A stretch of DNA of 39,771 nucleotides from Smithella sp. SCADC. Lineage in GTDB: Bacteria > Desulfobacterota > Syntrophia > Syntrophales > Smithellaceae. Below the pieces are notes generated by a model. It ran no database searches. It worked only from the letters and a program-made list of their open reading frames with translations, and was not told where the DNA came from. Both the position numbers and the translations under genes were made by a program. The DNA lies in the NCBI GenBank assembly GCA_000747625.2, contig JQDQ01000132.1:1-39771 (forward strand), in the 5' to 3' direction. This document shows positions 1 to 39,771 of this stretch, piece after piece; position 1 is the stretch's first letter, and every line of letters starts with the position of its first letter.

Positions 1-30
1 GTGGAGGCGGCGGGAGTTGAACCCGCGTCC
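1..30 (-). other. ssrA: Attachment site: 3' end of ssrA (tmRNA)
   Basis: Read on the minus strand, these bases are the T-arm and 3' acceptor strand of a bacterial tmRNA: GGACGCGGGTTC, then AACTCCCGCC, then GCCTCCAC, stopping two bases short of the usual CCA end. The next 70 bases do not look like tmRNA body, so this is only the 3' fragment that phages integrating into ssrA carry. With an integrase at the other end of the window, I read it as the att core (attP, or the gene-distal prophage end). The 30-nt match is seen directly; its role is inferred. The exact crossover point cannot be set without the host junction. Confidence 0.85.
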
Positions 31-103
31 AGCGTTGTAAACTATTGATATTGTTAAACGGCGTATGGAACTGGAACCGGGGCGGAACTGAAAGGAGAAT
101 AAG

Positions 104-433
104 ATGAATCCAGATGTTGTATGTCTTTGCGGATCGACGCGGTTCCGCAGTGAGTTTACGGAGGCCAATCGCCGCGAAACGATGGCGGGTAGGATCGTAG
201 TTGCGCCGGGAGTGTTTGCGCACTCTGGCGATCAGTTAACCGAGGATGACAAGCAGCGGCTCGACGAGCTGCATTTTCGCAAGATCGACATGGCGGACAG
301 CGTACTCGTCGTCAATCCTGGCGGATACATCGGGGACAGCACGCGCCGAGAGATCGATTATGCCCACCGCACCGGGAAGCCGGTGGCATATACATACAGC
401 GCCACAGATCGACCTATGACTGGTCGGGTCTGA
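104..433 (+). CDS. Nucleoside 2-deoxyribosyltransferase-like protein
   Basis: A 109-residue protein with a CGSTRF motif near the N terminus (residues 8-13) and a C-terminal block DSVLVVNPGGYIGDSTRREI followed by YAH. This is the signature of small phage and bacterial proteins related to nucleoside 2-deoxyribosyltransferases (Rossmann-like, DUF4406-type). Such enzymes move or cleave N-glycosidic bonds of nucleosides; here it may act in nucleotide salvage or base modification, but the substrate is unknown. The start has a good ribosome site (AAAGGAG, 8 bases upstream). It is the first gene after the attachment site. Confidence 0.72.
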   Translation: MNPDVVCLCGSTRFRSEFTEANRRETMAGRIVVAPGVFAHSGDQLTEDDKQRLDELHFRKIDMADSVLVVNPGGYIGDSTRREIDYAHRTGKPVAYTYSATDRPMTGRV

Positions 434-462
434 TCGCCCGGCTAAACTTTGGAGGGAGGAAA

Positions 463-744
463 ATGAGAACTCAGCAATGGAAATTCGATCCGACACATAA
501 CCGGATTACAGCAATCGAACCGGGCAATTGTAGAATCACTATCGCCGACAAAATTTATGGCGTCGACATGGACGACTGGGAGGCCAATGGCCGATTGATG
601 GCGATGGCTCCAAGGCTGGCCGAATTGCCCTTATTGATTCTGGAAACAGCCACAATCGAGACAAATAAACAGGTGTTGGAAGAGGCAGGGGCTATTTTGA
701 GGGAATTGGAGGGTTTAGATCAGAAGGAGGAAAAGACAAAATAA
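463..744 (+). CDS. Small phage protein, unknown function
   Basis: A 93-residue acidic protein preceded by a strong GGAGGGAGG ribosome site. The middle contains NGRLMAMAPRLAEL, a phrase common in small phage proteins of unknown function; the C terminus is helical and charged. It overlaps the next gene by one base (TAATG), which indicates translational coupling. I do not recognise a catalytic motif. Confidence 0.7.
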   Translation: MRTQQWKFDPTHNRITAIEPGNCRITIADKIYGVDMDDWEANGRLMAMAPRLAELPLLILETATIETNKQVLEEAGAILRELEGLDQKEEKTK

Positions 745-1796
745 TGAGCATAAAATTAAGAGCCTGGGACAATTTCAACGCGGAAATGTTTTACTCGGAT
801 AAGTACGATAATCTTCAGGACTTTTTTTATGATGTGAAGCGGCGCGAGAATGGGGGGAATCTGGTCTCGCTGATGCTGGCGTCGAATCAATTTGACTGCG
901 AGGGCGTCCAGATTTTCGAGGGTGATATTGTCAAATTTGTGCACGGCGGGATAAGGACCGGCATCGTCGAATGCCGCCCGGAGCATTTCTGTTATTGGCA
1001 AGTCAAAGTTCCGGGCGATCATTTCGGCCTCGGATGGGTCGTAAATTGCTGCACCGGGATCGTCGTAACCGGCAACCGATACGCAGACCGGGAATGGCTG
1101 GAAGATAAGGGACTGGCGGGATTGCTGGATGATGAGTTTGTCAATCAGGCCGCAACAAACATCGCTGAGGCTGTAGAAGAAATGGACCGGATGCTAAGCG
1201 AGAGGGCGGCAAAACACCCAGAGGATTTCTTTGCGAGTCCTAAACTGGCCACGACATCAATCGACCCAGATAAGGAAAAAACAGCAAAGGAGGCGATGGA
1301 AAAACTCAAGATTTTCTCAACCGAAGATTGGGCGCGGGATTACTCGAAAATCCACTTTGAACCGGACAAAAAAGAGGAAATCTGTGCGGATGAGCCGGGG
1401 GTGCCGATTTCGCCATTTAAGCCGGCTGACCCGGAGAAGGAGTCCGATGAATTTCTCGACAAGCAAGTGGCTGGAGGGAAGAAGATCGCCACAGTCCAAG
1501 AACCGGCCCGAATCGAATCAGATTACAGAGACGATGACGGCCGCAAAATCAAAGATGGCGACATCCTGACCTTCAAACTTTGCGGTCGGCGGTTCTCCGG
1601 GGAGGTTTTGAAAATCTTTTCGCCGGAAACGGCCAAATCTTCATGGCAGGTCTGGACGTATGATAGCCCCGGAATGAAGCTATCCCTCCGGCACATGTGC
1701 GAAGATGTGACTTGCTCCGAGGTGCGAGTTATAGGGCATATATCCACGGTCCGGCAAGGTGGGGTGGCGGTTCAGGATATTGGGATTCAGTTGTAA
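744..1796 (+). CDS. YopX-type phage protein
   Basis: A 350-residue protein. Residues 1-115 match the YopX pattern: an IKLRAWD start, then QIFEGDIVKF near residue 60, then IVVTGNRY. The C-terminal part (about 255-350) repeats the theme with DDDGRKIKDGDILTF, so it may carry two copies of the YopX-like beta fold joined by a charged helical linker (about 125-250). YopX proteins are widespread in phages and have no established function. The length is about twice that of a single-domain YopX. The one-base overlap with the preceding gene places it in the same operon. Confidence 0.7.
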   Translation: MSIKLRAWDNFNAEMFYSDKYDNLQDFFYDVKRRENGGNLVSLMLASNQFDCEGVQIFEGDIVKFVHGGIRTGIVECRPEHFCYWQVKVPGDHFGLGWVVNCCTGIVVTGNRYADREWLEDKGLAGLLDDEFVNQAATNIAEAVEEMDRMLSERAAKHPEDFFASPKLATTSIDPDKEKTAKEAMEKLKIFSTEDWARDYSKIHFEPDKKEEICADEPGVPISPFKPADPEKESDEFLDKQVAGGKKIATVQEPARIESDYRDDDGRKIKDGDILTFKLCGRRFSGEVLKIFSPETAKSSWQVWTYDSPGMKLSLRHMCEDVTCSEVRVIGHISTVRQGGVAVQDIGIQL

Positions 1797-1815
1797 ATTA
1801 TAGGGGGCGGGGTAA

Positions 1816-2586
1816 ATGGCGCGATCACGAATAGTTAGGCCTGAATTTTGGAGCGATGAGAAGATGGCGACGATCTCAAGGGATGCCCGGTTGACATACA
1901 TCGGCATGTGGAATTTGTCGGACGATTACGGGGTTGTAAAGGGCAATCCGATGTGGCTCAAGAACAACATCTATCCTTACGAAGATATCAGTCAGGAGGT
2001 TTTCCGGGGGTGGCTGAATGAGTTGATGCGCCTGAAACGCATCGTGCCGTTTGAGGTTAACTCCGAGGGGTTTTATCTCATCAGGAATTTCCTGAAGCAT
2101 CAAACGATAAACCGCCCATCTCAAACAAGAAACCCGACACCTCCGGACACACTCACGACAGACTCACTGAATGCTCATGACATACTCATCGACGAAACAG
2201 AGTATAAACAGAGTATAAACAGAGTTAAAACCGAAACAGAAACCGAAGAACGCGCGCGCGGAAAAAAAGCAAAGCCCCCCGTCAAAAAGTTCCAGCCACC
2301 GACTCAAGATGAGGTGGTCGAATATTTTGAATCTCACGGCTATTCAGCCGATGCAGCAATCAAGGCTTTTCAATACTACGACGCCGGCCAGTGGAAAGAC
2401 AGCAAGGGGAATCCGGTTCGATCCTGGAAACAGAAGATGATTGCCGTCTGGTTCAAGGATGAAAACAAAGACCGGCCTCAATCCGGATCGGTGTTCCAAA
2501 ACCTCACAGGCCGGGACCGACAGAATGCCGCCGTCATGGATGAGTTTCTACGGCGCAAAGAAAGAGAGGCTGCAAGTGGACTTTAA
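1816..2586 (+). CDS. Phage replication protein (O/DnaT-like)
   Basis: 256 residues. The N-terminal 100 residues (EFWSDEKMATISRDARLTYI and the following WNLSDDYGVV) are typical of the winged-helix domain of phage replication initiators. A low-complexity, highly charged linker follows (about 105-160). The C-terminal segment YYDAGQWKDSKGNPVRSWKQ is typical of proteins that bind origins or load helicase. It likely starts phage DNA replication together with the next gene. A GGGGGCGGGG ribosome site precedes the ATG. The family is assigned by pattern, not by search. Confidence 0.62.
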   Translation: MARSRIVRPEFWSDEKMATISRDARLTYIGMWNLSDDYGVVKGNPMWLKNNIYPYEDISQEVFRGWLNELMRLKRIVPFEVNSEGFYLIRNFLKHQTINRPSQTRNPTPPDTLTTDSLNAHDILIDETEYKQSINRVKTETETEERARGKKAKPPVKKFQPPTQDEVVEYFESHGYSADAAIKAFQYYDAGQWKDSKGNPVRSWKQKMIAVWFKDENKDRPQSGSVFQNLTGRDRQNAAVMDEFLRRKEREAASGL

Positions 2587-3085
2587 AGCGTATGGCAAGG
2601 TCATTATGGGACTCGCAGGCAATTTCAGCGCAACGATCCCCCTGGCTACTCTGGACATCTGGCTCGAAATGCTGAAGGCCGACGGGATCACATACCAGGA
2701 ATTGCAACAGGGCGCACAAAAGATCATGCGAGAGAAAAAAGATGGGTACGGCCGGATGCCGACATATGTCGAACTCATCGAATCTATCCGGGGGTCTCAG
2801 CCCAAAATCGAAGACCGGGCCTTATGTGAGGCCAACAAGATTCTGGATCACCTACGGCTACATGGCGCCGGAGTCTGGCCGGAAATGTCCGATCCGATCA
2901 CACGGCAACTGATGACGACACGCTGGCATTATTTAACATGGGCGGCCCAGTGTGTTGAGTCTGAAAATCACTGGTGGGTCAAAGAGTTTGTTGAGGCCTA
3001 CCGATCAACCAATGCGGTGAATCCGGCGCTTGAGATTCCGTGCCAGGTTCGGCCGATGCTGAAGATTATTGGGGGGGAAGGATGA
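2576..3085 (+). CDS. Probable replication accessory protein / helicase loader
   Basis: The frame is open from 2441, but the region before 2576 is the coding sequence of the preceding gene in another frame. I choose GTG 2576, which has GAGAGG six bases upstream; ATG 2606 is the alternative. The product (169 residues) has an alpha-helical N terminus (FKAYGKVIMGLAGNFSATIP) and the phrase GRMPTYVELIESI found in phage proteins encoded beside replication initiators, in the position of lambda P. The role in helicase loading is inferred from position and pattern. It overlaps its upstream partner by 11 bases. Confidence 0.55.
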   Translation: MDFKAYGKVIMGLAGNFSATIPLATLDIWLEMLKADGITYQELQQGAQKIMREKKDGYGRMPTYVELIESIRGSQPKIEDRALCEANKILDHLRLHGAGVWPEMSDPITRQLMTTRWHYLTWAAQCVESENHWWVKEFVEAYRSTNAVNPALEIPCQVRPMLKIIGGEG

Positions 3086-3273
3086 TAATCAAAGGGCGAA
3101 TCATGAGGCTGAGAGATGTCGACGGCGGCGCTAAGTTCGAGGCTGGCCCCGTATCGTTCAAGATATCAGAAGATGAGGGCAACCTGATTTTTAAAGTCAG
3201 CAAGTGGGATTTGATACACGGCGATGATCTGAGGTTTGAACTCAAGATTCTGGATGACGACGATGCCGGATGA
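3082..3273 (+). CDS. Small phage protein, unknown function
   Basis: Starts at ATG 3082, overlapping the previous stop by four bases (ATGA), after a GGGGGGAAGG ribosome site. The 63-residue product (MIIKGRIMRLRDVDGGAKFE at its start) is predicted to be mostly beta strand with an acidic tail. No motif recognised. Confidence 0.6.
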   Translation: MIIKGRIMRLRDVDGGAKFEAGPVSFKISEDEGNLIFKVSKWDLIHGDDLRFELKILDDDDAG

Positions 3274-3358
3274 TATCAAGTTCCTGATCTGGATATGCGC
3301 GGCGGCTGTAAGTCTTTGGATTGTTTCGGGATTGGGCGTCAAGTGGTGTTTGGGTTGA
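3263..3358 (+). CDS. Very short single-pass membrane peptide
   Basis: A 31-residue frame starting inside the end of the previous gene (ATG 3263, 11-base overlap). The sequence MPDDIKFLIWICAAAVSLWI continues as a single hydrophobic helix ending VKWCLG. It is one of several very short membrane peptides in this phage. Its reality rests on the hydrophobic segment and tight coupling only; no function can be given. Confidence 0.4.
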   Translation: MPDDIKFLIWICAAAVSLWIVSGLGVKWCLG

Positions 3359-3364
3359 GGTGGT

Positions 3365-3628
3365 ATGATGTGTAAGTATATGAGATCATTAGGCTATATT
3401 AATTTGATGGGTCCTCCCTTGGGGTTGTTTGACCTACGGCGAGACAAGGCCCGAGTCTCGCCTACAAAAAATGACCCAGAACCCAATGGAAAAAAGCACC
3501 CCAAACAAAGCCACGCGCCCAAGGTGCCACGATCACCATTGGGGCAATACCTATGTATAGCCCGAAACACAAAGTTTGATTTTGGGCCAATGGAGAAGTC
3601 GGGCCGAAAAATCTGGAAACGATTTTGA
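3365..3628 (+). CDS. Doubtful ORF, 87 residues
   Basis: An open frame with a GAGGTGG ribosome-site-like sequence just upstream of ATG 3365. The product is basic and of low complexity, with no recognisable motif. Its first half spans a perfect 8-bp inverted repeat (3438-3462). A competing 29-residue frame starts at ATG 3470. I am not sure that either is translated; the region may instead hold a structured or regulatory element. Confidence 0.25.
   Translation: MMCKYMRSLGYINLMGPPLGLFDLRRDKARVSPTKNDPEPNGKKHPKQSHAPKVPRSPLGQYLCIARNTKFDFGPMEKSGRKIWKRF
3438..3462. repeat. Perfect 8-bp inverted repeat
   Basis: GGCGAGAC and GTCTCGCC are separated by nine bases. No T-run follows on either strand, so it is not a classical terminator. 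It may be a protein-binding site or RNA hairpin. Confidence 0.5.
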
Positions 3629-3644
3629 CAAATTGGAGGGTATG

Positions 3645-3929
3645 ATGATCGAGTGGTTGAATGCAGAAATAGAACCAACTCTTGTTACAGCGTGGGTGTT
3701 TGGGTCTATTTTCGGCATGTGTCTCTGGGCTGCTATTCAGGCTCTTGCCGACACATGGACCATCAAAACCAAACCCCGCAAGCGCATCGACAATCAGCTT
3801 AGAACCTCATCGTCAACCGAGGGCGTCCAGTGCTTCGGATGCAAGTTCGAGGCAAGCGGCGGGCTGGAATGTTGGATGTGTGTTCACCGGCCGGGGCTGA
3901 GGGATAATTTCGAGAGAGGTGACGAATGA
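3645..3929 (+). CDS. Membrane protein with C-terminal Cys4 motif
   Basis: The frame is open from 3576, but GGAGG at 3635-3639 favours ATG 3645 (94 residues). A transmembrane helix (about residues 12-33, VTAWVFGSIFGMCLWAAI) is followed by a basic segment (KTKPRKRID) and a C-terminal CxxC-x10-CxxC pattern (CFGC, CWMC) that could bind zinc or iron. Function unknown. It overlaps the next gene by four bases. Confidence 0.55.
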   Translation: MIEWLNAEIEPTLVTAWVFGSIFGMCLWAAIQALADTWTIKTKPRKRIDNQLRTSSSTEGVQCFGCKFEASGGLECWMCVHRPGLRDNFERGDE

Positions 3930-4240
3930 CCGACGATAAAGAAATTTTCAGCTTCGATGAGATAATCGATGCCCTTGAGGGGTTGGGTCGGGAGGTTCGA
4001 AAGGTGTTGGATGCTAAAGGGTTCAACGAGGCCATCCATAAACTCGCGGAGATTTTGGAGACTGCCGATTATGATTGCACCGCCCTGAAGGTTCAGCCCA
4101 TCAACCGCCCCAGAAAACCCAAGCGAATAAAGCAGCCGCCCAGGTATCCCCGCCGATGCCGTCCGAGGCCACGGGAAACGCCGGGGGTGAATCCTTTGCA
4201 GAATCGACTTAAAATCGTCAACGGAAAGGGAGAGCAATGA
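3926..4240 (+). CDS. Phage protein, unknown function
   Basis: 104 residues. The N-terminal half is acidic and helical (FSFDEIIDALEGLGREV); the C-terminal half is proline- and arginine-rich (RPRKPKRIKQPPRYPRRCRP), possibly binding nucleic acid. Four-base ATGA overlaps at both ends place it firmly in the operon. Confidence 0.55.
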   Translation: MTDDKEIFSFDEIIDALEGLGREVRKVLDAKGFNEAIHKLAEILETADYDCTALKVQPINRPRKPKRIKQPPRYPRRCRPRPRETPGVNPLQNRLKIVNGKGEQ

Positions 4241-4599
4241 TTTATATTATACTTCCAGAGGTAAACAAGCGCGTTTTGGTGTGGGTGGAGGATGAGGAAT
4301 ATCCCTTTGTTGGGTATTGGAACGGCCGTGAATGGAACATGGAAACATCTTGCCTAGATTACGACACATACAGAAGCGGTATTTTTGGCGATGTTGTTCG
4401 ATGGATGGATTTGCCTAAAAAGCCCACAGGGGTGCTGGGTGTGGAAAATAAAAACTCCGACACCCTGCAACAAGATGAAACCGGCGATATTGTCAATCTC
4501 AAATGGGAAGCTGTGTCCGAAATTCGGCCAGACGGCATAATCATAAGCTCGGACGAAGCAGGCTGTATATGTGAGCTTGTCTTGAAAGGCGAAAAATGA
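4237..4599 (+). CDS. DUF551-like phage protein
   Basis: 120 residues. The N-terminal 65 residues (KRVLVWVEDEEYPFVGYWNG, later VVRWMDLPKKP) resemble the DUF551 domain that ends in WxPLPxPP and is common among small phage proteins. The C-terminal half has no recognisable motif. Function unknown. Four-base overlaps with both neighbours indicate translational coupling. Confidence 0.55.
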   Translation: MIYIILPEVNKRVLVWVEDEEYPFVGYWNGREWNMETSCLDYDTYRSGIFGDVVRWMDLPKKPTGVLGVENKNSDTLQQDETGDIVNLKWEAVSEIRPDGIIISSDEAGCICELVLKGEK

Positions 4600-4829
4600 A
4601 GAAACACTTCTACTACGTCGCGCTTTATGACTACTACACTAACACATGGATTGAATGTTGTGCCGCCTCAGGAATCAAGCACGATGAAACCGGCAAGCAG
4701 AAACCGCCAAGGCTGGATGTTGATGAAGTAAAAAAGAAAATCAACCATGACCGGGATTCGGTGAAGCTGTTTCATTGCGACTATCTCGGCGCGATGACAC
4801 AGGAAGAGTTTGAAAGGAGCGGCGAATGA
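4596..4829 (+). CDS. Small phage protein, unknown function
   Basis: 77 residues starting at an ATGA overlap. It begins with an aromatic-rich beta-like segment (KKHFYYVALYDYYTNTWIEC) and ends charged. No motif recognised. The ribosome site GAAAGGCG lies within the end of the preceding gene. Confidence 0.55.
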   Translation: MKKHFYYVALYDYYTNTWIECCAASGIKHDETGKQKPPRLDVDEVKKKINHDRDSVKLFHCDYLGAMTQEEFERSGE

Positions 4830-5563
4830 GTAAAACCGAAACAAACCTAGAAAACGAACTCATTCAGAAAATGGCAGATTCCGAGCTTGCCGTGTTGATC
4901 AACTCCATGAACGAGCTGAGGAAAAGCATTCAGGCCGAACCGACAGCCGCGAAAATTGCGACGATGGAAAAGCTCAAGGAGGCAATCGCTAAACATCAAG
5001 CGGCGAAGAAAGAGGAAAAGCCAGAGATTGAACCCTGCTTCAATAACCGGAACGAAGTCCTAAAGCACCTGCAAGCCCTGGGCTACAAGGTAAGCAAAAC
5101 AAAAATCTATCAGGATGAGAAAAAAGGCATCCTGCGAATGAACACCGACGGCAAGATTCCGCATTCAGCCGTCCGTGCCTATGTCGATGATCCGCGCTCC
5201 GGGTTAGGAATCGGAGTCTATGAGAGCGATGAAAAAGTAAAAGACATTACGCTCAAGATCAAGGAGAAGGAATTTGAAAAGCTCTGTGAACAGGTATCCA
5301 TGGCCCGGTTTCAGCGCGAACGGGCAGAGGGCCTGCATATCAAGATCAGCGAATATGAAGCGGAGATTGCTTCACGCGCCGCCGTATTCGAGGCGATGCT
5401 GAGACAATCGAATGAGGCCGTGGCTGATAGGATCATCATTGCCGCGGGAATCAAACAGTCGAACCGGCAATTACTTATTGACTTATTGAATGAGGCGCTT
5501 ATGGATGCTTTAGCGGCTTATGTGGCGCAAGATGAAATTATTGGGGAGGTTATGGAGGGGTGA
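4826..5563 (+). CDS. Probable small terminase subunit (Nu1-like)
   Basis: 245 residues. Residues 1-65 are predicted helical and charged. Residues about 72-115 (NNRNEVLKHLQALGYKVSKT, then KIYQDEKKGIL) read as a winged-helix DNA-binding domain of the kind seen in Nu1-type small terminases. A coiled-coil segment follows (about 140-190) and a helical C terminus. It lies two genes before the large terminase, the expected neighbourhood. The packaging role is inferred from domain style and position. Confidence 0.5.
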   Translation: MSKTETNLENELIQKMADSELAVLINSMNELRKSIQAEPTAAKIATMEKLKEAIAKHQAAKKEEKPEIEPCFNNRNEVLKHLQALGYKVSKTKIYQDEKKGILRMNTDGKIPHSAVRAYVDDPRSGLGIGVYESDEKVKDITLKIKEKEFEKLCEQVSMARFQRERAEGLHIKISEYEAEIASRAAVFEAMLRQSNEAVADRIIIAAGIKQSNRQLLIDLLNEALMDALAAYVAQDEIIGEVMEG

Positions 5564-5859
5564 TGGAAAAAAAATATTCAGACAGGCGGTTTAAAATTAT
5601 CAGCTTCGATCAGCAATTTCTTGTCGATCTGTTCAACTGGTGGAGAAACCCGCCGCATTTGCTGGCGCTTCCAATTACTGACGAATTGCCGGCCGATTGC
5701 GAGGTGGTCAGTGTTTCGGTGTCATGGGAGCGCGGATGCGTTGAGGCTATTGTCCATAGCAAGGAATTCAGGCCGGGGATACCGGGCGAAGAAATAGAGC
5801 GGCTTGCCGGATGGTTTACCGATTTAAGAACCGTTAAGATTTCAAAGCAGGAGGGATGA
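5563..5859 (+). CDS. Phage protein, unknown function
   Basis: 98 residues from ATG 5563, overlapping the previous stop (TGATG) with GGAGGG just upstream; a GTG three bases earlier is also in frame. Mixed alpha/beta composition with no motif I recognise. It sits between the probable small and large terminase genes. Confidence 0.5.
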   Translation: MEKKYSDRRFKIISFDQQFLVDLFNWWRNPPHLLALPITDELPADCEVVSVSVSWERGCVEAIVHSKEFRPGIPGEEIERLAGWFTDLRTVKISKQEG

Positions 5860-6176
5860 TGGAACCGGAAAAAATATATCTGATCAAAAAAGTAATAATG
5901 GCTCACATGGATACAGATATCGCCTTTATGAAGCTCGGAAGGGCGCTCGGTATCAATCTAAAAGATTCCGAATTCTATGACTCCATAATGGACCCGCTTA
6001 ATGATGTTATCAACGCCGTGTCTTGTGTTGTCGGTGATGGCGACTTGCGCTGGATTCACTGGTTCATAGCGAGCGGATACGGCAAGAAACCGATCGTGGC
6101 CAAGGGCCGGGAAATCCGCACGGTTGACGATCTGATATGGCTTATTGATGAATGCGGGAAGTCTCATCCCGAATGA
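5859..6176 (+). CDS. Phage protein, unknown function
   Basis: 105 residues. Two ATG codons (5856, 5859) follow GGAGGG; the second has the better spacing. The sequence (DTDIAFMKLGRALGINLKDS) is mostly helical and includes the phrase GREIRTVDDLIWLID. No known domain recognised. It is coupled to the terminase gene by a four-base overlap. Confidence 0.5.
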   Translation: MEPEKIYLIKKVIMAHMDTDIAFMKLGRALGINLKDSEFYDSIMDPLNDVINAVSCVVGDGDLRWIHWFIASGYGKKPIVAKGREIRTVDDLIWLIDECGKSHPE

Positions 6177-8167
6177 CCCTTTCAGCGCAACCGCATAACC
6201 TTCCCCTAAATCCAGCCCAATACGACTGGACGGTTCACTATGGCCGCCCGGAAACCGGGACGCTCCGCACGATCCGGCCAAGCAGAGGCGAAAAGAAACT
6301 CTGGCGCAAACGGGCGAAAATCAAGCCGTCCGAGTGGGCTGAACGGTATCGCGTCCTGCCGAATACCGCCTCACCGCCGGGCAGGTGGAGTAATGCCCGA
6401 GTTCCGTATCTGGCCGGGATCATGGATGCGGCAATGGCGCAATGTGTTGAGATGGCAACGCTCTGCTTCTCTCCTCAGGCGGCAAAGACAGAGTTCGCCC
6501 TGAACATGCTCGGATATCTGGCCGATTATGCGCCGGGGCCGACAGCTTACTTGATGCCGGATGAACTCACGGCGAAAGAGAATACCAAGGACCGGATCGA
6601 ACCGCTGTTTACTGAGTCAAGGCATCTATCCCAATATCTCACCGGGCTTGAGGCAGACAAGTCAGGAATCCGCTTAAATCTCCTGCAAATGTCGATCTAC
6701 ATGCTCTGGGCCGGGTCCGCTGCCCGCCTCGCATCGAAGCCGATTAGATATATTTTCGAGGATGAGACAGACAAATACCCGGAGCGGGCCGGGAAAAATG
6801 AGTCATCGCCGGACAAGCTGATCGAAAAACGCGCCACCACTTTCCGGGGCCGACGGAAGATATTCAAGCTCAGTACTCCGACAAGTGAAACCGGCGTGAT
6901 CTGGCAGGCGCTCCAAACCAGTCAAGCCCGGTTCGAATACTTGGTTAGATGCCCGAAATGTAAAAAGCGGCAGTTGATGACCTTCGAGAATATCCGCTGG
7001 CCGGCAGAAGAGCGGAACCCGGTTGAGATCAAGGCGCGGCACCTTGCCCGGTATCAGTGTGAACATTGCGACGCCCAATGGGACGATGACGAAAGAGATG
7101 CCGCCGTAAGGAATGGCAACTGGTATCTTGTTGAGGAAAAAGAGAAAAAAGAGCGGATGTCGCTCAAGCGGGCGATGAAGAAGCTCAAGCCGATGTCGAT
7201 CGGTTTTCATCTGCCCTCTTGGAATTCGCCCTTCGTGTCATTGTCCGAAATCGCCGCAGACTGGCTTGAAGCCGTGGCAGAAAAGCGCCTGACCGGAAGC
7301 CGGTTGAAGCTGCATGACTTCTATAATGCGAGGCGCGCCGAACCCTACATCATGCACGCCGGGTCCGATACCATCGATAGGATTTTGAAATTGAAGGACG
7401 ACAGACCCTCCGGCATCGTGCCATCCGGCGGCATCGTGGCCGGGCTGGTGGCTGGCATCGATACTCAGGATGTGGGATTTTGGTATGAGATCCGGGCCTT
7501 TTCCTACGGCCAGGAGCAGAAATCGTGGGGCATTCGCCGGGGGTATGTACTTGAATTTGAGGATCTGGAACAGGTGCTTTTCGAGAGCGAATATGCGGCG
7601 CCGGACGGGAAAAAGTACCACGTCCAGATGGCTGTCATGGACTCCCAGGGCCACCGGACGGCTGAAGTTTACAACTTCTGCGTCCAGCATCGGCACAGGA
7701 TCATCCCTTTCAAGGGCGAACAGCGTATGAATTCGCCTTTTGCCTGGTCGCCGCTTGAATACTTCCCTGGCGGCCAGAAACAGATTCCGGGCGGGCTGCG
7801 ATTACTCCGGGCAAATGTCACCCACTACAAGGATTATCTGTCAAATAAATTAGAGGTCAACCCCGCCGATCCGGGCGCGTGGCTCTATGATTCGGAACTC
7901 ACCGACGAATGGGCCAAAATGATGATATCAGAATACCGGGACGACAAAGGCTTGTGGCAGGTGAAGCTCAGCCGGGCAAATCACGGTTGGGATTGTTCAG
8001 TCTATTCCATTATTGCCGCCGATGTGCTGGGCCTGCGAATGCTCAAGCGGCCGGGAGATCAACCGCAACCGCAACAGGCGCGGCCAGCGCAACAGAGGCC
8101 AGCGCAAACTCGAAACGAAACAGGAGCCGGGCCGTCGAGGCCGGGCTGGATGAGTGGGAGGTGGTAA
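6173..8167 (+). CDS. Terminase large subunit, GpA family
   Basis: Powers DNA packaging into proheads by ATP hydrolysis and cuts the concatemer. ATG 6173 (664 residues) overlaps the previous stop; the frame is open 21 bases further. Motifs: an RPSRGEKKLWRKRAK-type N terminus, a deviant Walker A (SPQAAKTE, K105), Walker B FEDETD (about 195-200), two CxxC pairs (CPKC, CEHC) forming the zinc-binding insert typical of GpA proteins, and a C-terminal nuclease domain beginning AGIDTQDVGFW with the acidic MAVMDSQG strand. Length fits lambda gpA (641). The C-terminal 35 residues are Q/P/A-rich. Confidence 0.93.
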   Translation: MTLSAQPHNLPLNPAQYDWTVHYGRPETGTLRTIRPSRGEKKLWRKRAKIKPSEWAERYRVLPNTASPPGRWSNARVPYLAGIMDAAMAQCVEMATLCFSPQAAKTEFALNMLGYLADYAPGPTAYLMPDELTAKENTKDRIEPLFTESRHLSQYLTGLEADKSGIRLNLLQMSIYMLWAGSAARLASKPIRYIFEDETDKYPERAGKNESSPDKLIEKRATTFRGRRKIFKLSTPTSETGVIWQALQTSQARFEYLVRCPKCKKRQLMTFENIRWPAEERNPVEIKARHLARYQCEHCDAQWDDDERDAAVRNGNWYLVEEKEKKERMSLKRAMKKLKPMSIGFHLPSWNSPFVSLSEIAADWLEAVAEKRLTGSRLKLHDFYNARRAEPYIMHAGSDTIDRILKLKDDRPSGIVPSGGIVAGLVAGIDTQDVGFWYEIRAFSYGQEQKSWGIRRGYVLEFEDLEQVLFESEYAAPDGKKYHVQMAVMDSQGHRTAEVYNFCVQHRHRIIPFKGEQRMNSPFAWSPLEYFPGGQKQIPGGLRLLRANVTHYKDYLSNKLEVNPADPGAWLYDSELTDEWAKMMISEYRDDKGLWQVKLSRANHGWDCSVYSIIAADVLGLRMLKRPGDQPQPQQARPAQQRPAQTRNETGAGPSRPGWMSGRW

Positions 8168-8381
8168 ACTGACCGTCGCAAAATCACCCAAAATCCTGAA
8201 GGGCGCGGAATCCATCGCCGCTTATATCGGCTGCGGACGAAACACCTTGCCGGAACTCGTTGAAATCGGCCTACCTGCTGCTGTGATCAGCGGGACTTGG
8301 TACGCACACGCCGACAATATCGATGAATTTTTCAGGCGCAGAACCATGATGCGGGGCCAAATCCCTCAAAATGCTGAATGA
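8154..8381 (+). CDS. Small helix-turn-helix DNA-binding protein
   Basis: 75 residues from GTG 8154, overlapping the terminase end. The core (GAESIAAYIGCGRNTLPELV, then GLPAAVISGTWYAHADNIDE) matches the excisionase/MerR-like winged helix found in small phage DNA-binding proteins, including small terminases. The start is uncertain: the best ribosome site (GGGAGGTGG, 8155-8163) lies inside the frame and would suit a start near 8169, where only CTG is in frame. Confidence 0.5.
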   Translation: MGGGKLTVAKSPKILKGAESIAAYIGCGRNTLPELVEIGLPAAVISGTWYAHADNIDEFFRRRTMMRGQIPQNAE

Positions 8382-8635
8382 AAAGCCTCGGGGGCCGCGC
8401 ATCCTTCACGCGGGAAATATCATACCGTTGACCCTACCGAATTGATCCCACCTCAAAACCATATCGGCGACGCCACCGAATTGGTCAAACCGGCAAAATT
8501 ATCCTGTCAATAGTTTTTTTTGCACTGATTTGATTTTTTTTGCACGATCTTGCACTAAATCGCTCGTTTTCGTTTTCGCCCAAAACCCCATGATATAGCT
8601 GTGCCATAAAATTGACGCACTATATGGGGTTTTTT
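8382..8635 (+). promoter_or_regulatory. Regulatory gap before head genes
   Basis: The longest non-coding gap of the left half. It holds three copies of ACCG(AA)TTGRYC (near 8424, 8436 and 8475), then T8-GCAC twice and a third TTGCAC (8520, 8540 and 8550), spaced 20 and 10 bp so they lie on one face of the helix. It ends in a 10-bp inverted repeat plus T-run next to the gpW start. The composition suggests a regulated promoter for the structural operon, but I could not assign convincing -35/-10 boxes. Confidence 0.5.
8582..8635 (+). terminator. Terminator-like stem abutting gpW start
   Basis: AAAACCCCAT (8582-8591) pairs perfectly with ATGGGGTTTT (8624-8633) around a 32-nt loop, and the T-run continues to 8635, directly before ATG 8636. 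It has the form of an intrinsic terminator and would also bury the only purine-rich ribosome site (GGGG). It could attenuate transcription or translation of the head operon. Confidence 0.55.
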
Positions 8636-8854
8636 ATGGCGATCAAGACAACGCTCGAACAGATTGAAGAGGTCCAGGCCGCAATAACGAAAGTCATGGC
8701 CGGCCAGGACATCACCCTGAACGGCAAGCGGCTGACCTACGCCAATCTGACCGCCCTTGAGGCGCGGGAGCAAACTCTGCTGGCGCGTTACCGGGCCGAA
8801 ACCGGGTCAACAACCTTCCGCACATACGCTCATAACGGGGCATATTCCGAATGA
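8636..8854 (+). CDS. gpW-like head-tail joining protein
   Basis: 72 residues from ATG 8636. Lambda gpW has 68 residues and the same plan: N-terminal helix with regular charge (TTLEQIEEVQAAITKVMAGQ), a beta hairpin (DITLNGKRLTY) and a second helix (LTALEAREQTLLARY). It sits between terminase and portal, exactly where lambda W lies. gpW plugs the portal after packaging and forms the site for tail joining. An upstream in-frame TTG at 8612 lies in the terminator stem and is unlikely to be used. Confidence 0.85.
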   Translation: MAIKTTLEQIEEVQAAITKVMAGQDITLNGKRLTYANLTALEAREQTLLARYRAETGSTTFRTYAHNGAYSE

Positions 8855-10326
8855 AATGGACCGATAAGCTCCTCCGCTGGATAGCCCGGAAGGCCGTTGC
8901 GGCCACCCTCAAACGCTCCGAGTCCTATGCCGCCGCGAAATCTTCCCGCATGACCGGCAACTGGCTGGCTGCCTCCGATACCGTCAACAATATTATTTCC
9001 TCAAGCTCCGCCACGGTCCGCAACCGCATCCGGCAGCTTGTCAGGGACTTTCCGTATTTTGCGCGGGCTGTCAACGCCGCAGTTGACTACACAGTCGGGC
9101 CGGGCCTCGTCTATCAGGCCCGCATCCGCACCGGGCAGGACATTCAACTCGATCAGAAAGCCATCGACGCCGCCGAATCTGAATTCCAGTATTTCAATGA
9201 TGAAGCCGACGCCGAAGGCAAGCTCTCGTTCTTCGAGATGCAGCAACTCGCAAAGCGGCAAGACTGCGAATGCGGCGAATTTCTCTTAGTCCGGATCGAT
9301 AGGAAGATCATCGGCCGGAGATTTCCGATTTCATACCGAATGTACGAGCCTGACTGGCTGACCTCAAGCGTCACCTCCGTTGTCAAGAAAAACTCAGTCG
9401 ATCAGGGCGTCGAATACGACACCGCTTCCGGCATCATCGAGGCCTACCACTTCACGGACCCGGACGGATGGGGCAAGGCTGTCCGGGTTCCCGCCTCGCA
9501 TGTGATTCATGGGTTCAAGACCCTTCGTCCCGGCCAGCGGCGCGGAATTTCTGACCTGACCTGCGGTGTGCTGGTAGCAAAAGACCTCTCAAGCCTCATG
9601 GATTCCGAGTTGAGCGCGGCGAACATGGCCTCGAAATGGCTCGCCTTCGTCGAATCTGCTGACCCAATGGCCCGACAGATGGGCCTCCAGGCCTACGACG
9701 ACAACCTGAAAATCGAAGAACTTGAAAACGGCATCATTGAATATTTGAGGGCAGGCGAAAAAGTCACCCTCTCGAACAACCCCCGGCCCGGCGCGAATTT
9801 CTCACCCTTCGTCCGGCTGGTTCTCTGTATGTTTTCGGTTTCTTCCGGCATTCCTTACGAGATTCTTTCCGGCGACTACAAAGGCTTGAGCTTCACGAAC
9901 GGGAAAATGATCAGGAATGATTTTTCCCACGCCCTCCGGCCCCAAATCGCCCGCATGGTTCGCCACCTCTGCCTGCCTGTACTCGGTCAATGGATGGACG
10001 TTGCCGTTCTGTCCGGGCGGCTGAAATTTCCTGACTACTTTTCCGACCGATCCAAATATCTGCGCTCCGAATGGCAGTCCCCCGGCGCGGAAACCATCGA
10101 CCCGCTGCGCGAAACAAAAGCATGGGCCGAACAGATCAAGACCCGGCTGCGAAGCCCTCAAGAGTTCATCCGCAAGGTTACGGGCCGCGATCCCGAAGAG
10201 GTGCTGGATGAGATTCAGCAATTCGACGCTTGGATGAATGAGCGCGGACTGACCCTTGAAAAAGTCTCGAATGCCCTTGCCAACAACCCGGCCGCATTGG
10301 GCGCGGCTGAAACCACAAAGGAATAG
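8851..10326 (+). CDS. Portal protein, lambda (gpB) family
   Basis: 491 residues. Forms the ring at the capsid vertex through which DNA enters and the tail attaches. Features of lambda-type portals: DTVNNIISSSSATVRNRIRQ near the N terminus, ARAVNAAVDYTVGPG, a YHFTDPDGWGKAVRVPASHV stretch, FKTLRPGQRRGIS, and the late SSGIPYEILSGDYKGLSFTN block. Length is close to lambda gpB (533). It overlaps the gpW-like gene by four bases and is followed three bases later by the protease-capsid gene. Confidence 0.93.
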   Translation: MKWTDKLLRWIARKAVAATLKRSESYAAAKSSRMTGNWLAASDTVNNIISSSSATVRNRIRQLVRDFPYFARAVNAAVDYTVGPGLVYQARIRTGQDIQLDQKAIDAAESEFQYFNDEADAEGKLSFFEMQQLAKRQDCECGEFLLVRIDRKIIGRRFPISYRMYEPDWLTSSVTSVVKKNSVDQGVEYDTASGIIEAYHFTDPDGWGKAVRVPASHVIHGFKTLRPGQRRGISDLTCGVLVAKDLSSLMDSELSAANMASKWLAFVESADPMARQMGLQAYDDNLKIEELENGIIEYLRAGEKVTLSNNPRPGANFSPFVRLVLCMFSVSSGIPYEILSGDYKGLSFTNGKMIRNDFSHALRPQIARMVRHLCLPVLGQWMDVAVLSGRLKFPDYFSDRSKYLRSEWQSPGAETIDPLRETKAWAEQIKTRLRSPQEFIRKVTGRDPEEVLDEIQQFDAWMNERGLTLEKVSNALANNPAALGAAETTKE

Positions 10327-10329
10327 CAA

Positions 10330-12327
10330 ATGCCTGAACCTGATAAAACGCTCATCACCCGAGCAAGCGCCGATGTGGTTCCCTCGACTCTCAACGAGGA
10401 AACCCGAACCGTGACCGTGGTCGGCGCAACCGAAACCCCCTGCATGGTGTTCGACCCGGAGCGATGGGACGTGGTGAAAGAAGTCCTGCTGATGTCCGGC
10501 TGTCAAATTCCGCGCTCCGGCAAGATCCCGTTGACCGTTGAGCATGACCGCCACGCCTCCGCTGTGATTGGCTCATTCCAACGCCTGAGAGCGGAAGGAG
10601 ACCAGCTTGTCGGCGATGTCGTGATGTCAAGTTCAGACGATGCGGAACCGTTCTGGATCAAGCTCAAAGAGGGGCATCTGGACAAATTCAGCATCGTCTA
10701 CCCGATCACTGGCCGGGTCTCAACGTGGATTCCCGAAGGCGAAACCTCTGAAATCGAAGGCCGGACCTATACCGGCCCGATCCTGATTACTACCAAATGG
10801 ACGCCCCGATCTTTAGGGATCGTCCTTTACCCCGCCGATGAACGCGCCCAGGCGCGAAGCAAAGACGCAGTTACTCAAACCACTAGCAAAAGTGAGGAAA
10901 CGAAGATGAATGACAAACTGAGAAAATTCCTGGAGCGGTCCGGGCTACCTGCCACCGCAACCGAGGAAGAGGCCTGGGCTTTCATGGACACCCTGAAAAC
11001 CCCCGCCGACAAGGACAACGAGAGGAAAGAGGCTGAAAGGGCCGCCATCGAAGCGGAACGCGGCCGGGTTTCCGAGATCCGGGCCATGTGCGAGAAGGTC
11101 GGCGCGGCTGACCTGACCGACAAGCTCATCAAGGACGGTTCCGATCTGGATGCCGCCCGCGCTGCCGTGCTGGATCACATCGCAACGAAGCAGGCGCCTG
11201 ACCCCGGAACCCGCAAGGACATCACGCTCGGAGCCGATGAGCGCGACAAATACCGCTCGGCCTGTACCGATGCGCTGATGCTCCGGGGCGATCTGAAAAT
11301 TGAAACCCCCGCACCCGGCGCAACCGACCTGAGAGGCCTGAGTCTGGTAGAAATGGCCCGGCATTCTCTCCGCGTTGCCGGCCAGCCCTATTCCGGCCGG
11401 CCGCTGGAAATGGTTGGACGTGCGCTCACCACCTCTGACTTTCCTTACATCCTGGCGAACGTGGCCCACAAAGCCCTGTTTGAGGGATTCGAGACCGCCG
11501 ACGAAACGTGGAATATCTGGTGCGCCACCGGGTCCGTGTCCGATTTCAAAACCCATTACAGCCAGAGGATCAGCGAAACCGACGATCTGGAAACCATCGG
11601 CGACGGCGAAGAATACAAGTACGGCAGCCAGACCGAGGCGCAGGAATCCTACGCCATTGCCACCTACGGCAAACTGTTCGCAATCACACGCCAGACGATC
11701 ATCAACGACGACCTGAACGCCATCCTCCGCGTGAGCGCGAGAGGCGAAGCGGCCGCCCGCAAGATCGGCGACGTGGCTTATGCCGTTCTGACCGACAACG
11801 CCGATATGGGCGATGGCGTGGACCTGTTTCACGCGACGCACAGCAACTTCATCGACAACGGTTCCGGCGGCGCTCCCGGTGTTGCCACCATCGGCGCGGG
11901 AATCCTCGCGATGGGAACGCAGACCGACGCGAAAGGCCTCCGACGGCTGAACATCCGGCCGCAGTTCTTCATTGCTCCGAAAGCCCTTGAAGGCACGGCA
12001 GAAGTGTTTTTCAGGTCCGAGCGTTTCAGCGACGCCTCAACCATCGCAACGGATAGCTCAATGGCATCAACCCAGGTCAACCCGTATTCCGGCAGCTATT
12101 TCACCCGCGTCTATGACCCCCGGCTCGATGATGACGATACGGCCGCCTGGTATCTGGCAGCCAAGAAAGGAAAAACCGTTACCGTGTTCTTCCTCGACGG
12201 CGTTCAGACCCCGTATCTGGAAACGCAGAACGGCTGGAGCGTGGATGGCGTGGAATACAAGGTCCGGATCGATGCGGGCGCGAAAGCCCTTGACTGGCGC
12301 GGCCTGTACTTCAACGACGGCAACTAA
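10330..12327 (+). CDS. Prohead protease / major capsid protein fusion
   Basis: 665 residues combining two normally separate genes. Residues about 1-180 are an HK97-type prohead serine protease: LTVEHDRHASAV with H72 and KFSIVYPI with S121 fit the catalytic pair. A charged helical stretch (about 195-290) probably acts as scaffold. The remainder is an HK97-fold major capsid protein (LSLVEMARHSLRVAG, TYGKLFAITRQTIINDDLNA, DGVDLFHATHSN). Fused protease/capsid proteins are a known phage type; self-cleavage would release the parts. The linker carries a MND start-like sequence after TKSEETK (about residue 190), so internal initiation is also possible. Confidence 0.9.
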   Translation: MPEPDKTLITRASADVVPSTLNEETRTVTVVGATETPCMVFDPERWDVVKEVLLMSGCQIPRSGKIPLTVEHDRHASAVIGSFQRLRAEGDQLVGDVVMSSSDDAEPFWIKLKEGHLDKFSIVYPITGRVSTWIPEGETSEIEGRTYTGPILITTKWTPRSLGIVLYPADERAQARSKDAVTQTTSKSEETKMNDKLRKFLERSGLPATATEEEAWAFMDTLKTPADKDNERKEAERAAIEAERGRVSEIRAMCEKVGAADLTDKLIKDGSDLDAARAAVLDHIATKQAPDPGTRKDITLGADERDKYRSACTDALMLRGDLKIETPAPGATDLRGLSLVEMARHSLRVAGQPYSGRPLEMVGRALTTSDFPYILANVAHKALFEGFETADETWNIWCATGSVSDFKTHYSQRISETDDLETIGDGEEYKYGSQTEAQESYAIATYGKLFAITRQTIINDDLNAILRVSARGEAAARKIGDVAYAVLTDNADMGDGVDLFHATHSNFIDNGSGGAPGVATIGAGILAMGTQTDAKGLRRLNIRPQFFIAPKALEGTAEVFFRSERFSDASTIATDSSMASTQVNPYSGSYFTRVYDPRLDDDDTAAWYLAAKKGKTVTVFFLDGVQTPYLETQNGWSVDGVEYKVRIDAGAKALDWRGLYFNDGN

Positions 12328-12358
12328 TTCAACCTCTTGATTATAAGGAGAAAATAAA

Positions 12359-13345
12359 ATGGGTACAAACTTCATTCAACCCGGAGTGGACATCAAGCTG
12401 GCGACCGGCTCAGGTCTCAGCGCGAATGATCCCTTCCTTTACGGCGATTTCCTGCCCTGCGTCCTGATGACCGACGCGGAAACGGCCTCGCCCTATTATG
12501 CGGTATGCCGGACTTCCGGGGTCTTTGACCTCAGCGTCAAGGCAAACAACGGCAGTGCTTCCGCAGTGGCCGTGGGCGATCAGATTTTTTACACCGCCGA
12601 ATCAACCCCGAAGCTCGACAAGGTTGCAACCGGCAAGCCTTTTGGCGTGGCCCTTGAGGCCATCGGCTCCGGCGAAACGGCAACCATTCAGGTTCGCTTG
12701 AATGGCTTCTACTTCCCTGACGGCGCGATTGCTACCGATGACCTCGCAGACGATGCGGTTACGCTGGCGAAACTCTACGCCATCGCTCAGGGGTCTATCA
12801 TCGTGGGCGGGGCAGATAACGCTCCGACCGCTCTGGCCGCGAAAACCTCCGGGCAAATCCTCATCGGCGATGGAACCGATTTGAAATCCGTTGCGATGTC
12901 CGGCGATGTGACCATTGGCGCAACCGGCGCAACTACCATCGGCGCGGGCAAGGTCGAATCGTCCATGCTCGCAAACGGCGCGGGTGTTGCGGCCCTTCTG
13001 ACCGCAGGCCTTGGCGGATCTGTGTCAGTCACGAAGACAGACGCCGCGACCACAACCGTTATCGCAGCCAACGCCACGAAAGACCGCGCCTGCCTCGTGC
13101 TGGTGACAGTCGATGAGACTTACGCCATCGGAACCGGCACGCTTCCCACCGTGAAAATCGGCGAAGACGACACCATTGAGAAGTGTATGGCGGGCACGGT
13201 GCTCGATGACGAGGCCGCCGGAACCGTGCTGGCCTTCGCATTCACGAATACCGCAACCAAAAAAATCATCGTCACCACAACCGCCGCTGTGGGTGACTCC
13301 ACCGGCGGCTGCTCGATCACCGTGCTGGCAATACCGACCACTTAA
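12359..13345 (+). CDS. Capsid decoration protein (DUF2190-like) with extra C-terminal domains
   Basis: 328 residues, AAGGAG ribosome site. Residues 1-115 match the DUF2190 pattern of small head proteins downstream of capsid genes (FIQPGVDIKLATGSGL, then GDQIFYT, KPFGVALEAIGSGETATIQV). The rest is repeat-rich and fibre-like: AIATDDLADDAVTLAKL, then SGQILIGDGTDLKSVAMSGD and GDVTIGATGATTIGAGKV, ending in a beta-rich domain (about 215-328). It probably decorates the head surface; the extension may bind surfaces or be displayed. Confidence 0.75.
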   Translation: MGTNFIQPGVDIKLATGSGLSANDPFLYGDFLPCVLMTDAETASPYYAVCRTSGVFDLSVKANNGSASAVAVGDQIFYTAESTPKLDKVATGKPFGVALEAIGSGETATIQVRLNGFYFPDGAIATDDLADDAVTLAKLYAIAQGSIIVGGADNAPTALAAKTSGQILIGDGTDLKSVAMSGDVTIGATGATTIGAGKVESSMLANGAGVAALLTAGLGGSVSVTKTDAATTTVIAANATKDRACLVLVTVDETYAIGTGTLPTVKIGEDDTIEKCMAGTVLDDEAAGTVLAFAFTNTATKKIIVTTTAAVGDSTGGCSITVLAIPTT

Positions 13346-13394
13346 AACTGACGCGGGCGCTCGGTGATCCGGGCGCTCGCTGAAACGAGCTGAT

Positions 13395-13697
13395 ATGTCT
13401 GAACCCTTCGACAGTATGGTCGCTGACGTTTTCGCTACCTTAGGCACGGCCGCCGTTTTCACCCCGGCGGCCGGGTCCGAGGTCTCACTGAATGTCAGCC
13501 TTGAGGTCGAACACTTCGCCGACCCGGGCGGCTATCAGGCTCAGGTGGCCGGGACGGTAACGGAAATCGAATACCTGATTGCCGATATCGGCCGGGTGGC
13601 TGTCATCGGCGAAACTTTCACAGTTGGCTCAACGGTCTACACGGTCCAGCAGGAAATCGAGAACGATGGCCTCACGTCAAAGGTGATTGTCCGATGA
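13395..13697 (+). CDS. Head-tail connector (gpFII-like)
   Basis: 100 residues, beta-rich, ending VAVIGETFTVGSTVYTVQQE and VIVR, the pattern of lambda FII-type joining proteins (GDTL.IGE..F.V). It lies between the decoration protein and the tail Z-like gene, as in lambda-type maps. The role in completing the head and docking the tail is inferred from position and fold style. It overlaps the next gene by four bases. Confidence 0.6.
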   Translation: MSEPFDSMVADVFATLGTAAVFTPAAGSEVSLNVSLEVEHFADPGGYQAQVAGTVTEIEYLIADIGRVAVIGETFTVGSTVYTVQQEIENDGLTSKVIVR

Positions 13698-14314
13698 ATA
13701 TCGAGCTGAATCAGGATCAATTCCGAGATGTTCAGGCGATGCTTGCCGATATCCCGAAAGGCGCATTGAGGGTCACGGTCCGGGCGATCAATCACACGCT
13801 CGGCACGACAAAGACTCTGGCGGCCAAAGAGATCGGAATGCGGATGAACCTGACTCAGACGCGCATCAAGGCCGATTTAAAAACGGACAATGCGAATTAC
13901 TCAAACCCTTCCGGCAAGCTGGCAGCCACCGGAGAACCGATTTCATTGACCACTTTTTCAGGCACCCGGCAAACGCTCAAGGGCGTATCCGTTCAGGTTT
14001 TGACTACTACTCCGCGAACTTTGCTCAAACACGCATTTATCGGCACTTCCCACAACTCGCAGCAGGCCTTCTGGCGCAAGTGGACCGGGACCCGAACCGC
14101 AGTCAAGCCGGGTATGAAATACGGGCGGCTGCCGTATGACTACCGGCATCCGCTTGAACGCCTGACCGGGCCTCGAATCGAAGACATTTACTCGAAGCCC
14201 GAAGTCATAGGCGCGGTGATTACAAAGGCAGGCGTCAAGCTCCATGAGCGCCTAGACCACGAAGCCAATTACTTACTAAGTCAATATCAATCCAAGCTCT
14301 ACGGGGCCGATTAA
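13694..14314 (+). CDS. Minor tail protein Z-like
   Basis: 206 residues. The start (MNIELNQDQFRDVQAMLADI), RAINHTLGTTKTLAAKEIG and TQTRIKADLK are typical of the phage minor tail protein Z family (lambda gpZ, 192 residues), which helps terminate and connect the tail. The basic composition and the position between connector and terminator agree. The stop overlaps the next start by one base. Confidence 0.8.
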   Translation: MNIELNQDQFRDVQAMLADIPKGALRVTVRAINHTLGTTKTLAAKEIGMRMNLTQTRIKADLKTDNANYSNPSGKLAATGEPISLTTFSGTRQTLKGVSVQVLTTTPRTLLKHAFIGTSHNSQQAFWRKWTGTRTAVKPGMKYGRLPYDYRHPLERLTGPRIEDIYSKPEVIGAVITKAGVKLHERLDHEANYLLSQYQSKLYGAD

Positions 14315-15012
14315 TGACCGACACGATCCGACACAGAATAATCGCCGCCCTCGCTGACCGGGCGCTTGATATCCGAACCGCCAACGGCTTCACCTCTGAT
14401 CTGGGGTCAAGCGTTCAGGTCGGCATTGCTCCGCTTGCAGGCAACGGCATTGCGATCTGGCCGGGCGATGAAACCGCCGAGGTCGATAAATACGGGCGCT
14501 GCATCAACACGATGCCGGTCACGGTTGAGGCGATTTCCTCTTTAGGATCCTCAACCCCCTCGGCAGTTCTTGAGCCTGTTCTGGGCGACCTCATCGAGGC
14601 ATTCACCGGCGAAGAGATCACGCTGGCATTCACCACCGGCGGCTCTGAAATCGAATTGGCCGATACCATCACCGGCCACACCTCGAAGCAGACCGGCTAT
14701 GTCGTTGCCGTATCCGTAACCTCCGGCACATGGGCGGGCGGGAATGCGGCTGGAACGCTGACCCTTCGGCGGGTAACCGGCAATTTCACATCCGGCGAAA
14801 ATCTGAAAGTGGGCGCGGTCGTATCAGCCAAAGCCGGCGCATGGGATGGGTCAACGGCTGAAGCTCTGGCCTGCGGCGATCTGGCAAGATCCATCCGCTA
14901 CACGGCGGGCGGCGCTCAGACATACCCGGAACCGGGCGGCGCTCGAACCGGGGCGCGGGCGCAATTCGAAATCAAATATGAAACGAAGCGCGGCAATCCA
15001 TACGCGCAATAA
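14314..15012 (+). CDS. Tail terminator-like protein (gpU type) with inserted domain
   Basis: 232 residues. Residues 1-105 (TIRHRIIAALADRALDIRTA, VTVEAISS, EPVLGDLIEAF) and the C-terminal 45 residues (ARSIRYTAGGAQTYPEPGGA, then RAQFEIKYETKRGNPY) together make a gpU-like tail terminator that caps the tail tube. Between them (about 115-185) is a beta-rich insert, GYVVAVSVTSGTWAGGNAAG with FTSGENLKVG, of the kind seen in fibre proteins. Lambda gpU has 131 residues, so the extra length equals the insert. Confidence 0.7.
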   Translation: MTDTIRHRIIAALADRALDIRTANGFTSDLGSSVQVGIAPLAGNGIAIWPGDETAEVDKYGRCINTMPVTVEAISSLGSSTPSAVLEPVLGDLIEAFTGEEITLAFTTGGSEIELADTITGHTSKQTGYVVAVSVTSGTWAGGNAAGTLTLRRVTGNFTSGENLKVGAVVSAKAGAWDGSTAEALACGDLARSIRYTAGGAQTYPEPGGARTGARAQFEIKYETKRGNPYAQ

Positions 15013-15039
15013 ACCACTAAAATATTAGGAGAATAAATC

Positions 15040-16065
15040 ATGTCTGATCCCGCAGTATATTACGAGGCAGCCCAGACGGCGGTAGCGGCCACCGCGCTGA
15101 CCGATTCCGGCGACGCCACCATTTTCACCTCTGCTGTCAATTTCTGGAGTGGCCGATCCGGCTACACTCCGACCATCCTTCCCAACGGCATAATTTCCGG
15201 TGCCGTGGTGTCTGCCGGCGTGGCCGACGATGCCGTGCGCGTGACGGCGTGTTCATGCAACCTGAACGGGGTCGTGCTGACCGGCGCAACAGAAATCGCC
15301 GCAGTCACAGACGACTCGTTGACCATCACCCGCGAAATAACGAATGGCTATCTGAAATCATCGCTCACGATCACCTCTGGCGGCGCATACGCAATCGTTG
15401 ACGGTACGGCCCATGCAACCGCCCACAGCACGACACGCGGCGCGGACGGCGGGCCTCCGTGGATTCCGACCACATCCATCGAGGTCGCGCAAATCTGGAC
15501 CACGAGCAATTCATCTGCCGCGATTGCCTCGACGGAAATTTATCAGGTTATCGGCACTCACAAGGAGATGAGCAACTATCCCACGCATTCAGTTCAGTAT
15601 GCCTCGGTTGCATCCGGAGCCCTCGGCTATGCCGGGGTGACGTTTGACGCGGCGATGCCTGAGATTCACAGCGACGATGCCGGAACCTCAACGGCAACGA
15701 AGAAGGTTTACGCGACCTACTACACGCCGACTTTCGCCATGATCAGCAAGACCTCCGATTTCAAGCGTCCGGCGAACAGTAAGAGCATTTCTTCTACTGA
15801 GTATTACGGCGGCGCAAAAGGAAAGGTTTCGACCTCTCTGGGCGCGGGATCGTTCAAGGTGTTGTCCGATACCCTGGGCGAAGGCCTGCTCAGCTATGAG
15901 GGTCAAAAGCTCTGGTTCAAATTTTACCCGGATCGCTTGGACACGGACGTTTACGTCATCGCTCAAGGCTACCTCGGAGTGACCGAGACATTCGACACGG
16001 ACGGCAGCTACACCGCTGACTGCGTGATCGCGGCTGAAGCTCAGGGCGAGAGGGTTACGAATTAA
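15040..16065 (+). CDS. Major tail (tube) protein
   Basis: 341 residues, ribosome site TTAGGAGAATAA. Located between the terminator and the frameshifted chaperone pair, where lambda V lies. The C-terminal half (SYEGQKLWFKFYPDRLDTDV, GYLGVTETFDTDGSYTADCV) is typical of tail tube proteins; the N-terminal part contains Ala/Thr-rich beta segments and a possible inserted domain (about 30-120). It would polymerise around the tape measure to form the tail tube. Confidence 0.8.
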   Translation: MSDPAVYYEAAQTAVAATALTDSGDATIFTSAVNFWSGRSGYTPTILPNGIISGAVVSAGVADDAVRVTACSCNLNGVVLTGATEIAAVTDDSLTITREITNGYLKSSLTITSGGAYAIVDGTAHATAHSTTRGADGGPPWIPTTSIEVAQIWTTSNSSAAIASTEIYQVIGTHKEMSNYPTHSVQYASVASGALGYAGVTFDAAMPEIHSDDAGTSTATKKVYATYYTPTFAMISKTSDFKRPANSKSISSTEYYGGAKGKVSTSLGAGSFKVLSDTLGEGLLSYEGQKLWFKFYPDRLDTDVYVIAQGYLGVTETFDTDGSYTADCVIAAEAQGERVTN

Positions 16066-16541
16066 TGGCCTTCAATCCCGAAAAATACATGACGGATGAG
16101 TTCGAGGACCGGGTGATTGACTACCCGGTCCCGGACCTGGCCCCCTGGTGTGACGGCGAGGCGGTGTTCAAGCTCCGTGGCCTGACCGGTGTCGAACTGG
16201 CCCAGGTGCGCGAAAACCTGAACCGGCGCAAAGCCGCTCAGAAGCTCCTTGGTGAAGCGGAATCCAAGAGCCTTGACAAAGCCATCACCGATGCGGCGCG
16301 GGTGATCCTTGGGCTTGTGGGCGACAAAATACCGGAAGAGCATGCCAGATTCATCGACATGGTGGTCTTCGGCTGTGTCGAACCCAAGATGGATTTGCAG
16401 GCAGCCGTGGCGCTTGGAAAGAATCACCCGGTCGAATTCAGCGGCATTGCAAATCAGATCATGATGCTGACCGGCCAGGGGCGCTCCGCAAAAAAAAAGC
16501 CCTCAGCCTCTGGGGAGATCCAGGCGTCCGAACCTGCCTGA
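16065..16541 (+). CDS. Tail assembly chaperone (gpG-like)
   Basis: 158 residues. In lambda-type phages this chaperone coats the tape measure before tube assembly. The sequence (GEAVFKLRGLTGVELAQVRE; later FIDMVVFGCVEPKMDLQAAV; ANQIMMLTGQG) fits the gpG-like group. Its last codons cross a run of nine A (16490-16498), the site at which a fraction of ribosomes should slip to make the longer GT form. Confidence 0.82.
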   Translation: MAFNPEKYMTDEFEDRVIDYPVPDLAPWCDGEAVFKLRGLTGVELAQVRENLNRRKAAQKLLGEAESKSLDKAITDAARVILGLVGDKIPEEHARFIDMVVFGCVEPKMDLQAAVALGKNHPVEFSGIANQIMMLTGQGRSAKKKPSASGEIQASEPA

Positions 16542-16681
16542 CCCTGGCCGATGCGCGGGGCCGGTTTCTCTACGAGATCCGGCCCGACATCTTCCCCCAA
16601 GGCTGGATGACCGACACCGAGTTGGAGCTTTGGGGCCTGTTTTACGAGGATCGCAACAAGAAGCGGAACGCTCATGGCTGA
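16065..16681 (+). CDS. Tail assembly chaperone GT fusion, by -1 frameshift
   Basis: After a -1 slip in A9 (16490-16498) the reading continues as ALSLWGDPGVRTCLTLADAR, then GRFLYEIRPDIFPQGWMTDT, to TGA 16679-16681, giving about 205 residues. The extension has no start of its own and ends overlapping the tape measure ATG (16674), just as lambda T does. The T-like part recruits the tube protein to the tape measure. The slip site is a homopolymer rather than lambda's GGGAAAG. Seen in sequence: the slip site and coherent second frame. Inferred: actual frameshifting. Confidence 0.82.
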
Positions 16682-19520
16682 TCTTGAGAAAACTGTAAGC
16701 ATAATTTTCGCCGGGGTCGATAATCTCAGCTCGACGGCCACCCAGATCAACCGGAGCTTTTCCGATCTTGGCGGGTCGATCAGTGCGGTTGCGGATCCAC
16801 TGGCGGGCATCGCTGAATCCGTCCTGAAGGCTGAAGCGGCTCTGGCGGCGCTGGCTGTGGGTGGGCTGGTTGTTGCCTTCAACGCCTCCAAAAACTTTGA
16901 GAGTTCGATGATTGAACTCAAAAAAGTTGTCGGCGATCAGCCGGAGGCGCTGGACGCGGCGAAGGCGGCGGCGCTCGATTTGTCTGACAAATACGGGAAA
17001 TCGGCGGCTGATATCGTTGAATCGATGGCCGAATTCAAGCAGGCCGGGTTCGATATGTCCGAATCAATGGGCCTTGCCGCAACTGCTATCGATACGATGA
17101 TCGCGGGCGGCATTGATGCGTCCGTTGCAAGCGAATTGCTCATTGCCTCCCTCAAGGGTTTCCGCGAACCCGCATCAGAAGCGGGCCGCCTGCTTGAAAT
17201 CCTCAATACTGTATCTAGTAAATACGCCACAGACCTTGAGCAACTAGGTATTGGCATGGCGGCGTTATCCCCCATCGCTTATCAGATGGGCTTTTCGATG
17301 GAGGAAACCGCCGGAATCCTAACCCCGATCATTGAGATTTTCCGCTCAGGTGATGAGGCGGCAATCGCCCTCAAAACAGGTCTGCTCAAACTAATTTCTG
17401 ATACAGCCCCGGTAAATGCCGCCCTCGCAGCCATCGGCGTATCACAGACTGATGCGAATGGTGCGCTCCGATCCGGAAAAGACATCCTGAATGATGTCTC
17501 TGTTGCATTCCAAGGGCTTGATCAAAACCAGAAATTATACTTCACACAGGAGCTTGTCGGCATCCAGCAGTCTGCCAGAATGGTTGAGGTATTCGACAAC
17601 CTTGGCAAATCCACCGAGATCACCGCCCTCGCAATGGAGCATGGGAGCACTGCGGCCGATGAAGTGGCCGCCCGCCTCGCATCCGCACAGACTTCAGTTG
17701 ACAGATTCGGCGTGGCGTTTACGAATCTCGCAACAGTTGTCGGCGACAGCTTCAAAGAGGCCGCAAAAGAAGCCATCAACGGCGGTACAGAGATCGAAAA
17801 CACGCTCCGAACGATGGTTGAAAGCGGGGCCTTTGACCCACTCCTGAACATGGTGGCCGAATTCGCAGAGGATACCGGGACATATCTTTCCGGCATCGCT
17901 CAGGCATTGCCCGAAGCCATGGAAGGCGTTGACTTCTCCGCGCTCATCGAACAGGTGCGAGGCCTTGGCACCGAAATCGGCGAAGCATTTGACCTGCTTT
18001 TCGGCTCATTCGATTTGACGAAGCCGGAAGAGCTTGAAGCGGCAATCCAGAAAGTCGTGAACGTCATCACGAATCTGACCGCCACCGCCCGCAATGTCCT
18101 TGACGGCATGAGTCCGCTTTTCTCAACAATCGGCATCGGCGTTGACAAGTTCTCGGAACTCGGAACCGGCGCCACAGAACTGGCCGGGAAGATACTTGGC
18201 ACGGCTGAAACGATATCGAAATTCGTATCCGCTCTCAGCTATGTCGGCCCGGCCCTCGGTGTGTTGGTATCCGGGCAGATTATCAGCGCCACCGCGAATG
18301 TTCTGAACCTTACCGGCTCCCTGCTTGGGCTTGGGCCGCTTTCGGTTCCTGCCGCCATCGGGGTTGGTATTGCAGGAATCGGATACGCCGCAGCCACCGC
18401 CCTGCATGAAGTCGTGCAATTTGTGGCCGGGATCAACGACATTCCCCATGAGATCGACACAAAATTGACGCTTGAAAACGGAAATGTCGTTGATCTTGTA
18501 ACCGGCTACATCCGGGACACAAGCGGGAAAATTGTCGGTGTCCCAACGGAGATGACCCTCGAAAACGGCGACACGATAGACACCATTTCCGGGTACATCA
18601 CCGATGCAGACGGGAAGCAGGTGCAGGTCCGCTCAGAAGTGGTGCTGGAAAACGGCGATACGCTTGACCTCATCAATGGCTTTATCACGAGCGCCGAATC
18701 CGGCCAGACGTACAGCCTGAATGCAAAAATAACCATCGATCAGACAACCGACGAATGGGTCAAAGACGCCATCCAGAACGGGGAATCTCAGCTCCTGATT
18801 AACTATGTCGTTGACCCTTCCACGGAAAACCTTGCGGCCGCCATGGAGGAGCTTGGGGCCGGATTCTTCGACCACACGAAAGAGGCGTTGGACGCCAACG
18901 TCAAGCAGCCGATCATGGAAATGTTGGAATGGGTCGATGAGGCGGGCAACACCCATCAACTGAAAGTCCCTGTTGATAACACCGATATTGCCAAGACCAC
19001 GGCAGCCATCGAAGCGGTTCCGACCGAAAAGATGCTCGAAATCAAGCTGCAAGGGGAAATCGATGAACGGCTTGCTCAGATCAAAGCCGATGCCGAAACC
19101 CTCCAAACCGCAATGGAGTGGACCGCCAAGCTGGAAATTGCTCAGGTCGAAGCAGGAATCCGGGCGCTTGAGGCCACATTCGCATCGGTTGACAACACGA
19201 TTTCCACCACAGGCGACACAATTTCAAGCCTCTTCGGGCTACTCAACGATGCCGAATGGACCGACCGGGGCCGCCTCCGGGACGCCATCGAAGACCAGCA
19301 GGAGATGCAGGCCGAAGCGTTTGAACTTCAGAAAAAACTCCTCGAACAGCAAATCGAAATCAATCAGGCGAAGCTCGACGCCATGAAGGACGGCGAATCG
19401 CTTATCTCTATCTCAGCCGAAGGCCTCGAACCAGAATTAGAAGCCTTCATGTGGAAAATCATTGAAAAGGTCCAGATCCGAGCAACCGAAGAGGCATCTG
19501 AATTTCTATTAGGAATTTAA
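16674..19520 (+). CDS. Tail tape measure protein (TP901 type)
   Basis: 948 residues; determines tail length. The TP901-type core is near the N terminus (NFESSMIELKKVVGDQPEAL, KYGKSAADIVESMAEFKQAG, ASELLIASLKGF). Hydrophobic segments lie at about 55-70 and 525-585 (ALGVLVSGQIISATANVLNL and AAIGVGIAGIGYAAATALHE), possible membrane-penetrating parts. Three 29-residue tandem repeats occupy about 598-684. The C terminus is coiled coil (DQQEMQAEAFELQKKLLEQQ). It is the longest gene, as expected. Confidence 0.92.
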   Translation: MADLEKTVSIIFAGVDNLSSTATQINRSFSDLGGSISAVADPLAGIAESVLKAEAALAALAVGGLVVAFNASKNFESSMIELKKVVGDQPEALDAAKAAALDLSDKYGKSAADIVESMAEFKQAGFDMSESMGLAATAIDTMIAGGIDASVASELLIASLKGFREPASEAGRLLEILNTVSSKYATDLEQLGIGMAALSPIAYQMGFSMEETAGILTPIIEIFRSGDEAAIALKTGLLKLISDTAPVNAALAAIGVSQTDANGALRSGKDILNDVSVAFQGLDQNQKLYFTQELVGIQQSARMVEVFDNLGKSTEITALAMEHGSTAADEVAARLASAQTSVDRFGVAFTNLATVVGDSFKEAAKEAINGGTEIENTLRTMVESGAFDPLLNMVAEFAEDTGTYLSGIAQALPEAMEGVDFSALIEQVRGLGTEIGEAFDLLFGSFDLTKPEELEAAIQKVVNVITNLTATARNVLDGMSPLFSTIGIGVDKFSELGTGATELAGKILGTAETISKFVSALSYVGPALGVLVSGQIISATANVLNLTGSLLGLGPLSVPAAIGVGIAGIGYAAATALHEVVQFVAGINDIPHEIDTKLTLENGNVVDLVTGYIRDTSGKIVGVPTEMTLENGDTIDTISGYITDADGKQVQVRSEVVLENGDTLDLINGFITSAESGQTYSLNAKITIDQTTDEWVKDAIQNGESQLLINYVVDPSTENLAAAMEELGAGFFDHTKEALDANVKQPIMEMLEWVDEAGNTHQLKVPVDNTDIAKTTAAIEAVPTEKMLEIKLQGEIDERLAQIKADAETLQTAMEWTAKLEIAQVEAGIRALEATFASVDNTISTTGDTISSLFGLLNDAEWTDRGRLRDAIEDQQEMQAEAFELQKKLLEQQIEINQAKLDAMKDGESLISISAEGLEPELEAFMWKIIEKVQIRATEEASEFLLGI
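18465..18727 (+). repeat. Three 29-residue repeats inside tape measure gene
   Basis: Three consecutive 87-bp units encode LENG(N/D)-x2-(V/I/L)D-x3-G(Y/F)I-x5-G and so on. Amino acids are conserved better than codons, so the duplication is old. Repeat number could alter tail length. Confidence 0.7.
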
Positions 19521-19523
19521 GCA

Positions 19524-19862
19524 ATGATCAGCATAGTCGGATCAACTACATATTGCTCATTCGAGGAAAACCCGGCGAAAACCGATCTTTACAACGCCTC
19601 TGCCCGCGTTTCCCGGTCTGCCACGCTGGACGGCGGCGTGTCGATCACCCATTCCGGCCTTGTTCACGGAGACCGGACGCTATCGATTTACGCCACCATC
19701 GACAGCGCCACCGAAGCAAGCCTCAAGACGATCAACGAGACCGACACCCTAATCTACCTGTCCTGCCGTGAGGGCTATTTCTCAGGCGTAATCGACCGGC
19801 TCAGGATTCAGGGAGGGGTTATGACAATGACATTTTTAGTTAAAGAAAAACTATCCGCATAA
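19524..19862 (+). CDS. Small tail protein
   Basis: 112 residues, beta-rich (SRSATLDGGVSITHSGLVHG, TLIYLSCREGYFSGVIDRLR). Position directly after the tape measure suggests a minor or distal tail protein. The end of the frame (GGVMTMTFLVKEKLSA) is typical of short tail proteins in this position. No closer family recognised. Confidence 0.6.
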   Translation: MISIVGSTTYCSFEENPAKTDLYNASARVSRSATLDGGVSITHSGLVHGDRTLSIYATIDSATEASLKTINETDTLIYLSCREGYFSGVIDRLRIQGGVMTMTFLVKEKLSA

Positions 19863-19874
19863 GGAGTAATTAAA

Positions 19875-20312
19875 ATGGCTGTTACTACTACACTCTCAAA
19901 TCATTTCCGCTACATGCTGGCAACGAAGAAAATCGATTTCACCGCCTCAACCGGCGATGCCTTCAAGATCATTTTGATGAACACCACGTTTGCCTTCGAC
20001 AAGGATTCCCACGCCACCCTTGCCGGTGTGACCGCGAGTCAGTTGGCAACAAATTACGGCTACACGCAGGATAACAAAGCCTGTGTCGTGGCCTCGATCA
20101 CTGAAGATGACACGAACGATGTGGCCCGCGTGGTGTTCAGCGATGTTACCTGGACGGCATCCGGCGGGGCCATTGGCCCATCCGGCGCGGCGATCATCTA
20201 TGACGATACCACCAGCGATGACACGGTTGTCTGCTGCATCGATTTCGGCGCTGACGGCACGGCCCCGGATGGATTTAACTTCCAGATCACCGATATTGTT
20301 GTGGATATCTAA
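19875..20312 (+). CDS. Phage structural protein, probably tail
   Basis: 145 residues with ribosome site AAGGAG. Begins MAVTTTLSNHFRYMLATKKI and contains SGGAIGPSGAAIIYDD and a DFGADGTAPDGFNFQI segment. The pattern is common in phage tail operons, next to fibres and tape measures. Beta-rich and acidic. The exact role (tip or fibre attachment) is not known. Confidence 0.6.
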   Translation: MAVTTTLSNHFRYMLATKKIDFTASTGDAFKIILMNTTFAFDKDSHATLAGVTASQLATNYGYTQDNKACVVASITEDDTNDVARVVFSDVTWTASGGAIGPSGAAIIYDDTTSDDTVVCCIDFGADGTAPDGFNFQITDIVVDI

Positions 20313-20315
20313 TCG

Positions 20316-22814
20316 ATGGCCCAACTCTACAAAAAAACCGGAACATGCTCCCGGCCAGACGGCGCGCAGACTGACTATCCGATGTATTTGGTGGTGGGGG
20401 AGTCAGCGGGAAGTGTGGCGTATCGTCATTATAAAATAGCCGTATCTGCGAGTGGCGAATCAAGTGGCTACACTGAAATCATAGAGCTTTGTCTGTACGA
20501 TGCCAGCGATACGCTATTTTCTCCAAACAATATGACCGCCAATGACGCGCCGTCCCCCTATGTTGTGGCCTATTCTGCCGCATACAACTCAGCCACCTAC
20601 GGCTACAAAGCATTTGACGGTGGAACGGGATACTGGCTGTGCAATAGTTCTACGGTATGGTTGACGCTTGATCTTGGAGAAGGCAACGCTGAATCGCTCG
20701 CCTCTTATTCCCTGAAGTGTGGCAACAGTGGTGAACTTGATCGAGCGCCAAAGAACTGGATCATATACGGCAGTAATGATGGGTCATCGTGGGCGGTGGT
20801 ACATTCAGTTACAGGGCAGGTCGATTGGAGCGCGGGGGAAACACGAACCTTTCACTTTTGCGATGTTCACTGCTCCGGCCACTGTCAGACAGATTTTGGA
20901 GATATCCGCTTCCACAATGCAGCCGACGCAGCCCTTGACTACATGATCGACTGGCCTACCTTGACCGGCACGACTCCCAACCAGAGCGTCGGAGTCTGGG
21001 TGGCTCCGAGTCCGGGGACGAGCGCCACGGATGTTGTACTGAAGTACGGCGATGCGGCTTTGACTGATGCGTCTGACGGCGCGGCGGTATTCATTAAGTA
21101 CAAGCCTTTCGAGTCCGGCAATGACGGCACGTCTCTGTCAACTGCGGATGGCGATTGGACGGTAGTTCAAGGCGCTTGCGAGATTGACACAGCACAGAAA
21201 TATGCCGGAACAAGATCGGCCCTGTTGCATGGCGTAGACGGTACTTATGCGCTGGCGACTCTCCCAGTAACTCCATCGGCAGACATAGCGATTAGCTTCA
21301 AGATTCGGAAACCCTCGGCAGCAAGTGGCGTGGTTGCGATTGGTCACGGCGACGGATCATCTCGGGCGTGGCTGTACTACGGGAAAGAAGGGGATTACGA
21401 CGGAGTATATTACCTTAATTCATCGCTGGCCTATTCGTCGCTACTCACAACCCTTGCCGGAGCCGCATGGCACACATTTGAGCTGAAAAACTTCAACTGG
21501 ACTGCCGACACTTACGATTTATATGTTAACGACACGCTGGTAGCTGAGGGGGCGACCGAATACGCCGATGCGACGGCGGCCAATGTGCTGTTTTTGCGCT
21601 CTCAATATTACGGCAGCGACGGAGATTGTTGGATCGATAATGTCATCGTCCGCAAATACGCCAGCCCAGAGCCGACTTGGGGGACTTGGGGGGCGGAAGA
21701 AGAAATCTCAGTCGGATCAGATTGCATCATTGAAGCAGTAACCGCAACCCTAAGCCCAACAGCCTCAGCAAGCCCCGGAATTTCGGTCACCTCAACCACC
21801 GGCACCCTCGGCCCCTCCGCATCGGCAGGCGTGGCGCTATCAGTCACGGCGCTTTCGGCCATCCTTGGGCCGACAGTTGACGCCAATCTCGGAATATCGA
21901 TAGCGGCGGCTTCCGCGATCCTTGGCCCTTCGGCCAGCGCGGACTTCGATATCAATTCCGAGGCAAGCGTCCTGATCATCTGTCAGTCCGCCACCCTCGC
22001 GCCTTCCGCATCGGCAGGAGTTCAGATATCGGTTGCCTCTCAGACGGCCACGCTCAACCCATCGGCGGGCATCCCGAAAATATACCTGATTCTGTCCGCT
22101 GAATCCGCTGTCCTGAATCCATCGGCATCGGCGGCCCCGGCCATCGGCATCACCTCGGCGCCTGCGATTCTTGACCCATCGGCGGGCATTCCGGGCTTGG
22201 CTATCTCTTTGCCGGCGGCTTCGGCGGTACTTGATCCGAGTGCCAGCGCGGGGGCAATGACGGTTTTTCAGTACTCGAACCCTGTAATCCTCTACTATTT
22301 CACGCTGACCGGCGCGGCAGACGGTGTGGCAGATGCAACGATCCCGATTTCCAGCTTTCAGGCTCGGCACCGGAACGGGGAATCAACTTACCTGTCCGTC
22401 GTTATCCCTGACTATGACACCTACGAGGATATCATTGACGCCCGGAGCAACGGGCAGATGATTATCCGCATGGCCTTCAGCCACGCCGGGGCCGTCTATC
22501 ACAGCGAGGAAATTCTCCGGGTCGATCTGGACACCAACGGGATTCGGAAGGACCAGGGCGGCAGGAGTCAGTCGATTACCCTTGTCGGTCATCGCACTGA
22601 AACCTACAGCCCGCAGACGTTGACCCTGAAAAACGTAACCTACCGGCGCACCGGCAACGCAGGTGAAATCAGCTACAGATGCGCGGTCCCTGATATCTTC
22701 CTCCGGCCCGGTGACACGGCGGTTTATGGGTCGGATTCCTTCACGGTGGGATCGATTACTTACAGCGTTTCATCCGGCTATACCTCAATGGACGTGACGG
22801 AGGCGGTATCATGA
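20316..22814 (+). CDS. Multidomain tail adhesin / receptor-binding protein
   Basis: 832 residues, mosaic. About 30-175: an F5/8 type C (discoidin)-like domain (YGYKAFDGGTGYWL, WLTLDLG, APKNWIIYGSNDGSSWAVVH). About 190-255: a DUF2341-type segment (TDFGDIRFHNAADAALDYMI, PNQSVGVWV). About 265-450: a LamG/concanavalin-like jelly roll ending CWIDNVIVRKY. About 475-645: some eight degenerate 20-residue repeats of type SAxLxPSASAxxxISI. About 650-832: a beta-rich C-terminal part that ends as a tail-tip protein. The carbohydrate-binding domains suggest attachment to the host surface. Confidence 0.75.
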   Translation: MAQLYKKTGTCSRPDGAQTDYPMYLVVGESAGSVAYRHYKIAVSASGESSGYTEIIELCLYDASDTLFSPNNMTANDAPSPYVVAYSAAYNSATYGYKAFDGGTGYWLCNSSTVWLTLDLGEGNAESLASYSLKCGNSGELDRAPKNWIIYGSNDGSSWAVVHSVTGQVDWSAGETRTFHFCDVHCSGHCQTDFGDIRFHNAADAALDYMIDWPTLTGTTPNQSVGVWVAPSPGTSATDVVLKYGDAALTDASDGAAVFIKYKPFESGNDGTSLSTADGDWTVVQGACEIDTAQKYAGTRSALLHGVDGTYALATLPVTPSADIAISFKIRKPSAASGVVAIGHGDGSSRAWLYYGKEGDYDGVYYLNSSLAYSSLLTTLAGAAWHTFELKNFNWTADTYDLYVNDTLVAEGATEYADATAANVLFLRSQYYGSDGDCWIDNVIVRKYASPEPTWGTWGAEEEISVGSDCIIEAVTATLSPTASASPGISVTSTTGTLGPSASAGVALSVTALSAILGPTVDANLGISIAAASAILGPSASADFDINSEASVLIICQSATLAPSASAGVQISVASQTATLNPSAGIPKIYLILSAESAVLNPSASAAPAIGITSAPAILDPSAGIPGLAISLPAASAVLDPSASAGAMTVFQYSNPVILYYFTLTGAADGVADATIPISSFQARHRNGESTYLSVVIPDYDTYEDIIDARSNGQMIIRMAFSHAGAVYHSEEILRVDLDTNGIRKDQGGRSQSITLVGHRTETYSPQTLTLKNVTYRRTGNAGEISYRCAVPDIFLRPGDTAVYGSDSFTVGSITYSVSSGYTSMDVTEAVS
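21722..22257 (+). repeat. SAxLxPSASA repeats in adhesin
   Basis: Eight or so degenerate copies of a roughly 20-residue unit (A(T/I/V)LxPSAS or PSAG, then xxI(S)). Copies vary in length between 17 and 24 residues, so they are aged repeats. They form a Ser/Ala/Pro-rich stalk between the lectin-like head and the tail-tip part. Confidence 0.65.
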
Positions 22815-23188
22815 CCGAATATGCTGACCTTTCCGGCGCAAGTCCCGGCCTGATTCTGGTTCCCGGCAACAAGACGAAAACGCTCCAATATGCACCCGGC
22901 TACACTTACGGCAAGTATGTCATCGGTGATGTGGCCGATTACATGAACAATGCCGACATGGTTGAGGCGCTATCGGTCGGTACTCTCAGCCCGTCAGGAA
23001 TTTTCTACAATCTGGCGATGCACCCGGGAACGCAGAAGTGGAAACCGACGCACCGATACGGACAGATCACGGCCATTGATTACACGGCGCACACTTGCAG
23101 CGTGAGCTTGGAGGCGGCCTATGATTATCATCTGGACCTGAATCAGACCTACACGCTGACCGCGGTGCCGATCTGGTACATGACCTGA
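22811..23188 (+). CDS. Tail protein, N-terminal part before in-frame TGA
   Basis: 125 residues (to TGA 23186-23188), coupled to the adhesin by ATGA. The sequence GYTYGKYVIGDVADYMNNAD and later YGQITAIDYTAHTCSVSLEA, then YTLTAVPIWYMT, reads as a beta-barrel tail protein cut in mid-fold. The same frame stays open past the TGA for another 193 codons with sensible protein sequence (see the next entry). So this is the first half of one gene: recoded, suppressed or broken by mutation. Confidence 0.72.
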   Translation: MTEYADLSGASPGLILVPGNKTKTLQYAPGYTYGKYVIGDVADYMNNADMVEALSVGTLSPSGIFYNLAMHPGTQKWKPTHRYGQITAIDYTAHTCSVSLEAAYDYHLDLNQTYTLTAVPIWYMT

Positions 23189-23225
23189 CGGAGTTCAGCT
23201 TTCGTCGTCGGTGACGACGTTCTGA
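23186..23225 (+). promoter_or_regulatory. In-frame TGA with SECIS-like hairpin
   Basis: TGA 23186-23188 is followed by a hairpin: CGTCGTC (23203-23209), loop GGT, GACGACG (23213-23219), extended after an internal loop by TCAG/CTGA (23195-23198 with 23222-23225). The G-starting loop begins 21 bases after TGA. As I recall, bacterial SECIS elements need a G early in a small apical loop about 16-37 nt after UGA, with an upper stem of at least four pairs. All conditions seem met. Use as selenocysteine is not proven. Confidence 0.4.
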
Positions 23226-23770
23226 TTCAGTTTACAGACAACGATTGGAGTCAACCGATGGTTGTAGGATTCAAGGCAGACCCGAAACCGTGCGAGTGGG
23301 AGCCGTGGCATGGATCGCTGACGGCGTTTCATCCTTGGTATCATGTGGTTCTTAGAACAGAACAAGGTGCTCAGCCGTGGGACGTAATAAACAGCCAGTT
23401 GTATGTAAAATATACGCATAATGGAGTCCCGAATCAGTGGGGTACCCAGACCGGAGCGACAAGCAGGCTTGACCATCCGATTCAAAGTCCGGATGATCCG
23501 ATTAAGCTCGCAACCCATGTGAAATGGAAGGCGTCTGTAACTTTATCAGACGCCACGGTTCAATTTGCGATTTCTGGGTACTATTGGACTGCCAAAATAT
23601 ATCTAAGCGCGGCAGACAATGGGGTGGTGAAAACAGCCCGACTACTGGACTTCGCAAGCGGAAGCGGGTTTGACAACGTGATATGCGGTTTTTACATCAT
23701 GTCTCAAACTTCGGACGGCGTCGGCAGCGTCGAATGCGCCATTGACTACATAGATTTATACACGCCATAA
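23189..23770 (+). CDS. Tail protein, part after in-frame TGA
   Basis: In the same frame as the preceding gene. Codons 23189-23257 read RSSAFVVGDDVLIQFTDNDW and join directly to MVVGFKADPKPCEWEPWHGS. Phage tail proteins commonly have an AFxVGDxVxxxF segment followed by a VIGF(x)xxPKPC segment, so the join is natural. If translation restarts instead, ATG 23258 has GGAG eight bases upstream (170 residues). The C-terminal part is a beta-rich jelly-roll-like domain (FAISGYYWTAKIYLSAADNG, VECAIDYIDLYTP). Function: tail tip or fibre, inferred. Confidence 0.65.
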   Translation, partial: RSSAFVVGDDVLIQFTDNDWSQPMVVGFKADPKPCEWEPWHGSLTAFHPWYHVVLRTEQGAQPWDVINSQLYVKYTHNGVPNQWGTQTGATSRLDHPIQSPDDPIKLATHVKWKASVTLSDATVQFAISGYYWTAKIYLSAADNGVVKTARLLDFASGSGFDNVICGFYIMSQTSDGVGSVECAIDYIDLYTP

Positions 23771-23886
23771 AACGGAACCCGGCCGGGCGTGGGTGCTGGT
23801 GACACCCAAGCGGAAAAGGAAAACCGCCTGCCCGACCGAGCAAACAAGAGAAAACCGATATCATCAAAAAAAGGAAAGGTCAACCG

Positions 23887-24099
23887 GTGGACGCAACATC
23901 TCAAGTTATCCTGGGAATCGCAGGTCTGGTTATCGGCATACTTCAGACCGTCATCATCTCCATGCTGGCCGACATGAGACAGTCCATCGACCGTACATGG
24001 AAGCGCATCAATAATCATTATCATGAAGTCGAATGCAGCAATGTGGATTGTCGGACGCTGCGAACCGGCAACGTCATTCTGCCGAGGGGGTCGGAATGA
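23887..24099 (+). CDS. Small membrane protein, holin candidate
   Basis: 70 residues from GTG 23887, with AAAGGAAAGG about eight bases upstream. One N-terminal transmembrane helix (QVILGIAGLVIGILQTVIIS) precedes a positively charged, helical region (MRQSIDRTWKRINNH) and a Cys-containing tail. It begins the lysis region, directly before other small membrane proteins and the endolysin, so a holin or holin-like role is possible. Only one clear helix is visible. Confidence 0.55.
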   Translation: MDATSQVILGIAGLVIGILQTVIISMLADMRQSIDRTWKRINNHYHEVECSNVDCRTLRTGNVILPRGSE

Positions 24100-24254
24100 A
24101 GAAACTCATCATTTTAATAGTCCTGAACATCATAATTTGGGGTTTTGTCGGCTTCGAGCTGGCATATTACGAACCATGCTCCGCAAATCCACCACCGGCG
24201 CGGGTTTACGGGCCGACTCTCTCAGTGGCCCAAAATCAAACGATCTGCCTTTAA
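24096..24254 (+). CDS. Small secreted or membrane-anchored protein
   Basis: 52 residues from ATG 24096 (ATGA overlap with the previous gene). A KK start followed by a hydrophobic stretch LIILIVLNIIIWGFVGFEL forms a signal anchor; the remainder is Pro-rich with Cys. A short spanin-like or holin-accessory function is possible, but unproven. Confidence 0.5.
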   Translation: MKKLIILIVLNIIIWGFVGFELAYYEPCSANPPPARVYGPTLSVAQNQTICL

Positions 24255-24275
24255 CGCATATGTAGGTATTGCCCA

Positions 24276-24602
24276 ATGGATCAGAAATTGACCCTTAGAC
24301 AGAAGCAAAGCCTGTTCGCCCGGTTAATCTGCGAACTCATCCCGCATATCTTCGATCAGGGATATGAAGTCACGCTCGGCGATGCCTGGGCGAAGTCCGG
24401 CCATTGCAAAAACTCGAATCATTATATCCGGCTGGCTATCGACCTCAACCTTTTTAAGGACGGCAAATATTTGACGGATACGGAATCACACAAACCTTTC
24501 GGCGAATATTGGGAAAGCCTGCATCCGCTTTGCGCGTGGGGCGGGCGGTTCAGTCAACCGGATGGCAACCACTATTCACTGAAGCACAACGGGAGGGCGT
24601 GA
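24276..24602 (+). CDS. Endolysin, peptidase M15 family (VanY-like)
   Basis: 108 residues. Cleaves peptide bonds in murein at the end of infection. The zinc site of M15 peptidases is clear: H49 and D56 (SNHYIRLAIDLNLF), a catalytic E80 (WESL) and H99 (GGRFSQPDGNHYS). The length is typical for phage M15C endolysins such as T5 Lys (137). No signal peptide, so it needs a holin, which the small membrane proteins upstream may supply. Confidence 0.9.
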   Translation: MDQKLTLRQKQSLFARLICELIPHIFDQGYEVTLGDAWAKSGHCKNSNHYIRLAIDLNLFKDGKYLTDTESHKPFGEYWESLHPLCAWGGRFSQPDGNHYSLKHNGRA

Positions 24603-24638
24603 TGGACGAATTTATGATCTGGCTCTTTCGGTCTGGAA

Positions 24639-24785
24639 ATGGACGCCGTTGTGGGTCCGTGGTTGAAAGAAAACGCCATGACGATCAGCTTTGTGCTCGG
24701 TCTGCCCTATCTGGCTTATCGCTGGTGGTGGCGCAATATGGAGCGCATCCGGGCGCTGAAGGAGCGGGACGATGATCAGGGATAA
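24639..24785 (+). CDS. Small membrane protein, possibly truncated by frameshift
   Basis: 48 residues, MDAVVGPWLKENAMTISFVL then GLPYLAYRWWWRNMERI. The frame shows one membrane helix and a charged tail. A good start (ATG 24602, GGGAGG ribosome site, TGATG overlap with the endolysin) belongs to another frame that reads MDEFMIWLF and then loses sense. Joining the two frames near CTC TTT C at 24625-24631 gives a coherent 60-residue protein, so the gene is either frameshifted, recoded or mis-sequenced. It overlaps the next gene by 14 bases. Confidence 0.5.
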   Translation: MDAVVGPWLKENAMTISFVLGLPYLAYRWWWRNMERIRALKERDDDQG

Positions 24786-25191
24786 ATGTCTGTACTTCAA
24801 GCGGGGCTACAAGTATCAGGTTTCCCGCGATTACCGCATCAAGCTGGCCGTGATCCCGTTTGAACCGATATGTCTGCCTTTCGTTTTGATGGATACCGCC
24901 GGCGATACGATCATCAAGGCCGGGTATGCATGGAACGGAGCAAGCGGGCCGACCGTGGACACGCGCAACACGATGACCGGAAGCCTTGTCCATGATCTGC
25001 TTTATCAACTTATCCGGCTCGGATTGATTGATCCTAAATACAAGGCTTATGCCGACCGGATGTTGAAGGAAATCTGCATCGAGGATGGAATGAACCGGAT
25101 TCGGGCCGCCTGCTGGCTCTGGGCCGTCAAGACTTTCGGCGGCGCGTCCTGCAAGCCCGATGCCGAACCCAAGGAAGAGGTTGCACCATGA
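24772..25191 (+). CDS. DUF1353 family protein
   Basis: 139 residues. The pattern AGYAWNGASGPTVDTRNTM, then GSLVHDLLYQL and ADRMLKEICIEDGM, is that of DUF1353, a family common in phage lysis and tail regions with an unsolved role. The conserved D/H residues (T-x5-G-x3-HD and AD) look like a possible metal or hydrolase site. It is coupled to the lipoprotein gene downstream. Confidence 0.85.
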   Translation: MIRDKCLYFKRGYKYQVSRDYRIKLAVIPFEPICLPFVLMDTAGDTIIKAGYAWNGASGPTVDTRNTMTGSLVHDLLYQLIRLGLIDPKYKAYADRMLKEICIEDGMNRIRAACWLWAVKTFGGASCKPDAEPKEEVAP

Positions 25192-25421
25192 AATACTTAT
25201 ATTACTCATTCATCGCACTGGTATTAGTCATATTGTCCGGCTGTGCTTCCCTCACCTATGAGGCCGCCGACGGATCGCGGGTCACATACACGCGATTCAT
25301 GACCGGATCGGATTCCATCAAGGGGAAATTGCCGGGGGCGTCAATCGAATCCAAAGGCCAGAAGGCTATTGACCCTGAAACGCTTCAATCTCTCTTGCAG
25401 ATCCTTGGCGCTTCAAAATAG
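25188..25421 (+). CDS. Phage lipoprotein
   Basis: 77 residues. A KY start, hydrophobic core and LSGC lipobox (C19) indicate a lipoprotein signal peptide (MKYLYYSFIALVLVILSGCA). The mature part begins ASLTYEAADGSRVTYTRFMT. Similar short lipoproteins accompany DUF1353 genes in phages; an outer-membrane spanin-like role is possible. ATGA overlap with DUF1353. Confidence 0.8.
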   Translation: MKYLYYSFIALVLVILSGCASLTYEAADGSRVTYTRFMTGSDSIKGKLPGASIESKGQKAIDPETLQSLLQILGASK

Positions 25422-26019
25422 ATTCTGGGCACTCTGCCTAATCCTCCTGTGCGGATGTGGAACCATGCCGGATAAACCACGACACCCTGCCATTGAAACG
25501 CTGATCGGTGAGGCCACCGGCCGGCCGGATGCGGAAAAGCTGGAGATCGTGAACCAGTTTTTCAACGCCCGGATTCGATATGATACCGATTTGAATGTCT
25601 GGGGCCGCTCCGAGTATTGGGCAGGCCCCTATGAACTCATGCAACGCGGCGCCGGGGATTGTGAAGATTTTGCAATCGCCAAATATTTGACGCTCAGGGA
25701 TTCCGGTGTGGATGATTCCCGGCTCCAGATCGTCTATGGGCGGCTGGCTACCTCAAGAGAGAATCATATGATCCTTGCCTACTTCGGCGCGGTGATCCTG
25801 ATTCTGGATAATATCATGGATGCGATTTTCAGCCTACAGGAACGAAGCGACCTTGTGCCGGTCATGGGATTCAATCAATCCGGATTATGGATTTTCCGGC
25901 GCGGGGAACCGGAACTACTGACCCGGAACAGCAACCGTCTTTCGAGGTGGCGGGAATTGAGGGAAAGACTCATCGGCCAGGAGCCGCGGGAGATGGGGCC
26001 GCCGTCCGAGCGGCCTTAA
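25369..26019 (+). CDS. Transglutaminase-like cysteine peptidase, lipoprotein
   Basis: 216 residues if read from TTG 25369; the true start (TTG 25369 or a later TTG) is uncertain. A signal segment FWALCLILLCGCG contains a lipobox-like Cys. The catalytic triad of bacterial transglutaminase-like cysteine peptidases (BTLCP, LapG-like) is visible: C98 in GAGDCEDFAIAKY, H133 in RENHMILA, D147 in ILILDNIMD. Such periplasmic peptidases cleave surface adhesins or act at the envelope. In this phage it may help release or alter the lysogen's surface; that is inference. It ends the lysis region. Confidence 0.8.
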   Translation: MTLKRFNLSCRSLALQNRFWALCLILLCGCGTMPDKPRHPAIETLIGEATGRPDAEKLEIVNQFFNARIRYDTDLNVWGRSEYWAGPYELMQRGAGDCEDFAIAKYLTLRDSGVDDSRLQIVYGRLATSRENHMILAYFGAVILILDNIMDAIFSLQERSDLVPVMGFNQSGLWIFRRGEPELLTRNSNRLSRWRELRERLIGQEPREMGPPSERP

Positions 26020-26023
26020 AGGA

Positions 26024-26047
26024 AAGCCCGCCGATTAGGGCGGGCTT
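26024..26047 (+). terminator. GC-rich hairpin after late operon
   Basis: AAGCCCGCC and GGCGGGCTT form a 9-bp stem with a short loop (GATTAG), five bases after the preceding stop codon. Only a weak T-run follows, so it may pause or protect the late transcript rather than fully terminate it. Confidence 0.6.
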
Positions 26048-26096
26048 CTGTTGGAGGGAGTCTCTCGATTCCACCTTTTTGATTCATTCTTTTTTT

Positions 26097-26119
26097 TCCG
26101 GATGCTGGCAACATCCGGA
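26097..26119. repeat. 8-bp inverted repeat next to T-run
   Basis: TCCGGATG and CATCCGGA are separated by CTGGCAA. The eight-T run lies before, not after the hairpin on +, and on - the hairpin is followed by A-run. It is therefore not a classical terminator on either strand. Confidence 0.5.
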
Positions 26120-26197
26120 TGAACGAACCAAAGACATCATGTATCGAATACATAAACCGCCACTGTGTGGATGTCAACATTTTTTTGAAAGGATAAA

Positions 26198-26410
26198 ATG
26201 TTACCGACTGAAATTGAGTTGATCGACCGGGCCATTGAGATGATCCGGGCCGCGATAGTGCCGCCGCCTGAAACCTCCGAGGCTTTCCCTCTGGCCGCCG
26301 AAGAGGCTCTGGACCGGGGCCTATCGTATGTCTCTGGCCGGATCGCCGGGATAAGGCAGGAATATTTGCGGGACCACCGGTATGCGCGGGCGGGTGACAC
26401 GAAAATTTAA
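26198..26410 (+). CDS. Small phage protein, unknown function
   Basis: 70 residues with ribosome site AAAGGA before ATG 26198. Helical (EIELIDRAIEMIRAAI; FPLAAEEALDRGLSYVSGRI), without recognised motif. It stands alone between two hairpins and is followed by a strong terminator, so it is a separate transcription unit or the last gene of the late operon. Confidence 0.6.
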   Translation: MLPTEIELIDRAIEMIRAAIVPPPETSEAFPLAAEEALDRGLSYVSGRIAGIRQEYLRDHRYARAGDTKI

Positions 26411-26434
26411 TCCGATCCGAAAATAATTTGATGC

Positions 26435-26462
26435 GGGGTGCAATCGTTTTGCACCCTTTTTT
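26435..26462 (+). terminator. Intrinsic terminator
   Basis: GGGTGCAA (26436-26443) and TTGCACCC (26449-26456) make a perfect 8-bp stem around TCGTT and are followed directly by six T. This is the best terminator of the window and separates the late genes from the early operon. Confidence 0.88.
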
Positions 26463-26535
26463 ATTTCCGTTGCAATATCGAAGCGTTACGGTTCCCAAAC
26501 TTGATCGGACAAATTTTTTTCCATAAAAATTCACC

Positions 26536-26605
26536 CAAGCTAATATTTTAGCTTGACAGGCTAATTAATTAGGTTTAGGGTTTTAAAAAACTAAATAAAT
26601 TAGCT
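26536..26605. promoter_or_regulatory. Operator cluster and promoter before regulator gene
   Basis: An AT-rich gap with three CTAA...TTAG palindromes: CAAGCTAA-TATT-TTAGCTTG (26536-26555), CTAA-TTAA-TTAG (26561-26572) and CTAA-ATAAA-TTAG (26591-26603). The first two are 21 bp apart, two helical turns. A TTGACA -35 box (26553-26558) overlaps the first, and the second lies between it and a weak TAGGGT -10 (26576-26581). A repressor bound here would block the promoter. Confidence 0.7.
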
Positions 26606-26621
26606 CAAAGGAACAAATTAA

Positions 26622-26843
26622 ATGAACCCAAACGAAATCAAATCCGAACTAATAAAACTCGGTATCTCCCAAAAAGAGATTGCCCGCCGATGCGGAGTAG
26701 CAACCTCAACCGTCAATCAAGTCCTATCCGGTATCAGAGTTTCGGCCAAGATCCGAACCGAGATAGCCAGTGCAATCGGCAAACCGGCAAATGAAATTTG
26801 GCCGGACGATGTAACTCAGGCTAATAAGTTAGCCTGTAATTAA
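26622..26843 (+). CDS. Cro/C1-type helix-turn-helix regulator
   Basis: 73 residues. A single XRE-type domain: LIKLGISQKEIARRCGVATS followed by TVNQVLSGIRVSAKIRTEIA, with the helix-turn-helix at about 16-40; the residues resemble Ner/Nlp-type regulators. No C-terminal dimerisation or peptidase domain, so it is a short Cro- or Ner-like protein. The CTAA-N4-TTAG palindromes before it and inside its own 3' end suggest autoregulation. Ribosome site AAAGGA. It heads the early operon. Confidence 0.82.
   Translation: MNPNEIKSELIKLGISQKEIARRCGVATSTVNQVLSGIRVSAKIRTEIASAIGKPANEIWPDDVTQANKLACN
26817..26836. promoter_or_regulatory. Operator-like palindrome in end of regulator gene
   Basis: CAGGCTAA-TAAG-TTAGCCTG is a perfect 20-bp palindrome of the same CTAA-N4-TTAG type as the sites before the gene. 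It overlaps the last codons of the regulator and may serve as an additional operator for downstream genes. Confidence 0.65.
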
Positions 26844-26865
26844 TTTATTAATCAGGTTTAACGGC

Positions 26866-27021
26866 ATGTCAATTAAAAAAGTTAACTCAAACATAAAAAA
26901 TTGCAGCAACTGCCGAAAGTACAACACGCCCCGCTGCGAAGTCGTGAAGCAGGGCGAACAAACCGGCCCGGCTGACTGGTGCGCCGGGTATCGTCCAAAA
27001 CAAAAAAGGAGGGAGCCATGA
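26866..27021 (+). CDS. Small Cys-rich protein
   Basis: 51 residues, MSIKKVNSNIKNCSNCRKYN then TPRCEVVKQGEQTGP and DWCAGYRPKQ. Four cysteines (CxxC...C...C) suggest a small zinc ribbon. The last residues RREP are encoded by the ribosome site AGGAGGGAGCC of the next gene, and the stop overlaps its ATG. Confidence 0.6.
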   Translation: MSIKKVNSNIKNCSNCRKYNTPRCEVVKQGEQTGPADWCAGYRPKQKRREP

Positions 27022-27566
27022 AATGGACATCTGAAAAACCCAAACGGGCAGGATACTACTGGTATCTTGGCCCAGTCATGAAACGAGATTTTGACCGCAT
27101 TACAAACGGCTCAGATATACGAGATTGCACATGGGGGCCGATTATCGCCGGTGTCGGGATCTGCCTAAAAGAAATCCCGTCCGACGATGGGAATCCGCAC
27201 CATGAAAAAATGTGGGCGGATGGTCGAATCGTGGTTGAGTTTTACGGATCGACAGTGCGCCGGACCCTTGCCGAAATGCCGAGAGAAGTTCTTTGGGCTG
27301 GCCCGGTCACGCCTCCGGTATCAGATTGGGCGTGGCACCTGCAACCGAAAGATAAAATCCGGGCCAAGCCGTTCGAGGCCGAAATCGACGCGGCTGAAAT
27401 AACTGCCTGGTCGGAGGCTTGCCTGAAAGCCGAAGAATATTTCAACCCTGAGCGCGACGAATATCCGGACGGGTCATCAGATTACAGCCAATATAAGCAA
27501 AAAAATTTTTGCGGAACAATGAAAGGAGGATGCCATGAAACCGAAAACAGCAAGAAGGATTCTTAA
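27018..27566 (+). CDS. Phage protein, unknown function
   Basis: 182 residues from ATG 27018, with strong ribosome site AAGGAGGGAGCC. It begins MKWTSEKPKRAGYYWYLGPV, a pattern like DUF551-type proteins, and contains ...VLWAGPVTPPV... similar to their C-terminal signature. C-terminal half hydrophilic with no recognised motif. Function unknown. Confidence 0.6.
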   Translation: MKWTSEKPKRAGYYWYLGPVMKRDFDRITNGSDIRDCTWGPIIAGVGICLKEIPSDDGNPHHEKMWADGRIVVEFYGSTVRRTLAEMPREVLWAGPVTPPVSDWAWHLQPKDKIRAKPFEAEIDAAEITAWSEACLKAEEYFNPERDEYPDGSSDYSQYKQKNFCGTMKGGCHETENSKKDS

Positions 27567-27693
27567 AAAGAGAGCGTGGGAGATTGCGGAGCGGAATATC
27601 AACGGCGACAAGAAATACAAGAAGTGGCTCGGAAGGCTTGAGGCCAAGTGCATCAAAACGCTGGAAAGAGACTCGGCAAGGAGGGAGCCATGA
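27535..27693 (+). CDS. Small basic helical protein
   Basis: 52 residues, MKPKTARRILKKRAWEIAER then NINGDKKYKKWLGRLEAKCI. Strongly basic and helical, possibly nucleic-acid-binding. Starts in the end of the previous gene after AAAGGAGG. Like the gene at 26866 it ends in RREP read through the ribosome site of its neighbour. Confidence 0.5.
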   Translation: MKPKTARRILKKRAWEIAERNINGDKKYKKWLGRLEAKCIKTLERDSARREP

Positions 27694-27905
27694 GATCAAT
27701 TTACAAGTGCGCGTGTGGGAATGTGTCACTGACCGAAAACGGCAACAGATGTCCGGTATGCGGAGACCTGCTGGTTAGGTTCGATTTTCCGTCCATCGAA
27801 CCGAGGCCGTCAAGAGTTGATGCCCGGCGGGTTCTGTATGGGCTTGGCGTGGGTGCGTTGATTGCCGGCATTGCGGTGGTGATCTTTTTGGGATGTTTGA
27901 TGTAA
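27690..27905 (+). CDS. Zinc-ribbon membrane protein
   Basis: 71 residues from ATG 27690 (ATGA overlap). N-terminal ribbon CACG and CPVCG (about 7-24), then a C-terminal transmembrane helix (VLYGLGVGALIAGIAVVIFL). A small membrane-anchored zinc protein; function unknown. Confidence 0.6.
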   Translation: MRSIYKCACGNVSLTENGNRCPVCGDLLVRFDFPSIEPRPSRVDARRVLYGLGVGALIAGIAVVIFLGCLM

Positions 27906-27930
27906 CTGAAACCATTGAAGGGGGCAAGGC

Positions 27931-28767
27931 ATGAAAGAATTTGATGAGGCGTTTGAAAGAATAATCCAAAACCTGAATTTTCAGTTGAAAGCTTATGATG
28001 GCGTTACTCAGCTGATCGCCAAGATCAAGCAACGATCCATCGGCCTGCCCGGTTCCGAAGATGACGGAACAAGCTGCGACACCGGACTGAAGGGCGTCGG
28101 CAAGGAAGCCGGATTGCTCACCGTCAAGGGGCGATATGGCCGGGACATCGAAAAGGAGCTGCCGCAATTCGATATCTGGGAACAGTGGATGAAGGACATT
28201 CCCGGCATCGGCCCTATCCTTGCGGCAAAACTGATCATCCATTTCAACTATAAATTCGTGTCGATTTGCCAGAAGTGCGGAGAGGATCTGGAAAAGACCG
28301 AGGGCGCGATGATCTGCACCGGATGCGGGGAATCGTCCAAGGATGACGGCGTTTTGAAATATCGCCTTTCTCAGCGGGACTTTCCGACAATATCAAAATG
28401 GTGGGCATTCATGGGCCGCCATACCGTTGACGGCAACATGCCGAAGCGAGCTAAGGGAGTTGTTGCAAATTGGAGTACACCGGGCCGGACGCTCGGTTTT
28501 CACATTGGCGATCAGTTCAACCGGCAAAAAGAAGATCATCCCTATAAAGCCTTCATGCTCAGTCGGAAAGCCAAACATCAAAAGAACCATCCTGATTGGT
28601 CAAAGGGTCACGTTCACAATGCGGCCCGGAATGAGGCCGTCAAATTGTTCCTGTCTCACTTCTGGCACGTGTCAAGAACCCTTGCCGGGAAGCCCGTATC
28701 TGACCCCTATTCCGGTGTCATCATGGGCCATACCAACATCGTCAAACCGTTCTATTTTGCCGGGTAG
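27931..28767 (+). CDS. tas: Tas-like protein (IS110/Nop-type, no nuclease)
   Basis: 278 residues. Predicted helical N terminus (1-37 and 73-88); helix-hairpin-helix IPGIGPILAAKLI at 90-102, as in the C-terminal domain of IS110/IS116 transposases; zinc ribbon C113, C116, C129, C132; C-terminal helices with NAARNEAVKLFLSHFWHVSR. No RuvC/DEDD or HNH motif. The stop lies four bases before a 36-bp unit array with two 9-nt spacers per unit. As I recall, TIGR-Tas systems pair a Nop/IS110-related Tas protein with such arrays, and TasA types lack nuclease; I therefore infer a guide-RNA-bound DNA-binding protein. Assignment is by motif and context, not by search. Confidence 0.68.
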   Translation: MKEFDEAFERIIQNLNFQLKAYDGVTQLIAKIKQRSIGLPGSEDDGTSCDTGLKGVGKEAGLLTVKGRYGRDIEKELPQFDIWEQWMKDIPGIGPILAAKLIIHFNYKFVSICQKCGEDLEKTEGAMICTGCGESSKDDGVLKYRLSQRDFPTISKWWAFMGRHTVDGNMPKRAKGVVANWSTPGRTLGFHIGDQFNRQKEDHPYKAFMLSRKAKHQKNHPDWSKGHVHNAARNEAVKLFLSHFWHVSRTLAGKPVSDPYSGVIMGHTNIVKPFYFAG

Positions 28768-28771
28768 AGTC

Positions 28772-29338
28772 TGAATCCTATGGATCATTTGCGAGCCATT
28801 CATCCATTGAAACCCACGGACTCTTTGCGAGCCAGAAAAGTCATGAAACCCATCGGTAGACTGCGAGCCAAATCGCCATTGAAACCCAGGGCTGGAATGC
28901 GAGCCATTGAACCAATGAAGCCCCAGAAGTCGCTGCGAGCCAGTGACGCCATGAAACCTATTGTATGATTGCGAGCCAGAGCGTGAATGAAACCCATCTC
29001 TATGTTGCGAGCCAGTATGGACCTGAAACCCATGATCCGGATGCGAGCCATTAATCCACTGAAACCTATATATATTGTGCGAGCCAGAAGGGCAATGAAC
29101 CCCATCGGCAAGCTGCGAGCCACATGGATAATGAACCCCAATCAGGATCTGCGAGCCATTGAAAAGCTGAAACCCAAACGGCAAGTGCGAGCCACTGGAC
29201 CACTGAAACCTATCTTCGATATGCGAGCCATGAACTTTTTGAAACCCAATGTTGAAATGCGAGTCAATATGACCCTGAACCCCATCGTTGTATTGCGAGC
29301 CAATACCCTTTTGAAACCCATTCTGTCTGTGCGAACCC
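28772..29338 (+). repeat. TIGR-like array: 15 units of 36 bp, two 9-nt spacers each
   Basis: Each unit is TGCGAGCCA, nine unique bases, TGAAACCCA, nine unique bases. Fifteen full units occupy 28790-29329, preceded by a degenerate half-unit (TGAATCCTA, 28772-28780) and ended by TGCGAACCC (29330-29338). Phase is kept without indels over 567 bp. The first repeat is exact in 14 of 15 units; the second in 8, with variants TGAAACCTA, TGAACCCCA and TGAAGCCCC. All 30 spacers differ. Codon third positions of the repeats do not vary, and the + frame has TGA stops in units 5 and 6, so conservation is of nucleotides. The plan matches 36-nt tigRNAs as I recall them. Confidence 0.85.
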
Positions 29339-29360
29339 CAAACCAAAAAGGAGCATGAAA

Positions 29361-29993
29361 ATGAAAGAGAAACAAGACCTGCAAAAGATGACCATTGACG
29401 AAATCGAAAGCCGGATAGACGGCAACATTGCCAAGGCCAGAACCGCCGATCAATACATGATCGAAAGTCTGATCTACCTCAAGACCTCCGGGCGCTACAA
29501 GGAAAACAAGCGGTACGAACGGGCCACCTTTTACGATTATGTGCAAGACCGCTTCAACCTGACCCGGACGAAATACATGGAGATGCAGGCGGCTTATATC
29601 CGGTTTCCGAAGGAGTGTAAGAGCGAGGGCGTCGGCTTTGTGGCGCGGGTCATGCGGCGCTGTTCATCCCAGAACGCGGCGAAGGCGATGGCGCACATCA
29701 ACCGGGCGAAAGCGGGAGCAAAGAAAGAGCTGAAGTTCGAGAAGATTGAGGCGATTCTGGCCGATCATACCCCGAAGATTGAGAAAAAGTTCACCGATTA
29801 CAAGGCCATGTACGCGGCTGAAGTTGCGGCCCATGCCAAAACGAAAGAGGCATTGAAGGCGGCGATGGCACGGAATGCCGAACTCGAAGAGCAGAATGAA
29901 AAGCTGAAACTGACGGCATCCCGGTTCAAGGATATTCGGGCGATCCTGCAAGCCCCGGTTCCCAGAAAAGCGGCGGCACAGGCAACAGCATAA
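29361..29993 (+). CDS. Coiled-coil phage protein
   Basis: 210 residues from ATG 29361 (ribosome site AAGGAG at 29347; an in-frame ATG at 29355 is too close). N-terminal helices (MTIDEIESRIDGNIAKARTA; YERATFYDYVQDRFNLTRTK) look like a DNA-binding domain seen in plasmid- or phage-encoded proteins; C-terminal half is coiled coil (AAHAKTKEALKAAMARNAEL). It lies between the guide-like array and recombination genes; either module could be its partner. Confidence 0.6.
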   Translation: MKEKQDLQKMTIDEIESRIDGNIAKARTADQYMIESLIYLKTSGRYKENKRYERATFYDYVQDRFNLTRTKYMEMQAAYIRFPKECKSEGVGFVARVMRRCSSQNAAKAMAHINRAKAGAKKELKFEKIEAILADHTPKIEKKFTDYKAMYAAEVAAHAKTKEALKAAMARNAELEEQNEKLKLTASRFKDIRAILQAPVPRKAAAQATA

Positions 29994-30021
29994 CCCAAAT
30001 CAGAAGTGGAGGAAGTAACAG

Positions 30022-30921
30022 ATGGACAACGCACAATGGCTTGAAGAACGGCGCAAAGGAATCGGTGGGGCAGATATAGCAGCCATCCTCGGCCTGTCAC
30101 CCTGGAAGAGCGCCTTCCAAGTCTACCAGGAAAAGCGCGGAGAGGTCGACGGCTTCAAGGGCAATGACCTCACCGACTGGGGCAAGCGCATGGAGCCCAC
30201 CATCAGACAATGGTACTCAGACACAACCGGCCACCCGGTCCGAGTGCCTGACAAGATCCTCTATCACTCGAAACACCCTTTCATGCTGGCCTCGCTGGAC
30301 GGCTTCACCGATGAGCCGCGGGGCGTTGAAATCAAGACCGCCCGGTCTGGCCGGGAATGGGGCGAACCCGGAACGAATGAGATTCCAGACGATTACATGT
30401 TGCAAGTCCAGCACTACATGGCCGTAACCGGATTCCCGGTTTTCGATGTCCCTGTCTCCATCGCCGGGGCGTGGCCGGTCATTTATGAGGTTCCGTCAGA
30501 CCCGGAATTGCAGGAAATGATCATCGATGCCTGCGCCGATTTCTGGAAGCGGGTCGTTGACGGCAACCCACCCGAGCCAACCACTTACGCCGATGCCGTG
30601 CAAAGATTCGGGAAATCCGAAGCGCAGGGCGTTGTTGTTGCCGGCAAAGCGGAGGTGCAAGCCGTTGAAGATCTGCGAGAGGTCAAAGCCAAACTGGACG
30701 CGCTCAAGGCCGAAGAGGAAGATCTGAAAGGCCGGATCATCATTGCTCTGGGCGACACCGGCGACACCCTGACCGATGAGGCCGGAAGCCCACTCGTTAC
30801 CTACCGGATGAGCAAGGGCCGGAAATCGTTCAACTCGAAATTATTCCAGACGGATCACCCGGATCTTTACGCCGAATATCTGATCACCGGCGAAGGGTCC
30901 AGAAGATTCCTTATCAAGTAA
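30022..30921 (+). CDS. YqaJ-type phage exonuclease (lambda Exo-like)
   Basis: 299 residues. Resects double-strand ends 5' to 3' for phage recombination. N-terminal signature WLEERRKGIGGADIAAILGL; WGKRMEPTIRQWY; catalytic D93 (LDGF), E103 and K105 (VEIKTA), then DYMLQVQHYMAVTGF. This is the PD-(D/E)xK core of YqaJ recombinases. A C-terminal coiled coil (about 212-245) is followed by a small domain (VTYRMSKGRKSFNSKLFQ). It works with an annealing protein, probably the next gene. Confidence 0.92.
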   Translation: MDNAQWLEERRKGIGGADIAAILGLSPWKSAFQVYQEKRGEVDGFKGNDLTDWGKRMEPTIRQWYSDTTGHPVRVPDKILYHSKHPFMLASLDGFTDEPRGVEIKTARSGREWGEPGTNEIPDDYMLQVQHYMAVTGFPVFDVPVSIAGAWPVIYEVPSDPELQEMIIDACADFWKRVVDGNPPEPTTYADAVQRFGKSEAQGVVVAGKAEVQAVEDLREVKAKLDALKAEEEDLKGRIIIALGDTGDTLTDEAGSPLVTYRMSKGRKSFNSKLFQTDHPDLYAEYLITGEGSRRFLIK

Positions 30922-30948
30922 CCAAACCCAACAAGGAGGGCAGAGAAA

Positions 30949-31827
30949 TTGGAAACCAAATCAGCAGCAATCTTTGACGCGCCAGTAGCGACTCAACCGA
31001 AGCAGTCACAGGCGCTTGTGGACATCGAACAGCATCGCGCAATGGCAGAGGTTCAGAGCGCCATCGTTCTTGCAAAGAAATTCCCCCGGAATCAGATCGA
31101 AGCAATGGACAGGATCTTGACCGCTTGCCAGCGTCCGGCATTGGCAGAGCAAGCCCTTTATACTTACGCCAGAGGCGGCACGGATATATCCGGCCCCTCC
31201 ATCCGCATGGCCGAAGCCATCGCCCAGAATTGGGGCAACATTCAATTCGGCGTAAAAGAACTCGAACAGCGCAACGGTGAAAGCACTGTCCAGACATACG
31301 CTTGGGACATGGAAACCAACACGAAGCAAGAAAAGACCTTTCAGGTCAAGCATGAACGCTACACGAAAAAGGGCAAGTATGCCCTGCAAGATCCCCGCGA
31401 CATCTACGAAATGACAGCCAATCAGGGAGCGCGGCGGCTTCGTGCCTGCATCCTTGGAGTGATTCCCGGCGATGTGATCGAGGCCGCCGTGGCTCAGTGC
31501 GAACAGACATTGAAAGCCAAGGCCGACACCGGCCCGGATGCCATCAAGAAAATGGTTGAGTCGTTCGAGGCCTACAAGGTCACGAAGGAGCAGATCGAAA
31601 AGCGCATCCAGCGCCGACTCGATTCGATCACCCCCGCTCAGGTCGTGAGTCTGAGGAAGATTTACAACTCGCTCAAGGACGGAATGAGTTCACCCGCCGA
31701 CTGGTTCGAGGTTGTTACACCGGAAGAGAAAGACCCCGCCGCATCCCTCAAGGACAAGATCAAAGCCAAGCAAGCCCCTATCGTCATGCCTGACGGCTCC
31801 GTTCTCAAGCCGGAGGTGGGAGCGTAA
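30949..31827 (+). CDS. Probable single-strand annealing recombination protein
   Basis: 292 residues. TTG 30949 lies 11 bases after GGAGG; no ATG is near. The core (LAEQALYTYARGGTDISGPS, then MAEAIAQNWGNIQFGVKELE and QGARRLRACILGVIPGDVIE) is a pattern frequent in phage proteins encoded after YqaJ exonucleases; I take it to be the annealing partner (RecT-like role). C terminus is charged and partly repetitive. The family is recalled from context, so the role is an inference. Confidence 0.65.
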   Translation: METKSAAIFDAPVATQPKQSQALVDIEQHRAMAEVQSAIVLAKKFPRNQIEAMDRILTACQRPALAEQALYTYARGGTDISGPSIRMAEAIAQNWGNIQFGVKELEQRNGESTVQTYAWDMETNTKQEKTFQVKHERYTKKGKYALQDPRDIYEMTANQGARRLRACILGVIPGDVIEAAVAQCEQTLKAKADTGPDAIKKMVESFEAYKVTKEQIEKRIQRRLDSITPAQVVSLRKIYNSLKDGMSSPADWFEVVTPEEKDPAASLKDKIKAKQAPIVMPDGSVLKPEVGA

Positions 31828-32282
31828 TGAGCCTCGCACACTGGCAGACCATCATAGAGCGAATAAATCAGACCCATGGAACCCAATTCGGCAGCGACGA
31901 TGTTGCTCCGATGCTGAGATTCCTCGTTGAGAAGCTCGGAAACCATAGAAAGGCCTCAGATGAAGTGGGCGTCACAAGGGCGACTGTATCATTCAGGCTC
32001 AGGCGTCCAGATATCAGCCCGAAGCCAAGGGCCATTAGGGTGATACCGAAGCCAGCCGTGGCGCCTATCGACCTTGCCAAGTGGCGGCAATCAGGAATGC
32101 ACCGCCCGCCCTGCGAAGCGTGTCCGATTGGCAGAGGCACCAAGAACCGGCCCGAATGTGAGAACTGCGTGGCCCGGATCGAATATGCCAACGCTCAGGC
32201 CGGGATGCCAGCCATACCGGGCGCTGATTCGATGCAGCAGGTTCAGTATATGCGGCAAACAAGGATGAGCGCGTGCATCTAA
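31827..32282 (+). CDS. DNA-binding protein with HTH and Cys motif
   Basis: 151 residues. N-terminal helix-turn-helix (HRKASDEVGVTRATVSFRLR, about 40-60), a proline-rich linker, then a Cys pattern (CEACPIGRGTKNRPECENCV) that could bind zinc. Start ATG overlaps the previous stop (TAATG). Probably a transcription regulator or a DNA-structure-binding protein of the recombination module. Confidence 0.6.
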   Translation: MSLAHWQTIIERINQTHGTQFGSDDVAPMLRFLVEKLGNHRKASDEVGVTRATVSFRLRRPDISPKPRAIRVIPKPAVAPIDLAKWRQSGMHRPPCEACPIGRGTKNRPECENCVARIEYANAQAGMPAIPGADSMQQVQYMRQTRMSACI

Positions 32283-32659
32283 GCGAGCACTTCATCATAA
32301 GGTGGCAACGCCGTGTAGGCTCGTTGCCGACCCCCGAGCTTGTCAAGGCCCTGATCCGTGGCGCTGTGGTGCTGCAACGTGGTGTCATCGGCGTGGATGA
32401 ATGCGGCGACAGGTTCGTTGCGCTGTCAATGTACTGGGTGCCTGAGATTGATGCGGTACTCAAGATCAACGACATGGGGTGGCCGCACCGGGCTATTACG
32501 GTTATCACGCCGGATGTACTGAATAAGAAAAGAGTTCCCAATTTGGGAACCGATACCAAAGGAGTGAGGAATGGAAAAAGAATCAATTTTCGGAAAACAC
32601 ACATTTTCGGAGGAAGAGAAGAAAAAGATTGCTCAACAACTGGCCCAGGCTGTCAGTGA
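32273..32659 (+). CDS. Phage protein, unknown function
   Basis: 128 residues from GTG 32273 (10-base overlap with previous gene). HLSEHFIIRWQRRVGSLPTP, then GDRFVALSMYWVPEIDAVLK, a mixed alpha/beta fold. Its last 30 codons overlap the next gene in another frame, so that tail is probably non-conserved. Function unknown. Confidence 0.5.
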   Translation: MHLSEHFIIRWQRRVGSLPTPELVKALIRGAVVLQRGVIGVDECGDRFVALSMYWVPEIDAVLKINDMGWPHRAITVITPDVLNKKRVPNLGTDTKGVRNGKRINFRKTHIFGGREEKDCSTTGPGCQ

Positions 32660-32936
32660 TAAGAGCGAGGCGGACGAAGAGCTGAAGGCCATCAAGGCCG
32701 ATTTCAAGAGCAAGATCGAATTGGCCGACTCACAGATCAACGGATATGCCCGCAAGTTGCAATCCGGATTCGAGATGCGGTCGATTGAGTGCAACGTCAT
32801 CCGCGATTACGAGGCGAAGACAATCACATATCTTGCCATCGATGACGGTAGAACAATCGATATCAGGCCCATGAGACAGTCCGACCTGCAACGGCCCATC
32901 ATTGAGGCAGAGCGGGCCGATGCAACTATCAATTAA
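32571..32936 (+). CDS. Phage coiled-coil protein
   Basis: 121 residues with GGAGTGAGG ribosome site. The first 60 residues are coiled coil (EEKKKIAQQLAQAVSDKSEA), followed by a short beta-rich segment (FEMRSIECNVIRDYEAKTIT, DIRPM). No known domain. It ends the run of recombination genes. Confidence 0.6.
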   Translation: MEKESIFGKHTFSEEEKKKIAQQLAQAVSDKSEADEELKAIKADFKSKIELADSQINGYARKLQSGFEMRSIECNVIRDYEAKTITYLAIDDGRTIDIRPMRQSDLQRPIIEAERADATIN

Positions 32937-33096
32937 GCTCCACCGCCCGGCACCGAGGCGGCAATATCGGGCCATGCCCCTCCATCCCCGGCAACCAGAA
33001 CGGGAAAAGTAGCGGCTCGAAGCCTGCGAATCTGGCAACAGCGGCAAGGCCTCCGGGTGCCCTTTCCCGGGGGCTGAACCGCCAAAATGAAAGAGG
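32937..33096 (+). other. Structured GC-rich gap, possible RNA element
   Basis: A 160-base non-coding gap in an otherwise dense operon. It contains CCGCC/GGCGG (32943 region), GGGAAA/TTTCCC, and a longer stem GCCTCCGGG/CCCGGGGGC around 33048-33075. No obvious ORF, terminator T-run or promoter. It may be a structured RNA or a remnant. Confidence 0.4.
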
Positions 33097-33102
33097 ATGA
33101 AG

Positions 33103-33300
33103 ATGATTCTTGATAAACGAGAACTCATTGCCTTCTTTGAGGAAAATGTCCCGGAAAATGGGTATGCCGAAATTGAAGGCTCAATTACCCCCAAGAATGC
33201 ATGTTCAGTTTGCGGAAGCACTACCAAACAGCCAATGACGCTTCCATTGTATGCCGAAGAAATTGAAGTGAGGGTCACCTTTAGAAAAAGGATTGGATGA
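33103..33300 (+). CDS. Small protein with CxxC motif
   Basis: 65 residues from ATG 33103 (GAGG six bases upstream; ATG 33097 is in frame but too close). Contains CSVCGS and a beta-rich C terminus (EEIEVRVTFRKRIG). No function recognised. Overlaps the next gene by four bases. Confidence 0.5.
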   Translation: MILDKRELIAFFEENVPENGYAEIEGSITPKNACSVCGSTTKQPMTLPLYAEEIEVRVTFRKRIG

Positions 33301-33554
33301 CAATGGACCCCCAAGAGACAATTACAGCGATCCACGACCGCCTCGAAAGAGCCATCGGCGGCGTCTGTAAGATGGAAGATAACACGGTGGAGTCAATCGA
33401 AAAGGCGCACGATATCATTGAAGATATCAACAGCTCAATACTCATGCTTGACGGCCTCAGATTTGCCATCCGGCGCAAATATCACCGGGTGTCGGTGTGG
33501 CCTGAACCTAACGAGCAGGAGCTGAAGAACAAGAGAAATGGGTGGACGGATTGA
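33297..33554 (+). CDS. Small helical phage protein
   Basis: 85 residues; ATG 33297 overlaps the previous stop; ATG 33303 also possible. Helical (ETITAIHDRLERAIGGVCKM; SIEKAHDIIEDINSSI). No recognised domain. Confidence 0.5.
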   Translation: MTMDPQETITAIHDRLERAIGGVCKMEDNTVESIEKAHDIIEDINSSILMLDGLRFAIRRKYHRVSVWPEPNEQELKNKRNGWTD

Positions 33555-33584
33555 AAACGAAACCAACAACGGAAGGATGAGGAA

Positions 33585-33995
33585 ATGGCAGACACTTTAG
33601 AATTTAAGATCAGCGAAGGCTTGATAAAGCCGATTATCGAAACGAAGATTAACGAGGCGATTGTTGCCTCTATGGGCGGCCACGAAAGGCTAATCTCCGA
33701 TATGGTGGCAATGTATATGAATCAGAAGGTTGATTCCAACGGCAACACGACCACCTATAGCAGCGGAAAACCGAGGCTCGCGTGGCTCTCGGAAACGATG
33801 ATTAACGAGGCAATAAAAAACACTCTCCAGGAGTACCTGAAAAGCAAGCAGGAGTTTTTACAAAAAGAGTTCGAGAGATTTTTTAACAGCAAAAAGGGGT
33901 CAAGTCAGATCGTGAAGGCTATGCAAGAGGGGCTATGTGCTGGCCTTGGAGAGTGTTGGAGAGTATCAATCAAGTTTACCCCGCCGGAGAAGTGA
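33585..33995 (+). CDS. Phage protein, unknown function
   Basis: 136 residues, ribosome site AAGGATGAGG. Helical with charged repeats (LSETMINEAIKNTLQEYLKS, KQEFLQKEFERFFNSKKGSS). No known domain. Position between small genes gives no clue to its job. Confidence 0.55.
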   Translation: MADTLEFKISEGLIKPIIETKINEAIVASMGGHERLISDMVAMYMNQKVDSNGNTTTYSSGKPRLAWLSETMINEAIKNTLQEYLKSKQEFLQKEFERFFNSKKGSSQIVKAMQEGLCAGLGECWRVSIKFTPPEK

Positions 33996-33998
33996 GCA

Positions 33999-34163
33999 AT
34001 GAAAACCTGCACCCACAAAAACAAAGTCGATCTGTCCCAGGGTCTCGGGCCTGATCGGCATTATTACTGCCCGAATTGCAAGTGCCATTGGTACGCTGGG
34101 CGGTTCTGGACTCGGGTTGAGTGGGATGAATATGTTAACGAAATTAACGAGGTGTTGGGATGA
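33999..34163 (+). CDS. Small zinc-ribbon protein
   Basis: 54 residues, MKTCTHKNKVDLSQGLGPDR followed by HYYCPNCKCHWYAGRFWTRV. C/H and CPNC pairs suggest a zinc ribbon. Stop overlaps next start (ATGA). The pattern is common in phage early genes; function unknown. Confidence 0.6.
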   Translation: MKTCTHKNKVDLSQGLGPDRHYYCPNCKCHWYAGRFWTRVEWDEYVNEINEVLG

Positions 34164-34402
34164 TAGAAAGAACCATAAGAACGCATATCAAGCCAAGCCC
34201 GGACGAATTAGCATTTTGTTTTTGCAATGTATCGTCAGAGGAGCAGGCGATGTTCTTCAATGAGGTGGCGAGGATAGTAGAAAACTGGGATAGGCCATTC
34301 CCGTTTCAACTCGAAGCTCTCAGGCAGGAAAAATGCCTAACGCGGGAGGGCCGGGAAGTAATGAGGTTGATAGGGGATTACGGGTACGAGGGCGGAATAT
34401 AA
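34160..34402 (+). CDS. Small phage protein, unknown function
   Basis: 80 residues, MIERTIRTHIKPSPDELAFC with a helical middle (AMFFNEVARIVENW). No domain recognised. Coupled at both ends to neighbours. Confidence 0.55.
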   Translation: MIERTIRTHIKPSPDELAFCFCNVSSEEQAMFFNEVARIVENWDRPFPFQLEALRQEKCLTREGREVMRLIGDYGYEGGI

Positions 34403-34579
34403 ATGGACGATCTCGACCGGGCGCAAGAGGTATCAGCGGAAATCCTATCGGAGAGTCTGAAACTCCGCAAGCCGACCGGCCCGGTTGAGACCGGCTTTTG
34501 CCTGAATTGCGGCGAACCGTTACCGGCCGGGCGTCGATGGTGTGATGCTTTTTGCCGGGATGAGTGGGAGGGGAAATGA
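34403..34579 (+). CDS. TraR/DksA-type zinc-finger protein
   Basis: 58 residues, MDDLDRAQEVSAEILSESLK then TGFCLNCGEPLPAGRRWCDA and FCRDEWE. The C4 zinc finger (CxxC...CxxxC) with the acidic N terminus resembles small TraR/DksA-like proteins that bind RNA polymerase and adjust promoter use. Too short for a full DksA coiled coil, so its ability to act as one is unsure. Confidence 0.65.
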   Translation: MDDLDRAQEVSAEILSESLKLRKPTGPVETGFCLNCGEPLPAGRRWCDAFCRDEWEGK

Positions 34580-34818
34580 AGATCGAAACAGAGTTCAGTA
34601 TTGGTGATGAGGTGTGGGCTATCTGTAGAGGAACAAAAACTATCGGAAAATATGAGGCAATCGGGCCTAAAAAGATCGATTACATTGAGGTGTGTGTTGA
34701 TGGCGATATCGTTCAAGAAAGTTACGAATGCAAAGGTTTGAGCGGGTTTTATTTTCCTGATGAGCTTTTCAAGACCCGCGAGGCCGCCGAAATCACAGCG
34801 GAGGCGCTGAATAAATGA
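34576..34818 (+). CDS. Small phage protein, unknown function
   Basis: 80 residues from ATG 34576 (GGGAGGGG upstream). FSIGDEVWAICRGTKTIGKY suggests an SH3/KOW-like beta barrel; C terminus helical. Overlaps both neighbours by four bases. Confidence 0.6.
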   Translation: MKIETEFSIGDEVWAICRGTKTIGKYEAIGPKKIDYIEVCVDGDIVQESYECKGLSGFYFPDELFKTREAAEITAEALNK

Positions 34819-35072
34819 ATGGGATGGAGAAAATGGAAGATAAAATAATCGATGGTGGGTGCGCGTTTCCAAATAAAGAGGAAGTAAGCGGCATATATGA
34901 CAATCGGTTTATCGATCATAAAGGCATGACTCTCCGTGACTATTTCGCCGGGCAAGCCTTGGTTGGAATACTTTCGAGTCTGCCAAGTGATTCGCGGTGT
35001 GGCATGGCTGATATTGTCAACGAGGCATACTGGTATGCTGAAGGTATGATCGAAAGAAGGGGCGCTGAATAA
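34815..35072 (+). CDS. Small phage protein (GMTLRDYFA type)
   Basis: 85 residues. The phrase KGMTLRDYFAGQALVGIL is frequent in phage proteins of unknown function; the remainder (MADIVNEAYWYAEGMIERRG) is helical. Stop is adjacent to the next start. Confidence 0.6.
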   Translation: MNGMEKMEDKIIDGGCAFPNKEEVSGIYDNRFIDHKGMTLRDYFAGQALVGILSSLPSDSRCGMADIVNEAYWYAEGMIERRGAE

Positions 35073-35543
35073 ATGAAAATCCTAGCCCTAGACACAGCCA
35101 CAAAAACCGGCTGGGCGATATTCGACAGCGCCGCCGGCAAGATCATTGAGAGCGGAGTTCAGGACTTTGCCAAGCGCCGCGGCGAATCAAACGGCCTCAT
35201 GTTCTTGAGGTTCCGCAAATGGCTCTCTCAGATCATCGACACGGCACGACCTGACTTAATCGCATACGAGAGAGCGCACCACCGGGGAGGGGCTGCCACG
35301 GAGATATGCGTGAACCTGACGGGCAGAGTTCAGGAGGCCGCCGCCAACAACGGGCTTGAGTGCGCCACCGTGCCGACGATGACGCTCAAGAAATGGTCGA
35401 CAGGCAGGGGGAACGCTGGCAAGCCTGAAATGATCGCCGCTGCCCGGAAGCTGATTGGGCGGGAACCGATAGATGATAACGAAGCCGATGCCGTCATGAT
35501 AGCTGCTTGGGCGGCATGTGAGTATTGTTGGGAGGGGAAATGA
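35073..35543 (+). CDS. RuvC-like Holliday junction resolvase
   Basis: 156 residues. RNase H-fold nuclease resolving branched DNA before packaging. Catalytic acids are in place: D7 (ILALDTATKTGWA), E66 (LIAYERA), D135 and D139 (IDDNEADA). Length and TMTLKKWSTGRGNAGKPEMI are typical of phage RuvC proteins. No ribosome site is needed beyond coupling to the previous gene. Confidence 0.85.
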   Translation: MKILALDTATKTGWAIFDSAAGKIIESGVQDFAKRRGESNGLMFLRFRKWLSQIIDTARPDLIAYERAHHRGGAATEICVNLTGRVQEAAANNGLECATVPTMTLKKWSTGRGNAGKPEMIAAARKLIGREPIDDNEADAVMIAAWAACEYCWEGK

Positions 35544-35668
35544 AAACATTCTGGCTCGCAACCTCTGTGGTGATGGCGATCTTTTGGGGATACCATCAAA
35601 ACGTGCCCGCTTCGACGGGATGGGCTATGGCGGCACTGTGTGAATTGGAGGGCATACTCAGACAATGA
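35540..35668 (+). CDS. Short membrane peptide
   Basis: 42 residues, MKTFWLATSVVMAIFWGYHQ and following NVPASTGWAMAALCELEG. A signal-anchor-like start. ATGA overlap with RuvC gene and with the next frame. Function unknown. Confidence 0.45.
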   Translation: MKTFWLATSVVMAIFWGYHQNVPASTGWAMAALCELEGILRQ

Positions 35669-35745
35669 CAGAAGACCTATTAACCATAATCTCCGCCCTG
35701 ATCGCCATCGCCGCCATGCTGAGTGTTGAGGGGTGGATTAGGTGA
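35665..35745 (+). CDS. Very short membrane peptide
   Basis: 26 residues, MTEDLLTIISALIAIAAMLS then VEGWIR. It forms a single hydrophobic helix, with four-base overlaps to the genes on each side. May simply couple translation of the large gene that follows. Confidence 0.4.
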   Translation: MTEDLLTIISALIAIAAMLSVEGWIR

Positions 35746-37961
35746 AGTCATACCTGCCAACATTATCAGCGAGCCTCAACCGAAAGGGTGTTCTTGATGT
35801 GGACACCGTGAAGGGCTGCGAGTTGGGCGTAAAAGCTCATGGGATTGGAGGTTGCTACGGATTATGCTATGCTTATAAAATGGCAGAATTATATGGTTTT
35901 GATTTTGCAAAGTCAGTAAGTCGGAAGGGAGGCGATAAATCAAGCGTTGAGCGCATGGTTAAGACCCACTCTAAGCCCTGGTTTCGAATCGGCACAATGG
36001 GCGATCCTTGCCACGATTGGGATTATACCGTCGATGTTTGCGGGTGGTTAGGCAAATACAGGACGCCGGTCATTGTTACGAAATCGTGGAAAGATTTATC
36101 GGACGATCACGTTAAAGCCCTTCGGGATATTGGCGCGGTGGTAAACATATCAACCAGCCCGCTTGATAGTGATGGCGAACGTGATCATAGGTTAATGCAA
36201 TATTTAAGGCTGAAAGACAATTCTGTCGGGGCGGTTTTGAGGGTTGTAACTGCCCGTTTTGGAAACACCGTTTACGGGCAAGGGCTGAATGAAATCCAAC
36301 GTGATTTATTTGCGCGGTTTCGAGTGATCGACAATCCCTTGAGAATCCCAAAAACAAACCATATGGTTATTGATGGGCATATCATAGTTGAAAGACATAG
36401 GGATCTTGGCGGCGGTTCTTGTGTGAGTATCGCAAACCGGAGCGCATTTCTTGGCACATGCGACACTTGCCCGGACCAATGCGGGGTTAAATTTCAAAAA
36501 ATATGGATAGGAGGGTGTGTTGTGGACAAGCAGAATGGAGATGTTTTCAAGTGTGGACACGGTGAGAGCACGGCAAAGCAGGGCGATCTATTTTTGGATA
36601 GGGTTGAGTTCGAGTATGTCAAAAGCGTCATCGGTTCAGGGTATGAGGAAGCCGTTGCAAAACTGGCGATTGATGACAAGGTGGCATACAGGGCCGCGCG
36701 GAAAAACATGCAGATACATTCGGCCATCATACTGAAAATAAACGGAGAGTTCAGCGGGTTTTTTACCTTTCAGGTGAACCATGACGCAGGAGAGTTTTGC
36801 TTGCTTCAATCGGCCATGTTGCTGGACCGAAAGGACAAGGCGATTTACAGCGAAATGGTTAACAAGATCATTGAGCAAAATACATACGGCTATCCCATGA
36901 TCATGACCGTAAGCACGAAGCATGATCTTGAATGCCCGAAGGTGTTTAATGCTATCGGATTTCAAACATACCTGACGTTGAGCGGTTTTGAATACATGGT
37001 TTATGGCACGCTGGAACAGGTCAGGATGAAGCGGCTCGCACATGCGACCATGACGAACACATGGAACTCGGTTAAGGGCGATTGGCTCAAGATGAAAAAG
37101 GAATGGAACGAAAGGATTGAAGCAGCAGGAGAAAAGCATGGCATCCTGAATCCGAAATTTGCATCACGCGAAGGGTGCTGGCAGGGGGAAAGTGGATTCT
37201 CTAATGTGGTGCTCACGGAGCGATCGATTGACGATGATAAGGTGGTGGTGAATAAAGGCAAGTCCCTTAACGGTAATGCGTCAGTGCTTGATCCGGTTGC
37301 GTGTGAGTGTATCCTGCGTTTCTTTATGCCGAAAGAAGGCAGGCGAATTTATAACCCATTTGGGGGTGGCGTTCAGTTCGGCTTTGTCTCTGGCGCTTAT
37401 GGCGATGAGTATGTTGCAAGCGAAATCCGTCAAAACCAGTGCGACGCAAACAACAAGATATGCTCTGAATTTCCGGGCGTCCGATGGGTAAAGAGCGATA
37501 GCGCCACCTATAAGCCAGAGGGCATGTTTGATCTGGTGTTCACCTGTCCGCCCTATTATAGAGTTGAAAAGTATGTTGATTATGATGGGCAGCCACCCGA
37601 AGGCGAAATCAACCACCTTGGAACCTACAACGATTTCAGAGACACCCTCTTTGCCGGGTACAAGGTAGCCATCGACCACCTCAATGATAACCGTTTTTTC
37701 GTCGTAATGACTGGCGATAGTAGAGACAAAAACGGTTCATACCACTGCCACGAAGCAGAAACAGAGATATTTTTCAAGGAAAGCGGACTGTCAGTATACA
37801 ATAAAATCATATATTTAGAGTCTGAATTTACACGCCTCGCACAGGCAAAGAAAACACTTGATTATCGAAAGTTCCCGAAGCGTGAGCAAAAAATCATAGT
37901 GGCATACAAAGGCGATGCGTCCGTTATCAAAGACATCTTCCCGCCTATCGGCAGGCTTTAG
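35742..37961 (+). CDS. Radical-SAM-like / GNAT / DNA methyltransferase fusion
   Basis: 739 residues from GTG 35742. About 1-280: radical-SAM-like with C26, C38, C42 (GIGGCYGLCYAYK), WFRIGTMGDPCHDWDYT, VIVTKSW, and a second cluster C239, C242, C246 (CDTCPDQCG). About 323-425: GNAT-like domain (HSAIILKINGEFSGFFTFQV; FNAIGFQTYL). About 490-730: amino-methyltransferase with motif I-like NPFGGG (538-543), VASEIR, and motif IV TCPPYY (601-606). Phage Mom, which makes a carbamoylmethyl-adenine, is a GNAT relative; by analogy I infer a DNA base hypermodification enzyme. Target base and chemistry are unknown. Confidence 0.75.
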   Translation: MKSYLPTLSASLNRKGVLDVDTVKGCELGVKAHGIGGCYGLCYAYKMAELYGFDFAKSVSRKGGDKSSVERMVKTHSKPWFRIGTMGDPCHDWDYTVDVCGWLGKYRTPVIVTKSWKDLSDDHVKALRDIGAVVNISTSPLDSDGERDHRLMQYLRLKDNSVGAVLRVVTARFGNTVYGQGLNEIQRDLFARFRVIDNPLRIPKTNHMVIDGHIIVERHRDLGGGSCVSIANRSAFLGTCDTCPDQCGVKFQKIWIGGCVVDKQNGDVFKCGHGESTAKQGDLFLDRVEFEYVKSVIGSGYEEAVAKLAIDDKVAYRAARKNMQIHSAIILKINGEFSGFFTFQVNHDAGEFCLLQSAMLLDRKDKAIYSEMVNKIIEQNTYGYPMIMTVSTKHDLECPKVFNAIGFQTYLTLSGFEYMVYGTLEQVRMKRLAHATMTNTWNSVKGDWLKMKKEWNERIEAAGEKHGILNPKFASREGCWQGESGFSNVVLTERSIDDDKVVVNKGKSLNGNASVLDPVACECILRFFMPKEGRRIYNPFGGGVQFGFVSGAYGDEYVASEIRQNQCDANNKICSEFPGVRWVKSDSATYKPEGMFDLVFTCPPYYRVEKYVDYDGQPPEGEINHLGTYNDFRDTLFAGYKVAIDHLNDNRFFVVMTGDSRDKNGSYHCHEAETEIFFKESGLSVYNKIIYLESEFTRLAQAKKTLDYRKFPKREQKIIVAYKGDASVIKDIFPPIGRL

Positions 37962-37972
37962 GAGGCAAGGCT

Positions 37973-38170
37973 ATGAATCTATTAGAGTTGAAAAACCTCA
38001 TAGACAAGGCGGTTTATTGCATAAGGACACCGGCCGAAACCATAGAGGTCAAGATCGGCGTCAGTAATGACATTTATGAAATTGTCGATTTGCGCCTGTA
38101 TGTTTCAGATCGAATCACCTGTAAACCGCCGCTCCTGATTCAAGCAGGAGTAAAGACAGAACTTAAGTAA
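37973..38170 (+). CDS. Small protein related to the gene after integrase
   Basis: 65 residues, MNLLELKNLIDKAVYCIRTP then AETIEVKIGVSNDIYEIVDL. The first 30 residues match the gene starting at 39409 (MNLAELKEIIDRTIKNTIVP, AEDINVEVD). Ribosome site AGGAGGCAAGG. Function unknown; the pair flanks the integrase, suggesting duplication. Confidence 0.6.
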   Translation: MNLLELKNLIDKAVYCIRTPAETIEVKIGVSNDIYEIVDLRLYVSDRITCKPPLLIQAGVKTELK

Positions 38171-38260
38171 CAGAGGCCCACGCCTAAAATGTTTGCACCC
38201 GCCGCCGAAAATCAAATACAATCTCCATATGGGGTAAACCATAACCAGATGGAGGTGTGT

Positions 38261-39412
38261 ATGAAGGGAGGCATCTATTCCGAAGATCGTTGTCCTGTCT
38301 GCGGTGGCAAGTTTGTTGACAATCACATTAACGGTTTAATCTGCCCGAAGCACCCGAAGATCCGGGCCGCATCTTTCCGGGTAAAATTCGGGAAATTGCA
38401 AAAGCGGTTCCGGTCATATCAGGACGCACAGCGGACTTTGACCGGCTGGCGATTCAAGACCGATGAGCTGACATTTGATGAAAGAGACTACCAGCCAGAC
38501 AACCCGCTCGGATTTTCCAACATGAGCAACAAATGGTTGAGCTACCATTCCGGCAAGGTCAAGCCGGGCACCCGTAAAAACCTCATTGCTCATATCCGGC
38601 ACGCTCAGGAGTATTTCCAGAACCGGAATGTCAAGGATCTTAGGTATGGAGATTTTGAAGACTTTCTGCAGGAGTTGACCGAGCTATCCGGCAAAACGAA
38701 GCACAACATCATGTCCACGATCCATAACTTTTACTCATGGTTGAGAAAGCGCCGCGAAATCCGCGAACTGCCCGAATTTCCAGAGGTTAAATATATTCTG
38801 GGATACCGGCGCACCGTGAGCAAAGAGGTGCAAATTCAGATCGTGGAAGAGGTTCGCCGGATCTGCCCGAACCCGAAAGTTTACCTGGGCATCAAATGGC
38901 TGACAACTTATATCAGCCTACGGCCCGGAGAGCTAATCAAGATCCTTGAAGGCAATATCGACCCGGCGAATGGATATCTTTACATCATCGAGGAGGATTC
39001 AAAGACCTGTTACAAGTCAATTCCACTTATCAAGGAAGATGTTGAGCTATTGGAATCTTTACCACCGGCATTCCCGGCGATGCGGTTTTTTAGGCATATC
39101 AAGGGCGTGTCCGGTGTCCATGAGGATGAGCCATTCGGCATGAAATACTTTTACAAGTGGTGGAAAAAGGCATGTGAGAATCTGGGCGTTGAAGGCGTTG
39201 ACCTCTACGGCGGCACCCGGCATTCAAGCGTCCGGGCGTTAAGGAAATTCCGATCGCCGGAGGAAATCAAAAGGGCGTCCATGAGTGAGACAAATAAGGC
39301 ATTTGGAAGGTATATGGGCCAGGATACTGACGCCGATGTCCGGGAGGTTTACCGGGAGGCGGCGCAGGTGATTTTGATTGAGGAAATTGAGAAGATTGGA
39401 GGGAGTAAATGA
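38261..39412 (+). CDS. Tyrosine integrase
   Basis: 383 residues from ATG 38261 (GGAGG five bases before; the frame is open from 38189). Catalyses site-specific recombination, here presumably at ssrA. N-terminal zinc knuckle CPVCGG...C; a SAM-like core-binding domain (about 90-160, KVKPGTRKNLIAHIRHAQEY, GKTKHNIMSTIHNFYSWLRK). Catalytic residues: R221 (SLRPGEL), R320-H321 (YGGTRHSS), Y364 (DADVREVYREA). The usual HxxR His is replaced by Gly, as in other integrases with a GTRHS box. Confidence 0.93.
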   Translation: MKGGIYSEDRCPVCGGKFVDNHINGLICPKHPKIRAASFRVKFGKLQKRFRSYQDAQRTLTGWRFKTDELTFDERDYQPDNPLGFSNMSNKWLSYHSGKVKPGTRKNLIAHIRHAQEYFQNRNVKDLRYGDFEDFLQELTELSGKTKHNIMSTIHNFYSWLRKRREIRELPEFPEVKYILGYRRTVSKEVQIQIVEEVRRICPNPKVYLGIKWLTTYISLRPGELIKILEGNIDPANGYLYIIEEDSKTCYKSIPLIKEDVELLESLPPAFPAMRFFRHIKGVSGVHEDEPFGMKYFYKWWKKACENLGVEGVDLYGGTRHSSVRALRKFRSPEEIKRASMSETNKAFGRYMGQDTDADVREVYREAAQVILIEEIEKIGGSK

Positions 39413-39771
39413 ACCTTGCAGAATTAAAAGAAATAATAGACCGAACTATCAAAAATACCATAGTGCCAGCGGAAGATATCAATGTCGAAGTTGATATGAC
39501 CACACTGCCTACAGACGATTATGAGGCTCTCTATGATTGTGACGTACTCGCGGCAACCTATATCGACGCCTGTTACCCTCGCTTTGTAATCATACCCGGC
39601 GATTCCATTGACCCCGCCACCAAGGCGGAACGGGAAATAGGCAATAAAATAAAAGATCGTCAGTACATGGACGAACCGGACGGTTTTGACGATGACCCCA
39701 AGGAAGATTTGCTTGGGCGTCTCGGAACCGCCCGGAACCAAGCCGGAACCGGGAAAAATGACGTAACCTAT
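39409..39771 (+). CDS. Partial gene at window end, related to 37973 gene
   Basis: At least 121 residues, open to the last base. Starts MNLAELKEIIDRTIKNTIVP, paralogous to the gene before the integrase, then an acidic region (YMDEPDGFDDDPKEDLLGRL). ATGA overlap with the integrase. If the ends of the window are joined, the frame continues through base 1 as VEAAGVEPASSVVNY and stops at base 48-50, i.e. its C terminus is encoded by the att core. Confidence 0.7.
   Translation, partial: MNLAELKEIIDRTIKNTIVPAEDINVEVDMTTLPTDDYEALYDCDVLAATYIDACYPRFVIIPGDSIDPATKAEREIGNKIKDRQYMDEPDGFDDDPKEDLLGRLGTARNQAGTGKNDVTY

What the first reader, a model, noticed from the sequence alone, without database searches (positions are those of the whole stretch)
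28772..29338. TIGR-like array: strict 36-bp units with two 9-nt spacers
Seen directly: 15 units with no indels, alternating 9-nt repeats TGCGAGCCA and TGAAACCCA, and 30 different 9-nt spacers. Repeats are fixed at codon wobble positions while spacers are random-looking, so selection is on nucleotides, not protein. A CRISPR has single spacers about 30 nt long; this has two 9-nt spacers per unit. Known by recall: TIGR arrays give 36-nt tigRNAs with two spacers that read opposite DNA strands. Inferred: this array is transcribed with the upstream gene and processed to 15 guide RNAs.
Basis: partly seen in the sequence, partly recalled or inferred. Interest (0 to 1): 0.95.

Follow-up and report, generated by a model that had tools for sequence, protein, structure and literature searches.

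The report
Phage TIGR guide-RNA array with TasA
This virus of bacteria carries a TIGR-Tas system, a recently described RNA-guided DNA-finding machine, here in a form without a cutting domain and paired with a second, unexplained protein that travels with it from virus to virus.

Summary
Fifteen full 36-nt units run from 28790 to 29329 without an indel (edge TGCGAGCCA, loop TGAAACCCA, 30 different 9-nt spacers); a degenerate unit before them overlaps the stop codon of the upstream gene, and a truncated edge closes the array. That gene (27931-28767) encodes a Tas protein (PDB TasR 9mty: profile E 1.8e-38, fold Z 20.6). It lacks RuvC and HNH, so it is TasA-like: RNA-guided binding, no cutting expected. 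Twenty-nine loci, window included, hold the same protein and array; repeats are kept, spacers almost never shared. Two features stand out: a four-cysteine zinc ribbon in the Nop domain (26 of 26 full-length proteins), a feature the main text of the describing paper never names, and a partner gene by the array (26 of 29 loci) with a weak ParB/SopB-like fold, which may or may not be that paper's tasParB. Spacers resemble natural DNA in trinucleotide make-up and tend to be AT-richer than their phage. No target was found, though only part of the possible targets was searched. RNA processing and DNA binding are untested here.

The parts
27931..28767 (+). tas gene (278 aa), TasA-like: coiled coil plus Nop domain, no RuvC or HNH found
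   Evidence: PDB 9mty TasR E 6.9e-24 alone, 1.8e-38 as profile; NCBIfam NF052498 97 bits, cut-off 100; fold Z 20.6 to TasR, 19.9 to TasH, 14.4 to IS110
28267..28326 (+). zinc ribbon (Cys 113, 116, 129, 132) inserted in the Nop domain
   Evidence: four Cys present in 26 of 26 full-length proteins, window included
28759..28789 (+). degenerate first TIGR unit: truncated edge GCCG, spacer GGTAGAGTC over the tas stop codon, loop variant TGAATCCTA, spacer TGGATCATT
   Evidence: in register with the array; the same start, GCCA + 9 nt + loop, is readable in L003, L005 and L006
28790..29329 (+). 15 full TIGR units of 36 nt: edge, spacer A, loop, spacer B
29330..29334 (+). truncated 3' edge repeat TGCGA
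   Evidence: similar array ends in L002, L003, L005 and L006
29345..29353 (+). purine-rich ribosome-binding site (AAAAAGGAG) of the partner gene, just after the array
   Evidence: seen; the same layout in L002, L003 and L005
29355..29993 (+). partner gene (212 aa; start perhaps at 29361), helical domain weakly like the SopB/ParB DNA-binding domain plus C-terminal coiled coil
   Evidence: present in 26 of 29 loci; model pLDDT 86.7; SopB Z 4.8 over 107 residues

Best explanation
A TIGR-TasA system carried by a temperate tailed phage. The tas gene, the array and the partner gene form one operon-like block. The array RNA is bound by TasA dimers and cut by a host RNase into about 15 tigRNAs of 36 nt. 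Each tigRNA has two 9-nt spacers that pair with opposite strands of one 18-bp DNA site, with box C (CCA) and box D (UG) of both repeats held by the two Nop domains. As this Tas has no nuclease, it most likely binds and bends its targets and so blocks transcription or replication of host or rival-element DNA; the partner, a possible DNA-binding coiled-coil protein, is proposed to act with it at the bound site. Shown here: array, Tas homology and fold, missing nuclease, zinc ribbon, partner linkage. Taken from the literature on relatives: processing and two-strand targeting. Inferred: what is targeted and what the partner does.
For: Array anatomy. Tas identity by sequence and fold. The model aligns to TasR residues 112-322, so the N-terminal RuvC part is missing. 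29 loci with 336 units, same kind of repeats, different spacers. Repeat types cluster on the Tas tree taken together: 8 changes where 7 is the minimum, shuffled mean 11.5, 0 of 200 shuffles as low. Pairs within repeats: edge positions 3-6 are C-G in 299 and T-A in 18 of 336; loop positions 2-7 are G-C in 268 and T-A in 16 of 336 (which positions pair is my inference from the paper). Partner in 26 of 29 loci, while no other gene group was shared by more than 6 of the 12 loci compared; a separate scan with the partner found 16 loci, all 16 on contigs that also hold Tas. Phage setting: terminase, portal, capsid, tail and integrase domains, tmRNA 3' end at the contig edge.
Against: No RNA data. 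No target found in any scan. NCBIfam's curated cut-off is missed by 3 bits. No terminator was listed after the array, unlike typical TIGR arrays. Single repeat types cluster on the tree only modestly (as low in 74, 20 and 14 of 500 shuffles), and the window's own type sits among TGCGAGCGA relatives. The loop 2-7 pair is broken in 42 of 336 units and the edge 2-7 pair in 11 of 336. The ParB-like reading of the partner rests on a weak fold match; by sequence only coiled-coil families come near.
Confidence: 0.87

Rival explanations
1. The partner works with an RNA-guided TasA as a separate, ParB-like module: TasA-tigRNA marks a site and the partner loads there and spreads or tethers DNA (segregation, silencing or help to the integrase) instead of TasA acting alone as a roadblock.
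For: Partner linked to tas in 26 of 29 loci, in largely different gene neighbourhoods; SopB and VirB domains, both ParB-family (recalled), among the fold rows for residues 27-145; C-terminal coiled coil; the paper names a tasParB gene in operons with tasA.
Against: SopB Z of 4.8 is in the range that any helical bundle can reach, and the top rows of the same list are unrelated coiled coils at Z 5.3 and 5.1; no ParB family among those listed by sequence; L013 lacks the gene with about 10 kb held on both sides.
Confidence: 0.35
2. The array is a set of protein-coding or DNA-binding-site repeats (for example operator or iteron sites) and not guide RNA; spacers are neutral filler.
For: Long ORFs cross the array on both strands, and such minus-strand ORFs of different loci match each other in pairs (groups C6, C7 and C9). 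Stops are fewer than expected in the joined arrays, z -3.1 to -3.6 in three of six frames.
Against: A period divisible by 3 and shared repeats give open, mutually similar frames. Stops fall short of expectation in all six frames, those closed by stops in the repeats included, and TAG and CTA are the scarcest triplets in the spacers, so no one frame is singled out; the frame open in the window has stops in 18 of 29 loci (counted). A Tas gene lies beside the array in 29 of 29 loci, though these loci were mostly found through Tas. Exact 9-nt spacing and box C/D motifs are those of TIGR arrays.
Confidence: 0.03
3. A CRISPR or mini-CRISPR array.
For: Alternating repeats and unique spacers; PADLOC's Cas12f model touches the zinc-ribbon part of Tas at E 0.04.
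Against: Two repeats, 9-nt spacers; no Cas family among the 8 proteins around the array scanned with Pfam; a Nop-domain protein next door.
Confidence: 0.01
4. A decayed, non-functional TIGR locus: the protein has lost its nuclease and the loop repeats are drifting.
For: 7 of 15 loops differ from consensus; the first unit is degenerate.
Against: Loop changes sit at positions 5, 8 and 9, and positions 5 and 8 also vary among the 336 units of the group; 15 of 15 units keep register; the reading frame is intact; the lack of a nuclease is shared by the whole group of 26 full-length proteins (264-297 aa).
Confidence: 0.06

Closest known systems
TIGR-Tas (Faure et al. 2025, PMC12045711), TasA type
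   Same: Dual alternating repeats with UG...CCA boxes, 9-nt spacers, 36-nt unit, truncated edges at the ends, adjacent Nop-domain protein without nuclease, phage setting; arrays up- and downstream in relatives.
   Different: Zinc ribbon inside the Nop domain (the words zinc and ribbon do not occur in the paper's main text; supplements not read). No terminator listed after the array; the array runs into the ribosome-binding site of the partner gene.
TIGR-TasR (PDB 9mty)
   Same: Nearest solved protein by sequence and fold; same UG/CCA motifs and A-rich loop repeat, a likely extra pair in the edge repeat (passages).
   Different: The window protein lacks the N-terminal RuvC part (model aligns to 9mty 112-322).
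TIGR-TasH (PDB 21kl, 9w04)
   Same: Nop domain and coiled coil, Z 19.9.
   Different: No HNH found; more distant by sequence (E 6.9e-10).
tasParB genes beside tasA (PMC12045711, section 44)
   Same: A second gene in an operon with tasA, arrays up, down or between; C-terminal dimerisation predicted there and a coiled coil here.
   Different: There 10-nt repeats and ParB matches by HHpred, including CTPases; here 9-nt repeats and no ParB match by sequence among the families listed. Whether they are the same family could not be tested (sequences are in supplements).
IS110 transposases (PDB 9t56, 8wt6)
   Same: Nop-like RNA-binding part, Z 14.4 and 14.2.
   Different: No transposase catalytic domain found by Pfam; guide array instead of one bridge RNA.

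Membership tests
TIGR-Tas | Array of two alternating 8-12-nt repeats with 9-nt spacers | tested here: met
   15 of 15 units in register
TIGR-Tas | Both repeats carry box D (UG) at the start and box C (CCA or covarying) at the end | tested here: met
   UG in 15 of 15 edges and 15 of 15 loops; CCA in 14 of 15 edges and 11 of 15 loops, the rest TCA, CTA or CCC; across 336 units CGA (edge) and CTA (loop) are the commonest alternatives
TIGR-Tas | Adjacent gene encodes a Nop-domain Tas protein | tested here: met
   9mty profile E 1.8e-38; Foldseek E 5.8e-9, VIA Z 20.6
TIGR-Tas | Passes NCBIfam NF052498 cut-off (100 bits) | tested here: inconclusive
   97.0 bits, E 1.5e-27; in 148 genomes of the phylum, matches other than the window and one over the cut-off stay at 50.2 bits or less
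TIGR-Tas | Array begins and ends with truncated edge repeats (typical) | tested here: met
   3' TGCGA at 29330; 5' GCCG at 28759 in register, GCCA in L003, L005, L006
TIGR-Tas | Array RNA processed to 36-nt tigRNA bound by Tas | not testable with these tools
   needs small-RNA sequencing
TIGR-Tas | Guides pair with opposite strands of adjacent 9-bp target halves | not testable with these tools
   no target found for this array, so the rule could not be checked here
TasA subtype | Solo Nop protein without nuclease domain | tested here: met
   278 aa; no nuclease domain in Pfam, only transposase- or Tas-named models in PHROGs and NCBIfam at significant E; model starts at the coiled coil; 26 full-length proteins are 264-297 aa over the match
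TasR subtype | N-terminal RuvC domain | tested here: not met
TasH subtype | N-terminal HNH domain | tested here: not met
tasParB (for the partner gene) | ParB-family domain | tested here: inconclusive
   no ParB family among the 25 Pfam families listed of 110 for 26 members; SopB and VirB rows at Z 4.8 to 3.2 in the fold comparison
CRISPR array | Single repeat of 25-36 nt with spacers of similar size | tested here: not met
   two 9-nt repeats, 9-nt spacers

The most novel reading that the evidence does not exclude
A TIGR subtype not set out in the main text of the describing paper: a zinc-ribbon TasA that is genetically bound to a dedicated coiled-coil, ParB-like partner, so that guide RNAs tell a partition-like protein where on host (or rival) DNA to load. 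This would be RNA-guided positioning of a ParB-type protein rather than RNA-guided cutting, with spacers drawn from DNA of host-like composition.
Probability: 0.22. Interest if true: 0.88.

Novelty: new variant of a known kind. Interest (0 to 1): 0.6.

Why it matters
TIGR-Tas was described in 2025, and its authors call the functions of nuclease-less TasA, the origin of spacers and the natural targets open questions. This locus leads to 29 related loci (27 IMG/VR contigs, one archaeal MAG contig and the window) with 336 guide units, a conserved second protein that can be tested as a missing effector, and a statistical hint about spacer origin: spacers carry much of the trinucleotide signature of natural DNA and tend to be AT-richer than the phage that carries them.

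Tried and rejected
Targets. Site order inferred from the paper's cut geometry: spacer A followed by the reverse complement of spacer B, gap 0-2. Window against itself, places at 15 or more of 18: 3, permuted pairs 1.7; the other orders gave 5 (2.0), 2 (2.4) and 0 (2.0), with one 16 in each of the first two. All 29 loci against themselves: 31 (permuted 24.3), and 1 at 16 or more (3.0); other orders 21 (24.7), 38 (24.7; 4 at 16 or more against 1.0, same-strand A then B) and 21 (24.3). The same-strand excess was not predicted and not followed up. All units against 536,401 bases of the loci: 3 places at 17 (two of them one palindromic place), none at 18; other orders 1, 0 and 1. Guides 1 and 2, exact, in 99 related genomes: 0 of 99 each. 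Two guides, exact, in IMG/VR: 4 and 2 contigs, no control run, read as chance. Four guides in the own genome with up to 2 mismatches, no gap: 0, 0, 0 and 1 match; the backward control gave 1 match for one of the four. 15 guides against 170,619 bases of the own genome (5,047 of them N): 9 places at 15 or more against 6.7, none at 16. So 8 of 15 full guides had a search of their own outside the loci, and only part of the possible target space was covered.

Partner as ParB by profile-profile comparison: the local hhalign run was useless, since reversed SopB and Tas scored nearly as high as SopB (132.7, 139.8 and 140.6). In the viral fold library the best match is an unnamed protein at E 0.015. 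The VIA listing is a second look at Foldseek matches, so families not listed are not excluded; TAL-effector and AAA-protein rows stand at about Z 2.5 to 4 beside the SopB rows.

Protein-coding array: rejected. Spacer turnover between near-identical phages: none seen; the stretches compared of window/L008, L015/L014 and L024/L025 are identical, and L026/L027 differ by one base in the array, inside a spacer. Search by the window's terminase for sister phages: no relative found. Phage DNA similar to window 1-25000 in named phages, megablast: none. The spacer GC result was not planned beforehand; AT-biased drift is an alternative to origin from AT-richer DNA.

Rows dropped before counts: of 36 loci, L025, L027 and L035 (near copies), L036 (Tas pieces on both strands) and L040-L042 (distant Tas, 35- or 37-nt period) were left out of the 29; further copies of the same contigs were left out. 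L018, L037 and L038 (split or cut Tas) are in the 29 but not in the 26 full-length proteins. For 16 of the 29 loci I set the repeat consensus used by hand.

Full report
What was checked. The array was parsed directly. Edge repeats lie at 28790+36k for k=0-14, with no indel in 15 of 15 units and 30 different spacers. Identity at lag 36 over 540 nt is 0.60; 50 shuffles of the window reached 0.34 at most. Edges are nearly constant (14 of 15 exact), loops less so (8 of 15 exact). One more, degenerate unit precedes the first full unit: GCCG (28759), a 9-nt spacer that contains the stop codon of the upstream gene, a loop variant at 28772 and another spacer. The array ends with TGCGA at 29330. Both ends fit the published description of TIGR arrays, which typically begin and end with truncated edges. 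Of PMC12045711 I read sections 4-7, 10 and 44 and passages found by term.

The neighbouring protein. The 278-aa product of 27931-28767 matches PDB 9mty at E 6.9e-24 and TasH 21kl at 1.2e-4. As a profile of 11 sequences, window included, the values are 1.8e-38 and 6.9e-10. NCBIfam's TIGR_Tas_endo model matches 11 of these 11 and the window protein at 97 bits, 3 below its cut-off. In 148 genomes of the phylum that model gave one other match over the cut-off (a 325-aa frame in G201) and otherwise matches of 50.2 bits or less, by length and copy number probably IS110-type transposases (not tested). The AlphaFold2 model (mean pLDDT 81.5) finds TasR first in the PDB (Foldseek E 5.8e-9; VIA Z 20.6, rmsd 2.8, 199 residues), then TasH (Z 19.9, 3.3, 215) and IS110 (Z 14.4, 4.0, 185). 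The model aligns to TasR from residue 112 on, so the RuvC part is absent, and Pfam shows no nuclease domain. The protein is therefore TasA-like. Pfam shows weak zinc-ribbon matches at residues 111-138; the four cysteines are present in 26 of 26 full-length proteins, window included.

Relatives. Scans of IMG/VR and of GTDB genomes (one hit, a contig of a Candidatus Methanoperedens MAG) gave relatives of 36-65% identity. After dropping copies and four odd or distant loci, 29 loci including the window remain. A 36-nt dual-repeat array was extracted from each, 336 units in all. Among their 672 spacers (665 of exactly 9 nt), six 9-mers occur twice, five of them within one locus. In 28 of 29 an array starts within 117 nt of the end of the Tas match; the exception, L018, has a short one there that an earlier scan saw. 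On the tree of 26 Tas proteins the eight edge types together need 8 changes, minimum 7, shuffled mean 11.5, 0 of 200 as low; five of the eight types are single rows, the single types cluster modestly (74, 20 and 14 of 500 shuffles as low), and the window's type lies among TGCGAGCGA relatives. Position 3-6 of the edge is C-G in 299, T-A in 18 and T-G in 7 of 336, with 12 unpaired; loop position 2-7 is G-C in 268, T-A in 16, wobble or A-T in 10 and unpaired in 42. Swaps such as C-G to T-A (consensus of L019 and L031) recall the pairs that the paper reports as covarying in TasR repeats; the assignment of positions is mine. Among 99 genomes of the same genus, family and order the profile matched only the window's own.

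The partner gene. In a comparison of ORFs of 60 aa or more in 12 loci (for the window only 20001-39771), Tas was shared by 12 and this gene by 11; no other gene group was shared by more than 6. Over 29 loci it is present in 26; L049 was itself found by the partner scan, so 25 of 28 without it. Of the three without it, L028 ends 141 nt after the Tas match and L037 begins inside Tas, so only L013 lacks it with both flanks in hand. In 23 of 26 an array lies between tas and the partner; in L033 and L034 the partner is upstream. A scan with the partner alignment gave 16 IMG/VR loci, some of them copies, and all 16 are on contigs that also encode Tas. It has no match in 50,697 named phage records. 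By sequence no convincing family was found: the strongest listed are coiled-coil families such as ZapB (E 5.2e-5, 2 of 26 members), with lists capped at 25 families. Its model (pLDDT 86.7, pTM 0.56) is a helical domain plus a long C-terminal helix. Foldseek found nothing at E 0.001. In the VIA second look the top rows are coiled coils (Z 5.3, 5.1); three SopB entries (Z 4.8, rmsd 4.4, 107 residues; 4.6, 3.7, 101; 4.6, 4.0, 105) and two VirB entries (Z 3.2) cover residues 27-145. Both are ParB-family DNA-binding domains (recalled), but such Z values are common for helical proteins. The paper describes a parB-like gene, tasParB, in operons with tasA. The partner may be that family or another; supplements could not be read.

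Setting. The window is contig C129 of a 3.19-Mb MAG. It holds GpA-type terminase, lambda-type portal, capsid, minor tail and integrase N-terminal domains. Its first 62 bases, on the minus strand, resemble the 3' part of tmRNA (29.2 bits, E 2.8e-4, below the gathering score), and 29 of the first 30 bases equal the 3' end of the tmRNA on contig C184 of the same MAG. This points to a prophage whose attachment site is the tmRNA gene, with the contig broken at that site (inference). No terminator-like site was listed between the tas gene and 30200.

Spacer origin and targets. Trinucleotide odds of the spacers correlate with those of the phage DNA around them (r 0.81 and 0.84 for the two strands; shuffled spacers -0.05, sd 0.15, at most 0.30 in 200). 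The same number of 9-mers drawn from phage DNA gave 0.91, sd 0.02, so the spacers come close to, but stay below, real phage DNA. They look like natural DNA rather than random letters. They are AT-richer than their own phage in 22 of 29 loci (mean -5.2 points, Wilcoxon p 2e-4; the loci are related, so not fully independent). In the window they have 43.3% GC against 53.2% for the phage (p 0.0012) and about 43% for a 170-kb sample of the MAG (p 0.90; 5,047 bases of that sample read N, so its true value is near 44%). This is compatible with host-like or AT-rich source DNA but also with AT-biased drift, and it was noticed, not predicted. No target was found in any scan; details stand under Tried and rejected. 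Self-targets in the expected order are not enriched.

How it probably works. By analogy with the tested relatives, array RNA becomes 36-nt tigRNAs on a Tas dimer, each spacer reading one strand of an 18-bp site. Without a nuclease the likely result is stable binding and bending. The steady company of the partner suggests that it is part of the effector or of the use made of the bound complex. The first part rests on strong homology, the second on linkage alone.

Novelty. The kind of system is known. The zinc-ribbon TasA group with its partner is called a variant because both features are near-universal in this group and the words zinc and ribbon are absent from the main text of the describing paper. 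If table S1 or fig. S14 of that paper already holds this group, it would be only a new member. Paper searches; of the papers listed only PMC12045711 was opened, in the parts named above, the others seen as search listings.

Noticed in passing
L063:3900-4260 (Microcystis phage Mvi-JY20, PP438412.1, about 22100-22470): An unannotated TIGR-like array with 10-nt repeats (edge ATGCGAGCCA, loop ACGAAACCCA) and about 8-nt spacers, ending in a truncated edge and a terminator-like hairpin, next to a distant Tas relative (32% over 44%; annotated hypothetical protein).
   Followed up: partly
L064:2450-3824 (Arthrobacter phage Talia1610, PQ559666.1): Gene 255 is a distant Tas relative (33% over 36%); upstream of it are recurring palindrome-like blocks that, by eye, could be a stem-loop type array.
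   Followed up: no
window:1-62 (minus strand): 3' end of a tmRNA gene at the contig edge, 29 of 30 bases identical to the tmRNA of the same MAG: likely prophage attachment site.
   Followed up: yes
L019: A contig binned as Candidatus Methanoperedens (archaea) carries the same Tas, array and partner with a U-A instead of C-G edge pair; true host or misbinning not examined.
   Followed up: no
L016, L017, L022, L029, L030, L034, L039: Three or four separate stretches of array around one tas gene, upstream, between and downstream.
   Followed up: partly
L036, L018: L036 has Tas pieces on both strands; in L018 the Tas match is split over two frames. Assembly faults or broken genes.
   Followed up: no
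L040-L042: Distant Tas relatives (24-26% identity) beside repeats of 35- or 37-nt period and no partner hit: perhaps another TIGR group.
   Followed up: no
window:35073-35543: The phage has its own RuvC-like gene (Pfam E 1.2e-4), far from tas.
   Followed up: no
window:25369-26019: Transglutaminase-like cysteine proteinase domain (Peptidase_C93, E 2.4e-13) in a phage gene.
   Followed up: no
NCBIfam NF052498: The TIGR_Tas_endo model also gives sub-threshold matches that look like IS110-type transposases, and matches in 3 of 14 control genomes, so hits below its cut-off need a second test.
   Followed up: partly
29 loci: Spacer pairs read on one strand (A then B) had 38 own-phage places at 15 or more of 18 against 24.7 for permuted pairs; unplanned, may be chance.
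   Followed up: no
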